A DNA stretch of 64,000 nt from contig NZ_JH376661.1 in assembly GCF_000233955.1 (NCBI RefSeq), positions 62,001-126,000 of the forward strand. Direction: 5' to 3'. Numbering within the stretch: position 1 is the first letter of the stretch; each line of letters starts with the position of its first letter. Made by a program: the position numbers and the translations under genes. This DNA is from Paraprevotella clara YIT 11840. GTDB taxonomy: Bacteria > Bacteroidota > Bacteroidia > Bacteroidales > Bacteroidaceae. This document shows positions 1 through 64,000 of this stretch, one piece after another. The notes beneath the pieces are model-generated. The model had not been told where the DNA came from. It worked only from the letters and a program-made list of their open reading frames with translations, and did no database searches.

Positions 1-98
1 CCGAACTTCTCGCATACGGCATTCATCACTGCGACTCCTTGTTCCGAAATCTCGGGGCCTATGCCGTCGCCCGGCAATACGGCAATCTTTAAATCCAT
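1..98 (-). CDS. leuB: 3-isopropylmalate dehydrogenase, N-terminal fragment
   Basis: Only the first 32 or so codons are in the window; the gene continues past the left edge. The start codon is at 98 and the protein opens [17 protein letters not shown], the nucleotide-binding N-terminus of the isocitrate/isopropylmalate dehydrogenase family (LPGDGIGPE motif). It lies 31 bases downstream of cimA on the same strand and is the fifth gene of the leuA-leuC-leuD-cimA-leuB operon. The family oxidatively decarboxylates 3-isopropylmalate in leucine synthesis, and methylmalate in the citramalate route to isoleucine. Confidence 0.93.
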
Positions 99-129
99 AA
101 TATTCAGTTTATATTCGTTATTTCAATCA

Positions 130-1686
130 TCAAACATGACTCTCCAAGTCCTTATAATCTTCCTCGATGAGGTTCAGCAACTTCACCGTGGCCTTGATGG
201 CGGCTTCCGTCTGGTCGGCATCCAAGCCGCGCGTACGATATACCTTCCCGTTCCAGTTCCACGTAATGACGGCCTGCACCAAAGCATCCGTCCGACCACC
301 CGGCGGAATACTCACACTGTAATTGGCCAGCCACGGGAACTTCCGCGAAAGGCGGTTCTTATAAATATGGCGGGCAGCCCGCATGAATGCGTCGAACTGG
401 CCGTCACCGGAAGCATTCTCTTCGTACGCCTCCCCGTTGATTTCCAACTTTACTTGTGCCATCGGTTTCAGGCCGTACGCCGTGGTGACCATATAACTCA
501 ACAGACGGACATGCTCCTCCACGGTATCATGCTTCAGCACATCGGACACGATATAAGGCAAGTCCTCCTGCGTCACCAACTCTTTCTTATCGCCCAACTC
601 AATGATACGTTCCGTCACTTTGCGGGTCTGCTCGGGCGACAATTCCAAACCCAATTCCTCCAAGTTCTTGAGGATATTGGCCTTCCCGCTGTTTTTGCCC
701 AAGGCATACTCCCGCTTACGGCCGAAACGCTCGGGCAAAAGGTCGTTGCAATAAAGGTTGGCCTTGTTGTCTCCGTCGGCATGCACGCCGGCCACCTGCG
801 TAAACACACTCTCGCCCGTAATCGGACGGTTGGGCGGAATAGGGATGCCGGAATAGCTTTCCACCATCCGGCTCACTTCGTTCAACCGGCTTTCGTCGAT
901 ATCTGTCTGTGCATTGAACTGGTCTTTCAATATCGCCTGCACACTGGCCAACGGGGCATTCCCTGCCCGTTCGCCCAAGCCGTTGACCGAGGTATGGATA
1001 CCCCGGCAACCGCCCAACACGGCAGCCAGCACGTTGGAAATGGCCAAGTCGTAATCGTTATGGGCATGGAAGTCGAAGTGCAAGCCCGGATAGCGTTTCA
1101 CCATCTTGCGGATGTAACCCAACAAATCCAAAGGATTCAGGATGCCCAACGTATCCGGCAACATGAAACGCCGGATTTTCGTATCTTTCAAGGCATCCAT
1201 CAATGCAAAGACATAGTCCGGCGAATGCTTCATGCCATTGCTCCAGTCTTCCAGATAGACGTTTACGGCAATGCCCAGTTCTTCGGCATAATCCAAAGAA
1301 CGACGGATGTCGGCCACGTGCTGCTCCAACGTTTTCTTCAACTGGTTCGTACAATGGTTTTCCGAACCCTTACACAACAAATTGATGTTTTTACACCCGC
1401 AAGCATGAATCCAATCCAAAGAAGCGTGTCCGTCTACAAACCCCAAAACTTCCACCCGGTGGAGCCGCCCGGTCTGGCGCGCCCACTGGCAAATGCTACG
1501 CACCGCATCCACTTCCCCTTCGGAAACCCGGGCCGAAGCCACCTCTATGCGGTCCACGTTCAGGTCTTGCAACAGCGCACGGGCTATCATCAACTTTTCA
1601 TGTGGCACAAAACTTACGCCACTGGTTTGTTCCCCGTCGCGCAAGGTCGTGTCCATGATTTCTATCTTCACAGGATTCGCTTTCAT
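130..1686 (-). CDS. cimA: (R)-citramalate synthase (alpha-isopropylmalate synthase family)
   Basis: 518 residues. A DRE-TIM metallolyase barrel opens with [15 protein letters not shown] near residue 12; HAHNDYD carries the metal-binding histidines, and a C-terminal allosteric LeuA-type domain follows (about residues 370-518). Several stretches match the Leptospira interrogans CimA sequence as I remember it: LNVDRIEVASARVS, NVYLEDWSNG, FTQVAGVHADGD and PERFGRKREYALGK; length also agrees. That family condenses pyruvate with acetyl-CoA to citramalate, which LeuCD and LeuB convert to 2-oxobutyrate for isoleucine. It sits 5 bases after leuD and before leuB. It is often annotated as a second 2-isopropylmalate synthase; pyruvate specificity is inferred from the sequence match, not shown. 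Confidence 0.82.
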   Translation of the reverse strand: MKANPVKIEIMDTTLRDGEQTSGVSFVPHEKLMIARALLQDLNVDRIEVASARVSEGEVDAVRSICQWARQTGRLHRVEVLGFVDGHASLDWIHACGCKNINLLCKGSENHCTNQLKKTLEQHVADIRRSLDYAEELGIAVNVYLEDWSNGMKHSPDYVFALMDALKDTKIRRFMLPDTLGILNPLDLLGYIRKMVKRYPGLHFDFHAHNDYDLAISNVLAAVLGGCRGIHTSVNGLGERAGNAPLASVQAILKDQFNAQTDIDESRLNEVSRMVESYSGIPIPPNRPITGESVFTQVAGVHADGDNKANLYCNDLLPERFGRKREYALGKNSGKANILKNLEELGLELSPEQTRKVTERIIELGDKKELVTQEDLPYIVSDVLKHDTVEEHVRLLSYMVTTAYGLKPMAQVKLEINGEAYEENASGDGQFDAFMRAARHIYKNRLSRKFPWLANYSVSIPPGGRTDALVQAVITWNWNGKVYRTRGLDADQTEAAIKATVKLLNLIEEDYKDLESHV

Positions 1687-1691
1687 CCTTA

Positions 1692-2288
1692 TCAGGCGTT
1701 ACGACGCTCCCAATCCTCTATCTTTCCTTTGTTTTCCAACAGGAAGTCGATGTCGTCGAGCGCATTCATCAAACAATATTTCTTGTATCCGTTGATTTCG
1801 AACTTCTCACTGCGCCCCGTGGCTTTATTGGTCACCGTCTGGTTCGGCAAATCCACCTCTACCTGCATCTTCGGGTCGGCTTCGATGGAAGCAAACAATT
1901 CGGCCAGAAAATCCTCGCTGACCACCACAGGCAACACAAAGTTGTTCAATTCGTTGTTCTTGTGGATGTCGGCAAAGAAACTGCTGATAACGACCCGGAA
2001 ACCGTAACCGGCTATCGCCCAAGCCGCATGTTCGCGACTGGAACCGCTACCGAAGTTCTTCCCGGCCACAAGAATCTCTCCCCCGTAAGTAGGGTTATTC
2101 AATACAAAATCCTTGTTCACCGTCCCATCGGCATTGTAACGCCAGTCGCGGAACAGGTTTTCGCCGAAAAAGCTCTCTTCTCTTGTCGTGGCTTTCAAGA
2201 AGCGTGCCGGAATAATCTGGTCGGTATCCACATTCTCCAAAGGAAGAGGCACACATGTACTTGTTATGATATTGAATTTCTGTTTCAT
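1692..2288 (-). CDS. leuD: 3-isopropylmalate dehydratase, small subunit
   Basis: 198 residues, normal for LeuD. The swivelling-domain signatures are visible: VDTDQIIPARFLK near residue 20 and FGSGSSREHAAWA near residue 80. The subunit joins LeuC to form the [4Fe-4S] isomerase that interconverts 2- and 3-isopropylmalate, and in the citramalate route converts citramalate to methylmalate. It starts 7 bases after the leuC stop and ends 5 bases before cimA, so the operon is tightly packed and probably translationally coupled. Confidence 0.96.
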   Translation of the reverse strand: MKQKFNIITSTCVPLPLENVDTDQIIPARFLKATTREESFFGENLFRDWRYNADGTVNKDFVLNNPTYGGEILVAGKNFGSGSSREHAAWAIAGYGFRVVISSFFADIHKNNELNNFVLPVVVSEDFLAELFASIEADPKMQVEVDLPNQTVTNKATGRSEKFEINGYKKYCLMNALDDIDFLLENKGKIEDWERRNA

Positions 2289-2295
2289 AGCTCTA

Positions 2296-3693
2296 TTACA
2301 TTAATGTTCGCGGATCGGTTATCACTCCTGTCACGGCTGCGGCTGCGGCCACCAACGGACTGGCCAACACCGTACGCGCACCGGGACCTTGACGTCCTTC
2401 AAAATTACGGTTGGAAGTAGACACGGACAATTTCCCTGCCGGAATCTTGTCATCGTTCATAGCCAAACAGGCTGAACAGCCGGGCTGACGGAGCGCAAAG
2501 CCTGCTTCCTCAAACACCTTGTCCAAACCTTCGGCCTTAATCTGGTCGGCCACCATCCATGAACCGGGCACCAACCACGCTACCACATGGTCTGCCTTCT
2601 TACGTCCTTTCACAATGGAAGCAAAAGCGCGGAAATCCTCGATGCGCCCGTTGGTACATGCCCCGAGGAATACATAATCCACCGGTTTGCCCAACAGCTT
2701 CTCGCCCGGTTGGAAACCCATATAGTCCAAGGACTTCAGGTATGACACCCGCCCGGCTTCAGGCACCGTGTCTATCGCCGGTACACTTTCCGTAATGCCG
2801 ATGCCCATACCCGGATTCGTCCCGTATGTGATACGGGGTTCAATGTCCGCCGCATTGAAGGTCAGTTCTTTGTCAAACACGGCATCTTCCCCACTCTTCA
2901 AGGTCTTCCAGTAGGCCACGGCTTTGTCCCAAGCTTCGCCCTTCGGAGCATATTCGCGCCCTTTGATGTACTCGAAAGTCACCTCGTCCGGAGCAATGAA
3001 GCCGCCACGGGCACCCATTTCAATAGAAAGGTTACACAGCGTCAAACGTCCTTCCATGGACAAATTACGCACTACGGAACCAGCATATTCCACAAAATAA
3101 CCGGTAGCCCCCGAAGTCGTCAACTGCGACATCAGATAAAGCGCCACGTCTTTGGCTGTCACTCCCTTCCCCAATTCGCCTTCCACATTAATGCGCATGG
3201 ATTTGGGCTTTTGCTGCAAGATGCACTGGGATGCCATCACCATCTCCACTTCAGACGTTCCGATGCCGAAAGCCACGGCTCCCATGGCTCCATGTGTAGA
3301 CGTGTGGGAATCGCCGCACACAATCGTCATGCCGGGCAACGAGAGGCCGCGCTCCGGCCCCACCACATGGATGATACCGTTCTTCGGGTTCATCATGCCG
3401 AAGTGGGTCAAACCGAAATCGGCCGCATTCTTGGCCAACGTGTCCACCTGTGTCTTGCTGACAGGATCCTCTATCGGCTTATCTTGGTCGTGCGTCGGAG
3501 TATTATGGTCCGGCATACAATAAATATGGTCGGGACGGAAACATTTCAAGCCTCGGGCACGCATGCCGGCGAAAGCCTGCGGACTGGTCACCTCATGACA
3601 GTAAAGCCTGTCGATGTACAGTTGTTGCGGCCCGTCTTCCACGTACTGTACGACGTGTTTATCCCAAATTTTGTCAAACAGAGTATTTGCCAT
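2296..3693 (-). CDS. leuC: 3-isopropylmalate dehydratase, large subunit
   Basis: 465 residues, aconitase superfamily. [13 protein letters not shown] (near residue 130) and the iron-sulfur cysteine motifs GACTNGR and PGCSACL (C-terminal half) supply the three cluster ligands expected of LeuC. The N-terminus begins at [15 protein letters not shown], a standard LeuC start. It lies 15 bases downstream of leuA in the leu operon and forms the dehydratase with LeuD. Confidence 0.97.
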
Positions 3694-3708
3694 TGTCGTC
3701 TTGGATAT

Positions 3709-5211
3709 TTATTTTTTAAATTTGTTGATACAATCAATATAAGCTTCCACGGAAGCCGTCACGATATCGGTATTGGCTCCGAATCCGTAATACACATGTC
3801 CATCGTATTCCACTTGCATGTGCACCTTGCCCACATCGTCCGACCCTTTGCTGATGGCCTGTATGGTGAATTCTTTCAGCACCATCTGACGTTTGATGAT
3901 GTTCTTCAATGCCGATATGGCGGCATCCACAGGACCATTTCCGCTGGCCGAGGCTTCGAACTTCTCACCGGCGATGTCCAATCCGATACAAGCCACAGAC
4001 TTGACACCCATTCCCGTAGTGACTTGCAAATAGTCGAGTTTCACGGCATGGGCGGCAGCACGGTCGGCACCGGCCAACATCAGGATATCGTCGTCGTTCA
4101 CTTCTTTCTTCTTGTCGGCCAACTTCAGGAATTCCTGATAAGTCACGTCGAGACGTTCGCCCTCCATTTCCACGCCCAACACGCTCAAACGGTGTTTCAA
4201 AGCCGCCCGTCCGCTACGTGCGGTCAAAACGATGGCATTGTCATCAATACCCACATCCTTGGGATCCATGATTTCGTAGGTCTGCACATTCTTCAGTACA
4301 CCGTCCTGATGGATTCCGCTGGAATGGGCGAAGGCATTACGTCCCACGATGGCCTTGTTGGGCTGTACCGGCATGTTCATCAAGCTGGACACCAAACGGC
4401 TCGTAGGATATATCTTTTGCGTATTGATATTGGTATCGATGCCGATTCCTTTATGGCATTTAAGAATCATGGCCACTTCTTCGAGAGAGGTATTCCCCGC
4501 ACGCTCACCGATACCGTTAATGGTGACTTCCGCCTGGCGGGCACCGTTCATGATTCCCGCAATCGTATTGGCAGTAGCCATGCCCAGGTCATTATGGCAA
4601 TGTGTGGACAAGATAGCCTTGCCGGCCGAAAGACCGTCCACATGTTCCATCAGATATTTGATTTTGGCCCCGAACTCCTGAGGCAAGCAATATCCCGTCG
4701 TGTCGGGAATGTTCACCACCGTCGCACCGGCCTTTACCACGGCATCCACCACACGGGCCAGATATTCATTGTCCGTACGCCCTGCATCCTCGGCATAGAA
4801 CTCCACGTCCTCCACATAACGTTTGGCATACTTCACGGCAGCCACGGCACGCTCGATGATTTCCTCACGGTTGGAATTGAACTTATATTTAATATGGGAA
4901 TCCGAAGTCCCTATGCCGGTATGTATCCGCTTGTGTTTGGCAGCCTGCAGAGCCTCGGCTGCCACATCGATATCTTTCTGCACCGCACGGGTCAACGCGC
5001 AAATCGTAGGCCATGTCACTGCCTTTGAAATTTCTATCACCGAATTGAAATCACCGGGACTGGATACCGGGAAACCGGCCTCTATCACGTCCACTCCAAG
5101 TGCCTCCAACTGGCGTGCCACCTGAATTTTCTCCACCGTGTTCAACTGGCAGCCGGGAACTTGTTCCCCGTCGCGTAAGGTCGTATCAAAAATAAATAAT
5201 CTGTCGCTCAT
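3709..5211 (-). CDS. leuA: 2-isopropylmalate synthase
   Basis: 500 residues. The catalytic barrel begins [13 protein letters not shown] near residue 8 and contains HCHNDLGMA (metal ligands) and NGIGERAGN; the C-terminal LeuA dimer/regulatory domain follows from about residue 370. It condenses 2-oxoisovalerate with acetyl-CoA, the committed step of leucine synthesis, and is normally inhibited by leucine through the C-terminal domain. It is the first structural gene of the operon and starts about 23 bases beyond the U-tract of the attenuator terminator, so its transcription should depend on terminator read-through. Confidence 0.96.
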
Positions 5212-5233
5212 ATCTTTTCGTTTTATAATCTAC

Positions 5234-5271
5234 TAAAAAAGAAGCCTTTCTCACCGGGAAGTGGGAAAGGC
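5234..5271 (-). terminator. Attenuator terminator in front of leuA
   Basis: On the minus strand GCCTTTCCCAC pairs with GTGAGAAAGGC across a short TTCCCG loop (one C-A mismatch), followed by TTCTTTTTT. It is a strong intrinsic terminator lying between the leader peptide stop (5295) and the leuA start (5211), which is the arrangement of an amino acid operon attenuator. Confidence 0.88.
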
Positions 5272-5294
5272 CTTGTATATTTTGCACACTACAA

Positions 5295-5372
5295 CTACGC
5301 ACAGACCACACTTCCCACTACAAAACGCAGTCGAATATCCAACATGGCCAATAATGTAATCGTCGTGCTCAT
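5295..5372 (-). CDS. leu/ile operon leader peptide (25 residues)
   Basis: A 25-codon reading frame starts at 5372 behind an AAGGAAGAAG ribosome binding site and stops at 5295, just upstream of the attenuator. It has four Leu, two Ile and four Val codons; Leu and Ile fill the first half (the run ITLLAMLDIRL) and Val the second (VVGSVV). Composition, size and position are those of a leader peptide that measures charged branched-chain tRNAs by ribosome stalling. A longer in-frame version can be read from 5495, but it would begin upstream of the promoter, so the short form is preferred. The product itself is probably not functional. Confidence 0.82.
   Translation of the reverse strand: MSTTITLLAMLDIRLRFVVGSVVCA
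5309..5319 (-). promoter_or_regulatory. Antiterminator segment inside the leader peptide gene
   Basis: The minus-strand word AGTGGGAAGTG overlaps the Val codons of the leader peptide. GGGAAGTG is an exact 8-base complement of CACTTCCC, and AGTGGGAA of TTCCCACT, both inside the 5' arm and loop of the attenuator. Pairing here would prevent the terminator. A ribosome stalled on the upstream Leu/Ile codons would leave this segment free; one reaching the stop codon would cover it and let the terminator form. Confidence 0.72.
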
Positions 5373-5400
5373 CGCTTCTTCCTTTTTTATTATTCGACTG

Positions 5401-5432
5401 CAAAGATAAAAGGATTTATCGACCCAAACAAA
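5401..5432 (-). promoter_or_regulatory. Promoter of the leu operon
   Basis: On the minus strand TATCTTTG (5401-5408) is a perfect TAnnTTTG -7 element, and TTTG (5429-5432) lies 20 bases upstream as the -33 element. Transcription would start roughly 20 bases before the leader peptide start codon. Confidence 0.8.
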
Positions 5433-5633
5433 TAAATTAAAAGAAAAATCGACATTAAACTGTGATATTATCATTTCGCGAAGAGCTAAAACCAATAGTC
5501 TTCACCCATAACCCATCAATATTACCGGACTTGTTCCGGTTTATTTTGCAAAAAATACATTTTTGCCCCAAAAGAATACCTGAAACGAACGTCCTTAAAA
5601 TAAAGAAACTTCAAACAGACTCGATAATAACAT

Positions 5634-5671
5634 ATACGGAAGGATACCCCCAAACGGTAATCCTTCCGTAT
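5634..5671 (-). terminator. Hairpin terminator after the GH115 gene
   Basis: A perfect 12-base inverted repeat (ATACGGAAGGAT / ATCCTTCCGTAT) begins 11 bases past the stop of the GH115 gene. The following T-run on the minus strand is weak (ATGTTATTATC), so termination efficiency is uncertain; the stem is symmetric and could act on both strands. Confidence 0.6.
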
Positions 5672-5682
5672 ATGCCATGCCT

Positions 5683-8280
5683 TTACCGGTGTAAAACCCT
5701 CTTGCACGGCGATTCATCCATAAAGAGGTAACTCTTCTGATATCCGCCGCAATCCACTACGATCTTTTCAAACACGATTCCCGGATCTAAAGGTTTAAGG
5801 GTAAGCAACTGCATCCCGTCCGTAGATGGAGGCACGGTAAGCTTCACGGTCTTCTCTACCACGCGGCGGGCCACCGTCGGATAAAACACGCTGTATACGT
5901 TCTCCGACTCTTCATTCAAATCGGCATTGAAATTGACCACCGTCTCTTTTCCCCCATCAAAACCGACGGTATATTCGTGGCCTTTCACATCATGAAAAGC
6001 CAGCGTGGACTTGACTACTACATGTACGTTGACTTCCGACACATTTTCCGGAAGAGCCATCTTGTAAGTCAGCGACGCGCCTTCCACGCCCCCAGTGTAA
6101 GGCATCAATGCCACACCGCTCAACGTACGTCCCAAATAAGGAATGACCTTCCAATCGGCTGATGCCGAAGGATTTGCCTCGAAATAATGCTCGGCCTCCA
6201 TAGACACCACGCCATACTTGCCCGTAAAGACATAGCCTCCCTTTTGTCGTTCGGGATTCTCTATCCGGAATACTTCCGGCATGATATTGGCACGGAAGTT
6301 ATCATTCCATGAGGTATATCCGATATGTTTCTGCGCCATCATGTTTTTCCATTTTCCCCCGGACATCACATTATTGTAGTCATCGCATAACAAAGAGTCA
6401 AACTTAAATGTCTGCACCACCTTATCCGCCCAAAAGTTAGCTTGCGGATTGTTCTCCTTATATAACTTATGGTTCATAGCCTGCGCATAATACATCTCAT
6501 AAAGATTAGCCATGGCTTGCACCGGGAAAAGAATCAACTGCTTGTAAGCATCATGATACTCCTGCGGCAAAGACAGATATTGGCGAAGCGCATCGGCCTC
6601 CAACTTACGGTATTCATCGGCCACCTGTTTCCACTCGCCGGTTTCTATATTATAAGTATGGCGGTCCAACATTTCCGGAGTCACACGCCCATTGTATTTG
6701 CTATAAAGGTTGAGAATACGCGCAGCTTCATCAGCCTGTTCTTCTCCAAACTGTCGGGCACAAAAACCACGCGGATGCTCCAGCAGGTTATCTGCCGTAT
6801 ACCGTTTCGGATTCCAAGCCATATCCAAAAACAAAGTAACGGGATACTCCATGGGTTTCAAATCACCCACATTAAGAATCCATAATTTATCCACACCGTA
6901 ATCATACGTCAACTGCAACTGCTCCCACATGTTCTGTATGGGAGTCACATTCAACCATTTTGAATTTCTCGGCGCACCGACATAATCCACATGATAATAC
7001 ATGCCCCAGCCTCCGGAACGTTTGCGTTCTTCCGCATTGGGCAGACGACGTACATTTCCCCAATTATCATCACAAAGCAACATGATTACATCATCCGGTA
7101 CGCGCAACCCCATATCATAAAAGCGTTGTACCTCTTTATATATGGCCCACACCTGAGGCCGCTCATCGGCGGGCTTGCCAGTCACGTCCTTTATGATTCT
7201 ACGCTGGTTCTTGATTACTTTCTTGAGCAAATTCATATTGTATTCGTCACGGTTGACATACTCATGGTCTGCACCTTCTTTTCCGCCCATCGGTGCATCA
7301 CCGTCGCCACGCATGCCGATGGTAATCAAGTCTTCGGTATCTTTCACTCGTTCTATTCCTTCACGGAAAAAACGATCGAGCACTTTTTGATTGGTCGCAT
7401 AATCCCATACTCCGTACTGTTTCCGTTTGCGCGCCCACTCCTGATGGTTACGCGCCATCGGTTCATGATGGGAAGTTCCCATTATAATTCCCATAGCATG
7501 AGCCGTCTTGCTGTTTTCGGGATCATCCGCATAAAAGCTCCAAGCCCACATGGCCGGCCACATGAAGTTTCCTCGCAAGCGAAGAATCAACTCGAAAACG
7601 CGGGCATAAAAACGGTGGTCTCCATAATTGGTTCCATAGGTATGCTTTACCCATCCCGTAAGACAAGGAGCTTCATCGTTCAGAAATATACCCCGGTATT
7701 TTACGGCCGGTTCACCGGCAGTGTATTCACCACGCCGAATATACAAGTCCTTACGTTGAACCACGGGCACATCCGCCCAATCATACCAGGGGGACACCCC
7801 TATCTGTTCTGAAAGCTCATATATGCCATAAATCGTTCCCCGCTTATCACTACCGATAACGACCCATGCCTCGTCTACTCCATCAAAAGGACGAGAAACT
7901 GCTTTCATCAAGTATTTCTCACGTTTACCTTTCAATGAGGTGATATCTATTTTCTTTGCCTTTACGAGTTCCTTGATAAATCGGCTCTCCAAAGAACCGG
8001 CCACGATCAAACGCGGCCCCCTCACGGAGTGGAGAAGTTCGGCTTGCCTTCCCGTCACTTTACGAAAATCATCTTGTAAGTTTTTCGCAGCAATGACAAT
8101 CCCGACGTCATCTTTTTCATCCAACAATATTGGAGTAGCCTTACCGCCCTCAATCAACGTAAAACAATCAGCGGCAGGCTGCTCAAAAGTAATCCCTTTG
8201 TTGTCGATAGCCCAAGCTGAACCTATCAGCCCACTCACCACCAATAATACCATTAACATTCTTCTTTTCCGCATAACCAT
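5683..8280 (-). CDS. Secreted GH115 xylan alpha-glucuronidase
   Basis: 865 residues with an N-terminal signal peptide (about residues 8-25, MLMVLLVVSGLIGSAWA). The sequence follows family GH115: YRGIFLNDEAPCLTGW near residue 195, RGNFMWPAMW, GMRGDGDAPM and LWILNVGDLKPMEYP. The aspartates and asparagine of the last two correspond, from memory, to the active-site Asp332 and Asn462 of BtGH115A. A C-terminal beta domain follows from about residue 690. The family removes 4-O-methyl-glucuronic or glucuronic acid side chains from xylan or arabinogalactan. The gene stands alone, with no SusC/D pair in the window. The start could be two codons later, at MRKRR. Confidence 0.9.
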   Translation of the reverse strand: MVMRKRRMLMVLLVVSGLIGSAWAIDNKGITFEQPAADCFTLIEGGKATPILLDEKDDVGIVIAAKNLQDDFRKVTGRQAELLHSVRGPRLIVAGSLESRFIKELVKAKKIDITSLKGKREKYLMKAVSRPFDGVDEAWVVIGSDKRGTIYGIYELSEQIGVSPWYDWADVPVVQRKDLYIRRGEYTAGEPAVKYRGIFLNDEAPCLTGWVKHTYGTNYGDHRFYARVFELILRLRGNFMWPAMWAWSFYADDPENSKTAHAMGIIMGTSHHEPMARNHQEWARKRKQYGVWDYATNQKVLDRFFREGIERVKDTEDLITIGMRGDGDAPMGGKEGADHEYVNRDEYNMNLLKKVIKNQRRIIKDVTGKPADERPQVWAIYKEVQRFYDMGLRVPDDVIMLLCDDNWGNVRRLPNAEERKRSGGWGMYYHVDYVGAPRNSKWLNVTPIQNMWEQLQLTYDYGVDKLWILNVGDLKPMEYPVTLFLDMAWNPKRYTADNLLEHPRGFCARQFGEEQADEAARILNLYSKYNGRVTPEMLDRHTYNIETGEWKQVADEYRKLEADALRQYLSLPQEYHDAYKQLILFPVQAMANLYEMYYAQAMNHKLYKENNPQANFWADKVVQTFKFDSLLCDDYNNVMSGGKWKNMMAQKHIGYTSWNDNFRANIMPEVFRIENPERQKGGYVFTGKYGVVSMEAEHYFEANPSASADWKVIPYLGRTLSGVALMPYTGGVEGASLTYKMALPENVSEVNVHVVVKSTLAFHDVKGHEYTVGFDGGKETVVNFNADLNEESENVYSVFYPTVARRVVEKTVKLTVPPSTDGMQLLTLKPLDPGIVFEKIVVDCGGYQKSYLFMDESPCKRVLHR

Positions 8281-8904
8281 AAAATCTTATTTGTTTTCAA
8301 TCATATTGCAATCTTTCCCGCAAAAAATTCATTGCAAAGAAACAAACAAAAAACAGAAACCTCATAAAATAAGTATTGCGAATATTTTAGCGTATGTAAC
8401 ATCCATCACTTTTTCCTTCAAAAAACAATTCCATATACTAAGGTTACAATGAATATACATTCTTCACTTACATAGAACCGGATAATGGAATAAATGTCTG
8501 AATATAAGACAAGAACAGGATATATCGGTAGCTCTGGAAAAAAGGAAGGAATGTAACATCAGGTTACAAATTCAAAAACAAAATCAGATTATACTAAAAA
8601 AACAATACAGTATTCATTCAAACCATCATATAACCATTCTCTTTAAACAGAGATAGTAAATGCTTATCATCTCATTCCGTTCAGTAAAATCCCCGAATCA
8701 TGTTTCCTCTTTCATCTATCCCGAGAACGTACTAATATACAAAAAGCCCCTGAAGGATGGAGAAAGTTCACCTTTCAGCAACCCTTCAGCCGTCTTTCAG
8801 CCAGACTGCAAGCATACTCCTGAACGATATTCTCCACTCCCCGTAATACGCACTCTATCCCGTCAAACAACGGGCCAACAGCCCAGATAGTGGAAAAATA
8901 CGAA
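8281..8904. other. Gene-free intergenic region
   Basis: About 620 bases of AT-rich DNA between the GH115 start and the terminator of the 1810-residue gene. I found no convincing reading frame, RNA gene or promoter of the TTTG/TAnnTTTG type. A 76-codon plus-strand frame at 8660-8890 lacks any recognisable feature. The promoter of the GH115 gene must lie at the left end, but no good match is visible. Confidence 0.5.
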
Positions 8905-8957
8905 GAAAAAATAAAAAAGAGTCATGGTTCCTCAAAACCGAGGTTAACATGACTCTT
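8905..8957 (-). terminator. Intrinsic terminator after the 1810-residue gene
   Basis: On the minus strand AAGAGTCATG pairs with CATGACTCTT, with an inner CCTC/GAGG stem, followed by a T-rich tract (TTTTTTATTTTTTC). It begins about 108 bases after the stop codon at 9066. Confidence 0.85.
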
Positions 8958-9065
8958 CTATATCTTCAGTTATAACATATAACCTTCTCCGGTTTTCATT
9001 TCAGTTTGGACATAACCGATTCTTATTCAAATCAAGAAAGAGTCCCCCAAAAAAACGAAAAACTT

Positions 9066-12000
9066 TCACTTCACACACTTCTTACCGTCCACGACATACA
9101 CTCCGGAAGGCAACCCCTGTAAGGCAGCATTCTGCTTCACCGCAGACCTGACAAGCTTTCCGTCTGTAGTGTAGACATTGACCTTTGCATCCTCATCTGC
9201 TCCTTTCACCAGCCGTACCCCCGTCTGTTCACCATCTATATAAAGATTCAAACGCTTCGGAAAAACTCCCTCCAGATCCAAATAGCCCCGGAAAGCTTTA
9301 ATTTCCGTTCCCGTTTCGGCTTTTAAAAATACGTTCGGTTCATAAGCATATACATTATCTCCGTAGGGTACCACCTTCTGGAAAGTTCCCTGTAAACGAG
9401 CCGTAACAGCTCCATCTGAAACAACTGTTGCACCAGACGAAACGGCATCTGCATCTATTGTCACTTTCTCATAAGTTTGCACAGAGACCGTCTGAGCCAC
9501 CTTTACCAGATAAGGCACTCCCGCTACCATGTCGCGCACATTCCCAAAATTCAAGTTACAATCCTCTCCGGCCAATTCCACGCTTTCCAATGCCTTCACC
9601 TCTTCAAAATACTTTCGAACCTGAGCCGAAGACAAATCGAACGGTAAGCAAACCATATTCCACAGCCCTGGCAACAAGTTCTGCCGTACTGTCACCGTGC
9701 CATACGTCCCATCCCGCACGTCAAAACGGCTATCGTCCTCACTCAACTCCGATACGTCACTGCCATAATACATCAGCTTCACATCTGCCAAACCAACCCA
9801 ATTTGCCGTATTGCCGACACCGCCCACCAGGCCTATTTCAGCCGTACGAGAAGAGACCGCACCTTTCACCGAGAAATAATCCAGCACCGCAGATGTCACG
9901 TCAGTCTGCTGCCCGTTCAAATACAGAGCCACATTCATGTCTGCCACATCGGCACTGCTCAATTCCACCTTTCGGAATGCCGCAGCCGTCAATTCATAGT
10001 TTCCATTCGGGAGCGAACCCACCGTCTGGTAAATGGGGCGTTTCCCATCCTTCAGTTCATTACCCGGACCAATCCAGTTTTCATAGAACACACCACCTCC
10101 GTATTCCCCGTTCTGTGCAGTATTGACCAAGGAACGGAAGTTCACCGTCCCGTCGTTCAACCAGCCGCCGTCCGCATTGCAAGCGGCATTATTCACCTTG
10201 AACGTCATGTCAAAAGCGATGCCGTTCAGCGGTTCCGCATCTATCACGTACCTCTGGCGTGCGGACTCTAAATTCTCGCACGCTTTCTGCACAGCCGACA
10301 CATCTACGGCTTTCTCAGCCTCTGTTGCGGCAGACACAATATTGTTCTTGAAAATCGTAAGCGAAGAACTCAATTTAGGAACAGAATTCCCGGCAATCTC
10401 CTCTGCCACCATTTTCCGGTTCCGATATACTTCATAAGCCACCATGACACTGCGGGCATTCTCTATTTCCTTCATCAAGCCAGACAACGCCCGCCCCAGA
10501 GAATCCACTGTAATGGAAGATACGTCTACTGCCACAGCCTCATCCAACAACGTTTCTACAACTTGCGGCAAAAGTTCGCGGTCGAGTGAGCGAGCCACAG
10601 CCACCTGTGCCTCCCACGTTTGTCGCAAGTCATCATCTCCTACGCCCAGATATTCCAATACGAAATCATTCATCACACACCACATTCCGGCATTATCGCA
10701 TACTGCGCCCACGGTCAACTGCCCATCACCCACAAAAACATCTGTGTAAATACGCGAAACGGTTGCACCGGCATTCAAGTCCTCTGCATTCTGCCCCAGA
10801 TGCAATGACGTATTCGCCCCATCGGCCCGCGTCTTATCCACACTATACACCGAAACCGGTAAACCACCGGTAGTCTTCACATACAACCGGAAGTGCTTAT
10901 TGGATGTGCCCAAATCGCTTCGCGCCTGCATACTCACCCGGTAGTTTCCTAACGGGAGCCCTGTCAACAATTGATGACAATCAAAAGTGGTATGCCAGAA
11001 CTCCATCACTCCCTGACTGAACTTAGGATAGTTCGCATCCGATACCGTAAGCGTCCACCCGGTCGTATTTCCAATGTCAAAACCAGCATTTTGTATCCGC
11101 GCCGTCAAATCGACCGGATGTGCAACAGACGCATTATCCAAACGGTATTGCTCCATCGCATCCAGCAAGGCATGATAAGCCGCCATACGTTCACGTGCCT
11201 CAGCGGACACCAATAATACACGCGCCTCATCGACCGCCTTTTTCAGAGCACCGCCCTTGTCTTCACCATACGTCAACGTATCTGAAGCCGCCACCGCTTC
11301 TTCAAGCAACATGTACGGACTTTGATACTCCAAAGCCACGTCGGCAAACGACACCCACTGACATGCATTATTCAAACCGGACTCCACTCCCACCGTCAAA
11401 TCTTGGTCGAGTACATCCGTCGCCACTTCCGTCTCACGTAAAACCTTAACCGACGTCACCGGAGACCTGTCGTCATTGGCAAACAATTCTATTACCCCTC
11501 CGTCGGCTCCTTTCTGTGCAACCGCCTTGAAGACATAGCGCCCAACAGGTAATCCGGATGCAGACGCATAAATCAAACGCTGTCCGGCCAAGAAATTGCC
11601 CGTACAATAACGTTCTATCATGTTCTCTCCCGTAGCATCCCCACGCTGCGCATCCGACCCTTCTATGGCAAACACACGATAATTACCACCTTCAGCATCG
11701 GTCATCCAATGCGTACGGCTATCAAACATCACGTCGGTTCCCGAAGGCAACAGACGCCCTCCGTCCGGCAAAACCGAACTGACATCCACAGCTTTGCCCG
11801 CATGGGGTAAATAGGCCTTCCAAGCCTTATCCAAATTCTCATAAGCCCTGAAAACCTCATCGGCCGAACCCGCTACAGCAAAAAGTTCCAATGCTTCTTT
11901 CAACGAGGCATCGTCCACTCCCTCCGTCTCTACAAACTTCTTATACCTCTCGTACGCATCCTTGTAGTCCTCATAATGTACCTGCAACAGGTGTATCTCT

Positions 12001-14498
12001 CCCAACACGCGTTGATAACGCACGGCCGTCTCTATCCCATCCGAAGCCGATTCTTTCAATCCGACCAACTGCTGCCAAAGCTCAGATGTCACCTCATCCT
12101 CCCGAATGGCATCCGCCTCTTTTCGCATGGCAGACAAATCAACTGACAAATCCGTCTCCCCAAGGTAAAGCAAACTAAAGTTATCCATGGCAAACCAATT
12201 CATGCCATTCGCCGAATAAGCATAATTCTGATCGGTCATATTCTTGGCTCCGAAAGTTACCTTGCCCTCTTCGCCGACATAGAACTCTACCGTAAAACGT
12301 CCGGCCTCCCCATCCAGTGAAGCCACCGGCGTATTTACCCCGCCGGCATACAAATACACGTCTTTTACATAATTACGGGCAGCCTCTCCGCTCTTGCCTT
12401 GTTGCGTGGCAATGACAGATGCCCCCAATTCATATTTACCCGGCTTCAAACCTTCAAGGGTCTGAAATATGTTAAAACGTTCCTGTCCCCAACAAGTCCG
12501 ACCATCCTCCGAAGCCGTACGTTTACGTTCGATATAAGGCTGGCTTAACCCCGAAACTGACGACACACCCTTTTGAAAACCTTCCACGTCCGTCATCCAC
12601 AGTTCAGGTTTCTCACAATCAGGGTCCGGCAAAGAATGAGTCAACTCATTTGCATTGGGAATAATATGGAAGGATTTCTCTATTACGACTCCCGACTGGT
12701 TAGTCAAACGGAATATCAACTCATGTTCCTGGTCGTCCTCTAAAGTATATGTATAGGAACCTCCCGTGGCCAACTGCCTGCCGTTCTCATCATACCATAT
12801 TTCACTTTCTATGTAGTTCCAGTTCGCATAAGAAGTGCTCACGGTCAGCGAACGCCCTTTTCCCATCAAGACTTCACTGCCTTCCACCACCTGACCGTTA
12901 TATACGGCCGTTGAGGACAACGTTCCTTTAATCCCCTCACCGCGTACGGACACGGAAAACATTTGTGTACTCTCTATTCCATGGGTATTCGTGTACGTAA
13001 GACGATATATTCCGGAATGTTCAGCCGTGACCTGCCGTTGCTGTCCGGCCGCTCCGTCATCCCATGTCCATTTTCCCGTATTGCTCTCCCCCTCGGGTAA
13101 AGTAGCCGACAAGGTCAATACAGCTCCCGGTTCCACATCTCGGATTTCCGCATATTTTCGGGTTTCCGTCTTTCCGGCTATCACAGGAAAAAGAATTGTA
13201 GGCGTTTGTTCCGCAGTAACCGGCCGGTCACTGTACATCAAGTCGCCAAATCCCGTATGGTCATACCCTCCGCTATTGTTCCCATACGAACCACCGCCAC
13301 GCTCCATTCCGATAATCCCTTTCATCGTCCGGCAAAAGTTCATCGGGATTCCCATCCGGTTCTCGTAATGATTGATAAACAACTGCCAAATAGGACGCCA
13401 TTGCCCGCGTCCGGTAGCATTCAATCCCCCCATCCACCAATTCTGTTTATAAGGCAGGTCGTCCGTGCCACTATTGTATGCAGCCACGTATTCCGCTGCA
13501 CCGGCTACCATCGCCGCACCGGCCTGGCCTGGTATCAGCGTATTCGTCAAATTGCAAAAAGCATTGTCTCCCTGATTGTAAGCCGACTCAAAAGCGTACG
13601 ACAACAAGCCCAACGCCGCCATGGCATGCCCTTGATCGCGCCCGCTCTCTTGCATTTGGTTCAAATAACCTAACGGTCCACGCTCGTCTTTATGGAACCA
13701 AGGTATCAGTCCCCAACCATAGCCGCACAAACCCTGTCCGAACGCATCGGGATGAAGGGCCGTCACGCAAAGCGACTCATTGCCCGGTCCTTCTTTCAAC
13801 CAATACATACCGTAATTATATATGTCCGGTAAGTCGCATAATACCCCCAAAGAAACACAGAAAAGCGCATTTCCCAATCCCCAGTTACTATGGTAATGAT
13901 ACCAGTTTTGTTCGCGCTCTACCGTATCATGCCGACGTTCCAAAAAATCTTGTGCCGTAGTAAACCATACATCTATCATGTATTGCTTAAACAATTCAAA
14001 ATCTTCTTCCGGCCATTTCTTATAATCGCGCATGATTTCGGCAGCATTGATAAACTGGTAACCGATAAATCCGGGAATCAACGAAATATTCGTATTGCCG
14101 GCAAGTCCTTTGTTATAGATACGGTAAGCATTCAATACGTCTATGGCCACGTCGCCATAGCCCTCATCTCCCGTAATCTTCCATAACAATGCACATTGAT
14201 AAGCCCGCGCCGCATTACGGTAAGCATTCATATAATTCTCCTGACCGGATATTCCACGTGAAATATACTCGTTCACGCCCCAGTTATGTCCGTGGTCTCC
14301 ATTTACGGGAGGAGCCGTACGCAAGGCTTCCAAAGCCTCCAAAGCATGCTCATCTCCTGCGGCCAAGCGGGCACGCACGGCCTCAAAGTCCTCCTCCGAG
14401 TGTAGCAGGCCAGGGTGGCGGAAAGCCGCCTCTTGGGCATATAACGTGCCTGCCACGAGAGCTACACTAAATAAACACAATAATAATCTTCGTTTCAT
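9066..14498 (-). CDS. Very large secreted alginate-lyase-superfamily protein
   Basis: 1810 residues with a signal peptide (residues 1-21). Residues 25-430 resemble the alpha/alpha-toroid alginate lyase superfamily: NWGVNEYISRG, NWYHYHSNWGLGN near 198 and the hallmark ESGRDQGHA at about 284. Two Ig/PKD-like stretches follow (about 440-620), then four jelly-roll carbohydrate-binding-like modules alternating with helical linkers (about 620-1590), a beta module containing LWNMVCLPF and GVPYLVK, and a tail ending GVYVVDGKK. The tail resembles type IX sorting domains. The substrate is probably an acidic polysaccharide; PL38 or a relative is possible but not provable here. The start codon lies only about 28 bases beyond a strong terminator, leaving little room for a promoter. 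Confidence 0.75.
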   Translation of the reverse strand: MKRRLLLCLFSVALVAGTLYAQEAAFRHPGLLHSEEDFEAVRARLAAGDEHALEALEALRTAPPVNGDHGHNWGVNEYISRGISGQENYMNAYRNAARAYQCALLWKITGDEGYGDVAIDVLNAYRIYNKGLAGNTNISLIPGFIGYQFINAAEIMRDYKKWPEEDFELFKQYMIDVWFTTAQDFLERRHDTVEREQNWYHYHSNWGLGNALFCVSLGVLCDLPDIYNYGMYWLKEGPGNESLCVTALHPDAFGQGLCGYGWGLIPWFHKDERGPLGYLNQMQESGRDQGHAMAALGLLSYAFESAYNQGDNAFCNLTNTLIPGQAGAAMVAGAAEYVAAYNSGTDDLPYKQNWWMGGLNATGRGQWRPIWQLFINHYENRMGIPMNFCRTMKGIIGMERGGGSYGNNSGGYDHTGFGDLMYSDRPVTAEQTPTILFPVIAGKTETRKYAEIRDVEPGAVLTLSATLPEGESNTGKWTWDDGAAGQQRQVTAEHSGIYRLTYTNTHGIESTQMFSVSVRGEGIKGTLSSTAVYNGQVVEGSEVLMGKGRSLTVSTSYANWNYIESEIWYDENGRQLATGGSYTYTLEDDQEHELIFRLTNQSGVVIEKSFHIIPNANELTHSLPDPDCEKPELWMTDVEGFQKGVSSVSGLSQPYIERKRTASEDGRTCWGQERFNIFQTLEGLKPGKYELGASVIATQQGKSGEAARNYVKDVYLYAGGVNTPVASLDGEAGRFTVEFYVGEEGKVTFGAKNMTDQNYAYSANGMNWFAMDNFSLLYLGETDLSVDLSAMRKEADAIREDEVTSELWQQLVGLKESASDGIETAVRYQRVLGEIHLLQVHYEDYKDAYERYKKFVETEGVDDASLKEALELFAVAGSADEVFRAYENLDKAWKAYLPHAGKAVDVSSVLPDGGRLLPSGTDVMFDSRTHWMTDAEGGNYRVFAIEGSDAQRGDATGENMIERYCTGNFLAGQRLIYASASGLPVGRYVFKAVAQKGADGGVIELFANDDRSPVTSVKVLRETEVATDVLDQDLTVGVESGLNNACQWVSFADVALEYQSPYMLLEEAVAASDTLTYGEDKGGALKKAVDEARVLLVSAEARERMAAYHALLDAMEQYRLDNASVAHPVDLTARIQNAGFDIGNTTGWTLTVSDANYPKFSQGVMEFWHTTFDCHQLLTGLPLGNYRVSMQARSDLGTSNKHFRLYVKTTGGLPVSVYSVDKTRADGANTSLHLGQNAEDLNAGATVSRIYTDVFVGDGQLTVGAVCDNAGMWCVMNDFVLEYLGVGDDDLRQTWEAQVAVARSLDRELLPQVVETLLDEAVAVDVSSITVDSLGRALSGLMKEIENARSVMVAYEVYRNRKMVAEEIAGNSVPKLSSSLTIFKNNIVSAATEAEKAVDVSAVQKACENLESARQRYVIDAEPLNGIAFDMTFKVNNAACNADGGWLNDGTVNFRSLVNTAQNGEYGGGVFYENWIGPGNELKDGKRPIYQTVGSLPNGNYELTAAAFRKVELSSADVADMNVALYLNGQQTDVTSAVLDYFSVKGAVSSRTAEIGLVGGVGNTANWVGLADVKLMYYGSDVSELSEDDSRFDVRDGTYGTVTVRQNLLPGLWNMVCLPFDLSSAQVRKYFEEVKALESVELAGEDCNLNFGNVRDMVAGVPYLVKVAQTVSVQTYEKVTIDADAVSSGATVVSDGAVTARLQGTFQKVVPYGDNVYAYEPNVFLKAETGTEIKAFRGYLDLEGVFPKRLNLYIDGEQTGVRLVKGADEDAKVNVYTTDGKLVRSAVKQNAALQGLPSGVYVVDGKKCVK

Positions 14499-14526
14499 GA
14501 CAATAAAACTTTTCTATCCATATATT

Positions 14527-14571
14527 TAAAAAAAAAGAATGCCGCCCTTTCCCCAAAAAGGATACGGCATC
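14527..14571 (-). terminator. Intrinsic terminator between the small gene and the 1810-residue gene
   Basis: On the minus strand GATGCCG and CCTTT pair with AAAGG and CGGCATTC, followed by nine T. It lies just after the stop of the 59-codon gene and immediately before the 1810-residue gene, which therefore depends on read-through or on a promoter embedded in the hairpin. Confidence 0.88.
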
Positions 14572-14591
14572 CCCTCTATTTCATAAAGGAC

Positions 14592-14771
14592 TTACCAAAT
14601 ATCCCATCCTCCGTTTTTATTCGAATACGCCTCGATGATATCATGATCAGAAGCGTTACCGCCATAACCGATATTCACGTCACCACCTGCATTCACACTG
14701 CAAGCCATCATATCCGAGACTTCCATCTTTACCATCTCCATACGAGGAGACTCATACATTTTCTTTTCCAT
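14592..14771 (-). CDS. Small Bacteroidales-type protein, 59 residues
   Basis: This 59-codon gene starts at 14771, 29 bases downstream of the LamG gene, and stops at 14592. The product begins MEKKMYESPRMEMVKMEVS, then MMACSVNAGGDVNIGYGG, and ends GGWDIW. Short proteins with a K-Y-E-x-P-x-M-E-x-V start and a glycine-rich tail are common beside secreted proteins in Bacteroidales genomes, but I know of no assigned function. It has no signal peptide or membrane segment. It is probably cotranscribed with the LamG gene and ends at the terminator that follows. Confidence 0.72.
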   Translation of the reverse strand: MEKKMYESPRMEMVKMEVSDMMACSVNAGGDVNIGYGGNASDHDIIEAYSNKNGGWDIW

Positions 14772-14800
14772 TGTTTATTGTTTTTATAAGTTTATACCTT

Positions 14801-17716
14801 TTATTTGATTACTTTCTTTCCGCCTATGATGTAGATGCCGCATTCCAAGCCACTGAGAGCTTCAGCCTTCTTCACACCGGCCTTCACCTTCACGCCACTC
14901 AGAGTAAACACATCAACCATCTTTCCGCCATCTTCCGCCGTATTGTCCAACACTTCACCGACACTAGTCACCGCTCCGTCTATATCGATGAGCAAGCGGT
15001 TGACACCGGCAACCGGAGATTCCGAATCCACATTGATATAGGCACGGAAGCCTTTCAGGCTTACCTTATCTGTTTGGTCGGCCAGATAGAACATATCATC
15101 CTTGATAAAGTATGCTCCTTGCGGTACTGTGGTGGCATCGTAGTTTCCGGTCATCGAAACAAGATTCATCGGAAAAGCTTCCGGCTGCTTTGCACTGACC
15201 ATCACACCATCAGCTTTGATTTCCGTCACGGCTTCTTCCGGCTTCACCAAATAAGGCACACCGGCTTCCACGGCATCCACTTTGTCGAAATCCAACGTAA
15301 TGCCCTCTCCCGAGGCTTGCATTCCACTCAACCGCCTTACCTCGCCCAGTTTATTGGCCTCAACCTGTTCAGCAGTCAGGGCAAAAGGCACACAGAAAGT
15401 GTTCCACTTTTCGGCCACCAACTTGCGCTGAAGGGTCACATCAGCATACATGTCAGCTTTCACGTCATAAGCCCCAGTCTCATCCAGAGCCAAAGCCTCG
15501 GCCCTGGGAGCTACTTTATAGAGTTTCATGTCGTTACAGCCTATCCAGTTGGCCAGATTGCCCTCTTCCGTCTTCACGCCCAAACGCACTTCCCCTTCCG
15601 TACTCTGACAGAAAGAGACCTCATGATAAGCCAATGTTGTAGACTTCATCTCATCTCCTCGTTTCTCCCCAGCATATAAAGCCGCCTTGGCTTCACCCGT
15701 ACCCGGCACATTATTCACCGGCCCCGCAAAGGTAGCCAGACGCATGGTATAAAATCCTGAAGACAAGTTTACCGTTTGATATATAGCCCATAAGCCATCC
15801 GGTAATACGCCATCGGCATAACACTCAAAGAAAGCATCACTACTCGTTTCACCGGTTTGAGCTATATTATGCTGTGCACGAATCCCCCAACCTGCTACAT
15901 GCGCATCATCACCACTCCATCCTTCTACTGCGCTCCAACTATTGAAACCTGAAACATCCGGATTCTTCAACATAAACGTCATATCGAACTGCTGTTCCCC
16001 CATAGGGGTAGCCGATTGCACAAAAGCCCGCCGGACATTCTCCAAAGCATCATAAGCCGTCCTTAGTTCCTCCTCCGTGTCACATGACGCTTTCTCTGCG
16101 TCCGCAATAGCGGCTGCAAATGCACTCTCGATTTCATCCGAAGCCTCTGAATTCTGTTTATACTCCTTACAAATCTCAACCAATGCAGCAATAGGACAGT
16201 CCGTCATATAACAATGACATACCTCATAAACCTGTTTCAAAGCCAGATATGCTTCTGCCCAACCGTCCACAGTCTGTTCCGGCTCTTTCGCCAAAGCCTC
16301 CGCCCTACGTTCTTTAAACGTTTCTGGCAAACCGGACACATCCATAGCCTGAACTTTTTCTTTCATATCATCGTACAACTCTTTCACCTCAATCATTCCG
16401 CTTCCGACTTTTTCCAACCGGAAATTATCAAAGAACAAATAGCAATTTTTATAAGGAGAAAAAAGATTTACACCAACCTTTAATTTCCCATCAAGAACCA
16501 AAACATTGTTAATATAAGTTCGCCCATTTTCTTTGTCCTCATCCCAAATTTTAGCAACCTCTTCGTACTTTGCATTTCCATTGTCTGTCCATCCCATGAC
16601 CTCACGCAATCCTGCCTCTTTTCTTCCTGTTACACCGTTAACATAAAAATTCACACGGCCACCAATTCCGGCTTGTCCTTGAACGGAAACATTATACACC
16701 CCATTAGGCAATTCTACTTCTTGCCAAAAATCCACTACAGAACCATTAGCTTCCCAATATGGCATTCCCTTATCTATACGATTCGGTTCAGCATTTCTCT
16801 CCCATCCTTTTAACGCATCGTCAGTATCGTTGAAATCCGGATTTACCATTTTTGAAGTCAAATCTTCTATTTCAGATACCAAACCAGCTTTTTGGCTATT
16901 ATAGATGTTTTCAACTTCTTCTGCCGTCAACGCCTTGTCATACAGCCCAAGCTTATCAGCCTTGCCCTCAAACGTTCCCGTAAACGTACCTTTTCCCACA
17001 TAGAAATGAGTGAAATGGTTGGAAATGTTCTCCAATATGCCCTGATATAAAGTAGAAGGGTCAGCACTCGAATTAGAAGGACCATATTCTACCTTCTTCC
17101 CATCCACATAGAACGTACAACCGTCCTTTGCAAACACCATTGTGATCATGGCAAACCGACCCGCAGGAATGGCATTGGACAAAGAGCCACCAGGACTACC
17201 ATTAAAGTCAATCCACGGCCCACCAATCTTAGCCATGTTATACACCATATAAGTATTGGCCTGAAAGCCTAACATTCCACTCTTATTTTGATCCTCATAA
17301 CCGTCTGCTCCCAATCCAAATCCCCAAATGGAATTGTCTGCGGTTCCGGTACGATACACCCACAAAGAAATTGTGGCACCGTTGGCAAGTGTCTTACCTT
17401 TAAAAGGATTTGCGATTTGCACATACCCCATATTTTGAGTATCGGATGCCGTAAAGTCCAAACATTGCTCCGTTGCACTGGCCATTGAGAATTCCGGCTT
17501 TGTCCCATTGCCAAAGTTTTTCAGTTCATAACTGTCTTCCGTTCCAGACTGAAAATCATAAAAGACCAAAGGTTCGGGTAGTTCAGTCCCTTCGTCCATA
17601 GACATAGCCCTAGAATCCTCTACTCCATTGACACCCCGCACATCAACCCATGTTACCTGTGCGGTACCAGCCATGGCACTCATCAGTGCCGCCGTAAATA
17701 GTAATTTACTTTTCAT
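14801..17716 (-). CDS. Secreted LamG-domain multimodular protein
   Basis: 971 residues. After a signal peptide (1-20), residues 45-280 form a LamG/concanavalin-A-like domain (LVFYDF ... ISLWVYRTG ... FYVDGKKVEYG ... KLGLYDKALTAEEVENIYNSQ). Next come a carbohydrate-binding-like module beginning VNPDFN and ending FFDNFRLEKVG (about 285-435), a helical stretch, a second such module (about 550-735), a beta module with WNTFCVPFAL and GVPYLVKPEE, and a tail ending CGIYIIGGKKVIK. The last two modules are shared with the 1810-residue protein downstream. No catalytic domain is visible; a glycan-binding or adhesin role is likely. Confidence 0.72.
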   Translation of the reverse strand: MKSKLLFTAALMSAMAGTAQVTWVDVRGVNGVEDSRAMSMDEGTELPEPLVFYDFQSGTEDSYELKNFGNGTKPEFSMASATEQCLDFTASDTQNMGYVQIANPFKGKTLANGATISLWVYRTGTADNSIWGFGLGADGYEDQNKSGMLGFQANTYMVYNMAKIGGPWIDFNGSPGGSLSNAIPAGRFAMITMVFAKDGCTFYVDGKKVEYGPSNSSADPSTLYQGILENISNHFTHFYVGKGTFTGTFEGKADKLGLYDKALTAEEVENIYNSQKAGLVSEIEDLTSKMVNPDFNDTDDALKGWERNAEPNRIDKGMPYWEANGSVVDFWQEVELPNGVYNVSVQGQAGIGGRVNFYVNGVTGRKEAGLREVMGWTDNGNAKYEEVAKIWDEDKENGRTYINNVLVLDGKLKVGVNLFSPYKNCYLFFDNFRLEKVGSGMIEVKELYDDMKEKVQAMDVSGLPETFKERRAEALAKEPEQTVDGWAEAYLALKQVYEVCHCYMTDCPIAALVEICKEYKQNSEASDEIESAFAAAIADAEKASCDTEEELRTAYDALENVRRAFVQSATPMGEQQFDMTFMLKNPDVSGFNSWSAVEGWSGDDAHVAGWGIRAQHNIAQTGETSSDAFFECYADGVLPDGLWAIYQTVNLSSGFYTMRLATFAGPVNNVPGTGEAKAALYAGEKRGDEMKSTTLAYHEVSFCQSTEGEVRLGVKTEEGNLANWIGCNDMKLYKVAPRAEALALDETGAYDVKADMYADVTLQRKLVAEKWNTFCVPFALTAEQVEANKLGEVRRLSGMQASGEGITLDFDKVDAVEAGVPYLVKPEEAVTEIKADGVMVSAKQPEAFPMNLVSMTGNYDATTVPQGAYFIKDDMFYLADQTDKVSLKGFRAYINVDSESPVAGVNRLLIDIDGAVTSVGEVLDNTAEDGGKMVDVFTLSGVKVKAGVKKAEALSGLECGIYIIGGKKVIK

Positions 17717-17910
17717 TTTTTGTTTTTTAATGATTTACATTTAGGTTAATATCACATTTTTCATTTATATAGGATTACGAACAAGCCTCCCTAAAAGCAC
17801 AAAGAACACATCCATTTATACTTTCTTTACACTATAGTTCAATACACCTCCGTATTCAAATCTATTAAAAGCAAAAAACCGTTCATAAAACACAATAAAA
17901 CAAAGATTTA

Positions 17911-17941
17911 TTTGGGAAAACGGACAAAAAGCCTTATTTTG
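17911..17941 (+). promoter_or_regulatory. Promoter of rlpA-metY
   Basis: TTTG (17911-17914), 19 bases, then TTATTTTG (17934-17941), one mismatch from TAnnTTTG. A start near 17948 places the transcript well before the rlpA ATG at 18005 and rules out the in-frame TTG at 17912 as the true start. Confidence 0.62.
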
Positions 17942-18004
17942 CAGAAATTTTCAGTCTGTAGCCTATGGGGGAAAATAGGCAGACTCACGAAAACGAGGAA
18001 GCGT

Positions 18005-18529
18005 ATGGCATTAAAAAATATCTTTGCGTGCTGTTTTTGCTTGGTATGTGGAGTAACGACTGTTCCGGCTCAAAAGCAACTAACCGGAAAAGCCACTTAT
18101 TATTCCGACAAGTTACATGGAAGAAAAATGAGCAACGGCGAGAGATACCACCGTGACAGTATGACTTGTGCACACAAGAAGTACCCTTTCGGTACCCTGC
18201 TGAAAGTACGCAACCCGCTAAATGGAAAAGAAGTGGTGGTGAGAGTAACCGACCGTGGGCCTTTCTCAAAACGTTATGTCATCGACCTGTCCAAGGCGGC
18301 AGCACGTGAGTTAGGATTCATCCGGAAAGGTTTTTGCCAAGTGGAAATCACGCGGATACATCCCAACCGTATCCCATTCAGACCGGAAGATGCCGAGGAA
18401 ATTCCGGAGCTACACTTAGAATATCAGGATATAGTGACCTACCCTATACCGATATGGCAACAGGATACGCTACAGAATAAGAAGCCGCAACCGACAAGAA
18501 TCAAGAAACTTAAAATCGACAAGAAATAG
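18005..18529 (+). CDS. rlpA: RlpA-like septal ring protein (double-psi beta-barrel)
   Basis: 174 residues from ATG 18005 behind GAGGAAG. A signal peptide covers about residues 1-22 (MALKNIFACCFCLVCGVTTV). The RlpA barrel is clear: GKATYYSDKLHGRKMSNGE, HKKYPFGTLLKVRN, VRVTDRGPF and IDLSKAAARELG. Some RlpA proteins cleave naked glycan strands at the septum; others only bind them. There is no C-terminal SPOR domain; the tail is short and lysine-rich. An earlier TTG at 17912 is in frame but overlaps the promoter. Metabolic gene metY follows 21 bases later. Confidence 0.88.
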   Translation: MALKNIFACCFCLVCGVTTVPAQKQLTGKATYYSDKLHGRKMSNGERYHRDSMTCAHKKYPFGTLLKVRNPLNGKEVVVRVTDRGPFSKRYVIDLSKAAARELGFIRKGFCQVEITRIHPNRIPFRPEDAEEIPELHLEYQDIVTYPIPIWQQDTLQNKKPQPTRIKKLKIDKK

Positions 18530-18550
18530 AATTCAATTTGTAGACACAAA

Positions 18551-19837
18551 ATGGAAAAGAAACTCAGAAGAGAGTCTGTTTGCGTACAGGCCGGATGGAC
18601 GCCCAAGAAAGGCGAACCGCGCGTTTTACCTATTTATCAAAGTACTACTTTTAAATATGACAACAGCGAACAAATGGCTCGTTTGTTCGACTTGGAAGAC
18701 ACGGGATATTTCTATACCCGATTGCAAAACCCCACAAACGATGCCGTAGCAGCCAAGATTGCCGAACTGGAAGGAGGCGTAGGCGCCATGCTGACGTCTT
18801 CAGGACAAGCGGCCAATTTCTATGCCGTATTCAATATCTGTCAGGCAGGCGACCACTTCGTCACCTCTAACACTATTTATGGAGGCACATACAACCTGTT
18901 CGGAGTCACCATGAAAAAGTTAGGCATCGAATGCACGTTTGTAGATCCGGAATGGGACGACAAACGTATCGAAGCCGCTTTCCGTCCGAACACGAAATGT
19001 TTTTTCGGCGAAACCATTTCGAATCCGGGCGGCCACGTGTTCGACATAGAACGCTTCGCCCGGATGGCCCACAAACACGGTGTGCCCTTGATTGTGGACA
19101 ACACTTTTGCCACACCAATCAACTGCCGCCCGTTTGAATGGGGAGCAGACATCGTCACCCACTCCACCACTAAATATATGGACGGACACGCCACATCGGT
19201 AGGCGGTGCCATAGTGGACAGCGGCAACTTCGATTGGAACGCCCATGCCGACAAGTTCCCGGGACTTTGCCAACCGGACGAAAGCTACCACGGGTTGACT
19301 TATGCCGACGCTTTCGGCAAGATGGCTTACATCACCAAAGCCACGGCGCAACTCATGCGAGACTTAGGTTCCATCCAAAGCCCCCAAAACGCATTCTTGC
19401 TCAATCTCGGCCTTGAAACCTTGCATCTGCGTATGCGGCAGCACTGCGCCAACGCACAAGCCGTAGCAGAGTACCTGGAGCAAAACGAACGTGTGGCTTG
19501 GGTGAACTACTGCGGACTGAAAAGCAACAAATATTATGAGTTAGGACAAAAATACTTGCCGAACGGGTCTTGCGGTGTCATCGCATTCGGCCTGAAAGGC
19601 ACAAAAGAAGATGCCATCCGGTTCATGGACAGCTTGAAGATGATTTGCATCGTGACGCATGTGGCCGACGCCCGCACATGCGTATTGCATCCGGCCAGCC
19701 ATACGCACCGCCAGCTCTCCGACGAACAGTTGCGCGAAGCCGGAGTGGCACCTGACCTGATTCGCCTGTCAGTCGGTATAGAAAATGTAGAAGACATCAT
19801 TGAAGACATCCAACAGGCGTTGGACGCATCGAAATAA
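18551..19837 (+). CDS. metY: O-acetylhomoserine sulfhydrylase (homocysteine synthase)
   Basis: 428 residues, PLP-dependent Cys/Met metabolism family. The start MEKKLRRESVCVQAGW and the internal YQSTTFKYDNSEQ, YTRLQNPTNDAV and DNTFATPINCRP match OAH sulfhydrylases; Lys208 in HSTTKYMDGHA is the expected PLP Schiff-base lysine. The enzyme makes homocysteine from O-acetylhomoserine and sulfide and may also accept O-acetylserine. It follows rlpA by 21 bases and is probably cotranscribed with it; a strong terminator ends the unit. Confidence 0.93.
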   Translation: MEKKLRRESVCVQAGWTPKKGEPRVLPIYQSTTFKYDNSEQMARLFDLEDTGYFYTRLQNPTNDAVAAKIAELEGGVGAMLTSSGQAANFYAVFNICQAGDHFVTSNTIYGGTYNLFGVTMKKLGIECTFVDPEWDDKRIEAAFRPNTKCFFGETISNPGGHVFDIERFARMAHKHGVPLIVDNTFATPINCRPFEWGADIVTHSTTKYMDGHATSVGGAIVDSGNFDWNAHADKFPGLCQPDESYHGLTYADAFGKMAYITKATAQLMRDLGSIQSPQNAFLLNLGLETLHLRMRQHCANAQAVAEYLEQNERVAWVNYCGLKSNKYYELGQKYLPNGSCGVIAFGLKGTKEDAIRFMDSLKMICIVTHVADARTCVLHPASHTHRQLSDEQLREAGVAPDLIRLSVGIENVEDIIEDIQQALDASK

Positions 19838-19898
19838 GTGCCGGTAGCCATGGCTTCGGTTTCCACCACGCCCCACGGCCATCCCCTATTATGCCCAA

Positions 19899-19945
19899 CC
19901 TCCCCCGGAAAACGCTGACAAATACGTTTCCGGGGGAGGCTGTTT
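19899..19945 (+). terminator. Terminator between metY and the convergent thioredoxin gene
   Basis: CCTCCCCCGGAAAACG pairs with CGTTTCCGGGGGAGG around a short loop, followed by CTGTTTT. The very stable stem separates convergent transcription of metY (plus) and the TlpA-like pair (minus, ending 19963), and probably serves both. Confidence 0.82.
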
Positions 19946-19962
19946 TCAACGGACACGGTTTC

Positions 19963-21443
19963 TCAATGCCCCGATTTACCATCCAACTTCTTCCGCAAGA
20001 TTTCGCGCACCTCGTCAGCCGAAGCCCCGACGGTCAACAGGGTACCGTCGCTGTCGACAAGGAAAGTGCCTCCACCGGAGTTTCCTATACCGTGTAAAGC
20101 CCATACATTGTTGGCATCTTCCACCTCGGCATAGCAAGCCCAAGGGTAGCCGTCCTTACGCACCGCCTGCTCCATGTCGCTCCGGCGCTTCTCGCGGGCT
20201 ATGCCCACCACCATGAAGCCTTTATCCTTGAACTCCTCATAAACGGGAATCATGGATTTGGAATTCGCGCGGCACGGCCCGCACCACGAAGCCCATAAGT
20301 CTACAAGGGCAATCTTGCCGCGTATCAGGCCGGACATACGCAAAGGACGGCCGTCGCTACCCGTAATCTCATAATCGGGATAAGGCTGCCCTTCGGCCAA
20401 TGTCCGGCATTGGCGCAAAGCGTTCACGACGGCATGGTAAGGATGTTCCGGCAAATAACCGGCATAGACGGAATCATAAACCGCCCACAATGCCTGCTTC
20501 AGGCTGTCCGGATGATCGGTATCATCCAACTCGAAACGCAAAAAAGACAAGCCGGATACCGAAGGCTTGCGCGCCGCCTCGCGGAGCCGCCACGACTTTT
20601 CTTCGGCACGGCAGGCGGCAAGGCTGTCCTGCAAAGCCATCATCCGAGGCGAATAAAGTCTGCGGGACTTTTCCAGACTGTCCCGTTGCTTATAAATTTT
20701 GTTCGCCTCTTCCTGCGTCTCCGCCGTCCTCAGGCGTTCATACAAATCCTTGCCTGCCGGAGTGAAATAATCATCCTCACTTTCAAGGGTATCCACACGG
20801 GCGTTGTACAGTTCGTACTTGGGACTGAATATGCTTTCGGCGCGTTGGTCCACATCCTGCATCAGCCGGTTCTCCGTCCCGTCGGTCTCCACTTTCGGCC
20901 TTCCCTCCTCCGGAATGGTAATATGCAGGGTGGCATTCTCACTCAAGAACTTTGCCCAGTAAAAAAGCCCTTCCATCCAGTCGTGCCACAAATAAAGTTG
21001 CCAAGCCTCTATACAGTCAGTATACAAATCATATTCAAACTTCCCGTTATGCACCGGGATGGAAATGAAAGGCTTTACCCGCGCATCAACCCGTAACAGT
21101 GCAACACGAGGCGGCTCGCCTCTGTCGTTTTTTCCACCGTCCCCGTCAGGCGGCAATGCAGCTTGCCCTCACGCTCCTCCTTCAGGTTCACGCCCTTGAT
21201 GAACCAACCGTCTTTCCCTCCTTCCATGAAGTCGAACGAAGTATCACGGCCATCCAACGGCGGAAAGACCAAACGGAAACTCACATTACCGGAATCGGGC
21301 ATATACACGCGCTGCCCCAACGCCAACCCCTCGCAACGCCGCAAGGGATAGTCTCGCCCCGTCACAGCACCGTGCAAATGCAGGACGGAATCCAGTTGTA
21401 TCCAATACTGCTTACGGTTGTAAGCCTCCATATATCTTTCCAT
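19963..21443 (-). pseudogene. TlpA-like thioredoxin-fold protein, frameshifted and N-terminally truncated
   Basis: Two frames together encode one TlpA-like protein. The first starts at 21443, in the TGATG overlap with the preceding gene, and reads to a stop at 21075. The second frame begins near the minus-strand A6 run (21128-21133), carries ISIPVHNGKFEYDL, the catalytic WASWCGPC motif and the thioredoxin fold, and ends at 19963. Moving back one base within the A6 run joins them as LTGTVEKNDRGEPPRVALL, which fits the family. Compared with the upstream paralogue, the signal peptide and about 60 N-terminal residues are missing. A decayed duplicate is most likely; a lost A in the sequence, homopolymer phase variation or -1 ribosomal slippage are alternatives. 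Confidence 0.72.
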
Positions 21444-23416
21444 CAATGTTCCAACTGTTGCTTCAAGTTCTCCAAATGCAAACGGAACTGCTCTTCCGAC
21501 GCATAGCGCAAACCGCTCCGCACCACATTCCCCATGCGGTCGAGCGTCTCGTAATGCGGAATCCCCAAGAAATTGAACAGCTCCATCAGGCGGTTGAAAT
21601 CGTCGCGGCTCACCTGCACCACATCTTCTCCGGACAGGTGTTCGTCCACATACTTCCGGTAGTTCTCTTCCGGTCCTTCCCCTTCGGTGCTGATAAACAG
21701 GAAATCCACATCGGAATGGTTGCGCAATGCCTCGCGCATCGGCTTGGAACGCTCGATGCCCGAACGGCAAGGCCCACAAAACATCCCCCAAAAGTCTATC
21801 AGGACATATTTGCCCCGGTACTTCTCCGTGAGGCGGCGCAACAGGTTCCCGCCTTCCGTATCGGGCAGGGCGTAAGTAAGCGTGTTGCGGCGACGTGCCT
21901 GTTCGAGCAACCGCTCGGCCTGGACACGCAACACCTCACGGTTCATATATGCCAAGCGGTTTTGGTAAATGCTGTCGTACATGGACGGTGCTTCACTATA
22001 ATGGCGTCCTAAATCGGAAGACAAGGCACGCAGCACCACCAAACGTCCGAGTAGCGACGGCTCGTCCGCCCCCAATATCGCAGTGTCCACGGCCATCATG
22101 GCTGCATCCTCTTTGGCCACGCTGTCCGGTTCCATGGAACCAACCAATACAGCAGGGTTGCGCATGACCGAAGAAAACTCATAACGGTTCAGGAATATAT
22201 CCAAGTCACGAAGCACCCAAACGGACACATCGTTGCAAGGCATCTCGCGCAGGAAACGATAGTTGGCAGGGTCACGATACGGTGCCATTTTCTTATTTAT
22301 TTCCTCTTGAGTCATCTTCCAATCGATGGAAAAATGTTGGTTCATCTCGTAATCGAACACTGCCATACCATGCGCCAACCGCGTCTGGCACTCCGCCAAG
22401 TGACACTCCCACGGCGTATAACCGAAACGCCAAGCCACGTAGTCCACCGCCCGTAACCGCTCGCGCATCCGCCTCATGGCGTTTTCCGTGAAATCTTTAA
22501 AACCGAGCGAATCCGAAACAGCGGAAAACTCGTCATACGGGTAAGCACAAAGCTCCGAAACCCCGTGCTCCAAAGAACGCTTCCACCCAAACGGGCCGGA
22601 AGGCGCAGAAGCGCAGGACACCGAACCATTCGCCTGAATGACCATCTCCGTGGTCTGCCCCGGCACGGCATAGAAGTTCAACCACTCGCGGAAATCCTTG
22701 CCTTCTATCGACAGTGCGCCCTCCACGGGATACCAAGCCCAAAAACGGAACTCGAACGTGCCGTCCTCACGGATATCCACCACGAGGGGAACGCGCTCGC
22801 CGGTGGTCGGCTCACAACGGTCATACAACATGGTGGAATAGCCTTGGCTGCGCGAATACCCCTCGATGCGGCCACGGACACAGGCCGTGTCCGCCGTGAA
22901 AAACTGCCGCTCCAACTCGGGTGTCATCACGAACGGATCCCGTTCCTCGGGCACCTGCGGGGCCTTCCCCTCTTCGTGCACGCCGTAGATATTAAACGCC
23001 CCTCGCATATTCCCCTCGATAAAATCAAAGAAACGGGTTTTCCGGGGCATAGGCTCAAACAACACCTTGAACTCGCCTTCACCGCTTGGAGGAGTCACAA
23101 AATGTTCCCCCAGCACAATGCCCTCGCCCCGCAAGGCTTTATACTTCCGATTGTCATCACCCAGAAGCCAAGCATCCTTGGACACTTGAATCCACCAGCC
23201 CGGCTTGTATCGCTCATGGAAACTGATAATCGTAGCAGTATCGGTAAACTCGACTTTCGTAATACGGATAGTGGAAGTGGTACTGCCCACCCAAGCCGGA
23301 CGGGAGAACGTCCGCGCTTTCCGAGCCGCCGCCTCCGGGGAGGCGCAGCACAGCACGGCCAAAAGCAGCCATGCCCATAACGTTGTCTTGTACGTTGTTT
23401 TCATTTCGGTATTCAT
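21443..23416 (-). CDS. Exported TlpA/DsbE-like thiol-disulfide oxidoreductase
   Basis: 657 residues with an N-terminal signal region (TTLWAWLLLAVLCCASPEAAA, residues 10-31). Two beta-rich modules occupy roughly residues 45-270, followed by a helical region and a C-terminal thioredoxin fold (about 510-657). The fold carries the active-site pair in GMFCGPCRSGIE. This is the layout of Bacteroidales periplasmic TlpA-like proteins with an N-terminal DUF4369-type region; they reduce or exchange disulfides in exported proteins. It starts 26 bases after the metallopeptidase gene and overlaps its truncated paralogue by one base (TGATG), so the three are likely one operon. Confidence 0.82.
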   Translation of the reverse strand: MNTEMKTTYKTTLWAWLLLAVLCCASPEAAARKARTFSRPAWVGSTTSTIRITKVEFTDTATIISFHERYKPGWWIQVSKDAWLLGDDNRKYKALRGEGIVLGEHFVTPPSGEGEFKVLFEPMPRKTRFFDFIEGNMRGAFNIYGVHEEGKAPQVPEERDPFVMTPELERQFFTADTACVRGRIEGYSRSQGYSTMLYDRCEPTTGERVPLVVDIREDGTFEFRFWAWYPVEGALSIEGKDFREWLNFYAVPGQTTEMVIQANGSVSCASAPSGPFGWKRSLEHGVSELCAYPYDEFSAVSDSLGFKDFTENAMRRMRERLRAVDYVAWRFGYTPWECHLAECQTRLAHGMAVFDYEMNQHFSIDWKMTQEEINKKMAPYRDPANYRFLREMPCNDVSVWVLRDLDIFLNRYEFSSVMRNPAVLVGSMEPDSVAKEDAAMMAVDTAILGADEPSLLGRLVVLRALSSDLGRHYSEAPSMYDSIYQNRLAYMNREVLRVQAERLLEQARRRNTLTYALPDTEGGNLLRRLTEKYRGKYVLIDFWGMFCGPCRSGIERSKPMREALRNHSDVDFLFISTEGEGPEENYRKYVDEHLSGEDVVQVSRDDFNRLMELFNFLGIPHYETLDRMGNVVRSGLRYASEEQFRLHLENLKQQLEH

Positions 23417-23442
23417 CGTTTAAGTATTTCCTTTTTACGTCT

Positions 23443-26400
23443 TTATCTTACCACGACTTTCTTCGTCACCAAGTTGCGCCCGTCGGCCGACAACACTTGG
23501 ACGATATAGAAACCGGGAGACAAGGGAGTCTCTACCACCGACGCCCCACACGGAAAGTCTGCCACGCAGACACCGGAGAGCGCAGCGACACGTACCTCTG
23601 CCGCCACAGGCGACGGCTCCACGCGCAACGTGCGTCCGGACACCGACACAATAGGCACGGACGCGTCCGTCGCCACTTCGCCTATCCCCGTCTCGTCCGG
23701 AAGGTTGGCCGACCCGTAACGGTTCGTATTGCCAAACTTTACCTGATAGGGCCACTGTTCGTCGTTCGCGTCGTTGTCGTCCCACACTTGCCGCCAATAT
23801 TTCTTCGGGCCTCCGCTCACCACAAAGTAAAGCCGTTTGCAGTCCACCGGACAATCGAAGAATATCGTATCCTTCGGGGTGCCGTACACAGACTTTCCCA
23901 TGTCGCCATACACCCGGCTGCCATCTTTAAGCAACGCTACAAAGCCATAACGCCACTCTGCGTAGGTCGCATTCTTCACGCGATAGCCCTCCTGACGGTT
24001 CAGGCCTTCAAAACAAGCGGAAACCGTGGAACCGACCCTTTTGGGCAAATTCAGCCAGATGATGTTGTGCCCCGTATTCTCAGGAGCCGCAGAAGGACTG
24101 ATGCGCCAATAATTGTCGGCCACCTTGAGCATGGCAGGCAAGGGACGGCTGTCCACTTTGGCTGCACCGTACTCTTCCAAGGCCGGAATGTCCCAAGTGG
24201 CGAAACGGGCTGCACAGTCGTACATTTCGTCATTGAACTCGCTGTCCGTGATTCCCGTGAGGCGCATATAGGCCTCGACGGCATCCTCCGGGTTCCGGCT
24301 CTGGTTCCAAAGCCGCCCCATGAAGTCCATCCCGTGCTTGTAACACCAGTAATCTTGTATGAAATAATTGTTGTAACGCGGCGATTCGTGCAGGATATGC
24401 TTGTGTACGTTTTGCAGGTAGCCGTCGAACCATTCGTTGTTGAACTGGTCGGCCGGCATGATTTTATAGGCCTGCCATTGTGCGCACTGCTCCCAAAATG
24501 CACATCCCTTACCCCCTCCGGGTTCATACATCCAGCCGTTCCGGTTGCCGTTGTCGCAATGCACTTGGTATTGGAAACAGTGGCCTATCTCGTGGTAAAG
24601 CGTCTGCCAGTTGCGCGACGGGGCAGCCCAAGGCGTAAGGGTGAGCAAACCGATCAGGTCGTCCACGCCTGAACCGGAAGCTTCCCATCCTTCAGGTTCA
24701 TAACGCAAGCGGATGACCATCTTATAGGTATCGGTCTTCGACCTGCCACGACGGATGAACTTCAGCGAATCGGTATAAAAATCGAAAGCGATTTCGGCAT
24801 TCCTCAGCACCTCGTCTATGTCTATCGTATGGTTGCCGCACGTAAACACGGAAGGGTTCTCACCGTAACCTTTTTCCCAAAACAGAATCCAATTCTTCGA
24901 TTGGCGCGTACGCCCGATATAATAAGCATTGTCCGGGTCATTGACATCTCCCATCAACCACTGAGCCGTATAGACTTTCTTGTCTACCGTCTGCGTGACA
25001 TCCTGCAAAGCCTGTGCGGCCGAGCGGATTTGCTCCTCGGTCTGTTCAGTATTCTCCCAAACCTCCTGTGCAGCTTGAATGGCCGTCTCCATCTTTCCCC
25101 GCTTTTCCTCGTCTTCTTCATACCAGTCCTTCACTTGTCCGGCATAGCGGAGCGCGTCGGCCAAAACATCATAGACGGCCGCCGAGGCCTCGATAGCCGT
25201 CACGGCTTCGTCCAAGGCGGCTTTCGCTTCCGCCATGGCTTTTTCATCCGGATTCTCCGCCGCCGAGGCTTTTTCGGCTGCTTCTATGGCTGCTTCCACC
25301 GCCTGGCGGACCGCAGACTGGATATGTTTCGCCTGCAATTCCTCACGGACATCATCGGCATAACGCGACAAATAAGCCGCATAATCATCCGGGGTGTTCG
25401 CGCCGAGATAATACAGGCGGATGTTGTCGAGACAAATCCAGTTGCCTGTGGCGTTTTCAGCCTTGAACCCGATGGTGACTTGCCCGTCCACCACCGTAAA
25501 ATAGAGGTCTTTGTGGGCCTTCATCGTATCCACCGGCATGTCATAAATCCCGGCATATAAGGTAACGCCCGTTTGCTTCTCTCCGGCATTCACCGTACTG
25601 TTCGCGCCGTTCTGCTGGATATTGCCCACGGCGGCACGCAGGCGGTACTTCCCGTCGGGAATGCCTTCCAACGTCTGCCGGATACCGACATCCGGCACTC
25701 TGGACCCGATGTTCACCCAACGCTCCAAATAAGTAGTACCGGATTTGCCCGGAAAACTCGTATTGGTCTGCGTGAGCATCCCATCGTTTTCCCAACCGGT
25801 CGTACCGTCCTCGAAATTGGGATTCACGATGCGCGAAGTCATGGTCAGCGGATGCTCCGGCGATGCGTTTTTATATTGGTAAGTCTGCGTAGCCTCCGTC
25901 AACCGTTGTGTCAAGGCCAAAATATCCGTAACTGCGACATGCTCGTCTTCATAGACCGTCTGCGCTTCGTCTATCGCAGCTTTCAATTCTTCGGCATACA
26001 CACCCGAACCGTCGCCGTAAGCTGCCCGCGCCGCCGAAAGGGCAGTTTCCAAACCGCCCTTGTCCATGTCGTCGCAGAGCAATTTCACGTAGTCCACCAA
26101 AATCTTGGCATGGTTGGCCGACCCTACCCCCTCGTTGGCCGCAAAACCGATGCGTATCTTTCCGGTGGTTTGCGCCGTAAGCGTAAAAATGAGCTCGTCC
26201 GTTTTCCACGACTTCACGGGGAAATTTTTCACGTCGGAAACCGTAGCGGTTCCGTTATCCGGCAGCCAGGCCAACAGGCTGTTTCCGGCACCGGACGTGC
26301 CCACGTTATAATAGGCCGAAGACAAACGGTAAGTTCCCTTTGGAAGGGTCACACTTTGGGAATACACAAGCTGCATGCCCCAACCCGTCGTCAATCCGAG

Positions 26401-26694
26401 CGCACCGCCTTCCGAGCCTTCGTACCCTGAAGCCGGCAGCGCGGAACTGTTGTTGAACGTCACCTCCGGATTATAAGCAAACGTGCCGGCCACGGTATAA
26501 GTGGCCATGGTTTCATTCGTCCAACCGTAAACTTCGTTTATGACATCCCCGGAAACATTGCCCGTTTGCCGGGCATCGTAGTTGAATTTCGTATCAAAAC
26601 CGTGGTTTTCCAAGAAGTAAGCGGATATATCCACTTGTGCCCAACCGTGCAGACTCGACGCAAGACACAAACACATGAATAAGTTTCTTTTCAT
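23443..26694 (-). CDS. Secreted HExxH metallopeptidase-like protein with glycan-binding-like modules
   Basis: 1083 residues. After the signal peptide (1-20), two jelly-roll-like modules (about 25-215 and 285-430; the second begins IVNPNFEDGTTGW) flank helical FIVAR-like stretches. A catalytic region of roughly residues 600-830 contains LYHEIGHCFQYQ with HEIGH at 701-705, then GCAFWEQCAQW about 40 residues later, which could supply further active-site residues. This resembles DUF6055/M60-like putative zinc peptidases. The end has a sorting-domain-like tail (PGFYIVQVLSADGRNLVTKK). Its own promoter is visible upstream. The substrate is unknown; mucin-type glycoprotein cleavage would be in keeping with M60-like families but is a guess. 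Confidence 0.7.
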   Translation of the reverse strand: MKRNLFMCLCLASSLHGWAQVDISAYFLENHGFDTKFNYDARQTGNVSGDVINEVYGWTNETMATYTVAGTFAYNPEVTFNNSSALPASGYEGSEGGALGLTTGWGMQLVYSQSVTLPKGTYRLSSAYYNVGTSGAGNSLLAWLPDNGTATVSDVKNFPVKSWKTDELIFTLTAQTTGKIRIGFAANEGVGSANHAKILVDYVKLLCDDMDKGGLETALSAARAAYGDGSGVYAEELKAAIDEAQTVYEDEHVAVTDILALTQRLTEATQTYQYKNASPEHPLTMTSRIVNPNFEDGTTGWENDGMLTQTNTSFPGKSGTTYLERWVNIGSRVPDVGIRQTLEGIPDGKYRLRAAVGNIQQNGANSTVNAGEKQTGVTLYAGIYDMPVDTMKAHKDLYFTVVDGQVTIGFKAENATGNWICLDNIRLYYLGANTPDDYAAYLSRYADDVREELQAKHIQSAVRQAVEAAIEAAEKASAAENPDEKAMAEAKAALDEAVTAIEASAAVYDVLADALRYAGQVKDWYEEDEEKRGKMETAIQAAQEVWENTEQTEEQIRSAAQALQDVTQTVDKKVYTAQWLMGDVNDPDNAYYIGRTRQSKNWILFWEKGYGENPSVFTCGNHTIDIDEVLRNAEIAFDFYTDSLKFIRRGRSKTDTYKMVIRLRYEPEGWEASGSGVDDLIGLLTLTPWAAPSRNWQTLYHEIGHCFQYQVHCDNGNRNGWMYEPGGGKGCAFWEQCAQWQAYKIMPADQFNNEWFDGYLQNVHKHILHESPRYNNYFIQDYWCYKHGMDFMGRLWNQSRNPEDAVEAYMRLTGITDSEFNDEMYDCAARFATWDIPALEEYGAAKVDSRPLPAMLKVADNYWRISPSAAPENTGHNIIWLNLPKRVGSTVSACFEGLNRQEGYRVKNATYAEWRYGFVALLKDGSRVYGDMGKSVYGTPKDTIFFDCPVDCKRLYFVVSGGPKKYWRQVWDDNDANDEQWPYQVKFGNTNRYGSANLPDETGIGEVATDASVPIVSVSGRTLRVEPSPVAAEVRVAALSGVCVADFPCGASVVETPLSPGFYIVQVLSADGRNLVTKKVVVR

Positions 26695-26720
26695 ATTATT
26701 AGGTATAATGTTTAGTGCCG

Positions 26721-26752
26721 TAAAGGTACATATTTTAAGCTAATAGCACAAA
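26721..26752 (-). promoter_or_regulatory. Promoter of the metallopeptidase operon
   Basis: Minus strand TTTG (26749-26752), 20 bases, TACCTTTA (26721-26728, one mismatch from TAnnTTTG). The 5' untranslated region would be about 20 bases. Confidence 0.65.
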
Positions 26753-26784
26753 ATCTCAAAAGAAAAAGTTATATCCTAAACGAC

Positions 26785-26867
26785 TCTCAGGCAAATGAAA
26801 AATCGTTCTCAGGCAATTGATTTTTCGTTCGCCTGAGAATGATTTTCCGTTCTCAGGCGAATGATTT
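26785..26867. repeat. Alternating-word intergenic element, copy 1
   Basis: CTCAGGC occurs twice, then inverted as CGCCTGAG, then again as CTCAGGCG. The copies are spaced by 14-15-base AT-rich segments of related sequence (AAATGAAAAATCGTT, AATTGATTTTTCGTT, AATGATTTTCCGTT). The direct and inverted words can fold into alternative hairpins. It lies in the roughly 260-base gap between the metallopeptidase promoter and the rplQ terminator. A similar layout is seen at 45986-46050. Confidence 0.65.
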
Positions 26868-27010
26868 CAGACACGTAAGAAGCTGATAAACAGAAATATC
26901 AAGAAATACAATTTCTTTACAACAACACATTTCCTCTTACGCCCTTTCCTATCTGCAAGAAAAACGGACGACAAAATATCCCTCACGTACAGATTAAAAG
27001 AGCAGGCATG

Positions 27011-27043
27011 AAAAAAGCCGCCCGGAGTTCCGGACGGCTTTTT
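27011..27043 (-). terminator. Terminator of the ribosomal superoperon
   Basis: Minus strand GCCGTCCGGA pairs with TCCGGGCGGC, flanked by A-run and T-run (AAAAA/TTTTTT). It lies 18 bases past the rplQ stop. Confidence 0.92.
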
Positions 27044-27061
27044 CTCTTATAGCAAATTAAA

Positions 27062-27556
27062 TTATTCGGCGCTTGCAGGTGTTTCTGTTGCAGTTTCTGC
27101 TGCCGGTGCTTCGGCCGCAGGAGCCTCTTCAGCCTTGGCCGCAGACTTCTTGGAACGACGCGTACGAGTCTTCTTCGTAGCTTGCTTAGCCATGTTCTCA
27201 TCATAGTCCACCAATTCGATGAAACACATCGCTGCGTTGTCACCCTGACGGAAACCGGTCTTGATGATACGGGTATAACCACCCGGACGGTCAGCCACTT
27301 TCACAGAGATTTCCTTGAACAACTCTGTTACGGCATACTTGTTCTGCAAATAGCTGAAAACGACACGACGAGAATTAGTAGTATCGTCCTTAGACTTTGT
27401 AATCAACGGCTCCACGTATTTCTTCAAAGCCTTGGCCTTTGCAAGAGTCGTAGTGATTCTTTTGTGCATGATCAGAGAGATGGCCATATTGGCTAACATC
27501 GCTTGTCTGTGGGATGCAGTACGACTCAAATGATTGAATTTTTTATTATGTCTCAT
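27062..27556 (-). CDS. rplQ: 50S ribosomal protein L17
   Basis: 164 residues. The L17 core begins [21 protein letters not shown] and runs to about residue 118. An alanine/glutamate/lysine-rich tail of about 45 residues follows ([17 protein letters not shown]), longer than in E. coli and typical of Bacteroidales. It is the last gene of the superoperon, 6 bases after rpoA. Confidence 0.97.
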
Positions 27557-27562
27557 TGTTTA

Positions 27563-28555
27563 TTAATCTTTATCTAATTTATACTTAGAAATATCAGTTC
27601 CAAACGACAGATTCAGACTCTCTAGCAAATCATCAAGCTCAGTGAGCGATTTCTTACCGAAGTTTCTGAACTTCAACAAGTCGGTCTTGTTAAACTGTAC
27701 CAAGTCGCCCAACGTTTCCACATCTGCGGCTTTCAGACAGTTCAAGGCACGGACAGAAAGATCCATGTCTACCAACTTGGTCTTCAGAAGTTGACGCATG
27801 TGCAACACCTCTTCATCAAACTCTTCATTGCCCTCACCATCGGAATTCTCCAATGTAATCTTCTCGTCAGAGAACAACATGAAGTGATAAATCAGAATTT
27901 TTGCAGCCTCTTTCAGGGCGTCCTTCGGGTGAATGGAACCATCAGTAGAAATTTCAAGAACGAGTTTCTCGTAGTCAGTCTTCTGCTCTACACGATAGTT
28001 TTCAACAGCGTACTTAACATTTCTAATCGGAGTGTAAATTGAATCGATTGGAATCACATTCACATCAGTACAGAAGATACGGTTCTCATCGGCTGGAACG
28101 TACCCCCGACCTTTGTTAATGGACAACTCAATCTGCATCGTTGCTTTGGCATCTAAATGGCAAATAACTAATTCAGGGTTTAACACTTCAAATCCAGTCA
28201 GATACTTGTTAATATCTCCGGCCTTGAATTCAGTCGTATTCTCTACCGTGATACTCACTTTCTCATTCTCGAATTCTTCTACTATCTTCTTGAACCGTAC
28301 TTGCTTGAGGTTCAAGATAATGTTGGTAACATCTTCTTTTACTCCGGGAACTGAAGCAAACTCGTGCTCTACCCCCGCAATACGCATGGTATTGATAGCA
28401 TATCCCTCAAGGGATGAAAGAAGAATACGGCGCAAAGCATTACCAACAGTAATACCGAAACCGGGTTCCAACGGACGAAATTCGAACTTGCCGTATTTGT
28501 CATCCGCCTCCAACATTAATACTTTATCAGGTTTTTGAAATGCTAATATCGCCAT
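27563..28555 (-). CDS. rpoA: RNA polymerase alpha subunit
   Basis: 330 residues. The N-terminal assembly domain includes [22 protein letters not shown] (shown in part), and the C-terminal DNA/activator-binding domain has [16 protein letters not shown] and [13 protein letters not shown]. It sits between rpsD and rplQ, the usual alpha-operon place, so alpha synthesis is tied to ribosomal proteins S13, S11, S4 and L17. Confidence 0.98.
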
Positions 28556-28566
28556 TATCTTAATTA

Positions 28567-29172
28567 TTATTTAGAGTACAACTCAACGATCAACTGCTCC
28601 TTAATGTTCTCTGGAATGTCTGCACGTTCCGGCTTGTGGAGTAACTTGCCGGACTTGGTATTCTCATCCCACTCTATCCAAGGATATTTGCTATGGTTGA
28701 AACCAGCCAAAGCGTTGGCAATAACTTCCAAAGACTTAGATTTCTCGCGAACACCGATAATCTGACCAGGCTTAACAGCGTATGAAGGGATATTCACCAC
28801 TTCACCGTCTACGATGATGTGCTTATGTCCCACCAACTGACGGGCTGCCGCACGAGTAGGAGCAATTCCCAAACGATAAACGACATTGTCCAAACGACAC
28901 TCTAAGTTCTGCAAAAGAATCTCACCGGTAATACCGCTTGTACGGGCAGCCTTCTCAAACATATTACGGAACTGTTTCTCCAAAACACCGTAAGTATATT
29001 TAGCCTTCTGCTTTTCAGCTAACATGACACCATACTCAGAAGTTTTCTTTCTTCTGTTGTTTCCATGTTGACCGGGAGGGAAGTTTCTTTTTGACAACAC
29101 CTTGTCCGGTCCGAATATAGCCTCACCGAAACGACGAGCAATTCTTGATTTTGGTCCAGTATATCTAGCCAT
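28567..29172 (-). CDS. rpsD: 30S ribosomal protein S4
   Basis: 201 residues, normal length. Begins [17 protein letters not shown]; the S4 RNA-binding domain contains [20 protein letters not shown] and [17 protein letters not shown]. There is no cysteine cluster at the N-terminus, so it is the zinc-free form. S4 initiates 30S assembly and in enterobacteria represses the alpha operon. A 123-base spacer separates it from rpsK, long for this operon. Confidence 0.97.
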
Positions 29173-29295
29173 TTTAAGTTCTAATTTTTAAAGGTTCTTG
29201 CAGGAATCCCAAGTCATTGCAGCCGCGACTACAGAAAGGAAATGAAGCCCTTGAAAATCGTTGGAATCCCTACTGTTATTATGGGTTATCTCTTA
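29173..29295 (-). other. Spacer between rpsK and rpsD, possible RNA element
   Basis: Most gaps around it are under 20 bases; this one is 123. The minus-strand word GGGATTCC occurs twice, 60 bases apart (29203-29210 and 29263-29270). No reading frame is convincing. It may be a leader for S4/alpha translation control, but no known consensus was recognised. Confidence 0.35.
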
Positions 29296-29685
29296 TTAAA
29301 CTCTTCTTCTCTTAGGAGGACGACAACCGTTGTGTGGCAATGGAGTAACATCAATAATCTCCGTCACCTCAATACCTGCACCATGTATGGTACGAATAGC
29401 AGACTCACGTCCGTTACCCGGCCCTTTCACATAAGCCTTTACCTTTCTCAAGCCAAGATCGAATGCAACCTTCGCACAATCCTGGGCAGCCATCTGAGCT
29501 GCATAGGGAGTGTTCTTCTTCGAACCGCGGAATCCCATCTTACCGGCAGAGGACCATGAAATCACCTGACCCTCACTGTTTGCTAAAGACACAATGATAT
29601 TGTTGAATGAGCTATGAACATGCAACTGTCCCATAGCATCAACTTTCACATTTCTTTTCTTAGCTGCGACTGTTTTTTTTGCCAT
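29296..29685 (-). CDS. rpsK: 30S ribosomal protein S11
   Basis: 129 residues. [12 protein letters not shown] near residue 22, [17 protein letters not shown] and the C-terminal [15 protein letters not shown] are the S11 signatures. S11 forms part of the 30S platform near the mRNA exit site. It starts 9 bases after rpsM. Confidence 0.98.
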
Positions 29686-29694
29686 ATCTAATTA

Positions 29695-30075
29695 TTATTT
29701 AGTAGCTTTTTTCTTGTTTGCAACTGTCTTCTTCTTGCCCTTACGCGTACGAGCATTGTTCTTCGTGCTCTGACCGCGAACCGGCAAACCTAAACGGTGG
29801 CGAACACCACGATAACAACCGATATCCATCAGTCGCTTGATGTTCAACTGAATTTCAGAACGAAGATCACCTTCTACTTTGTATTCAGCACCAATCACGG
29901 CACGTATATTACCAGCCTGCTCATCAGTCCAGTCTTTTACCTTAATGTCTTTGTCGACACCGGCTTTTGCAAGGATTTTTGCTGAACTACTACGACCTAT
30001 ACCATAAATATAAGTCAAAGCAATTTCACCTCTCTTATTCTGAGGCAAATCTACACCTACAATTCTTATTGCCAT
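29695..30075 (-). CDS. rpsM: 30S ribosomal protein S13
   Basis: 126 residues. [22 protein letters not shown] opens the protein (shown in part as the S13 start); [13 protein letters not shown] and the basic tail [16 protein letters not shown] complete it. S13 contacts the 50S subunit and P-site tRNA in the 30S head. First ribosomal gene of the alpha segment after rpmJ, 32 bases away. Confidence 0.97.
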
Positions 30076-30107
30076 ATACTTATTTTATTTCTTTTTGCTA
30101 TAAAATA

Positions 30108-30224
30108 TTAGCCCTGACGCATTTTAAACTTAGGGTTCTTTTTGTTAATAACATACAAACGTCCTTTGCGACGTACAATCTTGCACTCCGGAGTACGTTT
30201 TTTTAAAGATGCTCTTGTTTTCAT
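30108..30224 (-). CDS. rpmJ: 50S ribosomal protein L36
   Basis: 38 codons beginning [17 protein letters not shown] and ending [10 protein letters not shown]. The size, basic composition and position between infA and rpsM identify L36. Only one cysteine remains of the CxxC...C/H zinc ribbon, so this is the zinc-independent form. Confidence 0.93.
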
Positions 30225-30236
30225 ATTTTTGCTTTT

Positions 30237-30455
30237 TTATTTATATCTAAATACAATGCGACCTTTAGAAAGATCATAAGGACTCATCTCCACCCGAACC
30301 TTATCCCCAGGCAGAATCTTTATATAATGCATTCTCATTTTCCCGGAAATATGAGCCGTAATCTCATGCCCATTCTCCAACTCTACTCTAAACATTGCGT
30401 TAGAAAGAGCTTCTATAATCACACCATCTTGCTCAATTGCTGACTGTTTCGCCAT
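30237..30455 (-). CDS. infA: Translation initiation factor IF-1
   Basis: 72 residues, the usual IF-1 size. [17 protein letters not shown] begins an S1/OB-fold with [18 protein letters not shown] and [18 protein letters not shown]-1 binds the 30S A site during initiation. It starts 2 bases after the map stop, suggesting translational coupling. Confidence 0.98.
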
Positions 30456-30457
30456 AC

Positions 30458-31252
30458 TTAATATAATTTTCCTTCTATTCTTTCTATTCCTTCAAACGAA
30501 GATAAAATATCAGCCTTCCCGTGATGAATGGCTATCGTATGCTCGAAATGTGCCGCACACTTGCCATCACAAGTTTTGATTGTCCAACGGTCTGGCATCA
30601 TCCCTATTTTGGGAGATCCTAAAGTGATCATGGGCTCGATAGCAATGCACAAACCATTCTTGATTAACGTGCCATTACCTCTTCTGCCGTAATTGGGAAC
30701 TGCCGGTTCTTCATGCATCTCTTTCCCGATACCATGCCCGACAAACTCTCTGACCACTCCATAGCCATTGGATTCACAATGATTTTGCACGGCACAACCG
30801 ATATCACCGATTCTCTTTCCGGCCAAAGCTGCCTCGATTCCCAAATAAAGAGATTCTTTCGTTACTTTCAGAAGTCTCTTGACTTCTTCGGAAACTTCCC
30901 CTACACAAAAGGTATAACAAGAATCACCATTATATCCGTCCAACAAAGTACCACAATCGACAGAGACAATGTCTCCCTCTTCAAGCGGCCTGTCATTCGG
31001 GACACCATGCACCACCTCGTCATTGACAGATGTGCAAATTGATGCCGGAAACGGTCCTCCATAAGGGTTTGGAAAACCCTTAAAGGTAGGCATCGCCCCA
31101 TGATCCCTAATGAACTCCTCGGCCAAGGCATCCAACTGTTTTGTTGTTACCCCAGGGCGGATATTCTTAGCAATCTCGGTCAACGTGTCAGCCACTAACA
31201 GGTTAGCAGCCCGCATCAACTCTATTTCATCCTCTGTCTTAAGAAATATCAT
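30458..31252 (-). CDS. map: Methionine aminopeptidase, type I
   Basis: 264 residues. The dinuclear-metal ligands are visible in [31 protein letters not shown] and AHFEHT. The enzyme removes the initiator methionine from nascent proteins. There is no N-terminal zinc extension. It lies between secY and infA in the spc segment, 12 bases after secY. Confidence 0.97.
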
Positions 31253-31264
31253 ATCAGATAAAAC

Positions 31265-32608
31265 TTAATAAGCAGACATACCTGAACGACCGTGAATTCG
31301 CCCCGAACTCAACAAGCCATCATAGTGTCTCATCAACAAATGGCTTTCTATCTGCTGCAAAGTATCCAAAACCACACCTACCAAAATAAGCAGGGAGGTT
31401 CCTCCGAAAAACTGTGCAAACTCCGCCTTCACATTCAACAATCCGGCAAACGCAGGCATACAAGCTATGATTGCCAAGGCCAACGAACCCGGCAAAGTGA
31501 TACGCGACATAATCTGGTCTATGTATTCGGCCGTAGCCTTACCCGGCTTAATACCAGGAATAAAACCATTATTACGCTTCATATCCTCCGCCATCTGCGT
31601 AGGATTCAACGTGATGGCAGTATAGAAATATGTAAATGCAATGATTAGCAAAGCAAAAATCACATTATACAATACACTCGTATGGTCTACCATCATTTGC
31701 ATAAACGGAGTAGCCTGGTCAACAGACGTGAAACCAATCAGCGTAATAGGGATGAACATCAAAGCCTGAGCAAAGATTATCGGCATCACATTCGCAGCAA
31801 AAAGCTTCAAAGGAATGTACTGACGGGCTCCACCGAATTGCTGGCCACCGACTACACGCTTAGCATATTGCACCGGAATCTTTCTCGTACCTTGCACCAA
31901 CAATATTGCTGCGCAAACGACAAATAGAAGTATCACTACCTCTACGATGAACATCAAAAGACCACCACCACTCAAATTATTCAAACGTGCAACGAACTCC
32001 TGACCAAATGCCTCCGGCAGACGGGCAATAATACCAATCATGATGATTAATGACACGCCATTACCAATACCCTTGTCTGTAATACGCTCACCTAACCAGA
32101 GAATAAACATACTACCGGCTGCCAGAATAATCGTCGAAGTGATCATGAAAGTAGTCCAACTAATAGCAGGACTCAATGCTCCGGCAGACTGCATCTTCAG
32201 GTTTGTCAAATATGCAGGAGCTTGCACTAACAGGATAAGTATGGTCAAATAACGCGTGTACTGGTTCATCTTACGCCGGCCGCTCTCACCTTCACGCTGC
32301 ATCTTCTGAAAAGCGGGAACCGCAATGCCTAACAACTGTATCACAATGGACGCAGAAATATAAGGCATGATTCCCAACGCAAAAATAGATGCGTTAGAAA
32401 ATGCACCTCCAGAGAACATATTCAGCAAAGACATCAATCCAGCTTCCGTCTGCGTACGCAACGCTGTCAGTTGAGATGGGTCAATTCCCGGCAGGACCAC
32501 AAACGACCCCAAACGATAGATTGCAATAAACAGAATGGTGATGAGGATCCTTTGTCTAAGATCCTCAATCATCCATATGTTCTTAAAGGTTTCTATTAAC
32601 TTCTTCAT
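31265..32608 (-). CDS. secY: Protein translocase subunit SecY
   Basis: 447 residues from ATG 32608, four bases past the rplO stop; an earlier in-frame start would overlap rplO. Ten hydrophobic segments are apparent. Signatures include the GSFVVLPGIDPSQL loop, FALGIMPYISASI, GERITDKGIGNGVSLII and the C-terminal LMRHYDGLL. SecY forms the inner-membrane protein-conducting channel with SecE, whose gene is in the right-hand block. Confidence 0.97.
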   Translation of the reverse strand: MKKLIETFKNIWMIEDLRQRILITILFIAIYRLGSFVVLPGIDPSQLTALRTQTEAGLMSLLNMFSGGAFSNASIFALGIMPYISASIVIQLLGIAVPAFQKMQREGESGRRKMNQYTRYLTILILLVQAPAYLTNLKMQSAGALSPAISWTTFMITSTIILAAGSMFILWLGERITDKGIGNGVSLIIMIGIIARLPEAFGQEFVARLNNLSGGGLLMFIVEVVILLFVVCAAILLVQGTRKIPVQYAKRVVGGQQFGGARQYIPLKLFAANVMPIIFAQALMFIPITLIGFTSVDQATPFMQMMVDHTSVLYNVIFALLIIAFTYFYTAITLNPTQMAEDMKRNNGFIPGIKPGKATAEYIDQIMSRITLPGSLALAIIACMPAFAGLLNVKAEFAQFFGGTSLLILVGVVLDTLQQIESHLLMRHYDGLLSSGRIHGRSGMSAY

Positions 32609-32612
32609 CGAA

Positions 32613-33059
32613 TCAAAGTTTTGTAGCGTTACCACCGGCAGCCTTGATAGCTGCTTCTGCACTCTTAGAGAATGCGTTCGCTTCTACATCAACTTTAGAA
32701 GTAAGCTGACCATTACCCAAAATCTTAACCAACTGCTTGGCAGAAGCCAAACCGGCAGCTACGATATCAGCCAAAGTGATTTTCTCCAAATTCTTAGCAG
32801 TAGCCAAAGCCTGGATAGCATCAAGGTTTACAGCCTTATACTCCACTCTATTGATGTTCTTGAAACCGAATTTCGGCAAGCGACGTTGCAAAGGCATCTG
32901 ACCACCTTCGAAACCGATCTTCTTCTTATAACCAGATCTAGCCTTCGCACCCTTGTGACCGCGGGTTGAAGTGCCACCTAAACCGGAACCGGCACCACGC
33001 CCTACTCTTTTACGAGTCTTAACCGAACCACAAGCTGGTTTTAAAGTATTTAATTTCAT
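32613..33059 (-). CDS. rplO: 50S ribosomal protein L15
   Basis: 148 residues. The N-terminus MKLNTLKPACGSVKTRKRVGR (in part), the glycine/arginine-rich GAGSGLGGTSTRGHKG and FEGGQMPLQRRLPKFGF identify L15. It lies between rpmD and secY in the spc segment. Confidence 0.98.
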   Translation of the reverse strand: MKLNTLKPACGSVKTRKRVGRGAGSGLGGTSTRGHKGAKARSGYKKKIGFEGGQMPLQRRLPKFGFKNINRVEYKAVNLDAIQALATAKNLEKITLADIVAAGLASAKQLVKILGNGQLTSKVDVEANAFSKSAEAAIKAAGGNATKL

Positions 33060-33084
33060 TTCGTATCAGTTTAATAGTAAATAA

Positions 33085-33261
33085 TTAATCTACGACGATT
33101 ACCAGATGGTGCAATTTCTGAACCATACCGCGAGTTGAGGGAGTGTCTTCTACTTCAACTACCTGATTGATTTTTCTCAATCCCAAAGTATCAAGTGTTC
33201 TTTTCTGGTCTTTCGGAGCACCAATTCTACTTTTGATTTGCTTCACTTTTATAGTTGCCAT
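33085..33261 (-). CDS. rpmD: 50S ribosomal protein L30
   Basis: 58 codons; start at 33261, stop at 33085. The product begins MATIKVKQIKSRIGAPKDQK and includes LDTLGLRKINQVV and GMVQKLHHLVIVVD, the L30 ferredoxin-like fold. It fills the gap between rpsE and rplO exactly as in other bacteria. Confidence 0.96.
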   Translation of the reverse strand: MATIKVKQIKSRIGAPKDQKRTLDTLGLRKINQVVEVEDTPSTRGMVQKLHHLVIVVD

Positions 33262-33271
33262 AAAAACCTCC

Positions 33272-33784
33272 TTATCCTCTAAATACTTTATCCAAATTCA
33301 CACCACGGTTCTGTGCAATCATCTTGGCATCACGCATTTCAGCCAAGGCCAAAATCGTAGCTTTCACCAAATTGTGAGGATTAGACGACCCCTTAGACTT
33401 AGCCAGACAGTCCGTTATACCCACGCTCTCGCACACTGCACGCATGGCACCACCTGCTACCACACCCGTTCCGGTTGATGCAGGCTTGATGAATACTTCA
33501 GCACCACCGAACTTTGCTTCCTGCTCGTGAGGCACAGTACCATTCAAAACGGGAACTTTCACCAGATTCTTCTTGGCTGCTTCCACGCCTTTGGCAATAG
33601 CTGCTGTTACTTCTCCAGCCTTACCAAGTCCCCAACCAATGATACCATTACCATTACCAACTACAACAATGGCAGCGAAAGTAAACGTTCTACCACCCTT
33701 GGTTACCTTGGTAACACGATTGATAGCAACCAATCTGTCTTTTAATTCGATATCACTGCTTATCTTTACTCTATTAATTGCCAT
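33272..33784 (-). CDS. rpsE: 30S ribosomal protein S5
   Basis: 170 residues. [18 protein letters not shown], the double-stranded-RNA-binding [17 protein letters not shown] and [15 protein letters not shown] are S5 signatures. S5 helps maintain decoding accuracy with S4 and S12. It starts 6 bases after rplR. Confidence 0.98.
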
Positions 33785-33790
33785 AATCCT

Positions 33791-34132
33791 TTAAAATTTA
33801 AGTCCACCGTTACGTGCAGCGTCTGCAACTTCTTTCACTCTACCGTGATACAAGTAACCGTTACGATCGAAAACAACAGTAGTAATACCTGCTTCCAAAG
33901 CCTTTTTAGCAATCAACTCCCCTACTTTTGCAGCTTGTTCTTTCTTCGGCATCGTTTCCATACCCAAAGAAGAAGCCGCTACCAAAGTAGTTCCGGTCGT
34001 ATCGTTAATTATCTGAACATAGATTTGCTTGTTACTTCTAAACACTGACATACGCGGACGTTCAGTAGTACCTGAAATCTTATTGCGTACTCTATACTTG
34101 ATTTTGATTCGTCTTTCTAATTTCGTTATCAT
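33791..34132 (-). CDS. rplR: 50S ribosomal protein L18
   Basis: 113 residues. [34 protein letters not shown] and [20 protein letters not shown] match L18, which binds 5S rRNA together with L5 and L25. It lies 18 bases downstream of rplF. Confidence 0.98.
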
Positions 34133-34150
34133 AATCTTACTGTTTTAAAA

Positions 34151-34723
34151 TTACTTAGCACCAGCTGACTTACCAGACTTTCTACGAATCTGCTCGCCAA
34201 CGAACAAAACACCTTTTCCTTTATATGGTTCAGGCATACGGAAAGAACGAATTTTAGCACAAACTTGTCCCAACAATTGCTTGTCGCAAGACTCCAATAT
34301 GATAAGAGGATTCTGATTTCTCTCAGATTTTGTCTCTACTTTGATTTCTTTCGGCAACTGAAGGAAGATATTGTGCGTGTACCCCAATGCAAACTCAATC
34401 AAGTTGCCCTGATTGCTGGCACGGAAACCCACACCCACAAGTTCCAACTTCTTCACATAACCTTCTGAAACACCTACAACCATATTATGAACCAAAGAAC
34501 GATACAAACCGTGGAAAGCTTGCTTCTGCTTCATTTCCACAGAATCATTCTGCTCATCAATGGTAAAAACAATCTCAGAATCAACAATCTCAACTTTGAT
34601 TGAAGGATGTACAGCCTGACTCATCTCTCCTTTCGGTCCCTTTACAGAAACCACATTCTCATCATTCACAGATACTGTAACGCCTGCAGGAATGCTAATC
34701 GGTAATTTTCCTATTCTAGACAT
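34151..34723 (-). CDS. rplF: 50S ribosomal protein L6
   Basis: 190 residues starting MSRIGKLPISIPAGV at 34723; a start 10 codons earlier is open but reads into the rpsH end and lacks L6 similarity. Both L6 repeats are present, ending with the characteristic RMPEPYKGKGVLFVGE and RRKSGKSAGAK. L6 sits near the GTPase centre of the 50S subunit. Confidence 0.97.
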   Translation of the reverse strand: MSRIGKLPISIPAGVTVSVNDENVVSVKGPKGEMSQAVHPSIKVEIVDSEIVFTIDEQNDSVEMKQKQAFHGLYRSLVHNMVVGVSEGYVKKLELVGVGFRASNQGNLIEFALGYTHNIFLQLPKEIKVETKSERNQNPLIILESCDKQLLGQVCAKIRSFRMPEPYKGKGVLFVGEQIRRKSGKSAGAK

Positions 34724-34737
34724 ATTATATCCTCCAA

Positions 34738-35133
34738 TTAATATACATAACAAAGTACTTCACCACCAATCTTCAGGTCAGAAGCTTCCTTGTCAGTCAT
34801 TACACCTTTAGATGTAGATATGATAGCAATACCCAATCCGTTAATTACTCTCGGCATATCCTTATAACCGGTATACTTACGCATACCCGGTGTAGATACA
34901 CGGATCAACTTCTTAATTGCGTTGACCTTGTTCACTGAATCATACTTCAGTGCTACCTTGATTGTACCTTGAGGACCATCTTCAACGAACTTATAGTTCA
35001 AGATATAGCCCTTCTCAAAAAGGATCTTGGTGATTTCCTTTTTCAAATTCGACGCAGGAACTTCAACCACTCTGTGTTTAGCTTGAATGGCGTTTCTCAA
35101 ACGCGTCAAATAATCTGCTATTGGATCTGTCAT
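34738..35133 (-). CDS. rpsH: 30S ribosomal protein S8
   Basis: 131 residues. MTDPIADYLTRLRNA opens the protein, and the C-terminal GLGIAIISTSKGVMTDKEA carries the S8 RNA-binding signature. In E. coli S8 represses the spc operon at the L5 message. Here a small perfect hairpin precedes the gene (35154-35168). Confidence 0.98.
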   Translation of the reverse strand: MTDPIADYLTRLRNAIQAKHRVVEVPASNLKKEITKILFEKGYILNYKFVEDGPQGTIKVALKYDSVNKVNAIKKLIRVSTPGMRKYTGYKDMPRVINGLGIAIISTSKGVMTDKEASDLKIGGEVLCYVY

Positions 35134-35153
35134 TTTATATAAGAATTAATTAA

Positions 35154-35168
35154 TCGGGACTCTCCCGA
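35154..35168 (-). other. Small hairpin between rpsN and rpsH
   Basis: TCGGGA and TCCCGA pair perfectly around a three-base GAG loop on the minus strand, in a 52-base spacer that is longer than its neighbours. There is no T-run strong enough for termination (ATTAATTAATT follows). It may be a message-processing or autoregulatory element. Confidence 0.45.
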
Positions 35169-35185
35169 CAATATTAAATAATAAA

Positions 35186-35485
35186 TTACCAGCTTGACTT
35201 TTTTACGCCCGGAATCAAACCACTTGAAGCCATCTCGCGGAATTGGATACGTGATATTCCGAATTGACGCATATAACCTTTCGGACGTCCCGTCAACTTA
35301 CAACGGTTGTGCAAACGAATAGGATTTGCATTCTTCGGAATCCGCTGCAACTTCTGAGCTGCCTCAAAAGCTTCAACGGGATCACCTGTATTCACGATTT
35401 TCTTCAAAGCGGCACGCTTCTCGGCATACTTAGCTACCATCTTGGCTCTCTTAACTTCACGAGCCTTCATTGATTCTTTTGCCAT
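35186..35485 (-). CDS. rpsN: 30S ribosomal protein S14
   Basis: 99 residues, the long zinc-free form: no CxxC pairs are present. [16 protein letters not shown] starts it, and [22 protein letters not shown] is the S14 core (here quoted across its two conserved blocks). It is 6 bases downstream of rplE. Confidence 0.97.
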
Positions 35486-35491
35486 ATTGTA

Positions 35492-36049
35492 TTAATCGTT
35501 TTTAGCATTTTTAAAAGGCAGACCAAACTCTTTGAGCAAGGCATAACCTTCTTCGTCAGTCTTAGCAGTAGTTACGAACGTAATGTTCATACCAAGAATT
35601 CTATCAATCGAATCGATATTGATTTCCGGGAAGATAATCTGTTCCTGAACACCCAAAGTATAGTTTCCACGACCGTCAAACTTGCTTTCGATACCTTTGA
35701 AGTCACGGATACGAGGCAAAGCCACACGAATCAACTTCTCCAAGAACTCATACATTCTTTCACGACGCAATGTCACCATTACACCGATTGGCATCTTTTT
35801 ACGCAATTTGAAGTTTGCAACGTCTTTCTTTGAAACAGTAGCCACTGCTTTCTGGCCTGTGATAGCCGAAATTTCATTAATAGCCACATCAATGATTTTC
35901 TTATCGGCAGTAGCCATACCCAATCCCTGATTGATCACAATCTTCTTGAGTACCGGAATCTGCATAGCAGAAGTATAATTGAACTGTTTCATCAAAGCAG
36001 GAGCAATACGCTCTGCATATTCTTTTTTAAGGCTCGCAGTATTTCCCAT
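35492..36049 (-). CDS. rplE: 50S ribosomal protein L5
   Basis: 185 residues. Signatures are [49 protein letters not shown] and [18 protein letters not shown]5 binds 5S rRNA in the central protuberance. Its start overlaps the rplX stop by one base (TAATG), so translation is probably coupled. Confidence 0.98.
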
Positions 36050-36369
36050 TACTTAATCTCCTCTCCTGATTTTTTAGCATAACGAACCAACTTTCCGTCA
36101 GCATTTAATTTTCTACCAATACGCGTCGGTTTGCCAGTCTTCGGGTCCACAACGTTCAAGTTTGAAATATGAATAGGAGCCTCTTGCTTTACAATACCTC
36201 CCTGAGGATTCTTTGCGCTCGGCTTCTGGCTCTTAGAAACCATATTCAGACCTTCTACGATGGCACGGCGTTTATCCACAAACACCTTCAACACCTTACC
36301 AGTCCGGCCTTTGTCTTCACCGGCATTTACGTAAACTGTATCGCCTTTTTTAATATGTAACTTACTCAT
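36049..36369 (-). CDS. rplX: 50S ribosomal protein L24
   Basis: 106 residues. The N-terminal KOW motif [20 protein letters not shown] and [19 protein letters not shown] identify L24, an assembly initiator of the 50S subunit. Overlaps rplE by one base. Confidence 0.97.
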
Positions 36370-36386
36370 TACTTTATTTCTTAAAA

Positions 36387-36752
36387 TTAAAGTACTTCAG
36401 GTGCCAAAGAAACGACTTTCATGTTTGCAGCACGCAACTCACGGGCAACCGGGCCGAAAATACGACTTCCTCTCAATTCACCAGCGTTATTCAGAAGAAC
36501 GCAGGCATTATCATCAAAACGGATATACGAACCGTCAGCACGACGGATCTCCTTTTTAGTACGTACAATCAAAGCCTTTGATACTGCACCTTTTTTAATA
36601 TCACTTGACGGAATGACGCTCTTGACAGAGACAACAATCACATCACCTACAGAAGCATAACGTCTTCTCGTTCCGCCTAAAACGCGGATACAAAGAGCTT
36701 CACGAGCACCGCTATTATCTGCAACAACTAATCTAGATTCTGCTTGTATCAT
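36387..36752 (-). CDS. rplN: 50S ribosomal protein L14
   Basis: 121 residues. [20 protein letters not shown] and the signature [18 protein letters not shown], followed by [20 protein letters not shown] (conserved blocks), are unmistakable. L14 contacts the 30S subunit at an intersubunit bridge. It starts 2 bases after rpsQ. Confidence 0.98.
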
Positions 36753-36754
36753 AA

Positions 36755-37012
36755 TTACTTAGCTCTTTCTACGATTTCTACAACTCTCCAAGTCTTCGTC
36801 TTGCTCAAAGGACGAGTCTCCATAATCAACACAGTATCACCAACGTGACAGTCATTCTTCTCGTCATGAGCATGGTATTTCTTCGTCTTGGAAACGAACT
36901 TACCATAAATCGGGTGTTTCTCTTTAAACTTAGCAGCTACAACAATGGTCTTATCCATTTTGTCGCTGATTACAACACCTGTTCTTGTCTTTCTTAAATT
37001 TCTAGCTTCCAT
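36755..37012 (-). CDS. rpsQ: 30S ribosomal protein S17
   Basis: 85 residues from the ATG at 37012 ([14 protein letters not shown]), the start conserved in Bacteroidales; an ATG three codons earlier (37021) is equally open. [16 protein letters not shown] and [19 protein letters not shown] are S17 OB-fold signatures. It follows rpmC closely. Confidence 0.96.
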
Positions 37013-37023
37013 GTGGACCATTA

Positions 37024-37218
37024 TTATTTGTTAAGTTCTCTCTGACGCAATACGGTCTTCATACGGGCAATATTACGACGTGCAGCCTTAATCTGTGCAG
37101 GATTCTCCAACGGAGAGACAGAATGGTTTAACAGCATCTGAGTGTAATTCGCTTCTTCTGTCTGAATACGCTCAGCCAATTCATTGGTCGCTAATTCTCT
37201 AATTTCTGCAATCTTCAT
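37024..37218 (-). CDS. rpmC: 50S ribosomal protein L29
   Basis: 64 residues from ATG 37218 ([18 protein letters not shown]). [19 protein letters not shown] is the L29 signature. L29 lies at the peptide exit tunnel and helps dock trigger factor. The ATG lies 2 bases past the rplP stop at 37221. Confidence 0.96.
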
Positions 37219-37220
37219 AA

Positions 37221-37646
37221 TCAAGCGTTTTTATCGTAATCACGTCTAACAATAAACTTAGTTGTAACCGGAAGTTTCTGCGCAGCAAGACGCAAAGCCT
37301 CCTTTGCAATCTCATAAGAGACACCTTCCACCTCAAAAATAATACGTCCCGGAGTAATAGGGAATACATATCCCACGGGGTCACCCTTTCCTTTACCCAT
37401 ACGTACATCAGCCGGCTTCTTCGTTACAGGCTTATCAGGGAAGATACGAATCCAAATCTGACCTTCACGCTGCATGTAACGGGTCACAGCAATACGGGCA
37501 GCCTCTATCTGACGACCGGTAATCCAGTGTGTTTCGAGAGACTTAATACCGAACGTTCCGAAAGCCAATTGGTTACCGCGCTGAGCATTACCTTTGCAAC
37601 GGCCCTTCTGCGGTCTTCTATATTTTGTTCTTTTCGGTTGTAACAT
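37221..37646 (-). CDS. rplP: 50S ribosomal protein L16
   Basis: 141 residues. [37 protein letters not shown] and [13 protein letters not shown] match L16, which helps position A-site tRNA. It follows rpsC by 18 bases. Confidence 0.98.
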
Positions 37647-37664
37647 AATTCCTAAAATTCAAAT

Positions 37665-38387
37665 TTAACGATTAATGTTCTTCTTCTTACGGAAGTTCTT
37701 GCCACCGTTGCCACCACGGCTATTCTCTTTCGTCTGAGCAAAATTCGGAGCCAAATCACGTTTGCCATACACCTCACCGCGGCAGATCCATACCTTAATG
37801 CCCAACAAACCGACTTTCGTCAAGGCTTCAGCCTGGCAATAATCTATATCCGCACGGAAGGTGTGCAACGGAGTACGTCCTTCCTTATACATCTCAGAAC
37901 GCGCCATTTCAGCACCATTCAGACGGCCTGATATCAATATTTTGATACCCTCAGCACCACTTCTCATCGTATTGGCAATAGCCATTTTGATAGCACGACG
38001 ATAAGCAATCTTACCTTCTACCTGACGGGCGATGTTATTAGCCACAATCACAGCATCAAGTTCGGGCTTCTTAATCTCGAAGATATTGATTTGGATATCC
38101 TTATCCGTAATCTTCTTCAACTCCTCCTTCAACTTGTCAACTTCCTGGCCACCTTTACCAATGATCAATCCCGGACGCGCAGTACAAACTGTAATCGTCA
38201 CGAGTTTCAGCGTACGTTCAATAACGATTCTAGATACGCTAGCCTGAGCCAAACGAGCGTTCAAGTACTTACGAATCTTGCTGTCCTCCAACAAAGAATC
38301 ACCAAAGTCCTTGCCACCGTACCAGTTAGAATCCCAACCTCTAATAATACCTAATCGGTTGCTTATCGGATTTACTTTCTGTCCCAT
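37665..38387 (-). CDS. rpsC: 30S ribosomal protein S3
   Basis: 240 residues. [21 protein letters not shown] (N-terminus), a KH domain with [18 protein letters not shown], and [22 protein letters not shown] identify S3, part of the mRNA entry tunnel. The tail is rich in lysine, asparagine and glycine. Confidence 0.98.
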
Positions 38388-38398
38388 ACCACTTTTAA

Positions 38399-38797
38399 TT
38401 AATCATTAGTTTTAGTGCCTACGAACAAAGTCACGTGATTTGAACGTTTGCGAATTCTATAACCTCTACCTTGTGGAGCCGGTCTCATTCTCTTTAACGT
38501 AGCGCCACCGTCAACATAAATCTTTGTCACGAACAATTCACCGTCTTCGGCCTTACGTTCGTTCTTTTGTTCCCAGTTTGCAATAGCAGAGCGCAATAAC
38601 TTCTCTACATCGGCAGAAGCAGCCTTTGAAGAGAACTTCAAAGTACCAAGTGCTCTGTTCACCTCCATGCCGCGAATCATATCCACCACATATCTCATCT
38701 TGCGCGGAGAGGAAGGCACATTCTGCAACTTAGCAAAATACTGGGTTTTGAGGGCTTCTTTTCTTTTTTCAGCCGCAATTTTCTTTCTTGCTCCCAT
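38399..38797 (-). CDS. rplV: 50S ribosomal protein L22
   Basis: 132 residues. [20 protein letters not shown], the extended loop, and [21 protein letters not shown] with [13 protein letters not shown] are L22 signatures. L22 lines the nascent-peptide exit tunnel. It is preceded by a 38-base gap from rpsS. Confidence 0.98.
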
Positions 38798-38835
38798 TTA
38801 TATAATTACTTTATTATTTCAAATAATCAACCTGC

Positions 38836-39105
38836 TTACTTCTTCTTGTTACCAGCATGGCCACCGAACTTACGCGTAGGGGCAAACTCACCCAACTTGT
38901 GTCCAACCATATTCTCAGTAACGTAAACAGGAATAAACTTATTTCCGTTGTGAACTGCAATTGTATGACCTACAAAATCAGGAGATATCATTGAAGCTCT
39001 GGCCCAAGTCTTTACCACGCTCTTCTTACCGCTCTCATTCATTGCGAGAACTTTCTTTTCGAGCTTTACTTCGATGTATGGACCTTTTTTTAATGAACGA
39101 CTCAT
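38836..39105 (-). CDS. rpsS: 30S ribosomal protein S19
   Basis: 89 residues. [40 protein letters not shown] and [18 protein letters not shown] are S19 signatures. S19 binds 16S rRNA in the 30S head with S13. Confidence 0.98.
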
Positions 39106-39125
39106 AATTTACTCAGATTTACTTG

Positions 39126-39953
39126 TTACTTCTTATTACATCTTTCGATAATATACTTGTTGGACTGCTTTTTCGGAGCTCTTGTCTTCAAGCCCTTAGC
39201 ATACAATCCCTTGCGTGAACGCGGGTGTCCTCCGGACTGACGGCCTTCACCACCACCCATCGGGTGATCAACCGGGTTCATAACCACACCACGGTTATGA
39301 GGACGGCGACCCAACCAACGAGAGCGTCCGGCTTTACCAGAACTTTCCAACGCATGATCTGAGTTACCTACGCTACCGACAGTAGCCTTACAAGCACTAA
39401 GAATCTGACGAGTCTCACCTGAAGGCAACTTGATGACACAATAACGTCCCTCACGAGAAGTCAACTGTGCAAAATTACCGGCAGAGCGAACGAGCAAGGC
39501 ACCTTGACCGGGACGCAATTCGATATTGTGAATTACGGTACCGACCGGGATGTTCTCCAAAGGAAGTGCATTACCAATCTCAGGCGCTGCATCCTTTCCA
39601 GACATCAACGTGCTGCCTACTTGCAAGCCGTTAGGAGCAATAATATAACGTTTTTCACCATCTGCGTAAAACAACAAAGCAATACGAGCCGAACGGTTCG
39701 GATCGTATTCAATCGTCTTCACTACAGCTGGAACACCATCTTTCTCTCTCTTGAAATCAATCAAACGGAACTTTCTCTTGTGACCGCCGCCCAAATAGCG
39801 CATTGTCATCTTACCGACATTGTTACGACCACCTGTTGAACGTTTGCCATATACAAGAGACTTTTCTGGTACCGATGCAGTAATCTCTTCAAAAGTACCA
39901 ATAATCTTGTGTCTCTGCCCTGGTGTTGTGGGCTTAAATTTACGTACTGCCAT
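39126..39953 (-). CDS. rplB: 50S ribosomal protein L2
   Basis: 275 residues. [20 protein letters not shown] near residue 40, the OB and SH3-like folds, and [18 protein letters not shown] with its conserved histidine are L2 hallmarks. L2 is needed for subunit association and the peptidyl-transferase centre. It lies 7 bases downstream of rplW. Confidence 0.98.
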
Positions 39954-39960
39954 CTTTTAT

Positions 39961-40251
39961 TTAAATATTGCTGTAAAAATCAATAGTTTCGCCTTCCTTC
40001 AAAGTCACAATTGCCTTTTTGTAAGCATTCGTACGACCCTGAATAAGACCAGACTTGGTGTAACGGCTCTTGGATTTACCTGCATATCTACAAGTATTCA
40101 CCGCTACTACAGTAACATTGTACAAAGCTTCGACTTCTTTCCTAATTTCTAATTTATTAGCCTCAGGACGAACAATGAAGCCGAATTTATTCTGCTTCTC
40201 TGTAATTGCGGTCATCTTCTCAGTGACCAACGGTTTAATAATATATCCCAT
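39961..40251 (-). CDS. rplW: 50S ribosomal protein L23
   Basis: 96 residues. IKPLVTEKMTAITEKQNKFGF at the start and VVAVNTCRYAGKSKSRYTK identify L23, the main docking site for trigger factor and SRP at the exit tunnel. It follows rplD by 16 bases. Confidence 0.97.
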   Translation of the reverse strand: MGYIIKPLVTEKMTAITEKQNKFGFIVRPEANKLEIRKEVEALYNVTVVAVNTCRYAGKSKSRYTKSGLIQGRTNAYKKAIVTLKEGETIDFYSNI

Positions 40252-40267
40252 AATGGTTCTCTATTCC

Positions 40268-40897
40268 TTATTTGGTTAAGATTTCGTCGACAACTTTAAG
40301 CGAGTTTTCAGTCACAACCATAACGTCTGCGTTCAATACCTTATAAGTATTCAGCGCAGCCGCAGTCATAACATTAACACGTTCGATGTTACGAGCTGAC
40401 AAATATACGTTTTTATTTGCACCCGGTAAAACGAACAAGGCTTTCTTGCCATCAACTTTAAGATTATTTATAATTTCTACAAATTGCTTAGTCTTCGGAG
40501 CTTCCATAGTAAAGTCCTCAACCACCACAATTGCATTCTCTTTCGCCTTGTAAGACAGAGCCGACTTACGAGCCAAAACCTTAACCTTCTTATTCAATTT
40601 GAAACCGTAATCACGAGGCTTAGGACCGAATACACGACCACCACCTACCAATACGGGAGAGTTGATATCACCGCGACGGGCACCGCCACCACCTTTCTGG
40701 CGACCTAACTTACGGGTAGAACCGCTCACTTCACTTCTTTCCTTCGACTTAGCCGTACCCTGACGCTGGTTAGCCAAATACTGCTTTACGTCAAGATAAA
40801 TCACATGGTCATTAGGCTCGATATTGAAGATAGAATCATTCAGAAGAACTTTTCTTCCGGTATCTTCACCCTTGATATTTAATACACTAACTTCCAT
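40268..40897 (-). CDS. rplD: 50S ribosomal protein L4
   Basis: 209 residues. [39 protein letters not shown] and [17 protein letters not shown] form the L4 tunnel-loop core. In E. coli L4 represses the S10 operon. Its start overlaps the rplC stop by one base (TAATG). Confidence 0.98.
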
Positions 40898-41514
40898 TAC
40901 TTTTCAATTATTACGATTGAACCTTTGTAACCGGGCACCGAACCTTTAATAAGGAGCAGATTGTGTTCCGGAATTACTTTTAATACTTGCAAATTTTGTG
41001 CAGTTACACGCTCGTTACCCATTTGACCGCCCATACGCAAGCCTTTGAAAACTTTAGCGGGATAAGAACAAGCACCGATAGAACCGGGCTTACGGGCACG
41101 GTTGTGCTGACCATGAGTAGTCTGACCTACACCACCGAAACCATGACGCTTAACTACACCCTGGAAGCCTTTACCTTTTGAAGTTCCGATTACATCTACG
41201 TAAACGGTTCCTTCAAACATGTCTACCGTAACGGTGTCACCTAAATTCAACTCTTGTTCGAAACCTGTGAACTCGGCCAAGTGTCTCTTGGGAGTAGTAC
41301 CTGCCTTCTTGAAGTGTCCCATAAGAGGAGCTGTCGTATTCTTCTCCTTAGCTTCCTGGAAACCAAGCTGAACAGCAGCATAACCGTCTTTTTCCACACT
41401 CTTAATCTGAGTTACTACACAAGGACCAGCTTCGATAACAGTGCATGGAACATTCTTACCATCGGCACTGAATACGGATGTCATTCCGATTTTCTTTCCT
41501 AATAATCCTGGCAT
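40897..41514 (-). CDS. rplC: 50S ribosomal protein L3
   Basis: 205 residues. [20 protein letters not shown], the [15 protein letters not shown] stretch near residue 118 and [20 protein letters not shown] are L3 signatures. L3 nucleates 50S assembly. It follows rpsJ by 21 bases. Confidence 0.98.
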
Positions 41515-41535
41515 TTCAGTTAATTTTTAATAGTA

Positions 41536-41841
41536 CTAAACTTTAATTTCTACTTCTACACCGCTTGGCAATTCAAGCTTCATCAACGCATCCACAGTCT
41601 TAGCAGTAGAACTGTAGATATCAATCAATCTCTTGTAAGAAGACAACTCGAACTGTTCACGAGACTTCTTATTAACGAAAGTCGAACGGTTCACCGTAAA
41701 AATACGCTTGTGCGTAGGGAGAGGTATCGGACCGCTCACAATCGCACCTGTCACTTTCACTGTCTTCACAATCTTCTCAGCCGACTTGTCTACCAAGTTG
41801 TGGTCGTAAGATTTCAGTTTAATTCTGATTTTCTGACTCAT
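41536..41841 (-). CDS. rpsJ: 30S ribosomal protein S10
   Basis: 101 residues. [20 protein letters not shown] and [21 protein letters not shown] are standard S10; in other bacteria S10 also pairs with NusG in transcription-translation coupling. A 94-base structured spacer separates it from fusA. Confidence 0.98.
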
Positions 41842-41876
41842 TGTTTTATTAATTTGATGATTAATGAAAAGGAAAG

Positions 41877-41916
41877 AAGGTATACCGATTAAGAGTCATT
41901 CGCTAACCGGCACCTT
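41877..41916 (-). other. Hairpin in the fusA-rpsJ spacer
   Basis: On the minus strand AAGGT pairs with ACCTT and CCGGTTA with TAATCGG around a loop of about 12 bases. It occupies the 94-base gap before rpsJ, where E. coli carries the L4-responsive S10 leader. No U-run directly follows, so simple termination is unlikely; a processing site or ribosomal-protein leader is possible. Confidence 0.5.
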
Positions 41917-41935
41917 CCATCCAGTTTATTGTTTT

Positions 41936-44053
41936 TTATACCAAATCGGTACGTCCTTTGATTTCCTCAAGTACTGCCTTAGCGATAGAACTTGACACAG
42001 GAGCATGGTGGTCATACGTCATAGAAGACGTAGCCCGGCCGGAAGTGATCGTACGCAAAGCAGTCACGTAACCGAACATTTCTGCCAACGGTACCATTGC
42101 CTTCACGATACGGGCACCACTACGGCTGGTATCCATACCTTCAACCTGACCACGACGCTTGTTCAAGTCACCAATCACATCACCCATATTTTCTTCCGGA
42201 GTCACAACCTCCAGTTTCATAATAGGCTCCATCAATACGGGCTTAGCCTGAGCACAAGCACTCTTATAAGCCTGTAATGCACAGATTTCGAAAGACAACT
42301 GGTCTGAGTCAACCGGGTGGAACGAACCATCGAGCAATTCTACTTTCAAGCTGTCCATCGGGAAACCACCCAAAATACCATTCTTCATCGCACTCTCGAA
42401 ACCTTTCTGTACGGAAGGAATGAATTCCTTAGGAATATTACCGCCAGTCACCTTGTTCTCGAACTGCAAGCCGCCTTCTTTGTAGTCCTCATCTACCGGA
42501 CCTACGTTTACGATAATATCGGCAAACTTACCACGACCTCCGGACTGTTTCTTGTACACCTCACGCAAGTTGACTGTCTTAGTGATAGCCTCCTTGTAAT
42601 TCACCTGAGGTTTACCTTGGTTACACTCTACCTTAAACTCACGTTTCAAACGGTCGATAATAATATCCAAATGCAACTCACCCATACCGGAAATTACCGT
42701 CTGGCCAGTCTGCTCGTCAGTCTTCACAGTGAATGTAGGATCTTCTTCGGCCAACTTTGCCAAACCGTTAGACAGCTTGTCCAAGTCTTTCTGCGTTTTC
42801 GGCTCTACCGCAATACCGATAACCGGATCCGGGAAGTCCATAGACTCCAATACGATAGGAGCATCCTCATCGCACAAAGTATCACCCGTACGGATATCCT
42901 TGAAACCGACACCGGCACCGATATCACCGGCACCGATAACTTCAACCGGATTCTGATGATTTGAATGCATCTGGAACAAACGTGAAACACGCTCTTTCTT
43001 ACCGGAACGAGAATTATAAATATATGAACCGGCCTCTACCTTACCCGAATAAACACGGATAAATGTCAGACGGCCTACATACGGGTCGGTGGCAATCTTA
43101 AACGCCAAAGCCGAAGTCTTTTCCTCGTCCGACGGCTTGCGATCTTCTTCAGCACCTGTATCCGGATTTGTACCTACAACATTCGGCGTATCCAACGGGG
43201 AAGGCAAGAAAGCACAAACATAATCCAACAACGTCTGTACGCCCTTGTTCTTGAACGAAGAACCGCAAAGCATAGGAGTCACTTCCATCGCTACGGTTGC
43301 GGCACGCAAAGCCCGGAGAATTTCCTCTTCGGTAATTGTGGAAGGATCGTCGAAGTACTTGTTCATCAGCTCATCGTCGAACTCAGCCACTTTCTCCAAC
43401 ATCTTATCTCTCCACTCTTCTGCTTCAGCCTGCAAGTCTGCGGGGATTTCCTCTACGGAGTAATCCGCTCCCATCGTCTCGTCGTGCCACAAGATAGCCT
43501 TCATCTTAATCAAATCGACTACCCCTTTGAAGTTTTCCTCCGCACCGATAGGAATCACAACCGGACAAGGATTAGCACCCAAAACGTCCTTCATCTGGCG
43601 TACAACCTCAAAGAAGTCAGCACCAGAACGGTCCATCTTGTTGACATACCCCATACGCGGTACATTATACTTGTCAGCCTGACGCCATACCGTTTCAGAC
43701 TGCGGTTCAACACCACCTACAGCACAGTATGCAGCCACGGCACCATCCAACACACGCAACGAACGTTCTACCTCTGCAGTAAAGTCCACGTGTCCCGGAG
43801 TATCGATCAAGTTAATTTTATAGGTTTGACCATTCCATTTCCAACGAGTTGTCGTAGCAGCCGAAGTAATAGTAATACCGCGCTCCTGCTCCTGAGCCAT
43901 CCAGTCCATCGTAGCAGCACCATCGTGCACCTCTCCGATCTTATGCGTAAGACCGGTATAGAAAAGAATACGCTCTGAAGTCGTTGTCTTACCGGCATCA
44001 ATATGAGCCATGATACCGATATTACGGGTCAAATGTAAATCTTGCTTTGCCAT
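41936..44053 (-). CDS. fusA: Elongation factor G
   Basis: 705 residues. GTPase motifs are present: [15 protein letters not shown] (P-loop), [15 protein letters not shown] and [11 protein letters not shown]; domains II-V follow to residue 705. EF-G drives translocation and, with RRF, recycling. It is 21 bases after rpsG; tuf is not next to it as it is in E. coli. Confidence 0.98.
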
Positions 44054-44074
44054 TGTTAGCTACTTTAATAAAAA

Positions 44075-44551
44075 TTAGAATCTAAAGTGTGCGAATGCAC
44101 GGTTAGCCTCGGCCATACGGTGCATATCTTCCTTACGCTTGAAAGCACCACCCTGTTCATTGTAAGCATCCATGATTTCTGCGGCCAATTTGTCTGCCAT
44201 GGTCTTTCCGCCACGCTTACGGGCAAAAAGAATCAAATTCTTCATTGAAACAGACTCCTTACGCTCAGGACGGATTTCCGTCGGCACCTGGAATGTAGCA
44301 CCACCGACACGGCGAGACTTCACCTCCACCTGCGGAGTCACATTATCCAAAGCGGCTTTCCAAATCTCCAATGCACTTTTCTCTTCGTTGGCCATTTTAG
44401 CCTTCACGGTTTCAAGTGCTGCATAGAAAATCTCATACGAGAGATTCTTCTTGCCATCATACATCAAATGGTTTACAAACTTAGAAACTTTAACATCGTT
44501 AAAGACAGGATCCGGAAGGATCACACGTTTTTTTGGTTTTGCTTTTCTCAT
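44075..44551 (-). CDS. rpsG: 30S ribosomal protein S7
   Basis: 158 residues from ATG 44551 ([18 protein letters not shown]). An in-frame extension to 44620 has no S7 similarity and lies in the spacer. [19 protein letters not shown] and [20 protein letters not shown] are S7 signatures. A 125-base spacer lies between rpsL and rpsG, the place where E. coli S7 represses its own message. Confidence 0.97.
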
Positions 44552-44676
44552 TTCAAAAAGTTTTTTCAGTTTGGCTGTACTTCGATAATCTTCAACCCTC
44601 CCTCCGGAGCATTTACTCAACCTTTAGCTCAACAAACCAAAACTAATAAATAATAGATTCTTTACAATCAAATGAT

Positions 44677-45060
44677 TTACTTCTTACCAGCTTTAGGACG
44701 CTTTGCACCATACTTGGAACGACGCTGCGTGCGGTTAGCCACACCGGCCGTATCCAAAGTACCACGTACGATGTGGTAACGAACACCCGGGAGGTCTCTC
44801 ACACGACCGCCACGTACCAATACGATAGAGTGTTCCTGCAAGTTATGACCTTCACCCGGAATGTAAGAGTTCACTTCCTTCATGTTAGTCAAACGCACAC
44901 GAGCGACCTTACGCATCGCTGAATTAGGTTTCTTCGGTGTGGTAGTGTACACACGGACACAAACACCGCGACGCTGAGGACAGTTGTCCAACGCCGGTGA
45001 TTTGCTCTTTTCTACCAACACTGTTCTACCTTTTCTTACCAATTGTTGAATAGTAGGCAT
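44677..45060 (-). CDS. rpsL: 30S ribosomal protein S12 with Arg at position 88
   Basis: 127 residues. [40 protein letters not shown] and [19 protein letters not shown] identify S12, the decoding-centre protein. The loop that in E. coli reads GGRVKDLPG here reads GGRVRDLPG (codon AGA at 44799-44797), placing Arg at residue 88, where substitutions of Lys alter streptomycin response. Lys at the other classical site (TPKKPNSA) is intact. First gene of the superoperon, behind a perfect promoter. Confidence 0.97.
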
Positions 45061-45141
45061 TGTCTTTGTTTTTTAAATTATATATATTGTTATTTATATG
45101 ATGCAAATTCGTAAAAGTCCACATTAAGGGCTTTCAGGCCG

Positions 45142-45172
45142 CAAAGTTACGAATTTTATTCCAATACACAAT
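45142..45172 (-). promoter_or_regulatory. Promoter of the ribosomal superoperon
   Basis: Minus strand TAACTTTG (45142-45149) is a perfect TAnnTTTG -7 element; ATTG (45169-45172) lies 19 bases upstream as -33. It is the only clear promoter seen for the block rpsL to rplQ, with an untranslated leader of about 75 bases. Confidence 0.75.
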
Positions 45173-45275
45173 GTGTTTTCCTCTTATTTAAAGGTTAGCC
45201 CCCATACAAAGCCTCCTACGGCATAGTATTTTAACTTATTTTTCACCGAAAAAGTGTTTTTTACGGATTCAAGGC

Positions 45276-45301
45276 AAAAAAAGAAGGAGGACTAAGCCTC
45301 C
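45276..45301 (-). terminator. Terminator overlapping the end of the DUF3467 gene
   Basis: GGAGG and CCTCC pair around CTTAGT, which contains the stop codon region of the DUF3467 gene, and TTCTTTTTTT follows on the minus strand. It separates that gene from the rpsL promoter. Confidence 0.8.
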
Positions 45302-45615
45302 CCTTTATTGATTTTGAACGGAGCCACCGTACGAGGTCCGCCCTGATGCATATCTATTTCTCCGAAGTTGTGTTCGTACTTATTAATATTGTCCTGCAAG
45401 GCATAAAGCAAACGTTTGGCATGCTCCGGAGCCATGACGATACGGGATTTCACATTAGCTTTAGGCAATCCCGGCATCATGCACACGAAGTCTATAATCA
45501 CCTCGGACGTGGAGTGCGCAATCATGGCCAAGTTTGCGTATGTTCCCTGAGCTACTTCCGGACTAATCTCTATTTGCAGCATACCTTCCTGCTGCGGTTT
45601 TTCTTCATTACTCAT
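45292..45615 (-). CDS. DUF3467 family protein
   Basis: 107 residues. The sequence QIEISPEVAQGTYANLAMIAHS, then FVCMMPGLPKANVKSRIVMAPEHAKRLL (both conserved blocks, cited in part) matches the small DUF3467 family common in Bacteroidota. No signal peptide or membrane segment. As I recall, its neighbours rpoC and rpsL are conserved in Bacteroides, but its function is unknown. It has its own promoter and terminator. Confidence 0.86.
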   Translation of the reverse strand: MSNEEKPQQEGMLQIEISPEVAQGTYANLAMIAHSTSEVIIDFVCMMPGLPKANVKSRIVMAPEHAKRLLYALQDNINKYEHNFGEIDMHQGGPRTVAPFKINKGEA

Positions 45616-45659
45616 AATCGTTAGAATTTATATTTCATATACCTATTTATATATAGGCA

Positions 45660-45691
45660 CAAATATAGGCATTTTCTCCCGTAACGACAAT
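45660..45691 (-). promoter_or_regulatory. Promoter of the DUF3467 gene
   Basis: Minus strand TATATTTG (45660-45667) is a perfect TAnnTTTG; ATTG (45688-45691) lies 20 bases upstream. The leader would be about 35 bases. Confidence 0.75.
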
Positions 45692-45985
45692 ATGCGGACT
45701 AAAAAAGCCATGCCAATTCTCCAACTGCCATATCAAGGCCATCGTGTTTTGCCCCATATATCCCATTGTACAGAAAGCCCGTAATACTATCACTTCCCCC
45801 AAAGCATTCTCGGGAGCCTTTTCACCTGACAAAATAAAAGCTAAAAGTACGTTTTCTTATGCTACAAGCAAGTAAAAGGGAACAATACGACAAATATTAA
45901 AAAACCAGTAGCAATCATTTAGAGAGGTTTTCATGAATAAATATCCAAAAATACACTGAACAAACGAATATTTCACGCATATATG

Positions 45986-46050
45986 CAAATCGTTCACAGC
46001 CAAACGAAAAATCATTCGGCTGAAAGCGAAAAATCATCTGGCGCAGAATG
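45986..46050. repeat. Alternating-word intergenic element, copy 2
   Basis: Words CAGCC and GGCTG (inverted) alternate with AT-rich spacers AAACGAAAAATCATT and AAGCGAAAAATCATC, followed by TGGCGC. Spacer length and the core GAAAAATC match the element at 26785-26867, although the word itself differs. Confidence 0.5.
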
Positions 46051-46287
46051 AGGAAAAGCAGTGTGGGAAAAAGCCCAAAAACGTCCCAAAAATGGGAAAA
46101 GATGGACTGAGAACGGCCTGCCAAGAGCCAGAACGGACGTTTCGACATACATTTGGCAACTATCAAAAAGCTCCCGGAAACGCCCTTGCGCTTTACCGGA
46201 ACGATACACCATGCGCCCAAGCCGACCGGCCTTCCGGCAAAAAGGCAACCTAAGCCCCCATTCCCTTGCAAACAGGAAACCGCAAAA

Positions 46288-46350
46288 CCGATGAGAATCG
46301 TTTATTTTCCTCCATGGCCCCACTCGTCCCCAAATGGACGATTCTCACGG
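46288..46350. repeat. Long interrupted inverted repeat
   Basis: TGAGAATCGT (46292-46301) is perfectly inverted at 46338-46347, with flanking CCG/CGG and an inner TCCAT/ATGGA pair, forming a cruciform-capable stem with a loop of about 18-36 bases. No transposase or terminator T-run is attached. Confidence 0.5.
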
Positions 46351-46650
46351 GGAGAAACTTACTTTTTGACATTCTGGCGTATCTCTCCCCCGGTGGCTCC
46401 CTACACTCATTCATAAGAAATACATCGCCTTTCCGGCATGATACCTTTCATCGACACATAAAACTCGCAGCATGTAGAATTGTTGTAATACTCAACGACA
46501 TCACTGCCTGAATGTCATACTTCGAAAAAAACATCTGAAAAAGGAGTTATAAAACTGCTTACCCTTCGGTGCACTCCCTCTCATCCCGAATACAATAATA
46601 TCTTATATAGGCAATCGGAGCAAATCATAACCAAAACATATCTGCAACAA

Positions 46651-46677
46651 GAGCTGTAATCTGAAAAAATACAGCTC
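46651..46677 (-). terminator. Hairpin downstream of the 663-residue gene
   Basis: GAGCTGTA and TACAGCTC pair perfectly around 11 bases, about 60 bases beyond the stop at 46737. The following T content is weak (TTGTTGCAG), so it may protect the message 3' end rather than terminate alone. Confidence 0.45.
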
Positions 46678-46736
46678 TCGTTGTTATAATATGAAATTCA
46701 TACGAGCTTCACTAAATGGCGGACAAATACAATTAT

Positions 46737-48728
46737 TTATTGCCTCTGGAATTTTGCAGAATATTTCTGTCCTCTAATATCATAATAGTTCAAGACGTAT
46801 GTACCCTTCCTCAAAGAACCGATTTGTATAATGGGAGACGGACTCTCTACTTTTCCTTTCAATAAGGGACGAAGCATGTAACCGTCTAAAGGCAGTATCT
46901 CATACGAAACTAACAAATGCTTGGACTTACTGCGACTACGTGTATCCTTAATCTGGATTTCATCTCGGAACATCTGCACCTCAAAATTCGATTCTGTAGG
47001 TTCCAACGGAGCTATCTCTAATGTCTCACTTCTTACACTACCGTTCTTGTTATAAGCTATGATGGTAAATTTCGAATAAAATTCCTTATCTACCGTTGCC
47101 ACAAAATATCCTTTTTTGAAGTCATTGACCTCAAATACGCTCGGTACACGGTCGCCTTCATCCAATTGTTCCACAAGGATACGCTCTGTACCTTCCAAGT
47201 TCTTTATTCCTATTTTGATGTCTCTCATGTATTCATTGGCTGATACATGGGTGGACACAGCAGGCATAATGCCAGAAAACTTCAGTTCCGTACGTTGTGG
47301 CAGGTAGTCCAACACATAATAACGTGTTTTCATTAAGCGAAGCTCCTTATAGCCGTTCCCAACATGAATAATATTTAAATTGCATCGGTTAATTCTACAC
47401 CGTAAATACCCGTCACAAGTACGTGCATAGTCATTGGCGTCATCATTTATATTTAATTTGTCTAATTCTATTTTTAGATCTGTGGGTATAGGAGGTATAA
47501 TCTGACTTATTATATCCCACGTACCGTCTTTTTTCAGCAGAGCAACACTAACCCCTTCGCGTGTCAAAAATCCTCCCGGACGATAATTATGGTCGTATGG
47601 CTCGCAATAATCATTTATACTAAATGATGTCATATTATACGGGATGTTCACACTTTCCGCAATAGTAGAAGTTCCATTTTGTTCTTGTAATGTATTTATA
47701 GCATCAGTCAAATCCAACACCCCATTGTATTCAATTAGATTGCTTGTAGAAGCAGGCACCGAACTATTTTGGTTTACCCCATCTCCTGTTGGATAGTCGG
47801 ACATGTTCCAATCCAAAAAATTTTCTAATAGATCAGAATAATCGTCCGAGATATCACGTATTACACTACCCTTTCCAAAGTTGTAAGACAATAGCTCTGT
47901 TATTTTATAATTAGATTTTGCCACAAACGTATTTAATGAAATTCCGTTTTGCCACACCGGAGGAGCATATAACAACATGTTATTTCCTAAATGAATTTGT
48001 CCTTGAGTCGCATCCTTATACGCATCAAATGGGTCAGATGATAAATGCCTATTTACCGCTTGCTCAAAAGGAGTACATCTACTTTCATCCACTGTAAGCG
48101 TCTTGTTCACGACGTTGGCCGGAAACTTCCAATAAAAGCCTAACCCTCTGGCAATATCCCGTAGAGCTACAGTTACAAAATCATATTTATTTACCGGAGT
48201 AGAATACAATGAAAACGAGAACTCATCTAACATGTCCTCATTATAAGTGATTTCAAAATCAGGTTTGGTGAAAAATGCACTATCCACGTCATAAATGAAA
48301 CGCTCCTGATATCCTCTCATGTACTCAGAAAACACTACATATTTCACCTGTGTGGGAAGGCAAGTGTACAAATGTCCATATTGGTCTTCCCATTGATACG
48401 AGCCTATTTCCATTTTAGATAATGGTTTCTGCCCTCCAGAAGCTCGGATATTTCCAATTTTTGCCGTTATGTCAAAGGGCAATGAAGTAGGTAGTTGTTC
48501 TTCCCATATTTTACAGGCGTACTCAAAAGCACCTTTCATCTCATTCGTCCAGTTGCCTTCATACTTTACCCGGAACACGGTTCCACCGGATATTTCACGT
48601 ACCACTGGTAAGTCTAAACACTTCTCTATGTACTCATCAAAACCATAGGAATACACTTCGTCCAAGTTTTGGCCGTACGCCATCCATCCTGCTGACAGGC
48701 AGGAACACAAAACAATAAATCTTTTCAT
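46737..48728 (-). CDS. Secreted metzincin-like protein with degenerate zinc site (RDIAR)
   Basis: 663 residues with a signal peptide (about 1-20, ending AYGQ). An N-terminal beta region (FRVKYEGNWTNEMKGAFEYACKIWEEQL, cited as the family's opening block) precedes KYDFVTVALRDIARGLGF at about residue 180-198. In active Bacteroidota relatives I know, this segment reads ...LHEIAHGLGF; here Arg190, Asp191 and Arg194 replace His, Glu and His. Further family landmarks remain: LLYAPPVWQNGISL and SVIRDISDDYSDLLENFLDW. The C-terminus ends with a short sorting-domain-like beta tail. It overlaps the 352-residue gene by four bases (ATGA). Protease activity is unlikely; binding or scaffolding is inferred. 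The gene is AT-rich compared with neighbours. Confidence 0.72.
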   Translation of the reverse strand: MKRFIVLCSCLSAGWMAYGQNLDEVYSYGFDEYIEKCLDLPVVREISGGTVFRVKYEGNWTNEMKGAFEYACKIWEEQLPTSLPFDITAKIGNIRASGGQKPLSKMEIGSYQWEDQYGHLYTCLPTQVKYVVFSEYMRGYQERFIYDVDSAFFTKPDFEITYNEDMLDEFSFSLYSTPVNKYDFVTVALRDIARGLGFYWKFPANVVNKTLTVDESRCTPFEQAVNRHLSSDPFDAYKDATQGQIHLGNNMLLYAPPVWQNGISLNTFVAKSNYKITELLSYNFGKGSVIRDISDDYSDLLENFLDWNMSDYPTGDGVNQNSSVPASTSNLIEYNGVLDLTDAINTLQEQNGTSTIAESVNIPYNMTSFSINDYCEPYDHNYRPGGFLTREGVSVALLKKDGTWDIISQIIPPIPTDLKIELDKLNINDDANDYARTCDGYLRCRINRCNLNIIHVGNGYKELRLMKTRYYVLDYLPQRTELKFSGIMPAVSTHVSANEYMRDIKIGIKNLEGTERILVEQLDEGDRVPSVFEVNDFKKGYFVATVDKEFYSKFTIIAYNKNGSVRSETLEIAPLEPTESNFEVQMFRDEIQIKDTRSRSKSKHLLVSYEILPLDGYMLRPLLKGKVESPSPIIQIGSLRKGTYVLNYYDIRGQKYSAKFQRQ

Positions 48729-49783
48729 TGCTTCTGAATTTTAGTTGTTATTACTTTGTTTTCCGTGGTTCGGCAAGATACTACATAACATCCTTTGACC
48801 AAATCGGATAGTTCCATGTCTTCGCCTCCACTTTGTTTTTTTACTAATATTCCTCCATGTGTATAGACAGAAAGTTCTTGCACCTGCGAACGGTCACCTT
48901 CTATTCCCACACAATGGTTTCTAAACACGATACGGATTTGCCTTGTATCATGTGAGATGGTAAAAATAGCGGATGCTTCTTTTTCCAACTCTGCCAAGCG
49001 AGATAAAATGCCTAGGTCTTGGATATAATTGGTGGAGCAAAGGGTATCGCAGGCTACTACGCCATACTTGTTAAATACGTTAATGCAATAAAACTGCCCC
49101 CAATCAACCAAATTTGTTTTCACACTCCATTCACCGTCACTGACTTTAACTGCGGCCTCCCACATACTATGAAAATATGATTGGGTTGATGGAAATTCAA
49201 AATAAAAGGGATCTCCCGTTATAATATAGCACCCGTCACTTCTTTCTGGACGGAAAGAGATGCTAAATTCGGCATTGGGAAAGAAATCATCATATTCCCA
49301 ATCATATTTGGTATACGTGAATGTTGCTCCAATGATCTTAGCACGTGAGGGCAACAAATTAAAATGAACATTCATACTGTCCACTTTCTCTTGTTCATTC
49401 CATAAATAAACCATACCCTTAAAATAAACAGAAGAATCCCCGTCCTCCCCGTAAAAATTATAAGCATAACGCCAATTGATTAACTCAGGATATATGCTAA
49501 ACGTTTTTGCGCTTTCTTCAGAATGTAAAGCCTCTACTAAAACTGGAGACTCATCCGGAAATATAAGATGTTCTTCCCGGTGCACCTTATAAAGTGCGAA
49601 ACTCCAATCATACTTTTGTTCATTGCCATCAACATGGAAAGTACATGTATCCCCATCCAAAAAAGCATATCCGTCCGTAACCTTACGTCCGTCTTGCAAG
49701 GTAATAATAGAAGAAATTTTCTGAGGCATGTTTTGCTGCAAAAGGCAACAAAGCATGATTATTAATATCATGGTACGTTTCAT
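48725..49783 (-). CDS. Secreted protein of unknown function in the degenerate-protease operon
   Basis: 352 residues, not recognised. A signal peptide is clear (about 1-20, MILIIMLCCLLQQ). The body is beta-rich, with many aromatic residues (NWRYAYNFYGEDGDSSVYF), and ends with a tail of the form LSVYTHGGILVKKQ ... LVKGCYVVSCRTTENKVITTKIQ, like the sorting-type tails of its two neighbours. No catalytic motif is visible. It overlaps both neighbours by four bases (ATGA), so all three are translated as a coupled set. Confidence 0.65.
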   Translation of the reverse strand: MKRTMILIIMLCCLLQQNMPQKISSIITLQDGRKVTDGYAFLDGDTCTFHVDGNEQKYDWSFALYKVHREEHLIFPDESPVLVEALHSEESAKTFSIYPELINWRYAYNFYGEDGDSSVYFKGMVYLWNEQEKVDSMNVHFNLLPSRAKIIGATFTYTKYDWEYDDFFPNAEFSISFRPERSDGCYIITGDPFYFEFPSTQSYFHSMWEAAVKVSDGEWSVKTNLVDWGQFYCINVFNKYGVVACDTLCSTNYIQDLGILSRLAELEKEASAIFTISHDTRQIRIVFRNHCVGIEGDRSQVQELSVYTHGGILVKKQSGGEDMELSDLVKGCYVVSCRTTENKVITTKIQKQ

Positions 49784-51522
49784 GGTTTCAAATATTTGGT
49801 GGTTTTAACACATCCTTTCTCTGTATAGAACTTAAGAATGTACAATCCCCTTTCTTGCATCCGAAGTTCATTCAGTTGGAGAATATTTCTTATATACCTT
49901 CCATGGTCATCGTATACTTCTATATAAGCATATTTGTTTTGTATCTCAGGTTGATTTAATGAAGTCCTCGTCCTTGCGTATTCCACAAATGGAGGCAATT
50001 CTATTGTGTATAACTCTTTCCCGTATTTATTTTCAGCCTCAATATCAATCCAAGCATAATTAAACGATATGATATTGGGGATAAAGACATGTGCCATAAA
50101 TGGCTCATACACAAATCTTCGTCGCACCTCTGGATTATACTCTTCTTCTGTACAAACATATAACATCTCTGCCCCCGAATACTCCACATTAAAAACTAAA
50201 TTATAATAGTCTAACAAGGTACTACTTTCTTTTTTAATGATGTTCACAGCTCTGATCTGAGGTTTTAATCCCAACGACAAGTAAAATACATCTTCCACCT
50301 TTTTCCCATCAAGCAAACCTGTGAACATGATTTTTCCGGGAATATCCCCATCCACATTGACCAAATATTTACTTTCATCGTCCACAGCCCCGATTTGAAA
50401 AGACAGTGTATTTACAGCCTGGGAGATGATTGTATCTTTCCCGTTAGGCAGAGACAAGGTATAACACCATTGCGCTTCCGAGATTATTCCTCCAGACGTT
50501 TTTTTGAGAGAAAAACTGTGCCCCTCATAGGCAGAAGCCATACCCGTATCGTCTATTCCCTGCCCCACAATTTCTACAGTTTTGGGAGTATCCAATCCCC
50601 ATCCTATAGCATTTAAAAGTTCCACTGTGGTAGCATCAACAGTAAATGGCTTGGTTCCCGTTTTCAAATCATAGTGCATTAGTGATTCCGAATTATCCAA
50701 GTAAATCAATGATTTGTAGATTTCAAACTTTTCCGGAGCATACAATTTGTGCCTGTCATCCTGCTTTAATGCATACAAGTACGTTCCTTGTTCTGGCTGG
50801 ACAAATGCTGTCAATTCTGGATTCTCCCGATTTCCTATATTAGAGATATCTTTCAGGTACTTCCCTTGGGATGAAAAGATGAATTCATCAAAGATAGAAC
50901 AGCCTTCATTTTCGCTAAACGCAATTATATCTTTTCCGCGTATGGTTTTCTGGGTCACACTTGACCCGAATCCTAATGAGACAGCGATAGCACGCATCAA
51001 TGCGTAGGTCATGCTTCGTGTGGATGCATTGATACTTGTATTGTAACTGCAATCCCAAGGTTTACGTTTGTTGATATAAATCAAAGCATCTACAGGAGTG
51101 TTTTCATCATTCATTTCCTTATCGTACAGTTGAGCATACAAACTTTTCGGGTAGTATACATTTTCTTCCGGATAATAAATCACTTCTACCCGCATATCAT
51201 CATCTGTATCCAAATCTTCATAAAACACCTTGATTTTAATTGGAAACTTGTTGTTCAAGTAAGGTTGCCAAAGTGTAGCCGCAACATTAGCGCAGATTTT
51301 TACAGAATCCGGTATACTGGCATCCTTTATATCTATGTCTATCACACCTCTTTGACTGCTACTCAAACGTTTTTCCTTGGACGGTATGGTTTGAGCAATC
51401 GAAGCAGATTCGTTTGCCCTGAATTTTTCAGCAAAAATTAAAGTTTCAAAATCCTGTGGCCATGCCTCCGTTGAAAAAAGGAGCATTAAACAACCAAACA
51501 TCATTTTTAAGACATTGTTCAT
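49780..51522 (-). CDS. Secreted metzincin-like protein with degenerate zinc site (RAIAV)
   Basis: 580 residues from the ATG at 51522, chosen because an in-frame ATG at 51552 coincides with the predicted transcription start. The signal peptide is NNVLKMMFGCLMLLFSTEA. The segment SMTYALMRAIAVSLGFGSS (R177 to F185 in this numbering) aligns with a HExxHGLGF zinc motif but carries R, A and V in place of H, E and H. LYAPEKFEIYKSLIYLDN, LMHYDL and TTVELLNAIGWGLD follow, as in active relatives (LYAP ... LM ... L-DIGW). A sorting-like tail ends GLYILKFYTEKG. First gene of the operon. Confidence 0.72.
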   Translation of the reverse strand: MNNVLKMMFGCLMLLFSTEAWPQDFETLIFAEKFRANESASIAQTIPSKEKRLSSSQRGVIDIDIKDASIPDSVKICANVAATLWQPYLNNKFPIKIKVFYEDLDTDDDMRVEVIYYPEENVYYPKSLYAQLYDKEMNDENTPVDALIYINKRKPWDCSYNTSINASTRSMTYALMRAIAVSLGFGSSVTQKTIRGKDIIAFSENEGCSIFDEFIFSSQGKYLKDISNIGNRENPELTAFVQPEQGTYLYALKQDDRHKLYAPEKFEIYKSLIYLDNSESLMHYDLKTGTKPFTVDATTVELLNAIGWGLDTPKTVEIVGQGIDDTGMASAYEGHSFSLKKTSGGIISEAQWCYTLSLPNGKDTIISQAVNTLSFQIGAVDDESKYLVNVDGDIPGKIMFTGLLDGKKVEDVFYLSLGLKPQIRAVNIIKKESSTLLDYYNLVFNVEYSGAEMLYVCTEEEYNPEVRRRFVYEPFMAHVFIPNIISFNYAWIDIEAENKYGKELYTIELPPFVEYARTRTSLNQPEIQNKYAYIEVYDDHGRYIRNILQLNELRMQERGLYILKFYTEKGCVKTTKYLKP

Positions 51523-51554
51523 AACACTATAATTTAGTTTAATATTCGACATGG

Positions 51555-51585
51555 TAAAGATATGTATTTTTCAGTATACTGCAAA
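51555..51585 (-). promoter_or_regulatory. Promoter of the degenerate-protease operon
   Basis: Minus strand TTTG (51582-51585), 19 bases, TATCTTTA (51555-51562, one mismatch from TAnnTTTG). The start point would be close to 51549, favouring the ATG at 51522 for the first gene. Confidence 0.68.
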
Positions 51586-51716
51586 ATATTTTCAAAAATA
51601 TACAATATTACTCGCTTTTTATTAAAACAGACATTTGGGATAATATAGATGATTCCGACTTACTACCTTATACCTTAAAGAACTATTTGGTTTCGAATCC
51701 ACCTTATCGAAAACAA

Positions 51717-51753
51717 GAAAAAGCCGCTCCGGAAATTCCGGAACGGCTTTTTC
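51717..51753 (-). terminator. Terminator after rpoC
   Basis: A-run, then GCCGTTCCGGAA paired with TTTCCGGAGCGGC, then TTTTTC on the minus strand; the stem is nearly symmetric. It lies 27 bases past the rpoC stop and ends the rplKAJL-rpoBC transcript. Confidence 0.9.
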
Positions 51754-51779
51754 TTACTACTGGCTAAAAGCAGTCTATT

Positions 51780-54700
51780 TTACTCATCCAAATCAAGGAT
51801 AGACTTACGATTGGCCATCAGGCGGTCGTACTCCTCCTTGCAGCCTACGACAATCTTGCCGAACTCACGAAGTCCCGTACCTGCCGGTATCAGATGACCA
51901 CAGATGACGTTCTCCTTCATACCTTCGAGTTTATCGGTCTTTCCATTGATGGCCGCGTCATTCAGCACCTTCGTCGTTTCCTGGAAGGAAGCTGCCGACA
52001 TGAAGCTCGAAGTCTGTAATGCCGCACGGGTAATACCTTGCAGAATCTGGATTGAGGTGGCCGGCATGGCGTCACGTACCTGCACCAACTTCAAATCCTT
52101 ACGTTTCAACGTAGAATTCTCGTCACGCAACTTACGGGCCGTCACAATCATACCTTTTTGCATCGTTTCCGAGTCACCGGCATCCACCACGACTTTCTTG
52201 CCCCAAATGCGGTCGTTCTCTTCCGCGAAATCGAGCTTGTCCACAATCTGCTGCTCCAAGAATCGAGTGTCGCCCGGTTCGTCAATCTGCACCTTACGCA
52301 TCATCTGACGGACAATCACCTCAAAGTGCTTGTCGTTAATCTTCACACCTTGCAAACGGTACACGTCCTGTATCTCGTTCACGATATATTCCTGCACCGC
52401 CGTAGGACCTTTAATGGCCAAAATGTCGGCTGGCGTAGTGGCACCGTCTGATAGTGGAGTTCCGGCACGTACGTAGTCGTTCTCTTGTACCAGAATCTGC
52501 TTGGACAACGGTACGAGATACTTCTTCACTTCACCCAACTTGGAAGTGACGATAATCTCACGGTTACCGCGTTTCAGTTTACCCATCGTGATCTCACCGT
52601 CGATTTCCGAAACGACAGCGGGATTAGACGGATTACGCGCTTCGAACAACTCGGTCACACGCGGAAGACCTCCCGTGATGTCGCCGGCTTTACCTACGGC
52701 ACGCGGAATCTTCACCAATACGTCTCCGGCTTTGACAATCTGCTTATCCTCAATAGCCAAGTGTCCGCCGATGGGGAAGTTATACGTACGAATCAGCTCT
52801 CCGTTCTCGTCCAAGATATGAGCCGAAGGAACCTTCGTCCTGTCTTTTGACTCTATGATGATCATCTCGCGCAGACCCGTCGTCTCATCGGCTTCCACAC
52901 GATAAGTCACACCTTCTATCACGTCTTCAAACTGAATCTTACCCGGAGTTTCCGTCACGATAACCGCGTTAAACGGATCCCACTTGGCTATCAGCTTGCC
53001 TTTCTCTACTTTATCTCCTTCGTTCACATACAAAGTAGAACCGTAAGGCACATTTTGCGTGAAGAGGACAATATCGGTATTCACGTCGACGAAGCGGACC
53101 TCGGCCAAACGTCCTACCACCATCTTGGCTGCATTTCCGGTCTCATCGGTAATATCTACCGTACGCAACTCTTCGAACTCTACCTTCGAATCGTACTTCG
53201 CGACGATAGATGCATTGGCTGCCGCATTCGAAGCCACACCACCGGCATGGAACGTACGCAACGTCAACTGTGTACCCGGCTCACCGATGGACTGGGCGGC
53301 AATCACGCCGACCGCCTCGCCTTTCTGTACCATCCGGCTCGTAGCCAAGTTGCGGCCATAGCACTTCATGCAGACTCCCTTACGGCTCTCGCAAGTCAAT
53401 ACGGAACGGATTTCCACACTCTCGATCGGAGAGTCTTCGATTTCCTGTGCCTTGTCTTCCGTGATTTCCTCCCCGGCGGAAACAATCAACTTACCCGTCG
53501 TAGGATTGATAATATCATGCACGGACACACGTCCTAGAATACGTTCGTAAAGTGAAGAAATGACTTCATCGCCGTTCTTCAAAGCCGTACATACCAGACC
53601 GCGCAACGTACCGCAATCCTCTTCCGTGATAATCACGTCGTGGGATACGTCTACAAGACGACGCGTCAAGTAACCGGCATCGGCTGTCTTCAAGGCCGTA
53701 TCGGCCAAACCCTTACGGGCACCGTGGGTAGAAATGAAGTACTCCAACACGCTCATGCCTTCCTTGAAGTTGGAAAGAATCGGGTTTTCGATAATCTGGG
53801 CACCTTCGGCTCCGGCTTTCTGGGGCTTGGCCATCAAACCACGCATACCGGAAAGCTGGCTGATCTGTCCGGCAGAACCACGGGCTCCGGAATCCAACAT
53901 CATATATACGGCATTGAAACCCTGGTCGGCTTCTTTCATGGTCTTCATCAAGACCTTGGAAAGGTCATTGTTGACGTGTGTCCAAGTATCGATGACCTGG
54001 TTATAACGTTCGTTGTCCGTGATGAAACCCATACCATAATCATTGGCAATGCGTTCCACTTCTTCGTTTCCGCGACGAACCAGTTCCTCTTTTTCTTCCG
54101 GAATGATAATATCACCCAAGTTGAACGACAAACCGCCCACGTATGCCATACGATAACCCAGATTCTTGATACCGTCCAGGAATTCGCAGGCACGAGCCAC
54201 ACCTACCGTCTTGATCACGTCGGTGATGATGCCGCGCAAAGTCTTTTTGGAAATGATGTCATTGAAATAACCGACTTCTTCCGGTATGATTTCGTTGACA
54301 ATCACACGGCCTACGGACGTTTCCACCATCTTCTTTTCCAGCTCGCCATTCGCATTCAGGTCCTTTACCACAACTTTAATAGGCGCATGAATGTCTACAC
54401 GCTTCTCATTGTAAGCAATGATAGCCTCTTCGGGACCATAGAATGTCAAACCTTCGCCCTTAGAACCGGGACGGAGCTTGGTAATATAGTACAAGCCCAA
54501 CACCATATCCTGAGAAGGCACCGTAATCGGCGCACCGTTTGCCGGATTCAGGATATTATGAGACTGCAACATCAGAATCTGAGCTTCCAGAATCGCTTCG
54601 TTGCTCAAAGGCAAATGCACAGCCATCTGGTCACCGTCGAAGTCGGCATTGAACGCCGTACAAGCCAACGGATGCAACTGGATAGCCTTACCTTCTATCA

Positions 54701-56057
54701 TCTTGGGTTGGAAAGCCTGGATACCCAAGCGGTGCAATGTCGGAGCACGGTTCAACAACACCGGGTGTCCTTTCATCACGTATTCCAAAATATCCCAAAT
54801 CACAGGCTCCTTGCGGTCTACAATCTTCTTGGCAGACTTCACGGTCTTCACGATACCGCGTTCTATAAGCTTACGGATGATGAACGGCTTATAAAGTTCT
54901 GCGGCCATCAATTTAGGCAGACCACATTCTCCCATCTTCAACTCCGGTCCTACAACGATAACCGAACGGGCTGAATAGTCCACACGCTTACCCAACAGGT
55001 TCTGACGGAAACGGCCTTGCTTACCTTTCAACGAATCGGAAAGGGACTTCAAAGGACGGTTGGCATCCGTCTTTACCGCACTGGACTTGCGGGAGTTGTC
55101 GAACAAGCTGTCCACGGCCTCTTGCAACATACGTTTCTCATTACGCAAAATCACCTCGGGAGCTTTGATTTCAATCAGTCGCTTCAGACGGTTGTTACGG
55201 ATAATGACACGACGATACAAGTCGTTCAAGTCGGAAGTGGCAAAACGGCCGCCATCCAACGGAACCAACGGACGCAGTTCGGGCGGAATCACCGGAAGGA
55301 TTTTCATAATCATCCATTCGGGCTTATTGCGTCCCCGACTGGCACGGAAAGACTCAACCACCTGCAACCGCTTCAGGGCTTCGGTCTTACGCTGCTGGGC
55401 CGTATCGGCATTGGCACTGTCACGCAATTCGTATGACAATTTATCCAAATCCAAACGGAGCAAAAGGTCATAAATGGCCTCTGCACCCATCTTGGCTATG
55501 AACTTATTAGGATCCGAATCATCCAAATACTGGTTCTCTTTGGGAAGTTTCTCCAGATAATCCAAATATTCATCTTCGGTCAACAAGTCATTGGCTGCGA
55601 TTCCTTCTTCGGCCAGCACGCCCGGCTGAATGACTATATAACGTTCGTAGTAAATGACTGCATCCAGCTTCTTTGTCGGTATTCCCAACAGATAACCGAT
55701 TTTGTTCGGTAACGAACGAAAATACCAGATATGAGCCACAGGCACCACCAATGCAATGTGTCCTGAACGTTCGCGACGTACCTTCTTTTCTGTTACTTCC
55801 ACGCCACAACGGTCGCAGACAATACCCTTATAACGAATCCGTTTATACTTTCCGCAATGGCATTCATAATCCTTCGTCGGACCAAAAATACGCTCGCAGA
55901 ACAAACCGTCACGTTCGGGTTTATAGGTACGATAGTTAATGGTTTCGGGTTTCAAAACCTCACCATACGAATTTTCCAGGATTTCTTCGGGCGAAGCCAA
56001 TCCGATGGTTATCTTCGTAAAGTTACTCTTTATTTTAGATTCTTTTCTAAAAGCCAT
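51780..56057 (-). CDS. rpoC: RNA polymerase beta' subunit
   Basis: 1425 residues. The N-terminal zinc site ([13 protein letters not shown] ... CDRCG), the catalytic Mg site [12 protein letters not shown], the clamp and the second zinc site [15 protein letters not shown] are all present. With RpoB it forms the polymerase active centre. It starts 29 bases after rpoB and ends at a strong terminator. Confidence 0.98.
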
Positions 56058-56086
56058 ATTCTGTTATTAATAAAAGAGTTCAACTG

Positions 56087-59000
56087 TTATTCAAGCGTAA
56101 TGCTCAACCCCAAGCCTCTCAGCTCGTGGAGCAACACATTCAGTGATTCCGGAATACCCGGAGTTGGCATCGGCTCGCCCTTGACAATCGCTTCGTATGC
56201 TTTCGAACGGCCTACCACATCGTCCGACTTGATAGTCAAAATTTCCTGTAGCACATGAGATGCACCGAACGCCTCGATGGCCCAGACTTCCATTTCTCCG
56301 AAACGCTGCCCACCGAACTGCGCCTTACCTCCGAGCGGCTGTTGGGTAATCAATGAATACGGACCGATGGAACGGGCGTGCATCTTGTCTTCTACCATAT
56401 GACCTAACTTCAGCATATAAGCAATACCGACAGTGGCCAACTGGTCGAACTTCTCACCGGTCTCACCGTCATACAACTGCGTAGAGCAATAGCGCGGTAA
56501 ACCGGCCTTATCGGTCCATTCACACAAGTCATCCAACGTAGCACCATCGAAAATCGGAGTGGCAAACTTCACTCCAAGTTCTTTTCCGGCAGCCCCTAAA
56601 ACAGTCTCGAAAATCTGACCGATGTTCATACGAGAAGGCACACCCAACGGATTCAAAACGATATCGACCGGCGTTCCGTCAGCCAAGAACGGCATGTCTT
56701 CCTGACGTACGATTTTTGATACGATACCCTTGTTTCCGTGACGTCCGGCCATCTTGTCGCCGACACCGATCTTACGTTTCTTGGCGATATAAACCTTAGC
56801 CATCTGAATGATACCCGAAGGCAATTCATCACCAATCGTAATCGCAAACTTCTTACGTTTCAGTTCGGCATCAAGCAACTTGTATTTCTTCAGGAAGTTT
56901 ATAATCAGTTGAGATATCAAACCGTTCAGATGCTCGTCGTCCGTCCAGCCACTTAACTGTATCGTCGTAAAATCGAGTCCTTCCAAAGCGGAAGCCGCAA
57001 ACTTACGTCCCGAAGCAATCACGTCGCTACCCATATAATCTTTCACGCCTTGTGAAACCTTGTCTTTCGTCAGCTCCAACAATTTGTCTATCAAAATGGC
57101 CTTCAAATCTTCAACCTTGCTGTTGAATTCCTCGTCTATTTTCGGAAGAATCAGTTTGTCCGCAGCCTTGGCAGCACGTGTCTTGATGGCACGGGAGAAC
57201 AACTTCTTATCTATCACCACACCATTCAATGACGGAGAAGCTTTCAAAGAAGCATCCTTCACATCACCGGCTTTATCACCGAAAATGGCACGCAGCAGCT
57301 TCTCTTCGGGCGAAGGATCGCTCTCACCCTTCGGAGTAATCTTACCGATCATAATATCACCCGGCTGAATGCGGGCACCGACGCGGACAATACCATTCTC
57401 ATCCAAATCTTTAGTAGCTTCTTCGCTTACATTCGGAATATCAGCCGTCAACTCTTCCACTCCACGTTTCGTTTCACGAACTTCCAACGAGAATTCTTCC
57501 ACATGGATTGAAGTCAAAATATCTTCGCGTACCACGCGCTCGTTCAGCACAATGGCATCCTCATAGTTATAGCCTTTCCATGGCATGTAAGCCACCAAAA
57601 GGTTCTTACCCAAAGCCAGTTCTCCTTGCTGGGTAGAATAACCTTCCGTCAAAATGTCCCCGGCTTTTACGCGTTGGCCTTTATCGCAGATAGGACGAAG
57701 GTCAATCGTCATATTCTGGTTTGTACGACGGAACTTCGGGATGCGGTATTCTTTCAACGCAGGCTCGAAACTTACGAACTCTTCTTCTTCCGTACGGTCG
57801 TACAAAATACGAATGGTCGTAGCGTCCACATATTCAATCACGCCATCACCCTCAGCCGTAATCATCGTACGGGAATCCTCACATACCTGTTTTTCTATAC
57901 CGGTACCTACAATCGGAGATTCGCTACGCAACAAAGGCACGGCCTGGCGCATCATGTTTGAACCCATCAACGCACGGTGCGCGTCGTCATGCTCCAAGAA
58001 CGGAATCAAAGATGCGGCAATAGAAGCAATCTGCTGCGGAGCCACGTCCATCAGATTCACATCAGAAGGGGGAACAACCGGATAATCGTCATCCTGACGA
58101 CACTTTACTTTCTTACGGATAAACGTACCGTCATCATTCAACGGTGCATTACCCTGTCCGATAATCTTGCCTTCTTCCTCTTCTGCTGTCAAATATTCAA
58201 TACCGGTTTCCAATGATAAATCAACCACTCCGTCTTGCACCTTACGGTAAGGGGTTTCAATGAAACCGAGGTCGTTAATCTTGGCATATACACACAAAGA
58301 AGAAATCAAACCGATGTTCGGTCCTTCAGGAGATTCGATAGGACACAAACGGCCATAGTGTGTATAGTGTACGTCACGCACTTCGAAACCGGCACGTTCA
58401 CGAGACAAACCGCCAGGACCGAGGGCAGACAAACGACGTTTGTGCGTTACCTCTGCCAGAGGGTTGGTCTGGTCCATGAATTGCGAAAGGGCATTGGTTC
58501 CGAAGAAAGAATTAATCACGGAAGAAATGGTCTTCGCATTAATCAAGTCCGTCGGAGTAAAGACTTCGTTGTCACGTACATTCATACGTTCCCGAATCGT
58601 ACGACTCATGCGAGCCAAACCAATAGCAAACTGATTGCTTAATTGTTCGCCTACAGTCCTTACACGACGGTTGCTCAAATGGTCGATGTCATCGACAAGT
58701 GCCTTTGAGTTTATCAACTCTATCAGATACTTGATAATCTCGATAATATCTTCTTTCGTCAATACGCGGACATCCATATCCGTAGAAAGATTCAGCTTTC
58801 TATTGATACGGTAGCGTCCCACTTCACCCAAATCATAACGTTTCTCTGAAAAGAACAAGTTATTGATGACCTCACGTGCACTGGCATCATCTGCGGGGTC
58901 GGCGTTACGCAACTGACGGTAAATGTATAATACAGCTTCCTTTTCAGAATTACTCGGGTCCTTCTGAAGTGTATTGAAGATGATAGAATAATCAGACGTA

Positions 59001-59902
59001 TTTATCTCTTCCTTATGCAACAACACACTTTGAACACCGCTATCTAAAATGATACAAATATTGTCTTCGTCCAATATAGCTTCACGGTCTAAGATGACTT
59101 CATTACGCTCTATTGAAACCACCTCACCCGTGTCTTCATCCACGAAATCTTCAATCCAGCTCTTCAGCACACGTGCAGCTAACTTCTTACCAATGTATTT
59201 CTTTAAATTGGTTTTCGTCGCTTTGACTTCTTCCGCCAAATTGAAAATCTCCAGAATATCCTTGTCGTCCTCGAAACCTATGGCACGCAACAAAGTCGTA
59301 ACAGGCAATTTCTTCTTACGGTCGATATACGCATACATGACATTATTGATGTCTGTAGCAAATTCAATCCATGAACCTTTAAATGGAATGATACGTGCCG
59401 AATATAGTTGCGTCCCATTCGCATGAATACTTGAACCGAAGAAAACACCCGGAGAACGATGTAATTGGGAAACTACAACTCGTTCAGCTCCGTTAATAAT
59501 AAAAGTTCCATTATCGGTCATATAAGGAATAGGACCTAAGAACACATCCTGAATAACCGTATCAAAGTCTTCGTGATCCGGGTCGGTACAATACAACTTC
59601 AATTTGGCCTTGAGCGGCACACTATAGGTGAGCCCACGCTCTAAACACTCTTCAATTGTATAGCGGGGAGGATCAATATAATAATCAAGGAACTCCAAAA
59701 CGAAGTTATTACGCGTATCGGCAATTGGGAAATTCTCTGAGAAGACTTTATATAAGCCGTCGTTTTTACGTTTCTCAGGAGGAGTATCCAACTGCAGGAA
59801 GTCCTTAAACGACTTCAATTGCACATCAAGAAAATCCGGATAAGGCATCGGACTCTTAACTGTTGCAAAGTTAACTCTCTGATTTACAAGATTAGAAGAC
59901 AT
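56087..59902 (-). CDS. rpoB: RNA polymerase beta subunit
   Basis: 1271 residues. The rifampicin-binding segment reads [17 protein letters not shown] then [13 protein letters not shown], with the Asp, His and Ser positions most often changed in resistant strains all wild type. [16 protein letters not shown] and [13 protein letters not shown] are core motifs. It follows rplL after a 106-base gap containing a hairpin. Confidence 0.98.
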
Positions 59903-59943
59903 CTATATTATTATTAGTTGAACTTGTTGATAGTTTTAGACAC

Positions 59944-59981
59944 AAAAAGGTAAAGAACCCTCTACCAGAGGATTCTTTACC
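59944..59981 (-). terminator. Attenuator-like hairpin between rplL and rpoB
   Basis: GGTAAAGAATCCTCT pairs with AGAGGGTTCTTTACC around a three-base loop (one or two mismatches) and is followed by TTTTTG on the minus strand. The stem is very stable. As in E. coli, it could terminate part of the transcripts and so lower polymerase output relative to ribosomal protein L7/L12. Confidence 0.72.
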
Positions 59982-60008
59982 GATAAACCTGCTAATACAG
60001 GCTTTTAA

Positions 60009-60386
60009 TTACTTCAACTCGATTTCAGCACCAGCTTCTTCGAGAGTCTTCTTCAAAGCTTCAGCATCAGCTTTCGGCATTCCTTCCTTCAATACGCTGG
60101 GAGCACCGTCAACCATTTCTTTGGCTTCTTTCAAGCCAAGGCCGCAAGCTTCTTTCACAGCCTTAACTACCTGCAACTTAGCTGCACCTGCACTCTTCAA
60201 TACTACATCGAAAGAATCTTTTGCAGCAGCAGCTTCAGCGCCACCAGCAGCAGGACCAGCAGCAACAGCAACAGCTGCAGCAGCAGGTTCAATTCCGTAC
60301 TCATCCTTCAGGATAGTTGCCAATTCATTAACTTCCTTAACTGTCAAATTTACCAATTCTTCAGCAATAGCTTTCAAATCTGCCAT
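60009..60386 (-). CDS. rplL: 50S ribosomal protein L7/L12
   Basis: 125 residues. An N-terminal dimerisation helix ([19 protein letters not shown]), an alanine-rich hinge ([19 protein letters not shown]) and the C-terminal factor-binding domain ([19 protein letters not shown]) are clear. It forms the stalk that recruits EF-G and EF-Tu. Present in four copies or more per ribosome, which fits the read-through attenuator downstream. Confidence 0.98.
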
Positions 60387-60424
60387 TTTTATTCTATTTT
60401 TTATTTGTTTGATACTAATTTAAT

Positions 60425-60943
60425 TTATTCGGGTCTTTCACCGAGAGTTTTGAGAACTCCATGAATAGTGTTTCCACCTGATTGAAGAGCAGAAAGTACG
60501 TTCTTCGCCGGTGACTGCAACAAAGCCACAATCTCAGCAATAACTTCATCCTTGCTCTTGATAGCCGTAAGAGCTTCGAGTTGGTCTGCACCTACATAGA
60601 AACCTTCTTCAGCATAAGCCGCCTTCAATGCGGGCATTCCATCCTTAGTAAAATCTTTCAACAACTTTGCAGGGGCATTTGCCGTGTTTGCAAACAACAC
60701 AGCAGTCGTACCCTTTAAGCAATCGTACAAAGGAGTATAATCTGTCTCAGCTGCTTCCAAAGCTTTGTGAAGTAATGTGTTCTTCACAACTACCATTTTA
60801 ATTTCAGACTGAAAACATTTTCTTCTCATCGCACTGGTTGTCGCAGCATTCAATCCCGTCACATCAACCAGATAGAAATGAGCATACTCATTCAAGACTT
60901 CGCCAAGCTGGGCTATAATATTACCTTTATCTTCCTTTCTCAT
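60425..60943 (-). CDS. rplJ: 50S ribosomal protein L10
   Basis: 172 residues. The N-terminal RNA-binding part includes FYLVDVTGLNAATTSAMRRK and VVVKNTLLHKALE; the C-terminus anchors L7/L12 dimers. It follows rplA by 14 bases, leaving no room for the long L10 leader found in front of rplJ in many bacteria. Confidence 0.97.
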   Translation of the reverse strand: MRKEDKGNIIAQLGEVLNEYAHFYLVDVTGLNAATTSAMRRKCFQSEIKMVVVKNTLLHKALEAAETDYTPLYDCLKGTTAVLFANTANAPAKLLKDFTKDGMPALKAAYAEEGFYVGADQLEALTAIKSKDEVIAEIVALLQSPAKNVLSALQSGGNTIHGVLKTLGERPE

Positions 60944-60957
60944 GATTCAATTACTTT

Positions 60958-61656
60958 TTAAATTTCCTCAACAGCCTTCGGGTCAATCTTGATACCGCGG
61001 CTCATCGTACTTGAAAGATAAATACTCTTAATATAGGTACCCTTAGCGGCTGTAGGTTTCAACTTATTGATAGTTGAAATAAACTCTTTCGCATTCTGTG
61101 CAATTTGCTCAGCAGTAAAAGAAACCTTACCTATAGAAGTGTGTACAATACCTGATTTATCTACTTTAAAGTCAATCTTACCTTGTTTCACTTCTCTTAC
61201 AGCCTTGGCCACATCCATAGTTACAGTACCACTCTTCGGGTTAGGCATCAATCCACGAGGACCGAGTACACGACCGAGGGCACCAATTTTTCCCATTATT
61301 GAAGGCATAGTGATAATGACATCCACGTCAGTCCAACCGCCTTTTATCTTCTCGATATATTCATCAAGACCTACATAGTCAGCGCCTGCTTCCTTAGCAG
61401 CAGCTTCAGCATCCGGAGTACACAAGCAAAGAACCCGCGTAACTTTACCCGTACCATTTGGCAGAGACACAACACCTCTCACCATCTGATTGGCTTTACG
61501 GGGATCCACACCTAAACGTACATCAATGTCTACGGAAGCATCAAACTTGGTTGTCGTAATATCCTTAACCAACTGAGAAGCTTCTTTCAAAGAGTATGCT
61601 TTCCCTGCTTCAATCTTGTCAGCGACCAACTTCTGATTTTTTGTCAGTTTACTCAT
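60958..61656 (-). CDS. rplA: 50S ribosomal protein L1
   Basis: 232 residues. KYDA-type region, [20 protein letters not shown] and the L1 signature [20 protein letters not shown] are present. L1 forms the mobile stalk that releases E-site tRNA and represses its own operon in E. coli. It follows rplK by 21 bases. Confidence 0.98.
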
Positions 61657-61677
61657 TTTAATTGAAGATTTTAATTA

Positions 61678-62115
61678 TTAACCCGGGAAGTCTCCTTTTA
61701 CAGTGATACCCATACTTCTTGCTGTTCCTGCAACCAATTTCATCGCAGCTTCTATTGTAAAGCAATTCAAATCAGGCATTTTATCCTGAGCGATCGTACG
61801 CACTTGCTCCCAAGAGATTTCAGCAACCTTTTTACGATTCGGCTCTGCAGAACCACCTTTTAACTTCGCAATCTCCATCAACTGTACTGCTACGGGAGGA
61901 GTCTTTACGATAAAGTCGTATGACTTATCAGTATAATAGGTGATTACCACCGGGAGCACCTTGCCGGCTTTCTCCTGCGTTCTGGCGTTGAATGCTTTAC
62001 AGAAATCCATGATATTGATACCCTTGGAACCCAAAGCAGGACCTACTGGGGGTGATGGATTTGCAGCGCCTCCTTTAATCTGTAATTTGATTAATCCAGC
62101 AACTTCTTTAGCCAT
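61678..62115 (-). CDS. rplK: 50S ribosomal protein L11
   Basis: 145 residues. [20 protein letters not shown] near the start (thiostrepton-region prolines intact), [18 protein letters not shown] and the C-terminal [14 protein letters not shown] are L11 signatures. L11 organises the GTPase-associated centre. It follows nusG by 55 bases. Confidence 0.98.
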
Positions 62116-62170
62116 TTTTTTGTTATTTATTGAATTTGATATTCAAGAACAATACGCGTAACAAAACGCA

Positions 62171-62716
62171 TCATTCTTTCTCTACTTGCATAAAACCTAA
62201 TTCCAACGGCGTTTTACGGCCGAAGATCTTGACCATTACTTTCAGCTTCTTCTTTTCGTTATTCACTTCCTCGATTACGGCAGAAAAACCACTAAAAGGT
62301 CCTTCTGTTACCTTAACCGTTTCCCCTTCAGTATAAGGTATCAACACTTCTTCTGGTACATCTTGCATTTCGTCAACAGCACCTAAAAGACGATTAACCT
62401 CAGACTGACGCAACGGAGTAGGGTTACTATTAGATTCACCCAAAAAGCCCAATACGTTTGGTGTATTACGCAACAATACAGGTATCTCACCCACTAAAGC
62501 TGCTTCTACCAACACATAGCCCGGTAAATGATTACGCTCCTTAACAATACGTTTACCATTACGAACCTGAACTACTTTTTCTGTCGGTATCAACACCTGA
62601 GAGACGAATTTTCCAAAGTCACCTTTTTTAATTTCGGCATCAATGTACTCCTTCACCTTGCTTTCCTTTCCACTCACGGCACGCATAACGTACCATTTCA
62701 TTTCAGTATCAGCCAT
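62171..62716 (-). CDS. nusG: Transcription termination/antitermination factor NusG
   Basis: 181 residues. The NGN domain starts KWYVMRAVSGKESKVKEY, VLIPTEKVVQVRNGKR and HLPGYVLVEA follow, and the KOW domain near the end reads YTEGETVKVTEGPFSGFSA. NusG binds RNA polymerase and Rho or S10. It lies 8 bases downstream of secE. Confidence 0.98.
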   Translation of the reverse strand: MADTEMKWYVMRAVSGKESKVKEYIDAEIKKGDFGKFVSQVLIPTEKVVQVRNGKRIVKERNHLPGYVLVEAALVGEIPVLLRNTPNVLGFLGESNSNPTPLRQSEVNRLLGAVDEMQDVPEEVLIPYTEGETVKVTEGPFSGFSAVIEEVNNEKKKLKVMVKIFGRKTPLELGFMQVEKE

Positions 62717-62724
62717 CTCTCTAC

Positions 62725-62916
62725 TTAATTAGGATAAATAACTTCCATTGCGCTTTGGAACACGAAGTCCATAGCGAAAACAACCAGTGCAATGAGTAGG
62801 GAAGCAGATAATACTACGACTGCACTGTTAGTAAGTTCTGAACGAGTCGGCCAAGTTGTTTTATGGACAAGCTCATCATAAGATTCCTTACAATATTTAA
62901 AGATCTTCTTAAACAT
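62725..62916 (-). CDS. secE: Preprotein translocase subunit SecE
   Basis: 63 residues from ATG 62916 (MFKKIFKYCKESYDELVHKT). An in-frame start at 62961 would overlap the tRNA gene. TTWPTRSELTNSAVVVLSAS is the conserved SecE amphipathic/membrane boundary, followed by one membrane helix (LLIALVVFAMDFVFQ). It stabilises SecY. Confidence 0.96.
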   Translation of the reverse strand: MFKKIFKYCKESYDELVHKTTWPTRSELTNSAVVVLSASLLIALVVFAMDFVFQSAMEVIYPN

Positions 62917-62931
62917 ATTCTTTATTATTAG

Positions 62932-63004
62932 CACGGGAGGAGAGGCTCGAACTCCCGACACCCGGTTTTGGAGACCGGTGCTCTACCAACTGAGCTACTC
63001 CCGT
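62932..63004 (-). tRNA. tRNA-Trp (anticodon CCA)
   Basis: A 73-base cloverleaf between tuf and secE: acceptor stem ACGGGAG/CTCCCGT, D-arm with GCTCAGTTGGTAGAGC, anticodon stem CCGGT/ACCGG with loop CTCCAAA (anticodon CCA), and T-arm GGGAGTTCGAGCCTCTCC. The terminal CCA is not encoded. Its place before secE is usual in Bacteroidota. Confidence 0.96.
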
Positions 63005-63047
63005 AAGTGGCTCTCCCCTAAGAGAGAGAGCCTATGATGACCTTAAA

Positions 63048-64000
63048 TTAGTCAAAAACTTCAGTAATCTGACCAGAACCTACTGTACGTCCACCTTCGC
63101 GGATAGCGAAACGCAAACCTACGTTCAAGGCTACCGGATAAATCAAGTGTACTGTAATTTCTACATTATCACCCGGCATTACCATTTCAGTTCCTTCCGG
63201 CAAGTGAATTTCACCTGTACAGTCCATAGTACGCAGATAGAACTGAGGACGATATTTGTTTCCGAACGGAGTGTGACGTCCACCTTCTTCTTTCTTCAAA
63301 ACGTAGATAGAAGCCTTGAAACCAGAGTGAGGAGTAATAGAACCCGGATGAGTAATTACCATACCACGCTTGATTTCTGTTTTATCGATACCACGAAGCA
63401 ACAAACCAACGTTATCACCAGCTTCACCTTCGTCCAACAACTTACGGAACATTTCTACACCGGTAATCACAGACTTCTTGTCTTCGCCCAAACCGAGGAT
63501 CTGAACTTCATCACCTACTTTCACGACACCAGTCTCAATACGACCAGTTGCTACAGTACCACGACCAGTAATAGAGAATACGTCCTCAACCGGCATCAAG
63601 AAAGGCTTTTCAACGTCACGAACCGGCTCCTGAATCCAAGTATCACAAGCGTCCATAAGTTCCATTACCTTATCTTCCCATTCAGGAACACCATTCAAGG
63701 CACCCAAAGCAGAACCACGGATAATCGGAGTATCTTCTTCGAAGTCATAAGCTGCCAACAGCTCACGCATTTCCATCTCAACGAGCTCCAACATTTCTTC
63801 ATCGTCAACCATATCGCACTTGTTCAAGAATACGACCAAACGCGGAACGTTTACCTGACGAGCCAACAAGATGTGCTCACGAGTTTGAGGCATCGGACCA
63901 TCAGTTGCAGCAACTACAATGATAGCACCATCCATCTGCGCAGCACCAGTTACCATGTTCTTTACATAGTCGGCATGTCCCGGGCAGTCAACGTGTGCAT
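63048..64000 (-). CDS. tuf: Elongation factor Tu, N-terminally cut by the window edge
   Basis: The visible part covers 317 codons and ends with the normal C-terminus ([15 protein letters not shown]). The first visible codons read [18 protein letters not shown], the switch II region of the G domain; [11 protein letters not shown] gives the NKxD motif. The start codon and P-loop lie beyond position 64000. EF-Tu delivers aminoacyl-tRNA to the ribosome. It is followed by tRNA-Trp and secE rather than lying beside fusA. Confidence 0.97.

Follow-up and report, generated by a model that had tools for sequence, protein, structure and literature searches.

The window, by which we mean the whole stretch of 64,000 nucleotides analyzed here from Paraprevotella clara YIT 11840, contains an operon of three intact genes, A, B, and C, which lie on the minus strand and are flanked by rpoC and by a small gene of 107 aa that we take to be of the DUF3467 type. 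Gene A (49780-51522, minus strand) encodes 580 aa when counted from an ATG at 51522; a second in-frame ATG further upstream, at 51552, would give 590 aa. Gene B (48725-49783, minus strand) encodes 352 aa and gene C (46737-48728, minus strand) encodes 663 aa. Consecutive genes share an ATGA overlap on this strand, at 49780-49783 for the A/B joint and at 48725-48728 for the B/C joint. A preliminary description of this DNA had given coordinates (46737-51585 overall), lengths (580, 352, and 663 residues), and ATGA overlaps on both sides, all of which hold. The GC content of A, B, and C was 38-39%, below the 46% of the window as a whole and the 49.6% of rpoC.

All three proteins start with a signal peptide (assigned by eye) and end in a T9SS-like C-terminal domain (residues ~525-580 in A and ~581-663 in C). 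Protein A has a putative pseudo-metallopeptidase domain (~47-309) followed by two Ig/FnIII-like domains (~313-512), and protein C has a putative pseudo-metallopeptidase domain (~50-295) and an Ig/FnIII-like region (~478-577); the body of B contains no peptidase domain. In Pfam searches at E ≤ 1, B showed a weak match to a sorting domain, and the window copies of A and C showed no match.

A terminator-like hairpin of 20 pairs is located behind rpoC (51756-51714, minus strand), and the operon thus looks separated from rpoC. Just upstream of A lies a candidate Bacteroidota promoter, TTTTG-N19-TATCTTTA (51586-51555, minus strand), which resembles the Bacteroidota consensus; it favors the 580-aa start of A. 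The operon had been described as having a single promoter. A sigma-70 scan of positions 45200-51900 gave no backing for this, yielding 21 matches vs. 21.2 in shuffled sequences.

The interval between rpoC and the small gene was compared in six further members of the genus, those with both genes in view (the stretch from G011 stops short of rpoC). Just 200-380 bases separate the two genes in three of these genomes (G008, G009, and G016), and the other three (G007, G010, and G017) have other content there. The sister genome G017 has both flanks of the operon, with 1792 bases at 95% identity at the rpoC end and 491 bases at 88% at the other end; the space between them is occupied by an 887-aa protein with a secretion-like start, and further cargo, a SPASM protein among it, lies beyond that protein. 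Because this interval contains other cargo, or nothing, in sister species, the location next to polymerase and ribosomal genes, which had been pointed out earlier, means little, and the site of the operon beside rpoC is incidental.

The three-gene unit was found in other genomes. A first search returned 9 of 151 genomes for P0001 and 5 of 151 for P0002. A scan of an 84,980-species collection with two peptide patterns taken from the C alignment gave nine confirmed loci, of which L032, L033, and L035 are from genomes already found (G120, G004, and G039, respectively), and a family sample of 399 genomes added G391, G249, G328, and G344 together with L127, a further C locus in G120 that is fragmentary. 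Within the family sample, the C search matched 20 genomes, of which eight were counted as C (G000, the window genome, and G120, G004, G391, G039, G328, G344, and G249; tail-only matches are among the rest), and the A search matched 34, of which eight were counted as A-type (G000, G039, G120, G106, G249, G391, G017, and G328), plus short forms and one fragment. Many matches in the family and order-wide searches span only the tail.

There were 15 C-type loci including that of the window, 14 of them with upstream sequence (the contig of G004 ends there). An A-type gene precedes C in 13 of these 14 loci, and B lies between A and C in 11 (there is none in G328, G344, and L127). The exception is L127, which consists of C model positions 268-663 alone, with neither A nor B. 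Among the 13 A-type genes, that of P. histicola is a C-terminal remnant, that of G328 is of the A' type, and that of G344 encodes an A-like protein that has diverged strongly (E = 7.3e-24 with the A profile). At the A/B joint, the genes overlap by 4 bases in the window, in all seven further loci compared, and in P. histicola, and the joint measures 1 base in G391. At the B/C joint, an overlap of 4 bases was seen in the window, six of the seven further loci compared, P. histicola, and G249; KHT7 has 1 base at this joint, and in G391 the two genes are separated by 35 bases. A natural A-B fusion occurs in G249 (L125), as a single 817-aa frame from which the tail of A and the signal peptide of B have been lost. 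Flanking genes vary from locus to locus.

Parts of the unit also occur separately or damaged. Gene A stands alone at its locus in G106 (L021), A' genes without B or C are present in the window genome and in G017, and short proteins without the peptidase domain are found in G051, G024, G249, and G328. Broken copies comprise the A and C frames in L030 and C in G004; C is cut short in KHT7, A and C are remnants in P. histicola, and C is a fragment in G249. Over eight loci, the divergence of the three proteins was strongly correlated (Mantel r = 0.92 for A/B, 0.97 for A/C, and 0.89 for B/C, with 0, 0, and 2 of 5000 permutations, respectively, reaching the observed value). A-B-C is a conserved, co-inherited accessory unit, and its conservation in other genomes shows that the overlapping genes do not simply adjoin by chance. 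The preliminary description had proposed a search for all three genes together, with rare co-occurrence of homologues as the outcome that would speak against it; the homologues travel together.

The tails of A, B, and C matched one another in profile comparisons (probability 86-97; for the tail of B, 96.8 with that of A and 95.3 with that of C), and the similar C-terminal tails noted earlier are therefore real and T9SS-like. Scores against the TIGR04183 sorting domain were below its cut-off of 23 bits (20.1 bits for A and 16.4 bits for B); C of the window had no match to this model at E ≤ 1, but its homologues do match. The C-terminal part of the B profile matched PDB entries 8glk_D (E = 9.1e-7) and 9x1i_A (E = 4.6e-5) and, further down, RemZ (8gl8_D, E = 0.0029) and mirolase (8qb1_A, E = 0.0049). 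The match of A to 8glk_D reached only E = 0.031. The tail of C was aligned with the CTD of mirolase (8qb1_A) at Z = 9.0 (rmsd 2.2, 78 aligned), a score tied within 1 with DUF3244 and FnIII matches. The window genome has 52 T9SS sorting-domain matches at E ≤ 0.01, 31 of them above the cut-off; B is the only one of the three proteins among the 52, and lies below the cut-off. SprA is present in the window genome (model positions 2-2318 of 2319); overall, it was found in 17 of 22 tested genomes (11 of 12 with the C gene and 6 of 10 without), in a sample that was picked rather than drawn at random and that has H. timonensis and P. histicola outside it; G400, which holds L029, has the C gene and no SprA match. 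Export of A, B, and C to the surface, by the T9SS, is very probable.

Relatives of the N-terminal domain were found in other families of the order. The C profile matched 18 of 393 genomes, 10 (the window genome excluded) through the N-terminal domain and seven through the tail; a second N-terminal-domain match of G576 lies outside the set examined. The 10 frames examined (eight of 709-871 aa and two of 375 and 439 aa) all carry HExxH, in the form HE[LIM]xH, with G[LFI]G[FI] after it, and all have a distal His. This arrangement, HExxHxLGF with a distal third His, presumably resembles that of leishmanolysin. All six relatives that were scanned matched NF038122, at 35.2-63.6 bits, below its curated cut-off of 80 bits, and of the same six, two scored above and four below the TIGR04183 cut-off. 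An HMM built from the 10 HExxH relatives alone matched residues 47-309 of A (E = 3.4e-18) and residues 50-295 of C (E = 2.8e-15) of the window, with Z fixed at 20000. Because the C profile was the query that yielded these relatives, only the link to A is independent of the search.

Where the relatives have HExxHGLGF, the corresponding helix reads RAIAVSLGF in A (residues 177-185; 50968-50994, minus strand) and RDIARGLGF in C (residues 190-198; 48135-48161, minus strand); YDFVTTVLHELCHGLGF of a relative corresponds to YDFVTVALRDIARGLGF in C of the window. RAIAV and RDIAR stand at the position of HExxH, and Y and T at that of the distal His, in A and C, respectively. Across 27 homologous sequences (14 A-type and 13 C; X532 of G344, which has no alignment at the motif, is omitted), the first His was kept in none, the Glu in one (C of G391, RELCK), and the second His in three, which are the three A' sequences; the distal His was kept in none of the 26 scorable sequences. 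The position of the second His is occupied by Arg or Lys in all 13 C sequences. Against NF038122, A of the window reached 15.3 bits, short of the 80-bit cut-off, C of the window had no match at E ≤ 1, and the best C homologue (G391) reached 35.8 bits. No match of the model was found in the window genome, and four weak matches were found elsewhere (G249:C4, G106:C80, G344:C1:1930385, and G402:C211). Since the zinc His residues and, with one exception, the Glu have been lost in A-type and C proteins, A and C are, to judge from sequence, almost certainly pseudo-metallopeptidases derived from T9SS-exported HExxH peptidases near NF038122. Two of the proteins had earlier been called degenerate and protease-like, and the counts above (first His 0 of 27, HExxH in 10 of 10 relatives) put this on firmer ground than the window by itself could offer. 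In C, the basic side chain may stand in for zinc.

The dead motif is among the best-conserved parts of these proteins. A 17-column segment containing it ranked at the 97th percentile of conservation in A and the 96th in C, and the stretch around the lost distal His ranked at the 99th percentile in A and the 68th in C. Seven pairs of related copies, none of them including A, B, or C of the window, gave dN/dS of 0.16-0.41, with dS > 1.2 in five of the seven. From these alignments, A and C seem to be kept by selection despite their dead sites. The A-type and C sequences formed two separate clades (support 100/99 and 100/98, respectively), and the support for a joint clade, which bears on whether the sites were lost once or twice, was 72/46. 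B was less conserved, with 46% identity in two pairs vs. 59-62% for A; C had 66% in the single pair measured.

Structure prediction of the proteins, which had also been proposed, succeeded for A and gave a weak model for C. The AlphaFold2 model of A (20 sequences, mean pLDDT 81.8, pTM 0.61) lays out a mixed alpha/beta N-terminal domain, with helix 171-182 bearing the first part of the dead motif, then two Ig/FnIII-like domains (best match Z = 10.7, rmsd 8.0, 170 aligned, model residues 313-512) and a beta tail. The model of the whole of C was poor (pLDDT 45.9), so mainly its tail was used. Ig/FnIII domains fill the matches listed for A and C, with no solved peptidase among those listed; the missing peptidase says nothing about the N-terminal domain. 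Between the body of B and the first Ig-like part of A, similarity was weak (hhalign probability 46.7), and the six other pairs of non-tail regions, the pair of peptidase domains apart, gave probabilities of 0.1-13.6.

The catalytic and zinc residues have been lost, yet selection seems to keep the proteins, which argues that the trio probably grips proteins at the surface rather than cutting them. In our main reading, to which we assign a probability of roughly 0.55, the operon encodes a complex of A, B, and C that is anchored at the surface and binds proteins without cleaving them. Coupling of translation at the ATGA overlaps would provide matched amounts of the three proteins, which would be exported through Sec and then the T9SS, anchored on the outer face, and assembled together on the cell surface. 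The dead clefts of A and C would grip a polypeptide (of host or dietary origin, or a protease) without cutting it, and the fast-evolving B would act as an Ig-like bridge. The parts of this reading differ in strength: that A and B at least form a physical complex is somewhat probable, and for a protein- or peptide-binding role we consider the odds even. Both the fusion and the correlated divergence of the three proteins would suit a complex that they share at the surface, although plain linkage also predicts co-divergence. The earlier proposal of a complex in equal amounts is consistent with the A-B fusion and co-divergence, but the parts also occur apart (G106, A', G328, G344, and L127), so that equal amounts should be read as a suggestion. 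A more specific form, in which two paralogous zinc-free metallopeptidase domains, one of them with Arg/Lys where a zinc ligand would be, act in a T9SS-built heteromeric receptor on the surface of Prevotella-group commensals and jointly capture one particular protein from the host or the diet, or a protease, appears rather unlikely.

The separate occurrences also suit a different explanation, in which the three are co-expressed but separate adhesins, each with its own ligand bound through the Ig/FnIII-like domains, the dead domain being a structural cap and the operon a matter of co-regulation. The solitary A of L021, the A' genes without partners, the short proteins lacking the peptidase domain, the C genes of G328 and G344 that have no B, and the filling of the structure matches of A by its Ig/FnIII-like part would all be expected; nevertheless, the natural A-B fusion, the recurrent A-B-C order, and the ranking of the dead helices among the most conserved segments argue against it, and we regard it as possible but doubtful. 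Broken copies in several relatives and the small number of genomes with the operon might instead point to a decaying remnant of an old peptidase operon, functionless in the window genome. This is highly improbable, because all three frames of the window are intact, dN/dS was 0.16-0.41 in related copies, and the ligand loss is common to the homologues examined with the surrounding helix still conserved.

By analogy with 00502 and 00509 of Paraprevotella clara, the dead clefts could alternatively hold a protease or the target of one, so that the operon would be a protease decoy or recruiter. According to Li et al. (2022; PMC9477747), these two T9SS-dependent, polysaccharide-anchored proteins recruit trypsin non-catalytically: neither recombinant protein had protease activity, and bead-coupled 00502 recruited trypsin, leading to trypsin degradation. 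They come from the same genus and share the kind of anchoring proposed for A, B, and C. However, 00502 is modelled in that source as WD40 plus Ig-like, a different architecture, the effect described there is explained by two other genes, and nothing here ties the operon to trypsin; we consider this explanation distinctly unlikely. Still, a genus that already recruits trypsin through T9SS-anchored non-catalytic proteins makes the gripping role of the main reading plausible (PMC9477747).

Pseudo-enzymes are well known in host-microbe biology. In the literature searched, we found no operon for T9SS cargo in which a third protein accompanies two dead peptidases, and no conserved operon in bacteria whose surface cargo includes a pair of dead metallopeptidases. 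The natural series of active-looking relatives, A, A', and C offers a view of how the core of a zinc peptidase can persist once zinc is lost. The heteromeric receptor, if true, would represent a class of pseudo-protease complexes at the cell surface that take part in colonization. A second protein-gripping system in Paraprevotella would be directly testable, as deletion mutants exist for the commensal.

Although the preliminary description knew of no family name, family ties exist, to NF038122-like metallopeptidases and to T9SS cargo. A and C resemble the NF038122 (metallo_LGF) proteins and their T9SS-tailed Bacteroidales relatives in the N-terminal domain of ~250 residues and in the terminal T9SS sorting domain, but differ from them in the loss of the zinc His residues (one survives in A') and, save in a single sequence, of the Glu, in being shorter, and in being encoded in a three-gene operon. 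The tails of B and C are like those of T9SS type A cargo (TIGR04183/PF18962; the endonuclease I tail in 8glk and the mirolase CTD 8qb1), and that of A is weakly so; their scores lie below curated cut-offs. No WD40 or Omp28 family was among the family matches of A, B, and C. The possibility that the operon is the trypsin-recruiting 00502-00509 locus was rejected on architecture, A being predicted to combine a pseudo-peptidase with Ig-like domains. In PMC9477747, 00502 is Omp28-related, has a WD40 model, and belongs to another gene cluster, and is thus set apart from A, B, and C by its architecture, whereas the genus, the Ig-like domains, and the T9SS are features that 00502 and 00509 share with the proteins of the operon.

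The interval between rpoC and a small DUF3467-type gene, where the operon lies in the window, is a cargo slot in Paraprevotella. In the sister genome (G017; gap stretches L184 and L159), the gap encodes an 887-aa protein (L184 525-3188) with a weak MG2 match (20.8 bits against a cut-off of 32.8). The corresponding stretches of the congeneric genomes G007, G010, and G011 were L160, L161, and L162, respectively. A SPASM protein accompanied by small secreted-looking peptides and a group II intron maturase fragment were also observed as cargo. A 1398-aa coiled-coil-like protein adjoined the DUF3467-type gene in G011 (L162).

The layout of the operon itself varied. In G249, A and B were fused in one gene (L125 1420-3873), followed with a 4-base overlap by a C fragment. 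In G328, an A'-type gene preceded two tandem copies of C, and B was absent (L123 1897-5765). The second C locus of X. rodentium (G120; L127 8036-9142) retained only model positions 268-663, with neither A nor B upstream.

The A' paralogue was found in the window genome (contig C5; L024 8382-10082) and in G017 (L022 6101-7855). Its motif was RHLAH, which retains the second zinc His. Next to it were encoded a protein of 487 aa and a receptor-like one of 910 aa, with a topoisomerase-like gene nearby; neither B nor C accompanied it. Short A-like proteins of 305-317 aa (L025 6192-7109, L026 6395-7312, L126 6317-7270, and L128 956-1909) matched the Ig-Ig-tail half of A, the pseudo-peptidase domain being missing.

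The operon was also present on contigs titled as Lachnospiraceae and Pseudoflavonifractor MAGs (L029 and L030). As this is otherwise a Bacteroidota operon, either the titles of these records or the purity of the bins looks doubtful.

Elsewhere on the minus strand of the window were a GH115 glycoside hydrolase (5683-8280), a 1810-aa protein with an alginate-lyase match and a weak T9SS sorting tail (9066-14498), and an S4-Bacteroidia ribosomal protein leader (29220-29268), whose 36.8 bits barely exceeded the Rfam gathering score of 34.7.
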